Shown: piece by piece, positions 1 to 26,803 of the stretch
How positions within the stretch are numbered: position 1 is the stretch's first letter
Layout of the letters: each line of letters begins with the position of its first letter
Made by a program: the position numbers and the translations under genes
Source of the DNA: Saccoglossus kowalevskii
Lineage: Eukaryota > Hemichordata > Enteropneusta > Harrimaniidae
Assembly: GCF_000003605.2 (NCBI RefSeq)
Contig: NW_003143807.1
Span: forward strand, 186,936 to 213,738
Reading direction: 5' to 3'
DNA: 26,803 nucleotides
Notes under the pieces: generated by a model
The model's database searches: none
What the model was told of the DNA's origin: nothing
Seen by the model: only the letters and a program-made list of their open reading frames with translations

Positions 1-1431
1 ATCCGTGTTGTGGGTTGAGAATGCGTGTCGCAAGTCGCGATGTGCGACGGCAATTGCAATATTTCATAGTTTTGGCTGATCACGTTTCTGTTAAAATGTT
101 TAGAGCACATATAAAGAATGGTAGCTTGTTTTTATTTTAATTTCGGCGGAAGAATGTGGTAACATGTTACCCGACCACCGGACAGGGAAGTTTGAAATTC
201 AACCAGTCCGATACGAAAGTTACCCGTCTCGGGCGTGCGGACGGGCAGGAATTTCCTACACTGGTATATGTATGCCTGAACCATATCCTTGGTAGGTGGG
301 TAGGTTTGATATGCTATGATTCAAGAAGCGAGATGTATTAATTTTGTAATCGTGCAATACAAACATGCCAAAATTTAATAAAATACAGTCTTGGGTCCAG
401 TCTTGTACAACATTATTTTTTTTGCCCAAGGTTTGTGAAGTGATGGGGGGTATAATACCTGACAGGGCTTCCCAGTATAGAGCATTAATGCTCCTACCAT
501 ATATCCAAAACAATTTTGTGGAAAAAACAGTTAATGAACCAGCTGTGTTGTGCTTACTTACTTATCTTCATAAATTTCACAAATCAAACCCAAAAATTGG
601 TTTCTAATGACATCAATGTGCATTGCACTCATTGATTGGCTGGTTGGTTTCAATTGAACATTGAATTTTTCAAAGAGTGTATTTCTGGTAGTTATTATAC
701 ACAGTACTGTTAGTAATATGAGGGTATCACGATGATACCGGGTATATGTACGAAGACAGTACAGCGGGAGTATCGACCGACGAACAGCGGAGGTCGATGC
801 AATCACGTAAATTCAAGATATCTAAAATACATATGTTTTTCTAAAAATGACTGGCAAGAGCCTGGGCGCCGCCATTTTGAAAACACCATAGTCGATATAG
901 GCTATATTTGAGCACGATTTAATACTATTAGGGGAGCTTGTGCAAACACTTAATGGTTGTGTCTACCTGCAAAGCATTATATACTCCTTAAGTAAGATCA
1001 TATTTGACACATTCTTTGCAGGCCATGCTTTTCATGCAGTGTTTTAGTAGGCCTTGAACACCGACAGTCAGATCACGAATTAAACTGCTACGAGGTATCA
1101 CAATCAATAAAACAATCTAAAAACAAATCAGACGTGCTTACCTTTGTTAGTAACAAAAGCGATCCTCTTCTACGGGAGAAGAATAGGTTTAAGATGCCAA
1201 AAATCTACTGAAACTACCTCTGACAAAAATCATAACGGTCACCAAGTAAGCAGTGAGGGCGCTGTTCATTCAAATCACATTTCGTAATATTTTATGTTAA
1301 TGAGGAGCCGCCTTTTAGACTGTATTAATATCTACATGGTTGTAAATGAATGGACGAATGCAAAACTAAATATAATTCAACGTCACTAACACTATGACAC
1401 AATAGGAATATATAAATATAACGAAAATATG
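1..1431. other. Region without a recognised gene
   Basis: I see no exon here with both good splice sites and a protein-like frame. The short open frames on both strands are of chance length for AT-rich DNA. On the minus strand there is a perfect-looking 28-bp mini-exon (1142-1169: acceptor after a pyrimidine run ending CCCGTAG, donor GTAAGC). It does not continue the frame of the neighbouring minus-strand gene without an immediate stop, so at best it would be a 3' untranslated exon. A partial MITE copy lies at about 719-795. Confidence 0.5.
719..795 (-). repeat. Partial copy of the GTAATAACC hairpin MITE family
   Basis: The stretch with GAAGACAGTACAGC and AGTATCGACCGACG matches the reverse complement of the right half of the better-preserved copy at 6803-6902. 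The terminal block is also recognisable, diverged, as GAGGGTATCACGATG. The other arm of the hairpin is missing here, so this is a truncated copy. Confidence 0.65.
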
Positions 1432-1577
1432 TTATTGTTCAACAAAAGGATAGTCATTCTCTATAAATTTTTCTGGGTAACAAATGTTAATCAATGTACA
1501 ATGTGGAAGACCCCTATTCTCTAAGTTGGTGAGATCCCAGAATAAAGTTCTTTTGTACAACAGTGTTGGACACACTC
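1432..1577 (-). CDS. Minus-strand gene, candidate last exon
   Basis: A strong acceptor (TTATTTTCTCATTTTAG) precedes GAGTGTGTCC. Entering in phase 1, as exon 2 requires, the frame stays open for 47 codons and closes with TAA at 1434-1432. I see no clear AATAAA shortly downstream. The length is only weakly unlikely by chance. Confidence 0.33.
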
Positions 1578-4279
1578 CTAAAATGAGAAAATAACCTCAA
1601 AACTACACGTTTTTCGCGCTGTGCATGTTCGACATTTGTGTTGATAAACATTGATTTTTCCACAATCCAATGCACTCTTCAAATGGAAATCACAAGTATG
1701 AGGTTTGACCTGGGCGTGACTTGCACTAATTACCGCCGGTGACTCCTTCGATACCTTCCAATCACATGAAAATTACCTAATTACAGCTTGGAAATATGTC
1801 AGTTCGTACTCGTTGATCTGCGCAACAGTCAAAGTCGTGCTTTAAACTCAGAAACAACAGTGTGTTGCAAACACTGGGTGATCTCAATAGACTGCAATAA
1901 CATGAAAGCTCATCACATCTTAAATGCACACATGACAAATTCGAACAATAAAAATTGATGAGAGAAATTTACCTTCCTCTGGTATCCAGTGTATTGGATT
2001 TGGGTAAGGTTTAGTCCATCTCTTCAAATCATGCCAGACTTGTGGTATTTTGGTTCCTAAACCAGTCTGGTACCTATGACCAAACTGGTGATAAAAAAAG
2101 AAATGTAAAAGACGAAAAATCAACTATTAATGAAAAATGAATTACTACTCTTCAAACATTATTAATATAGTAAGCTATGGACAAAAATCATAATACACAA
2201 TTTATGAATGAGAACTACACTTACAAAAAAAAGTCTGATGAACTTGATTCAGTTAAATTCATTTGCAGACTCACTTTAATTGTAATTAGGATTTCTAGCG
2301 ATTTTGTGACCATCACTTGTTACCTATAAAAAGTCTTTTATTAACAATTTGAGGTCCGTGTCGTGGAGGAGGTACGGACCTCCGATTGTTATAGGTAACA
2401 AGACTTGTTATAGGTAACAAGTGACTGTGTCATGTGACTTCTTTAATTCATGCATGTTTTTTATTGCATATATCTCACCAGAGGTACACTACTTGGGGTT
2501 TGCAACTACAGTGACATGATACCAAGATCCTGTTTCAATCTCACTCTCGCATAAGCGTTGCAACTCAGAAGAATTCGAATGTCCATGCCAGAGGTAATTG
2601 GGATACTGGAATGTCCAGGTGGATCAAAATAGCTGCTCATGATATGACGGATTACGATAAAAATATTTTCTGTACATTTTTTCACCATGAATGTGGTAAT
2701 ACATGTTTTATTGTTTTATTACAAACCGCTTGTATCATGTCAGAAGGTCGTAGCATCAGTCTCAATATCTACGAGATGAGACTTGAATGGGATCTTGACA
2801 TGATGTGACCATACAGCACTATGCGCGTTGCAAACCCCAAGTAATGTACCTCTGCACATACTTATAATTCTTTTTTTGTAATAATAATAATAATAATCAT
2901 CTTTATTGTTATCGTATCCTCTAATAAAGGTATAGCAATGAAAAAAAAAAATTAAATGAGATTAAAAGAGTATAAAACAAAGGTATTAATAAAATATAAT
3001 AAATGAAAGTAAATGTTTTTTATTCATTTTGAGGCAGCTGGTAGTACTTTTTTCAGGTTGTTCTCCCTGATTTTAAAACAATCATCTATGTACTTAGCAA
3101 TTTGAGGAGCTAATTTTTTACTACCATTGTTTAGTATTGCAACTATTTTTTCTTTGTCAGGAAGTTTTGGAGGTAGCATCAAATTTTTGAGAAGCTCATT
3201 TCTTTCTTTTTTATAGAGACCGCATTTAAGAAGGAAGTGCTCTTCATTTTCTATTTCGTTTAATTGACAAAACTGACATTTTCTTTTTAAAATGTCAATG
3301 TTTTTATGTCTTCCAGTTTCTATTCCTAACACATGAGCACTAATTCTTAGTTTGGACATGGATGACCTGTGGAAGGGATTTTGCACAGTTTCTAAATATT
3401 TTTCAAAAGTGAATTTTGTTTTTAGATGTCTGTATGTGCGGAGTTTATTCTGATGTTTTGTTCCCTTATTATCATCATACAATTACATTGAATCTAAACA
3501 GTATGTTTGAAGGTTGGCTGCAAGCTTTTCAGAGACTGATTTAGGCAGCTTTTCATCTTTGTAATGGTTTTCTTCCCAAATGTGACTCATGTTTAAATGA
3601 GTCAACAGATTCTTTATACCAGATGTCCAATTATAGATGTTTAAATTATCTAAATAAATGCCAAGTCTATAGGCTTCTGAAAGAAGTGTGTTGTTCTTTG
3701 TTTGTTTTATTTTACATTTTACATTATATTTAATTTTTTGTTTTATACTAGTAATAGCTAATGGATATCTTCCTAGTTCTAGTAGACAAGCAAGATTGGT
3801 AGCTTTGCTGTTTACTCTTAAAAGAGATTTACAGAATTTTACATGCAATTTTTCCATAGGTGTTGTCAAATTAAAGAAATCTTTTGCATGGTTGTTGTAA
3901 TCAGTTGATTACAAAAGTATAAATAAATACTCTTGACAAGGGTAAAAATATCTTCATATAATATTCCAGATAACATTTGTCAGTGTTTGCATTTACGTAT
4001 AAAAACAAATATGAGCCGTATTTTAGATGGAAGAAGTGTATATGTCTCACGGTTTCTCGCGCGACTTCAATGTCATCTACAGTGCTTGTCCTGTACACTT
4101 ATAACTTATCTACCCTGACTGACGTGTATAAAATTGCATCATTAAAAATATTTAAATCCACATTGTATATTACACATTCAAGTGCAATATTTGTTGATTT
4201 AACAATCTTCGATATGAATGTAAATAATACTCACTCTTCCAAATCTGTGCACAACTTCTGGTACTTTTTTCGAAGCCAT
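1432..4279 (-). CDS. Small split gene, unrecognised ~100-residue protein (three proposed exons)
   Basis: Proposed join on the minus strand: 4279-4235, 2084-1973, 1577-1432 (45+112+146 nt = 101 codons with stop). It starts MASKKVPEVVHRFGR and continues FGHRYQTGLGTKIPQVWHDL then KRWTKPYPNPIHWIPEE, a basic, Trp/Pro/Tyr-rich sequence with a conserved look. All three exons have consensus splice sites and compatible phases (0, then 1). I do not recognise the family. The basic, compact character would suit a small mitochondrial or ribonucleoprotein component, but that is a guess. The third exon is the weakest, since 48 open codons can occur by chance. The gene lies head to head with the large plus-strand gene across roughly 300 bp. 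Its first intron (2085-4234) has taken up at least three mobile elements. Confidence 0.5.
1973..2084 (-). CDS. Minus-strand gene, exon 2
   Basis: The acceptor is CTTTTTTTATCACCAG and the donor GTAAAT. The exon enters in phase 0 and leaves in phase 1. It encodes 37 residues beginning FGHRYQTGLGTKIP and ending PIHWIPEE plus one base. Three Trp residues and repeated Pro make it much more protein-like than the surrounding open frames. Confidence 0.6.
2313..2424. mobile_element. 112-bp nested foldback element
   Basis: The outer arms are perfect 16-bp inverted repeats: TCACTTGTTACCTATA (2313-2328) and its complement at 2409-2424. The inner arms GAGGTCCGT (2351-2359) and ACGGACCTC (2374-2382) are also perfect and extend imperfectly through ACAAT..ATTGT. 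A 17-bp block, TTGTTATAGGTAACAAG, occurs twice in tandem (2386-2402 and 2405-2421). The whole can fold as one long hairpin. It has no coding capacity and is probably a non-autonomous DNA transposon. Confidence 0.7.
2479..2854. mobile_element. 376-bp MITE with 28-bp terminal inverted repeats
   Basis: The left end (2479-2506, starting CAGAGGTACACTACTTGGGG) and right end (2827-2854) are inverted repeats with one mismatch in 28. Inverted similarity continues inward with divergence (CAAGATCC, TTCAA, CTCA blocks). The element is flanked on both sides by CAC, a possible 3-bp target duplication. It encodes no transposase. The superfamily is uncertain: CAG termini with a 3-bp duplication do not clearly fit one group, and no 8-bp duplication was found. 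Confidence 0.75.
2881..3907 (-). mobile_element. 5'-truncated LINE retrotransposon fragment
   Basis: This is the C-terminal end of a non-LTR retrotransposon polyprotein. One minus-strand frame runs from about 3907 to 3024, interrupted by a single in-frame TAA at 3485-3483. It contains a C-x2-C-x9-H-x4-C motif (CQFC...EEHFLLKC), typical of the region after the reverse transcriptase in many invertebrate LINEs. The 3' end, to the left, finishes in an A-rich stretch and a (TAA)n run at 2881-2898, the usual LINE tail. The reverse transcriptase core and endonuclease are absent, so the copy is dead. An 18-bp palindrome (TGTAATCA-GT-TGATTACA, 3896-3913) marks the truncation point. It sits in the first intron of the minus-strand gene, in the same orientation. 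Confidence 0.8.
3024..3900 (-). pseudogene. LINE C-terminal coding remnant with zinc-knuckle-like motif
   Basis: The translation runs NNHAKDFFNLTTPMEKLHVK through SVSEKLAANLQTYCLDSM, then a stop at 3485-3483. It resumes in the same frame through KLRTYRHLKTKFTFEKYLE and the CCHC motif to a stop just left of 3024. One nonsense change in nearly 290 codons suggests a fairly young insertion. I infer the LINE assignment from the motif and the tail. Confidence 0.7.
4235..4279 (-). CDS. Minus-strand gene, exon 1 (start codon)
   Basis: ATG at 4279-4277 opens 15 codons, MASKKVPEVVHRFGR, ending exactly at a consensus donor GTGAGT (phase 0). The short N-terminal exon sits immediately beside the E-box at 4319-4326, as expected for a first coding exon at a promoter. 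Confidence 0.55.
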
Positions 4280-4472
4280 GCTTACTGCATTTGCAGTGCA
4301 CAGCTGATCTGTACGTTAGTCACGTGACAGAGCTACGTTTCGTTTCGACTCAGATACAAGTCTGAGAATTGGTTCGGATTATTTGAATACTCGTTTGAAT
4401 CCTTCCGAGTAGAGTCATCAATAAAATCGCCAATTTATATTGAAACTTTGGATATTCGGGTCCTGCTTTGTC

Positions 4473-4493
4473 GTTCAAAGTTCAAAGTTCAAA
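4473..4493. repeat. Three tandem GTTCAAA heptamers
   Basis: The sequence is an exact threefold repeat of GTTCAAA between the two gene starts. Overlapping TTCAAAGTTCA units resemble a one-base-spaced direct repeat of nuclear-receptor half-sites (HNF4/RXR type). Binding is speculative. Confidence 0.4.
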
Positions 4494-4559
4494 TGCGAGA
4501 AAATGTGAGATTTTGCGAGACTTTCCCTTCTGTGGCGGCGCTATTCACCTATCAACAAA

Positions 4560-4601
4560 GTGTAAAAATGGCGCTGCACAGTTAGCAACAAGAAATTATC
4601 G
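4560..4601 (+). other. Probable noncoding first exon end of the large gene
   Basis: A consensus donor GGTAAGT lies at 4601-4607, downstream of the AAAATGGCG motif. The only ATG here (4568) opens a five-codon frame MALHS followed by TAG, so this exon would be 5' untranslated with a short upstream ORF. The transcript start cannot be placed. It would splice to the strong acceptor ending at 5091. Confidence 0.45.
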
Positions 4602-5091
4602 GTAAGTTGAAGTCGATACAAGGATTTGCCACTGGTTACAAGCGTGCATGCCATGTACTTTAGCGCCATTAAAGTCACTCATTTCCAGATGTCAAGAAAT
4701 TAACACCTAGGAACATCTAACACAAAGTAACTGCATTCGATTATAAATACACGTCGATCGAAATGCAGCGAGTAAATAAACATATTATATGTAGTGGCAA
4801 TGACATTCGTGTATTTGAGGAATGTGGCGCAATTTAATCTTTGGACATTTTGCTTAATCTTGGTTAACCCTCAACTACTGATCTTCACTTCACCCATCCC
4901 TTCTTTGAAAAGTTCTTCGCTCGTTACTGTATTCTCGATCATTTTGCAGCCGACTAATTATATTGGTGTATTGTGTGAACGCCAGTAATAACATCCAGCC
5001 TTTTTGACGATGGCAAAATAAAATATGAATATTATTTATATATATAATATTAAATTAACATGTACTTTTTTTTCATATTAGATAGATTCAT

Positions 5092-5139
5092 ATAAATATT
5101 GTACATAACAGAATTTCGAAACACAGAAATGGCAGGAAG
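5092..5139 (+). CDS. Start-codon exon (11 coding nt at 5129-5139)
   Basis: A strong acceptor (TTTTTTTTCATATTAG, ending 5091) is followed by 37 untranslated bases and AGAAATGG, a good start context with a purine at -3 and G at +4. It gives ATG GCA GGA AG, then the donor GTAATA. The two leftover bases join exactly with the next exon to read MAGRDVFPANKPG, which is why I chose this start even though only three whole codons lie in the exon. Confidence 0.72.
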
Positions 5140-8100
5140 GTAATAATAATATTAACTTTATTGCATTTTAAGAAATACACAATTTTCTATCAGTATATAA
5201 CAATGAAATTTATGTAGATCAATTCCTCTGCTCCCAGCTTGAAATCACAAGCTGCATATAATAAAGTTCGTCGGATTACGATAATGGTTCATGTATATCC
5301 AGAACATCAAAATAAGACGATATAACTGTGAGACCATGACTCATGCAATACTGGTACTGTAGAATACTTTATTTTTGCTTTGAATTTATCGCTATTTTTG
5401 CTGAAGGGAAGATTCCGTGAAAATAAAATCCAGCGAATATACTTTTTTCCCCTATATTTCACATTAAACTCATCAAAAATCAGTGAAAATAAATTCCATA
5501 CAAAACGCCCAAAAAGCCTTTTCAACGAAAATTAATTCCAGCAAAAATAAAGTATTCCACATTATTATCTCCTTTTGTTTTATTATTTTTTTTGTATGTA
5601 AACTTGAAATGTGATTCATGACATTTTGTGGCTTTTCTTTTTATCTAGAGATGTTTTTCCGGCTAACAAACCAGGAATGGGAAATTTCCGATATGGTTTC
5701 AGCCATAAGGATGAGATTGCTATTAGACAGGAGATTGACCAGTTGAAACGTGCATCAGAAGAAAAAATGATGGCGATAAAATTGGATAAGAAAAAAATAG
5801 TCAGACTGAAAGTGGATGAGGATGATACTATAGCGTAAGTTTTATATGATCAAAATTGAGGGGATAGACTACTGGCGATACACACATGATTCTGTTTTTA
5901 AACATGTAGATGTTAAAATGAAGTGATATTCATATGTAAATTGTATATACTCTGTATATATTTGTAAAACACCATACAGAATTATTCAAAAGTGTTACAG
6001 ACATGTTTGAATTGTGTGTCATGTTTATGCAACATTCAAACACTAGAAGTACTATCTGCATATGATGGAAATAAAATCCTAACACTGAGCGCAAACCTTT
6101 GTTGCTATTTCGGGCTGTTATTTCTCATTAAATTATTACTGAAGGCAGTGAAAAGATGTATAATAATCAGGTTATCACGAGAATACTGCAAAGTATACAA
6201 TCAGGTAGTACAGTAAGTCATCAACCTCCATTACACATTGGTTGATACAGTCACTGTACTGTTTTCATGTACACTTGCGATACTCTCATAAAAAACTCAT
6301 AATCTGTATTAGAAGCCGCATTTCTAATAATAGAAGCCACACCCATTCTTTTTGAACTATTATTGAATTAAGAACCAAAAATTCATCATTTCTCATGTGT
6401 ATATGCTTTCATTAAAGCTGCATCCCGTCTCTTGCATTGTACCATTTAAATAGAAGCCACAGCTTCTAATACAGATTATACGGTACATGTATTTGTAATT
6501 GAGTGTTCAACTACATTGAGCCAGGAACTTGGTACATCAATATTTTGATCTTTTTTTAAAGGCATACATACATTGGTGGGATTCAAGATAATATTTTTAT
6601 AGATACGTTTGTCAATTTTTTCAAACTTGCATTGAAGATTTGTATGATAGTTTTACACAGCTGTGTAGCATACTCTTTGCTGTACATGAGTATATTTGGT
6701 GTTATTATACATCTGTCACCGTTATGCCTGATTCTTTTCTAAACATTTTAGATTTCAGCATTCCCATGATGTATCCATGGAAGGAAAAGATGTATAATAA
6801 TAAGGTTATTACGAGAATTCCTCAAAGTATGCACTCAGACAGTACGCCGCGTCGGTCGATACTTCAGCTGTACTGTCTTCGTGCATATTCTCGTAATAAC
6901 CTCACATTATTTCGATACTGTAATCCTAACAGATATGTGAACACTGCCTTCATAATTTTGTGATCCTTTATAATTATCTTGAGCACCACTAAATCCTTAT
7001 TTTTGCTTCACCTATTCCTTTATTCTTTGCAGTGATAAAGTTCTGAATGTGTAGGTATATGTAGATAAACACATTTCAATATTAACAGAATTATTACTGT
7101 GTTTAATAAATGAATGGAGAAATATACTTTAAACTAATCTCAGAATAAAAGACATTTCACTGTACATATGTACTGTTCACTGGGTTTTTAATATCATTCT
7201 ATTTCTCTAATTTCTCAAAGAAATGAATCTGTGAATACCTTGATAAAGTTGTATGCAGTCAAACTCATGTGGTACTCAGTGTGTTAAGTCTCTTTATATG
7301 CATGAATATTGAAATAGTGAACTTAAACCTAGTGAACATTACCTAGTATGCATTGTTTAACAGACGGGCATTCATATACTGTATTTTCTCAATAAGAACT
7401 TTAGAAGTACATCTTCCAGTGTCATTTCATTCCTGTATTAATTGGCTAACATGCATTGTACATTCCTCACTTGAATATCTTATGGAGATGGAAAAGCATG
7501 TAAATGCAGTTTAGATAAATGCTCCTTGCTTGTGCACTCAGTGTAGATGCATACACTTTTTAAACAGTATATAGAATTTCTAATTGAGGAAATACAGTTA
7601 CATGTATACATCATGCATGATTATTTCTAAGGGTTAACTACAGCATTTTAATTGTTTTTTATGACACATAGGAATTATTAATTTGGAGGTATGTTGTGTT
7701 CTAATAATAATGTGGCAAAGAGTTAATAAAACTATGGATATAATATTTAGGGTATTATTTTCAATGATTTAATCATTTGAATTTGTGAATATTCAAAACA
7801 ACATATAAGAGTATATTTTGTTTTGTTATATAACACAGTAATACAGACAATATAGCATAATTTTAAGTTAAAAATATACATGTACGTTAATAAAAAAAAT
7901 AAAGAATTCAAATAATTGTGATTGCAAACTAAGCAAGTATTTGTATGTTTAAACTTATTGGGTTGAAGGTGATAGATGGTGTATACTCCATGTGGGGGTC
8001 AGGAATAAATGGAACATGGTGACTAATATCTGGTACATTTGTAATTTATTGATTGTTAACTACAGTACTATTTTTATTCTATTCAACAGTAAATTATCTC

Positions 8101-11100
8101 CAGAGTTTGGTAGAAAAAGAATGCCGTATAGGAGAAAACAAGAACCGATATTCCATGAAGACTTGGTCATTGATTCAACTAGGAAAGTACTGGTTGGTGA
8201 ACTTTCCTTTTTATATACAGTGTATTTATTGGATGCATGATGTCATTTTGCAGTGGAAGTTGTGGAAACCTTATGCCATAAAAGCCATGCTCACGTTACG
8301 GGATCTTGGTACCTGCTGAAATTTGTAATCTACATGTGCATGCTGAAATTTGTAATCCTTCTTGTTTGCAAAGGGATTACAGCATTTGGTGCATTCACAT
8401 TAGTCGAGACCCACTTGGGATCCACGCAGTTTGTCTCAAAACCGTGCTCTTATTCGACGATCTGTTATTTGACCCAAACATGGCAGATGATGTATCTGAT
8501 GCTATTTGCTGTTATTGCATTTATCATTAACCATCGAGCAAAAAAAAATTCAACTATTCTTTTCATGTTGACATAGCATTGCAAGAAGAACCTGATTGTA
8601 GCATAAATACATGTATGTGTCGCCAACAACATTCTGCATTTATTGTGTTCACGACAGGAATTGATATTCATGCCACCTTTATGATTTTTATTGTGTTGGA
8701 ACAAACACAGAGTAAATGTCTTGGTAGATATTGTAGTTTTACCAACATAGGACAATGGAGCTGTCTTAGCAAACTGCAGGAATCAATATATATTTTCTTA
8801 AGTTCACAGCTTAAAGCATGATCTTGGCTAATGCCAAGCATTCAGATAACTGATCTTGGCACATGCTCAGCCGAGATCGTGTTTTTTCTGCAAGTGACGA
8901 CTTGGTCTTGACTATTCACACACACATTCTGGCTTGTGTTGACCCGGTCCTGATGCTTGGCACATGCTGAGATCTCTAACGTGAACACCACAATTGTTTC
9001 TATTGGATGCATCATTGTGCTATGTTATGCAAAGCTTATTTCTGTGTACTATTTGAAGTCATACTTTATTATTTCCATTTATCTATGTTGCTAGGATACC
9101 AGCAAAGATGTGTTAACCGTGCCAAACTACAATCCCCTAGACAAATCTGTCATTCCACCATCGACCAGTAAAACCAAGAAGTATCCATTCACTAAAGAGG
9201 AACAAGTTACTACACAAGGTTAGTGATCATATCATTGTTACAGTAATGGGAGAGTAGAAATATGAAATGCAAACACTGTTTATTTAATTAATTGTTATGT
9301 AATACTAGTACATGTAATAATGGTGATTTAAGCAACAAGTTTTTGTATTATATTCACCATTTAAGAATTCTACTTGTACTATTTATTTCTTCAAAAAAAG
9401 ATTGCACATTGTAAAATTTTAATTACTGGTATACATCATTTATATTTTTCGTTTCTATGTATGTGGCTAAATGGTATTTCTGATTTGATTCCCCATCTTG
9501 TTACAGAGATGCGTAAGCCACATGTGTCAGCTCTGGGTGTACTCCCATCTAGAAGTACAAAAGACATCAAAGGATTGAATGTCATTATGGCTGGTAAACC
9601 AGCAGGTGGTAAAGATGATCACAGTATTGCAGCTATTAGAGAGGTATTAACTGCCAAATAATGCTGTACATTTAGTGTAATTAATTATACATGCGATGTA
9701 CAAATAAATAAATAACTAGCAAAAGTAGTAGATTTTTCAATTTTAGAAAGCATAGTATTCACTGAATATTCAAGTCTGACTTAATCCAGATGAATTTTAA
9801 CTTTTTGGATTCTGCTTTGGCAAAAAAATAAGATGCTTTTGCTGTAGAATGTATTTATAATCCCCAGATGTGTTTACTCCATTGTATACTACACTAACCA
9901 AATCTGGCATGACAAAATTATTCCATTTGAACAGTTTGCGTTTTATTGAACTGATTTAATAGAAAAAAAAATAAAACAAAACTTGAGTAAATGAAATTTT
10001 CTCAGATATTTCCCAAATTCAAATTTTTTTTTTAAATGACGAATGTTGGAAGAACAGTTTATTATTTCACCACAAATATAATTTATTATCATTAAGACAA
10101 GGGCAATCAGAGAGATATATAAATTTGGTATGTCAGTGTGGTACCATCTGTTTGAATGAGGATGGATTTACATTAAAGATAATCACTTTACATTGCAACT
10201 ACTTTGAGCATTTTTGTCATGTTGAGTACAGTGTTATTATCGAGAGAGCTGGCTTACATGCTGTAAAGTTATTATGTGCACAGTCCTTACAATCTGCTTC
10301 TATTTCAAAAACAGGCAAATACTACTGTGTCTACCAAGGAGAAGTCAAAACTAAACAGAGAACCAAGAAAAGAGACTGAGAAATGTCAAGATACTGCATC
10401 ACCAAAATCTAAAGTGACAAAACCAGCCATTGTAGGTTCTATTGGTACTCTAGCTCCTGTGTCATTCTCCACCAGAGCTAAGCCTCCCATCAGAACAAGA
10501 TCAGAGAACATTGACACAGGACCAACCCCTCGTCCTCCTAAAAGTAGAGGTATGATAGTTCTTGTGACTTCTATCAGTAGAATTGATTCAGCTATGTGCA
10601 TATACATGAGATTGTAAATGACTACATAAGTTGAGTCACTTGGCTACTTGAAGATGTGTGAGATATTTATTTATTTAGATATATGATACTGCCAAATAGA
10701 GTCCCTTTTTTGAGTCAAAATTGTCTCACTGGAAGGTTTTTACAATTTCAGTATTTATTATTAAAAAAGATCTATTGAAAATAACCAAAAATCATTTTTA
10801 AATCTTCAAATTGTGAAATTCCTGAAAAACCAAGACAGCCAAGTCTGGGGTTTATAATCTAATATGTAATCATTTGACAATAAATTATCAACTTTTAACA
10901 TTTGTAAAATAAACATTACACCCACAGTAGAACCAGAAGTTTTTGAGAACCAAATGTATAATAGCAAAGAAACGAAATATACTGATCATTATGTTGATAT
11001 TAATTTGTGTGCTTGGTGTGTGTGATTTTTCCCATACATGTGCAGAACAGTGGACTGATTTCATACTGTCATGTTACTTAATATACCCGGTACCAATAGG

Positions 11101-14100
11101 AGTACTAATTTTACAGAAGCTACTATATTGACATTCAATGCACTTATCATGGCGTTGATTCGTTTCACAGCAAGTTCAAGAGCAAGCAGTAAAGCAACGA
11201 GTAAGAAAAGCAAGAGTGCAGACAGCTCTCGAATGAAGGCAGTAAGAAGCCGAGCATCAGCAAAACGCCGTGCAGCCGACTCTGGTTCCAGTAGTGAGGA
11301 TAGTAGTGATGATGAAAGACACAGATTGAATGCAAGTGGTGTCAGTTTTAGAGATAAGAGTTTGCCGGCATCAGCGAAATCGGTTGCATCACAGAAGTCA
11401 ATTTCTGAGTTAGTAGCCGAGGCGGAAGCCATTGCTGCTGGTGGAAAACCAGATAAAGATGGCGAGAAAGGAGTAGACGAGGAGAAAGAAGTGGAGGTGG
11501 AGACACCTGTCCCTGTTGAGAGATCTGTGGATGATATTATTGCATCTTTGAAAGCTTCTAGAGGAGGAAAGTAAGTAGGAAGTGTTGTGAAGATATTCAT
11601 TATATAAAATTATCAGAGATTGATATTAAAACAATTAACTGGTTGTCCAGTGGCACAGTTTTGAAAAATGGTTGTCCAACTGACAAAGAAGTTATCCATT
11701 CGAAATTGTAAAAATTTTGTAGCCAGAAAGCTTTTGCTAACAATTCATGATCAATTACTAACACACGAAAATCTCATAAAAAGCAAGATTTGAATGAGAT
11801 AGCGCCCTCAAAGTTCAATCATGAACACATAGAAAGTGAGATTTGAACCAGATCTTGGTAGTTTCATTGTGGAGTCACTATATTTCACAGATCGTTTTTA
11901 GTGACATTCTAATGAAAAACTATTTGGAAGTGTTTTTTTTCAGTGAATATATACCGGTAGGTATTAAATTACGGTACATTGAAACAAAAAAAACATGTAT
12001 TTTTAGTGTTCATGATTTTATTTTCACAGCTAACTCAATATGTGCAGTGCTCAAAATTGATAGTTGTATTTAGCATGAGACAACCACATGTGAAAATGAG
12101 TTGTTCATTTGGACAACCGTGAAAATAAATTGGTATTTTCACTATATGATATGTACATGAGCCAAAAACATAATTCCCTCGGTTTATTTCCGTGGATTTA
12201 AAATACTTTGTAATTCATATGATATTGCATGTCTCACTGAGCGTTGTATAATTTGTGAAATCGTTGATACCATTATAATTTCAGTGAATCCATATGCAAA
12301 TGATAAAATTGTGGTAATCATATCACCAAAAATTATAGTTTAATTATACATTAAATTGTCAATGCAGGTTTTTTTGTGTTAATTAAGTCATTCAGTTTGA
12401 ACAAATAGGTTATAGGTTTTAGCCACAGTCAGCTGGCGCACGTGTGATAATAAAATAAATGTGATATTTACTACATGGGGCCGCCATCTTGAATGCGGCA
12501 TAAAACTAAATAAGAGACGTTGGAAACGCGTTTTTCAGATTCCTATAAATCAGGATGAAAATGCCAATATTTTTACAGAAATACATGTAAGATTCGTTGT
12601 GGTAATATTAAACCAACCGATAACAAAATCCAGCCGAATTCAACGTTTTTCTGTGGAAACATAGAACACTTTCCCGGGGTATTTAAAACCAAAAATTGTC
12701 ATTCCAGCTCAGCAGCCAATCAGCGACGGCCTTACAGTTAGATGACAATTTTGGTTTTACCAGTGAGTTAAACTTGCTTTTGGTGTCAGAGACATTACAA
12801 AATTATTACTTAATCTTTGCACTTTAAGACTAACTCTAATTTGTTTTTTTTCACAGACGAGAAATGTCAGCAGCTGATATTAAAATTCAACAAATTATGC
12901 AGAGTGTGATGGTAAGAGCTAAAGCTGTTTTAGGTGATGATATGGAGGAGGAGGTAGCTGAGGAGGAAGAAGAAGAGGAGTCGGAGGAAAAGAAAGAGGA
13001 GGAAGAGGATGGATATGAACAAGCTGATATTGTACCAGGGTTACCTGACATTAGTGTTATTATAGAAGCAGCAGAAGAGGATGAGACTACTGATGACCAA
13101 GAGTTGCTAGATGATATAAATGAAAATATAGAGGATGTGAGTATATTTCTCATTTCTGATGTCATAAAAACAAAAGATTATTCAAGTATCACCACTTGGT
13201 GGAGACATACTGTAAAAGACTTGAATTCTTCATTAGGTCTTTAATTAGTCCCCGTTCGGACGCAGTCCGAAAACGAGGACTTATGTTTTGACTATGTGTG
13301 CGTGCGTCCGGACCTGTATCTTGTTTCTGTATCTGTAAATGCCTAGACCAATTACAATCAAACATGATATTATACATATGCACATGAATTTGTTTCACGA
13401 TCTGATTCAAGATGGCCGAGTGGCGGCCATTTTTGTTCTAAAAATCATCAAAATCAAGCATTTCTTGGCTGTTTACAGATGGATTTTATTCAAACTTGGT
13501 ATATACATTGGACATTGTAGGACCTTGATGCACATCATTTTGTTTTCAGATAAGATTCAAAATGGCCGACTGGCAGCCATCTTGTTTTAATAATACATGT
13601 AGTGCCATATCTCTGACTTGTTGTGACTGATTATGTTCAAATTTTAAATATTCATTATACATCATGTCATAGATATACAGATATATTGGTTTGACGAGTC
13701 TATTAAAAATGGCCAAATGGTGGCCATTTTTGTGCTAAAAAAATCATCAAAATCAAGCATTTTGTTCAAACTTGTGACATACATTAGACATTACAGGTTC
13801 CTGATGCATGTTATTTTATTTTTTAGATCGGATTCAGAATGGCTGACTAGTTTTGTTTATATCACTGTTTTCAAAATTTGCTAAAATAAAACCAAGAATA
13901 TATTTATAAAACTTACTACCAGCACATATACTTCTGATCTATGTAGTAGTGTAGTCTTGAACTCCTGGGAGCACCCAATTTTAAGGTCAACAATTTCAAT
14001 AATGTCTGATAATATTGTCTTGCTTGTACTAGTTTGAAAGGTACCATATCAGTGCTATGGAGCATCTAAGGTGTTGTTTCTACTATGCCAAGCCCTTTAA

Positions 14101-17100
14101 GGTAGCGAGACTATTATTTGCATACTTGTTTTCATCTTCTAATTGTGACTAAATGACTACAAATAGACCCGGGAAAGTATATATTTTTAGAATCGTCAGA
14201 CTTCAAGCTTTTCACAAGTGTATTTTGCATGCCCGTATCTGCATTCTACGACGCGTTACTCAATCAAAGGTGAAAAATTACTTTTTCTGTAAAAAAAATA
14301 ATTACGCATTTATGCTGGCGATAAGAAGTATTTTTTTCACTTTTCCTAGTTGTTCAATAGTCTGGTAAATTGAATGTGTCTGGTCAGTTTTATTCAAGCA
14401 ACGCGTTTTAAAAAATAGTGTGCTGAATTTCAATTACTGTTTTAGTCACATTTNNNNNNNNNNNNNNNNNNNNNNNNNNNNNNNNNNNNNNNNNNNNNNN
14501 NNNNNNNNNNNNNNNNNNNNNNNNNNNNNNNNNNNNNNNNNNNNNNNNNNNNNNNNNNNNNNNNNNNNNNNNNNNNNNNNNNNNNNNNNNNNNNNNNNNN
14601 NNNNNNNNNNNNNNNNNNNNNNNNNNNNNNNNNNNNNNNNNNNNNNNNNNNNNNNNNNNNNNNNNNNNNNNNNNNNNNNNNNNNNNNNNNNNNNNNNNNN
14701 NNNNNNNNNNNNNNNNNNNNNNNNNNNNNNNNNNNNNNNNNNNNNNNNNNNNNNNNNNNNNNNNNNNNNNNNNNNNNNNNNNNNNNNNNNNNNNNNNNNN
14801 NNNNNNNNNNNNNNNNNNNNNNNNNNNNNNNNNNNNNNNNNNNNNNNNNNNNNNNNNNNNNNNNNNNNNNNNNNNNNNNNNNNNNNNNNNNNNNNNNNNN
14901 NNNNNNNNNNNNNAAACAATGTGACTTCATGAACACATGTGACCACTGTGCTACATGTACCAGTGATAACCATGATGCAGTGTATGTTTATTTTTATTAT
15001 AAATTCTAATCTTTATACAAAATTATTATTTTAGGAAGCTGCAGTGACTGATGCGAATGGTGTAGAGATTGTTCAACCCCCCAAGTCAGAAGATGCCCTA
15101 GAGGAAGATAAGAAACCAGAGGATGCAGTCACAACAAAGCCATCCCAAGTTGAATTTGATGAAAAGATTGAATTGATACCAGATGAAGGTATTGTTGTTG
15201 ATTTAGAGCAAGCCTGGCAGGTAAGCATCATTTATAGATGTTCTAACACTACAGTAATGTACTTTATTTTCACTTGGAATTTTATTTTCGCTATTCGCTG
15301 AATGAATGATTCAGTAAAGATAAAATCCAGTCAAAATAACTTTTTTTCTATATTCTACATTCAACTCATTAAAAATCAATGTAAATAAACTCCATACAAA
15401 ATACCCAAAATGTATTTTCAGCAAAAAGTAATTCCAGCTAAAATAAAGTATTTTACAGTATTATTGAATGTGAAATGCAGTGGCATACATTTCACGCCCT
15501 GTAAAATTTTCAATACATCAAACTGTGTAAATCATTGTCTCGCATACGGAAAAGTATTTTTATTGAGTTATAATGATTTTTTTCATACTGGCATTATGAT
15601 AAGAAATAAAAAGTGCCACCTACATGTACCATCTCCATTCATGTTGTATTATTCAGATTCACAAATAAAAATTCATTTTAAATTATAAATTAAATTATAA
15701 GTTATTCATCTCAATTTGTGAACAATACTCATTTGAAACAAAAAAAAAATTGTTATTACTATTTTTCAGGATGTCAACGCACCAGAATCAGTTACATATG
15801 AAGACATTGTCAATATAGAAGGTGAAATACAGCCACTGGAATCCAGAATAGAAATCTCTAAGACTGACCTACCACGAGCAAAATCCAAAATCCCAATTTT
15901 CAGTAGCTCTGTCTCATTCTTGTCTACATGGGCACCAAAGGAGAAACCTAAAACAGAGGTGAGAATTTGTTCAAAGATCATTGATAAACCTTGTGGCTCT
16001 TCCACATGGTCAGATTGGATCAGCAGTGTACACCTGACTAAATGAACCTGAGAATGCCTAGGTGAATTGATTGATCCTCATGTACAGTCTGTAAGGATGT
16101 TGTAAATGAAGTTTTTGACTAATCAAAATGCAGCTGCCCGGTTAATTTGTAAATCAAAGAAATCGGATCATGTCAGTCCACTTCTAAAATCACTGCACTG
16201 GTTACCAATTACATCTCGTATACATTAAAAAGTCAGAACTATTTGTTACAGTTCCATAGCTGTCACCGGTCCATCATACATATCATAACTACTTCAACTA
16301 TATACTCCTGCCAGATAACTTCGTTCATCCTCAGACACCCGTATTTTCTTGAAACCGTGCGTTTCAACCAAAACATATGGTGAACGCACATTTGCTCATA
16401 TTGGCCCCACTACATGGAACAATCTACCATATGATGTCCGCCACTCAAGTTCTCATGACTCTTTTTGTAATAGGTTGAAGACTCACCTATTTGATTTGAA
16501 TTGAAATTTACTTTTTTTTTTTTTTATGCGCTTAGAGCTAATTTAGGTTAAGTGGAATATAAATACTCTTCATTATTATTATTATTAATTGATTTTTGCT
16601 TTGTTTTCATCATAGAAGAAACAACCCCCTAGAGAACCAGAGAGAATGAGTATTCATCATTTCTGTACACATGCACCAGAGTTACCACTTCCTGGTCATT
16701 TACAAGCAGTCAGTAGAACCTACCATACACCAGCCAAGTATGGAATACAACAAAACATGGACAGGGTAAGTTGTCATACAACCATGTACACATACACATT
16801 TATAAATATTTTGAAATCTATAATATAATGTTTCTATTGCTATTTATGTTTGGAGGTAGACAACCTGTAATGTCTATTAGTCTGCTAACAGAATATAGAT
16901 GATAGAAACCAATAACCCCAGCTGGTAAAGTCTTCCAACCATGGCAGATCCATTATGCATTCTAAATGTTTCATTAAGTGATTTAAATAAGTTTGCCTCT
17001 GATTGGAGAAAAAGCTCTAACACCTAACCAGAAGACGAATCAGAAAAGGCCTTGCTTGTTCTCTTGGATTAGCCTCATATGAAGTTCTGGTGATAATATT

Positions 17101-20100
17101 TGTTGGAGTAGTGGAGGTCAGGCTATTTGCTAATTTTGTTAGATAGTTGATTAAACTAAAATTGCTTTGATTGAAATATATTTTTCGTATCTTCTTATCT
17201 ATGGCATCCCAAAATAACGTGTCAGCTTTGATGGCTATGATGATAATAATGGCAAACAATGTGCACTGACTATTCAATACATTCATCAGATCATGTAAAA
17301 CATTGGCTGGATCTTGTTGTCTGTAGCTTATTTTTTTATTGAAAGTCTCAGAAAGTCTCTGAGATTGTGACAATTAGTCTAAAAGTTTTCAAGATTGTGG
17401 ATAATACAAATTTGATTGAGCTTTCTACTTCCGTATTTGTCCTATTAGAAGTGCATATAAACCTAAAATCAAATTTGTTTAATACTGAATAATTAAAAAT
17501 GTAACTTATTTTGACCATTGAAATGTTTCAGATCTGAAATTTACGTAAGCGTATGCTCTACCGGTACTATTAGAGCAAATATAGGAATATTAATTTTTGA
17601 ATTACCGACCGACTAATTAAGTAATGTAATTTAAAACTGCTAACAAGTTTGGAGCTATGGAGAAATCACCTTGTAATATGTGTTTGTATTCATTTGATGT
17701 AACCAACTGCTCGGTAAAATATCAATAATTTATCATTTTATGTTTTCTCTTTTGAGAGGCATACTCATTTGTTCATCCAAATATTGCCAAAAAAAAAAAT
17801 TTTAATTGTTGATAAAGTAGTTGACATATGTTACAATCACACTCCATTACCTTTGTTTGACAGCATTCAAGATTCACAACTCAGAGCTACTATTCTCAGC
17901 TATCAGACTCCCAGCATACAATGCAGCAACAGATAGACGACTATCAGGACCGGGACCGTCGCATGTCGGCTGCCGCTAAAAGAATACTTGAGGTAGCATC
18001 TGATGATTCGCTGGATGCATGGCAGCAAAGAGCAGATGAGCTGGTCAGTATAAATCTTCACATTCTCAAAAAAAAAATGCACATACACTTTGTAAACTAT
18101 GTATTTATTGTATGCCTGATGATCGAAGTATGACTTAAAGTTCAAAGTGTGCTTCAATGGTCTGCCAGTTTTGAACCTCTCACAAAAACCGCTTTTTGTT
18201 GTCAATGTATCTCCAGGGTTGCATTTCTGGTCACACTTTGGGTGGGTACTGGTAAATAATATACAAATATTGACCCTGACCAAGGTTGATATACAGATTT
18301 GTCAACCCGGAGAAAACAAACTGAGGCAAAGCAAATTCTGAAATGCCATGTGAATTTCAAGTTTCAATGTTTTGTATGCATTGAAAAGTATGGAAAAAAA
18401 AACATGATGAAAAAAGCAGTTGATGACTCTTTCCATGTGTCAAGACAAAACCATGCAAAAATTGAGAGATGTTTACTAACAACTGCCACTGTTTAATTTC
18501 AAGTTCAATGGAGAAGACTGCGATAGAGTTGATGGTAAAAAGATGTCAGTAAATACAGACGTGTCCAGGTAAGAAAATATCTATCATTATACCAGTATTA
18601 CATAGTATTACAGTATGATACAAACATGGTAGAATGACTTTGTTGCACAAGAATTGTATTTCTAACACTGCAAACTATTGTTTTTGACTTGTAGATTTGT
18701 GTTCTCAGTAATACATAGTGTACTATAATGCTGATTTAGGATATACTATTTATTTATTCATCAGGCTTTATTGGACTCCAGCTCCTCCCAAGATGGATGT
18801 ACCACCAGCTTATGTAAAGAGTCACTTGTTTCCTGGTTACCATGGGGCGGCATTAGCTGAGGAAAGCGTACAAGCACCAACAATTGGTGAGGAGTCTGGT
18901 GAGAGTGAGGCTGAGTTGGTTAGTATCTATGATGAAGGGGATGTAGAAGAGAAGCTACAAAGGGAAAGGTGAGGGCGCTCTTCTCTAAATGTCTTAGAAA
19001 GTAATTCAAAACTGTCCATATTCTTGTTGCCGCTATAAATGATATTTCTTTGCAAATAACGATCTATAAATGTAAAATGTTTTGCTGTTCTTTAAAAAGT
19101 TTACTCTAAGCATGTCCATAATCTTCATATATGAACGTTAACTGCGTACAGATGTATGTCAAAATAGGTTTATAAATATGTAGATTTCCTTATGCTAATT
19201 GAAATACGCTTCTCAGTTCACATGTATACAATATACATGGGCGACACCCACTCATCCCCCTATATTCGATGCAATGCTTGCATTTAACTTTGGTATCTTG
19301 TAATTCCGATTAGGCATGTCATGTTTGAAACAAAATGTGGAAAAATTAAAATCATGACTTTGGTGGAATAATTATGTGATTAGGATTAAGGTAGTTCTCT
19401 ACCATTAAAATATTACAAACTTTATAATTAAAAAATTGTTGTGTGATGATTCACATACATGCAAGTAATATATGCATATAATATTCAAAATTTTTAGACA
19501 GCCATATGTAGCTTCATAACGCTATATACCGGTAATCATATTTTTAGAATAGGTCACCGAACAAAATTTTGAGATATGATGGAATATTTCTGCCATAGGA
19601 ACCAATTGTAAACTATTCAAAACATGCATTTTTTAATCAATTTCTGAGGTCGTTTTGTGGAAAACTTTTGGTGACCAAATATTTCTGTTTCAGAATTTTG
19701 AATATTACAGTACCCCAACCCCTCTTGCTCGAGTTCAAGGGTTTCTGAGTATGTTTTTTAATGTTAGCAAACTATCTTAATGTCTTGTGCTTATATTATG
19801 TATAGAACACTGACCAGAGTGTATGGTTCCAATGAAGATGTGAGTAAAGTCCCTAAACCTAGACAATTGAAACCCAAGACACCAGCAAGATCACCATCTG
19901 TAAGTTCAAAGTCAACCACTGAGCCTGAAAGAATGAAGAAAAAAGGTAAAGATTTCAACTGTGTTTTACAATAATTGGGTAACACAAACAAGCCTTTAGA
20001 AACTGTAGGGGTTGGGGTAGAAACAGATAAGGCAATTCAGTTTGCAGAATGTGTGGATAAAAAGCAATCTCTAACTGTAGTCAGGGTTTCATGTGCAATG

Positions 20101-23100
20101 AAGATCTCGCAAGAATTGAAGAAGCCACATGGATTGTGAGATGATCGTCAACATTTTATTTAAATCCTTTGATGTGTTTAAGTATTACGTTTACTGTAAT
20201 TAATAAATACTACAGGTATGGTAAGATATCCGCTATGCCAATAGTCTAGCAATTCAGTTAATATTCAGTGTTAACCATTTTTCATTACGAGTCTTGTTCA
20301 CTACGGAAATTTTGCTTTGATTCTAAAGTTTTTGAAACTTTTTTTTTTATCTAGGAGCACCTCTGCCAATACGTGTCAGAGTCAAAGACATTGAACTCCC
20401 TGAAGACTTACCACTCTCTGTTGCAGCTGACAAACTGTACAACAGTGTACAGAAGTGGGACGATATCCCACAATTCAAAGCATACATAGAAGCCTTATCA
20501 GGTAGTGCGAAGTGTTCTAATGTGTCAAAAGGTAGTTTGGTGTTTGAAGTGGACTGTAACAATCCTAAAGCGGCAGATGCTGTCTGGTCAGCTTACCAGA
20601 GTGGCCGCTTAGAACAGTTACTTAAGGAAAGTCTGATGAAAAAAACTGGTGCTCACAGACTAGTGCTTGAGATAGTCATTGGTGAGGAGGAGTTCCAAGG
20701 GCTGAAAAGAGAACTTTCAGAAGGTGAATTGACTTTTCTTTGCCTCTCTTCTCATCAGTCATGATTCAGATTTGTTGGAATAGCTTTTGCATGCATATGA
20801 ATACACATGTTTTTTCTCATTCATTCAAATTTTTAGTTTGTTGTTATCACATCTCTTCCTCAAGTTTTCAACACGGAGACTTGTGTTCTCACTGTTTTGC
20901 TGCATATTTTCCAACATGTTGACATAAATACATGTTTATTGCACCCAATTGTCAGCACATTTCAATAGTTAAATTATTTCAATCACTATTGCATTCTTCA
21001 CCCATACTGAACACTGTCTCAGAATGATTTTTTTCCACCATTACCAGTAATGTCAGTTACAAATACCAGTAACTTCACTGTTAATTCATTCATGTTTGAT
21101 TTGCATATAAGTAAACACAAATGATATCCATCAGATTGCTGTACATCATAGTGGCATTGATATTGAAGAGATTGGCGTCACTTTTGATGTCACAGATCAG
21201 ATATACAACAACAAAAACGCAGCTGTATTTCATATAAACATTTCTGCTGCACCTGTTGTAAAATTTGTTAATTTGCATGCTTAGTAAATAAGCATGACAG
21301 TCACCTGTTTCCTCAATATTAATATATATAAGTTGCAATGTACACGATTTATTTATTCACATAATATTGATAATTGTTTGCACATACACTCTAGCTGAGG
21401 AACAAGATGAAGACATAGGTGCCATGGTGACAGGTCAGTCCACTATCAGCACTATCTTTGTTATGCAAATGCACAATGTAAAATATTGCAAGTACATGCA
21501 TAATAATTTTATCACTTGTTTTGGTCACTTTCAAACTGACCAATAAATGGAAGAGAAGTGTGAAAAATGACCCAAAAATTGGTGCCACGATTATTATGTA
21601 GTGCCCTCCAATGTCTATGCTAACTATGTTTGTGCTTTTGTTTTTATTTTTTTAATTCACAGGATATTAACAATTTAATTATTCATTTTAGGAGATAAAG
21701 CCCGTCCTTCAAGGACCAGTGTGGCCGAGATGAGACAGATGTTTTCCAAGATGGCTACTATCAATCCAAGTGAAAAACAAAGACCTTTTGAAATACCAGA
21801 TGAAGACATTTTTCCAGCTGAAGTTCCCATTAGGTACTTAATCAGAAGTTTTAATTTGTATTGAGTCCATTAAAATATATACCGCTAATTATAAATAAAT
21901 AATATTGACTTTATGTCATTGTACATAGTGGTGTGGTAATTTCAGTGTTTAATAAGTAAATTAAAATTATTTTATGAAAAACATTGACCCTTCTTAATGC
22001 TAAATTATTCCCTATTTATTTGAGTCAGACATTTCTTATATATTAATCAGAAGATTATTGTACACATTCTGAATATTCACTAAAACTTTAGAACAATGTT
22101 TGATGAATAAAATAAAATCTATATAGAGATAACGTGCATCCTCAATATTAAGTAAATCTCATTCTGCTGTGTAGGAGAGCTGTATCCTGTCCTAATTTGC
22201 ATGAAGAAGAGGAAGAATGGGATATCACATTTCCTGGGGATTTCAACACTTACATGAAAGAGCTACAGATCCAGAAACAACAAATAGAAGACGTGAAATC
22301 TGGGAAAATGAAAGAACCGTACAGCAAAGCAGAAGAAGATCCAGCAAGAGAAATTGTATGTATGGAGTATGGGTTTTAATTGTGCTTTAAATCAAATTTA
22401 TACTTATAATTGTATCCTGATCATATTTTAAATAGCTAAATTGTTAAATGATGATGCATTCACACTAATTCTGAGACTACATTGGATACAGGCTACTTTC
22501 ACAGTAGTTGAAATGCCAACCTACCTTGCCCTGTTGTTAAAATCACATTTTGTGATGATACTTTTTGTCTTATTGGCATTTGATAATATAAATATTCATG
22601 AATTGCCAGACTGGTATTATTTGATGATTTTTCCTGATTCATTGTAAATCAGTGGGAGTTGGAACATGTTTCAAAAGTGTTAGCAAATGGAATTTGAACA
22701 AAAAAAATTAAATACCGGTAACAAGCCAAAATGTCAGTACTAATATGAAAACATCTTTGAATTAAAATAGTCTATAATAGTCCTATAAATGTCATCATAA
22801 TTGTTCTGTTTTATGTAATCTTTACAGGTTTCCAGTCTCTCAAGAAGTATTGAACAGTTGACCCCTGTACAAGTAATCAAGAAAGGTATTGTTAGTAGTA
22901 AACTTAGAAGCATGACATATAAGAATCACCTTGCGTGAAATCTACTTGCTTATTTTGGAGCAAGATAAACCAATTAATAATCCAAAACTATGTAGATAAA
23001 TCTAAATCCCACAATCCCAATTCAATCTCAAAAGAGATGTCCCCAGTACTTACAATTAGTAATTTTCAAACAGGTTATATGATCTTTATTTTCCTTTATT

Positions 23101-26100
23101 TATTATTTTTTTATTTTACTTTGATTACCTTATTTTGTTTCAGTGGAAAGTCCAACTCCTGCTGAGGTTGCAAGAGAAGCTGGCTTGAAATATGTTATCC
23201 TACCAAGTAAACCCAAGTGAGTGAATATGAAAGAGTGTGTCTTTGTGATTTGGGGATAAATCAAAGTACCGGTAAATTAATATATATGGTGTGTCTGTTT
23301 ACTGTCTCAAATTAAGGCAATATTGGGTTCCATTCCCATTGTAGTATATTAAACTTTGAATAGTTGTGTGAGATGTCATGTAAATTATGGTGAGAACTGG
23401 CCATGTGTGCTGTTCTTGGTGCACATTGAAGAAGCCAGGAGAACCGTCTTATAAGTAAATGACCAAGGCTGAATTACCATAAATTAGTATGGCTGCCAAT
23501 TCATGCATTCTTTTCAACACACTGTTGTTAAAATAGTCATTAATTTATAATAGTAATATTGTGTAATTTATAAATATTTATTACAGAAAAAAGAAAAAAA
23601 AGAGGGCTGACCCTGTGAGTATATTTAGAAATATTGTTGATTATAATTAAGATTTTCAAACATAATGTGGCAATATAATTTATTTTCCATGCCCTGTCTT
23701 TGTGATATCAAAGTTTTCTTTTAAACTGATAATAGTGTATGACACTTTCTTGGTGTATTGTTTGCAGAGACGCCTTGAACAGATTGATAGATTTTTAAGA
23801 GAATCCCCCAAACAGCTAGTAAGGTAATGTGTGAAACTATTCTGTCAGCAATGACTATTTCTACAGCAAAATGAATTTTATTTCTATTTGTCAAATATTA
23901 TATGCTTTAATAATCAACATAATACCTTGGTTGATGTTGTTGCTTGTCTGATTGTTGATAACAAATGATATGAATCAGATATACATGTATATCTAAAGCT
24001 ATCATAATTCATTACAGGAGTGAATCCTTACCCAGGGTTACCTTACCAGTAGAACCACAGTTGAGAGTCCCAAGGTAAGACACACCTGTAACTTGATGGA
24101 AGTCATCTGTTGTATGAAAGATGGAGTATGTGGTATAAGACTGTGAAATAACTACATGCAATTTTAACAAACTTGGTTTCATGGCTGAGTGAGCAGTGTT
24201 TGATTTTAATAGACTGCACCAACAATCAGTTTTTAATAGGCTTGTTGCTGAATTAGCGAAGATACAATATTGCTATTATAGCTTACTGTAAAATACTTTA
24301 TTTTCTCTTCGATTTAATTTTCGCTGAAGGAATGATTCAGTGAAAATAAAATCCAGCGAATATACCTTTTTTTCTATATTTTACTTTAAACTTGTTAAAA
24401 ATCAGTGAAAATAAAATCCATACAAAAACACCCAAAATGTTTTTTCAGCGAAAATTAATTCCAGCTAAAATGAAGTATTTTACATGTTTTACAGCCATTT
24501 GTTTGAATTGATATATACAAATATACATAAGTATGTGTTTGAGCTGATTGAATAATGTACTTTGTGATTATTGTCATCCTATATAGGCATGTAAGACATG
24601 GACGCAGACCAAGCATTCCCAATATTCTGAATTTTGATGAGTATATTGAGAAACATCATGTAGAGTAAGTAATGCAACATGTTATTATTACCTGATATAT
24701 GAACTGTAAATAGTGTACATCCAGTGATTTGTGAACGAAGACATCTTCTATTTTCTAGAGGAAATGTTTAATACATTGCATGAATAAACTGCAGCCAGGA
24801 ATGTATATTGTCACCAAAAGTATCGTAAAAGTGTGTGGTACAGTACAAGAGTAGATATAAATATTTAAATAAAGGTTATATTTCAAGAAATACAATAGAG
24901 TCCAGCCTATATTACTGACCTCTGATCAGTCCCATCATAATTACCCCCTGTCACAGACACACTCCGAGATGGAGACTCATGGATTTATTTCCGTCCATTT
25001 GTCTGCTCATGACAGATTATAACTCTGGAATGCATAATCTGATTTGAATTTCTTGGACAAATTGTTGAATGTAATGTACAGCAGCTCAAAAAAGTTTCTT
25101 CATGATTTTGTTTAGGGGTATTTTAAAGTAAAAAAGGATAATTTTTGGTCAAAAATAAACTGAAAATTATGTTTTGTCATTTCTTAGCTTTGCATTCACC
25201 AGTTTTATTCAAACTTGGAGTTTATACCATATTATGAGACACAGCTTCAAGGGACATAGTTTTGCTTTTCAAGCACAATTTTATGCATATTTCAGGGTAA
25301 AAAATGGTAATTTCTGATCACAAAAATAGACTGAAAATGATTTGTTTTTTCAATGTTTAAGCTTTGCATGGACCAACTCAAATGACTAACCATGTAGCCA
25401 TGTCTTCAAAAACAATAGGGTTCTATTTTACTGGCCAAATTGGAATATGACTTGTTCCAATTGATTCACACTCTACTTTGTCTCAAACAGAGACTACGAC
25501 ATGTCTTGTTTACATGTAAAGTGACATGTATACAAAGTCCACCTGTCTAATTTGACTCCAGAAATGATGTAAGATGATATACACTTAGTGATTTACACTA
25601 TTCTCTCCACTGACTAGGATATTTTGATTTATTCTTCATTCTTTCAAGATTTGTCCTATCATATTTTTAATCATAAATTAATTAATCAACCTCTATATCA
25701 AGACCACCTGTCTATAAAGGTCAATTTAAGTACCATGGATGGTTGCCATACATAGGTTTGATTGTATTACTGACAAATTTTGAAGTAGACTTTAAGTAAT
25801 GTTTTATCTGATGAAGTGATATAATGTAACTGTGTTTCCGAAATGACACGATATCCATGCTAAAGTTTACTTATTTGTCTTATCAGGGAAGGTACGGATC
25901 TTCGTGAATGGGCTCGTGATATCTGGAATGACTGGTTTGATGAGGTATTTCCTCCAAGTTATCGAGATACAGAAACACCTGTGACTGATATAGGATCAGA
26001 TATTGAAGTAACTCCAACTAGAAAGTGGGTCTCTTGTCGAACGTTTACATTCACAATTCAATTATATAGTATTCTAGATACAGTATTCTTTACAGATAAA

Positions 26101-26726
26101 AGTCTGAAATCTCAGTTTAACAATAGAACAAGTGTAAGAATGAAAGAGGATGGGAAAATAAACAAATAGCATTAGTTAGATTGAATTATTTTGTCATCAA
26201 ACTTTTCTATGCAATGGAATTTAGTTTTAGACATGCCAGTTGGTGATTGTGTTTACGACTGAAACTGAGACACTCAGTGTCCAAGTTCATAGTGGAGCTG
26301 ATCTGCTGTTATGAGCAGCAATCCTCTCACAAAATACAGACTATCATTTTTTCATGACACTTCCCACTATATTAAAATGGCAATACACAAACTGTGGTAT
26401 GATTTTATTTGCATTGAGTCAACATTGTGAGTGAAGAATAATGTTGATAATCTTGATATTGCCACACAATTTTTGTTGGATCTGTACGTTGGGAGTGGGG
26501 ACAATGCTATGTGAAATCTATCTATATAAAAGCATCCATGGTGTGGTCTGCTAGTGAAGGTTGTATCATCTGTTGTTACTGTGATCAATGATAGTCTAGT
26601 TTCTGGTGGATGTCATTGAAATGTTAATATCTGTGATTGGTTTGTATTGTTGTATGATAAACTATTACAGTGCTGTTATAAACGTTTTTGCTCTCCAGAA
26701 AAGCAGGATATCATACAAAGTTGTGA
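5129..26726 (+). CDS. Large unrecognised protein, 27 coding exons, ~1276 residues, with a TRADD-N-like segment
   Basis: The exons listed below chain through GT..AG introns with every phase compatible, summing to 3831 nt (1276 codons plus stop). The protein begins MAGRDVFPANKPGMG. Residues ~4-66 include a charged helix (IRQEIDQLKRASEEKMMAIK). Residues ~186-397 are Ser/Lys/Arg/Pro-rich and look disordered. Residues ~397-490 hold a Glu-rich run. Residues ~862-985 look folded, with the pattern KGSLVFEVDC...VWSAYQSGRLEQLL...LVLEIVIGEEEFQGLKREL. Small exons then encode a basic patch (KKKKKK) and a Trp-rich C-terminal block (REWARDIWNDWFDEVFPP). I see no signal peptide or membrane segment. I do not recognise the family as a whole. 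The domain match suggests, but does not prove, a cytoplasmic adaptor in immunity or cell death. Weak points are the exon at 8090 (donor choice), the gap at 14454 (a missed exon is possible) and the final exon. Confidence 0.8.
5358..5561 (+). mobile_element. MITE family A, copy 1
   Basis: The terminal inverted repeats are 21 bp with one mismatch: TGTAGAATACTTTATTTTTGC (5358-5378) and the complement at 5541-5561. The interior repeats a CAGYGAAAAT(A)AAWTCCA motif several times. About 200 bp long, noncoding, in the intron between the first two coding exons. Confidence 0.85.
5649..5834 (+). CDS. Large gene, exon at 5649
   Basis: Acceptor TTTTTATCTAG, donor GTAAGT; enters in phase 2, leaves in phase 2. 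It encodes residues ~4-66: DVFPANKPGMGNFRYGFSHK, then a charged helical stretch rich in Lys and Glu. It is clearly coding: no stop, and biased toward charged residues. Confidence 0.85.
6169..6290. mobile_element. GTAATAACC hairpin family, degenerate copy
   Basis: AGGTTATCACGAGAAT at the left and a diverged complement around GCGATACTCTCATAA at the right enclose AGTACAG and ACTGTACTG arms. The upstream flank GAAAAGATGTATAATAAT is shared with the copy at 6803, so the repeat unit may extend further left. Confidence 0.65.
6299..6479. mobile_element. 181-bp MITE with perfect 18-bp inverted ends
   Basis: ATAATCTGTATTAGAAGC (6299-6316) is repeated perfectly inverted at 6462-6479. TAGAAGCCAC recurs inside near both ends as subterminal repeats. 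A TA duplication at the ends is possible, which would suit a Tc1/mariner-like origin, but the boundary is ambiguous. It sits between two copies of the other hairpin family. Confidence 0.8.
6803..6902. mobile_element. GTAATAACC hairpin family, best copy (100 bp)
   Basis: The perfect 16-bp inverted ends AGGTTATTACGAGAAT (6803-6818) and 6887-6902 enclose a second perfect pair, GACAGTAC (6838-6845) and GTACTGTC (6870-6877). The loop is 24 bases and CpG-rich. It would form a two-tier hairpin when transcribed. Confidence 0.8.
6913..8089. other. Intron sequence, nothing distinct
   Basis: The rest of the longest intron is AT-rich, with no open frame flanked by usable splice sites and no clear inverted-repeat element. 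Two TACATGTA palindromes occur (7599 and 7877). Confidence 0.5.
8090..8186 (+). CDS. Large gene, exon at 8090
   Basis: Acceptor TTTTTATTCTATTCAACAG. It reads KLSPEFGRKRMPYRRKQEPI then FHEDLVIDSTRK (residues ~66-98). The next exon demands phase 0, which allows a donor at GTACTG after 8186 or at GTTGGT six bases later. Both are non-ideal, so two residues (VL) are uncertain. The preceding 2255-bp intron is the longest and is full of MITEs. Confidence 0.7.
8291..8987. repeat. Possible old DNA element with internal direct repeats
   Basis: CACGTTACGGGATCT near 8292 and AGATCTCTAACGTG near 8970-8983 are an imperfect inverted pair. Inside, TGCTGAAATTTGTAATC occurs twice, 27 bp apart (8314 and 8341), and GATCTTGGCACATGCTCAG-like blocks recur at about 8852 and 8952. 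The bounding pair is short, so the element call is tentative. Confidence 0.35.
9095..9218 (+). CDS. Large gene, exon at 9095
   Basis: Acceptor TATGTTGCTAG, donor GTTAGT; phase 0 in, phase 1 out. It encodes DTSKDVLTVPNYNPLDKSVI followed by PPSTSKTKKYPFTKEEQVTT (residues ~99-140), Ser/Thr/Lys/Pro-rich. The two other frames contain stops. Confidence 0.82.
9507..9643 (+). CDS. Large gene, exon at 9507
   Basis: Acceptor CCATCTTGTTACAG, donor GTATTA; phase 1 in, phase 0 out. It encodes EMRKPHVSALGVLPSRSTKD then IKGLNVIMAGKPAGGKDDHS (residues ~140-185). Gly/Lys-rich AGKPAGGKDD superficially recalls a nucleotide-binding loop but does not match a Walker A (GxxxxGK[ST]). Confidence 0.85.
9644..10314. 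other. Intron sequence, nothing distinct
   Basis: AT-rich with A and T runs. Small open frames lack splice support. Confidence 0.5.
10315..10549 (+). CDS. Large gene, exon at 10315
   Basis: Acceptor TCTATTTCAAAAACAG, donor GTATGA; phase 0 in, phase 1 out. Residues ~186-264 are basic and Pro/Ser/Thr-rich (KEKSKLNREPRKETEKCQ ... RAKPPIRTRSENIDTGPTPR), predicted to be disordered. Confidence 0.85.
10550..11170. other. Intron sequence, nothing distinct
   Basis: No repeat or exon was seen beyond the possible alternative acceptor ending at 11118. Confidence 0.5.
11171..11570 (+). CDS. Large gene, Ser/Arg-rich exon
   Basis: Acceptor GATTCGTTTCACAG, donor GTAAGT; phase 1 in, phase 2 out. The largest exon (400 nt, residues ~264-397). 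It starts with runs of SSRASSKATSKKSKS, then a basic cluster RSRASAKRRAADSG followed by an acidic/serine track SSSEDSSDDE that looks like casein-kinase-2 type phosphosites. It ends in a helical SISELVAEAEAIAAGG. An alternative upstream acceptor (after 11118) would add a hydrophobic ~17 residues in frame; I consider that intronic. Confidence 0.85.
11668..12118. repeat. Possible inverted-repeat-bounded element
   Basis: GGTTGTCCAAC near 11671 and the complement TTTGGACAACC near 12107 bound ~450 bp of intron. An extra GGTTGTCCAG copy lies at 11641. The arms are only ~11-15 bp, so this may be chance. Confidence 0.3.
12684..12760. repeat. 77-bp hairpin upstream of the Glu-rich exon
   Basis: TAAAACCAAAAATTGTCAT (12684-12702) pairs with ATGACAATTTTGGTTTTA (12742-12759) with one bulged base. 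The loop is ~39 bases and GC-richer. It is a very short foldback, about 100 bp before a splice acceptor. Confidence 0.65.
12857..13136 (+). CDS. Large gene, Glu-rich exon
   Basis: Acceptor TTTGTTTTTTTTCACAG, donor GTGAGT; phase 2 in, phase 0 out. Residues ~397-490: REMSAADIKIQQIMQSVMVR, then an acidic run in which most of ~22 residues are Glu (MEEEVAEEEEEEESEEKK), then VPGLPDISVIIEAAEEDE. The antisense serine-rich frame here is a shadow of this run. Confidence 0.87.
13245..13283. repeat. Palindromic hairpin at the element's left end
   Basis: The arms read TAGTCCCCGTTCGGAC and, after GCA, GTCCGAAAACGAGGACTTA. They pair except for one mismatch and short bulges. The hairpin is GC-rich in an AT-rich intron. 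Confidence 0.75.
13245..13870. mobile_element. Tandem-core interspersed element (palindromic end plus ~150-bp units)
   Basis: It opens with an imperfect palindrome (13245-13283: TCGGAC-GCA-GTCCGA core flanked by AGTCC..GGACT). Four diverged units follow, each marked by an AATGGCCGA..GGCCATTTT signature, at about 13411, 13558, 13708 and 13836 (spacing roughly 147, 150 and 128). The units share TCATCAAAATCAAGCATTT and TTCAAACTTG blocks. Short interspersed elements with tandem ~160-bp cores (the pearl-like group of bivalves) have this architecture. Family membership is inferred and the right boundary is approximate. It lies in the intron before the assembly gap. Confidence 0.6.
14454..14913. other. 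Assembly gap (460 N)
   Basis: The sequence is unknown. The flanking coding exons (ending 13136 and starting 15035) are both phase 0, so an unseen exon with a length divisible by three could lie here. Confidence 1.
15035..15220 (+). CDS. Large gene, exon at 15035
   Basis: Acceptor AATTATTATTTTAG, donor GTAAGC; phase 0 to 0, 62 codons (residues ~491-552). Acidic: EAAVTDANGVEIVQPPKSED ... VEFDEKIELIPDEGIVVD then LEQAWQ. It is symmetrical, so it could be skipped without a frameshift. Confidence 0.87.
15250..15460 (+). mobile_element. MITE family A, copy 2
   Basis: The left end, TACAGTAATGTACTTTATTTT, and the right end, AAATAAAGTATTTTACAGTA, are inverted repeats. Internal AAAATCCAG and AATTCCAGCTAAAAT blocks match copies at 5358 and 24287. 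It begins about 30 bp downstream of a coding exon and lies in the same orientation as the other two. Confidence 0.75.
15770..15958 (+). CDS. Large gene, exon at 15770
   Basis: Acceptor ATTACTATTTTTCAG, donor GTGAGA; phase 0 to 0, 63 codons (residues ~553-615). DVNAPESVTYEDIVNIEGEI, then LESRIEISKTDLPRAKSKIP and SFLSTWAPKEKPKTE. I recognise no domain. Confidence 0.87.
16121..16588 (+). mobile_element. CR1/L2-type LINE 3' remnant
   Basis: The translation from 16121 gives NQNAAARLICKSKKSDHVSP then LLKSLHWLPI, the hallmark of CR1/L2-like polyproteins just after the reverse transcriptase (consensus QNAAARLv...L.WLPi). Further on, in the same register, GERTFAHIGPTTWNNLPYDV and RLKTHLFDLN stop (TGA 16502-16504) match the usual C-terminus. 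The intervening stretch has stops and frame shifts. A 3' tail follows (TTATGCGCTTAGAG...ATATAAATACTCTTC and an ATT run, 16572-16588). It ends only ~28 bp before the next exon. Confidence 0.85.
16616..16765 (+). CDS. Large gene, exon at 16616
   Basis: Acceptor TTTGTTTTCATCATAG, donor GTAAGT; phase 0 to 0, 50 codons (residues ~616-665). KKQPPREPERMSIHHFCTHA, then PELPLPGHLQAVSRTYHTPA. His/Pro-rich, no recognised domain. The acceptor lies just after a LINE tail. Confidence 0.86.
16766..17863. other. Intron sequence
   Basis: It holds the unassigned antisense open frame (17017-17373) and one TACCGGTA palindrome (17559). Otherwise nothing recognised. Confidence 0.5.
17017..17373 (-). other. 118-codon antisense open frame in an intron, unassigned
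   Basis: The frame runs from a TTG at 17373-17371 to a TAG at 17019-17017, with DPANVLHDLMNVLNSQCTLF, a short Ile run and a C-terminal PREQARPFLIRLLVRC. It has no ATG start near the beginning and no motif I know. For DNA this AT-rich such a length is borderline for chance. It could be a decayed mobile-element frame. Confidence 0.2.
17864..18043 (+). CDS. Large gene, exon at 17864
   Basis: Acceptor TTACCTTTGTTTGACAG, donor GTCAGT; phase 0 to 0, 60 codons (residues ~666-725). HSRFTTQSYYSQLSDSQHTM, then a Gln/Asp/Arg-rich helix QQQIDDYQDRDRRMSAAAKR and DSLDAWQQRADEL, plausibly a short coiled coil. Confidence 0.86.
18504..18568 (+). CDS. Large gene, exon at 18504
   Basis: Acceptor GTTTAATTTCAAG, donor GTAAGA; phase 0 in, phase 2 out. 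It encodes FNGEDCDRVDGKKMSVNTDV and S (residues ~726-747). The short exon is supported by the phase match on both sides. Confidence 0.78.
18765..18968 (+). CDS. Large gene, exon at 18765
   Basis: Acceptor TTTATTTATTCATCAG, donor GTGAGG; phase 2 to 2. Residues ~747-815: RLYWTPAPPKMDVPPAYVKS, then HLFPGYHGAALAEES and an acidic tail (EESGESEAELVSIYDEGDVE). It looks conserved at its start (YWTPAPPKMD). Confidence 0.87.
18969..20354. other. Two introns around the exon at 19806
   Basis: 18969-19805 and 19946-20354 contain no further exon or element I can support. A TACCGGTA palindrome lies at 19527. Confidence 0.45.
19806..19945 (+). CDS. Large gene, exon at 19806
   Basis: Acceptor TTGTGCTTATATTATGTATAG, donor GTAAAG; phase 2 in, phase 1 out. 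Residues ~815-862: RTLTRVYGSNEDVSKVPKPR, then a Pro/Ser/Lys-rich linker (KPKTPARSPSVSSKSTTEPE) leading into the folded-looking segment. Confidence 0.85.
20355..20723 (+). CDS. Large gene, exon with TRADD-N-like segment
   Basis: Acceptor TTTTTTTTTATCTAG, donor GTGAAT; phase 1 to 1, 123 residues (~862-985). It begins GAPLPIRVRVKDIELPEDLP, with a helical region AADKLYNSVQKWDDIPQFKA. From residue ~920 comes a strand (KGSLVFEVDC), a helix with AVWSAYQSGRLEQLLKESLM, a strand (HRLVLEIVI) and a helix (GEEEFQGLKREL). This spacing (GS-hydrophobic strand, LW..Y.SG.L helix, second strand, E-E-[FY] helix) is what I associate with the TRADD-N-like domain described in many metazoan and some bacterial immunity proteins. 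The exon is certain; the domain name is an inference. Confidence 0.9.
20724..21394. other. Intron sequence with an open stretch
   Basis: Nothing certain. About 57 plus-strand codons are open up to a TAG at 21282-21284, with a protein-like reading, but the splice sites and phase do not fit the gene. Confidence 0.4.
21395..21433 (+). CDS. Large gene, 39-bp cassette-like exon
   Basis: Acceptor CACATACACTCTAG, donor GTCAGT; phase 1 to 1. It encodes AEEQDEDIGAMVT. The length is a multiple of three with equal phases, so it can be skipped or kept without changing frame. Short, but the phases fit on both sides. Confidence 0.65.
21692..21833 (+). CDS. Large gene, exon at 21692
   Basis: Acceptor TTATTCATTTTAG, donor GTACTT; phase 1 in, phase 2 out. 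Residues ~998-1045: GDKARPSRTSVAEMRQMFSK, then MATINPSEKQRPFEIPDEDI and FPAEVPI. Confidence 0.86.
22175..22355 (+). CDS. Large gene, exon at 22175
   Basis: Acceptor TTCTGCTGTGTAG, donor GTATGT; phase 2 in, phase 0 out. Residues ~1045-1105: RRAVSCPNLHEEEEEWDITF, then PGDFNTYMKELQIQKQQIED, a charged helix likely to be a short coiled coil. Confidence 0.87.
22828..22885 (+). CDS. Large gene, exon at 22828
   Basis: Acceptor ATGTAATCTTTACAG, donor GTATTG; phase 0 in, phase 1 out. It encodes VSSLSRSIEQLTPVQVIKK. Confidence 0.75.
23144..23216 (+). CDS. Large gene, exon at 23144
   Basis: Acceptor CTTATTTTGTTTCAG, donor GTGAGT; phase 1 in, phase 2 out. It encodes VESPTPAEVAREAGLKYVIL followed by PSKPK. 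Confidence 0.82.
23587..23614 (+). CDS. Large gene, 28-bp lysine-rich micro-exon
   Basis: Acceptor TATTTATTACAG, donor GTGAGT; phase 2 in, phase 0 out. It encodes six Lys then RADP. The basic patch could act as a nuclear-localisation or phospholipid-contact segment. The exon is supported only by splice sites and phase. Confidence 0.65.
23768..23823 (+). CDS. Large gene, exon at 23768
   Basis: Acceptor GGTGTATTGTTTGCAG, donor GTAATG; phase 0 in, phase 2 out. It encodes RRLEQIDRFLRESPKQLV. Confidence 0.78.
24018..24074 (+). CDS. Large gene, exon at 24018
   Basis: Acceptor ATAATTCATTACAG, donor GTAAGA; phase 2 to 2, 57 nt. It encodes RSESLPRVTLPVEPQLRVP. Confidence 0.76.
24287..24484 (+). mobile_element. 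MITE family A, copy 3
   Basis: The ends TGTAAAATACTTTATTTT and AAAATGAAGTATTTTACA are inverted repeats. The interior matches copy 1 closely (AGTGAAAATAAAATCCAGCG, CCATACAAAA.CACCCAAAA, AATTAATTCCAGC). Same orientation as copies 1 and 2. Confidence 0.85.
24587..24664 (+). CDS. Large gene, exon at 24587
   Basis: Acceptor TGTCATCCTATATAG, donor GTAAGT; phase 2 to 2, 78 nt. It encodes RHVRHGRRPSIPNILNFDEY and IEKHHV, joining to EEGTDLREW in the next exon. Confidence 0.83.
24890..25620. repeat. Second tandem-core element (~174-bp units)
   Basis: Two diverged units share GGGTA..TTT, AAAAATA.ACTGAAAAT, and AGCTTTGCAT..ACCA blocks, the last at about 25187 and 25361. A TTTTATTCAAACTTGG block is shared with the tandem-core element at 13245-13870, suggesting a related family. 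The outer limits are uncertain. Confidence 0.5.
25887..26024 (+). CDS. Large gene, Trp-rich C-terminal exon
   Basis: Acceptor TTATTTGTCTTATCAG, donor GTGGGT; phase 2 to 2. It encodes EEGTDLREWARDIWNDWFDE, then VFPPSYRDTETPVTDIGSDI and EVTPTR. Three Trp in 15 residues and the FPPS end suggest a short conserved helical motif. The donor is acceptable but not ideal. Confidence 0.85.
26025..26698. other. Last intron, nothing distinct
   Basis: No element or alternative exon could be supported. The open stretch running on from the preceding exon is read-through. Confidence 0.45.
26699..26726 (+). CDS. Candidate terminal exon of the large gene
   Basis: A strong acceptor (GTTTTTGCTCTCCAG) precedes a phase-compatible frame KKAGYHTKL, closed by TGA at 26724-26726. 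No polyadenylation signal is visible before the window ends, 77 bp further on. The gene could instead continue through an exon outside the window. Confidence 0.45.
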
Positions 26727-26803
26727 TTATGTCAAAATAATGGACCTGTATACATACAATGCAATTTTTGGTTCTATTGGAGATGCCCTTTTTATGAAGC
26801 GAT

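Follow-up and report, generated by a model that had tools for sequence, protein, structure and literature searches.

The host gene and its surroundings

The stretch of Saccoglossus kowalevskii DNA analysed here (the window, 26,803 nucleotides) carries on its plus strand a large gene that was modelled at 5129..26024, with 26 exons, an ATG at 5129 and 1268 residues encoded up to a donor after 26024. The model was built by hand from genomic sequence, by joining AG/GT sites of compatible phases into one open frame, and the searches described below used this 1268-residue form of the protein. The plus-strand exons lie at 5129-5139, 5649-5834, 8090-8186, 9095-9218, 9507-9643, 10315-10549, and 11171-11570 (exons 1-7); 12857-13136, 15035-15220, 15770-15958, 16616-16765, 17864-18043, 18504-18568, and 18765-18968 (exons 8-14); 19806-19945, 20355-20723, 21395-21433, 21692-21833, 22175-22355, and 22828-22885 (exons 15-20); and 23144-23216, 23587-23614, 23768-23823, 24018-24074, 24587-24664, and 25887-26024 (exons 21-26). 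Alternatively, the last exon may run through to an in-frame plus-strand stop (26167-26169), so that the protein has 1268 or 1315 residues depending on its 3' ending, as against the ~1276 residues of the first-pass annotation. A scan for codon bias, with these same exons as its training set, picks out the longer exons, and its segment in the last exon ends at 26025, which would favor the donor after 26024 without proving it. A run of N between exons 8 and 9 (14454-14913) could hide a further exon, and a second run, of 21,493 N bases, starts directly past the window (contig positions 213739 to 235231).

According to a simple charge-hydropathy estimate, 1068 of the 1268 residues are disordered, in agreement with the first-pass description of the protein as mostly disordered, and the longest ordered stretch (residues 876-957) is the TRADD-N domain discussed below. 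Apart from that domain, Pfam (up to E = 1) matches nothing in the 1268-residue model; the protein is, as the first-pass annotation had it, otherwise unrecognised, and TRADD-N is the sole recognised folded domain in it. Neither a death-fold or effector domain nor a PxQxxD motif is visible in this model.

Several other features surround the gene. On the minus strand, the window appears by eye to hold two short exons at the start of a divergently transcribed gene (about 1973-4278), whose peptide, which includes some intron residues, has no Pfam match and no PDB match below E = 0.6. By eye, the sequences at 3024-3869 (minus strand) and about 16090-16500 (plus strand) resemble remnants of LINE-type reverse-transcriptase genes, and three similar, partly palindromic stretches (about 6790-6900, 720-790, and 6160-6230) have the look of short inverted-repeat transposons. 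Beyond the gap, the readable rest of the contig contains two overlapping minus-strand frames in the coding scan, one of which is GPCR-like by eye (contig C3472, about 235700, minus strand; L004).

Exon 16 and its domain

Exon 16 (20355..20723, plus strand) is limited by an AG before 20355 and a GT after 20723, and its 123 codons form a phase 1-1 exon containing the whole TRADD-N domain (residues 862-985). The first-pass annotation had proposed a TRADD-N-like domain on the basis of three peptides, including KGSLVFEVDC, at 20519-20723, in which strand and helix alternate. These peptides do lie there in a single plus-strand frame, and the proposed residue range of 862-985 is the product of this exon in the spliced model, but the interval 20519-20723 covers just the C-terminal part of the domain, as the modelled fold starts near 20357. 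The following exon (exon 17; 21395..21433, plus strand, 39 nt) is also phase 1-1; therefore, either exon could conceivably be skipped in frame.

The exon product matches the Pfam family PF20694 (TRADD-like_N) with an E-value of 5.4e-5 and 23.4 bits (23.3 bits and 5.5e-5 in a second run), which is 0.3 below the curated cut-off of 23.7. The alignment extends over 20465..20635 (plus strand; about residues 899-955) and profile positions 4-64 of 69. No other family among 24736 Pfam models matches the exon product up to E = 10, nor does any NCBIfam family up to E = 1, and the whole protein gives the same single Pfam match (19.2 bits, E = 0.0011). When residues 862-985 were compared with hhalign, the value was 98.35%, versus at most 1.57% for 100 shuffles; when ten 122-residue slices of the protein were compared, the one covering the domain (855-976) gave 98.27% and the nine others at most 1.36%. 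Sequence searches of the PDB with the whole protein or the exon gave weak matches only: L22e ribosomal proteins (from 0.055), a pair of plant ribosome-inactivating proteins (near 0.09), and others. TRADD chains were absent from these matches.

The predicted fold of the exon 16 product is RRM/ferredoxin-like (beta-alpha-beta-beta-alpha-beta), as in the TRADD-N superfamily. Its best structural match is PDB 1F3V chain A, the N-terminal domain of TRADD, with 112 residues aligned at 12% identity. A Gly-Ser pair read from the sequence (residues 921-922; 20531..20536, plus strand) lies where model strands 51-57 and 60-66 meet; these strands flank or include it. This is the location of the uS motif, defined for the beta2-beta3 turn of TRADD-N domains in section 8 of Kaur et al. 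(2021; PMC8195603). The domain hence has the profile similarity, the RRM-like fold and the uS motif of the superfamily.

TRADD-N exons elsewhere in the genome

A search of the 572-Mb source genome with the exon product found six exons besides that of the window (E = 4.8e-7, 0.0013, 0.022, 0.15, 0.53, and 1.1). The best of these paralogs (4.8e-7) lies downstream of a death effector domain (DED) exon (PF01335, 1e-18), and the paralogs at L009, L010, L011, and L013 lie downstream of a GT4-conflict glycosyltransferase exon (PF20706, 1.1e-29 to 2.8e-37). At L012, no DED or GT4 exon is present upstream within the roughly 1.5 kb readable before a run of N. The DED and GT4 neighbors probably belong to one gene with the TRADD-N exon that follows them. 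A reciprocal search from the DED-linked exon returned that exon itself, the exon of L009 and then the window exon (E = 2.7e-8), followed by further exons at L026 (1.7e-6), L027 (0.10), and L028 (0.15), as well as three already known exons at 0.25 to 5.1.

An HMM built from the six paralogs, with the window left out, gives the window exon an E-value of 4.9e-18. The set searched comprised 3800 sequences (ORFs of the window and the loci, plus 2000 shuffles of the exon product), and its second-best member reaches 0.37; HMMs from four paralogs and from the DED-linked exon alone give 6.7e-11 and 1.6e-11, respectively. These values are flattering and not independent because the paralogs were found by their similarity to the window exon, and the Pfam (5.4e-5), genome (4.8e-7), and reciprocal (2.7e-8) searches provide the less biased figures. 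A PDB search with the six-paralog profile gave nothing relevant. On the curated Pfam scale, where the window exon falls just under the cut-off, the DED- and GT4-linked paralogs rank below it (12.8-14.2 bits, or not matched at all), and a genome-wide PF20694 search at E ≤ 0.001 lists the exon of an NCOA6-like gene alone, with the window exon absent. Chance is excluded as the source of the domain match. The profile match, the setting of the paralogs, the predicted fold, and the motif all support the TRADD-N-like identity proposed in the first-pass annotation, and we conclude with high confidence that exon 16 encodes a TRADD-N domain.

The splice sites of ten TRADD-N exons were compared (the window exon, the six paralogs of the genome search, L026, the second exon of L027, and L028). 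Each of the ten has a donor-like GT in phase 1 at the end of the domain and a possible phase-1 acceptor ahead of it, with several loci also offering acceptors in other phases in the genomic DNA. Because the exons are homologous, these ten phase 1-1 exons are not ten independent facts.

The following arrangements were noted at individual loci. GT4-like frames were seen by eye upstream of the TRADD-N exons of L027 and L028, with an ankyrin-like frame downstream in L028. In L027 (725-1893, contig C4098 of G000), the GT4-like frame is followed by two TRADD-N-like exons in succession, which differ in subtype, apparently all in one gene. GT4-conflict exons (PF20706) lie upstream of TRADD-N-like exons at four loci (L016, L018, L020, and L022). 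In L018, a frame between the GT4 exon and the TRADD-N exon (7912-8346, plus strand) resembles, by eye, a further TRADD-N-like domain, and frames that look ankyrin-like occur further along the same contig (L019). In L014 (7434-8754, minus strand), a DED exon is followed by a TRADD-N exon. The NCOA6-like frame (L001:1426-3198, contig C3686) matches PF20694 at 42.4 bits and contains a long poly-Q.

The search loci also included a mitochondrial contig (L032, contig C4830), on which COX1 and ND1 are encoded on opposite strands and converge at their 3' ends. In COX1, TGA is read as Trp, one AAA occurs in a Lys setting, AGA and AGG are absent, and ATA is found at sites that we take to be conserved Met; in ND1, eight AAA codons stand in Lys-like settings and AGA occurs twice. 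Going by the mitochondrial codes of these groups, such usage would tentatively speak against echinoderms and hemichordates and suit a lancelet.

Relationship to known TRADD-N proteins, origin and possible role

The window domain is like the TRADD-N superfamily, as described in the sections of Kaur et al. (2021; PMC8195603) cited here, in its profile match, fold and uS motif and in its homologous DED- and GT4-linked exons. However, TRADD-N domains usually lie between two globular domains, often one of them Death-like, and none is recognised in the 1268-residue model. DED-TRADD-N and GT4-TRADD-N contexts are described in sections 10, 11, and 15 of that paper, with DED in both TRADD-N clades and GT4 in the DEDD2 clade. 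Like the DED-TRADD-N proteins (DEDD2 and NCOA6-clade expansions, e.g., in Branchiostoma), the window domain has a DED-linked exon as its closest relative in its own genome, but no DED is recognised in the window protein. As modelled, with a hand-built 5' end, the host protein is not a DEDD2 ortholog because no Pfam DED match precedes the domain. The GT4-TRADD-N proteins of some marine invertebrates, which belong to the DEDD2 clade according to section 11, are represented in the same genome with phase 1-1 TRADD-N exons, whereas the window protein lacks any GT4, ankyrin or LRR match. TRADD has a C-terminal Death domain, and FAM124-type proteins have a DEhD caspase-site motif and a C-terminal FAM124 domain; in the 1268-residue model, no Death domain is recognised after the TRADD-N domain, and neither FAM124-type feature is found. 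NCOA6 is also a large protein in which TRADD-N is, in most animals, the sole recognised globular domain (section 10), but the genome has a separate NCOA6-like gene elsewhere (L001, named from a reading of its sequence). Against a part of the L001 domain region, the window exon scores E = 1.6 among 12 sequences, a weak test.

A symmetric exon that spans an entire domain can be shuffled without loss of frame. Section 11 of Kaur et al. (2021; PMC8195603) attributes part of TRADD-N diversity to retrotransposon-driven fusions; the main text of that paper uses neither the word "exon" nor the word "intron", and no literature combining "TRADD-N" with "exon shuffling" was found. Because the same symmetric phases occur in DED-linked, GT4-linked, and disordered-protein genes, the intron-bounded copies suggest that DNA-level exon shuffling may have acted in addition to retrotransposon fusion.

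Three other explanations bear on this reading. The gene could be an ordinary immune-type TRADD-N fusion whose 3' part, out of sight here, encodes an effector, sensor or death-fold domain, the disorder then serving only as a linker. The DED-linked best paralog is in keeping with such a fusion, and if the last exon splices at 26024, more exons may lie in the 21,493 N bases just past the window; on the other hand, Pfam recognises nothing else up to E = 1 in the residues on either side of the domain, and an ending at the in-frame stop (26167-26169) would leave no 3' part unseen. Because the last exon can end at this stop, the fusion was lowered from rather unlikely to unlikely. It is far less likely that exon 16 is a remnant or cryptic exon that a broken GT4- or DED-TRADD-N gene has left in the intron of an unrelated gene, outside its mRNA. 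Phase 1-1 TRADD-N exons do recur across the genome, the host model was drawn up from genomic sequence, and the frame survives the loss of exons 16 and 17, both being 1-1. Yet the frame of exon 16 is intact across 123 codons with motif and fold retained, its phases suit both neighboring exons, its codon bias fits (in a scan trained on exon 16 among others), and the assembled protein has no DED or GT4 match.

Very improbable is a different ferredoxin-like domain, for example of the IS200-transposase or HMG-CoA-reductase type, with a likeness to TRADD-N in fold alone. Neither of these families has a Pfam sequence match to the exon product up to E = 10, while homologous exons lie downstream of DED and GT4-conflict exons, the Gly-Ser motif is present and the reciprocal genome search returns the window exon. 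The explanation we prefer, with moderate confidence in the whole, is that of a true TRADD-N domain with DED- and GT4-exon kin, encoded by a portable phase 1-1 exon in a scaffold protein with a docking site.

Under this preferred explanation, the host gene would have gained, or retained, the TRADD-N domain as a portable phase 1-1 exon. The disordered protein would serve as a scaffold or tether, with long floppy arms and one folded docking site. The exposed sheet and the Gly-Ser turn of the domain may form the docking surface for a partner, be it a TRAF2 MATH domain, as in TRADD, or some other protein, and the docked partner would be brought to the place where the disordered arms are anchored. 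Section 12 of Kaur et al. (2021; PMC8195603) argues that TRADD-N works by switching protein contacts, with a conserved serine as the switch. An adaptor role in death or immunity, as supposed in the first-pass annotation, may apply here. The scaffold mechanism itself is plausible, though we lean somewhat against it.

NCOA6 is named in section 13 of the same paper as a single-copy TRADD-N member without conflict domains, the only one so named. The host protein is possibly a second TRADD-N member outside classical immune architectures. That it joins NCOA6 as a second "institutionalised" TRADD-N protein, in which a disordered scaffold of a conserved, non-conflict kind took up an immune-type module by phase 1-1 exon shuffling, is a tentative proposal that we rate as rather unlikely. 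The idea of TRADD-N exon shuffling at the DNA level is open to comparison across other animals. If the proposal were true, an ordinary cellular protein would now offer the death/immune network a place to dock, or act as a decoy of it.
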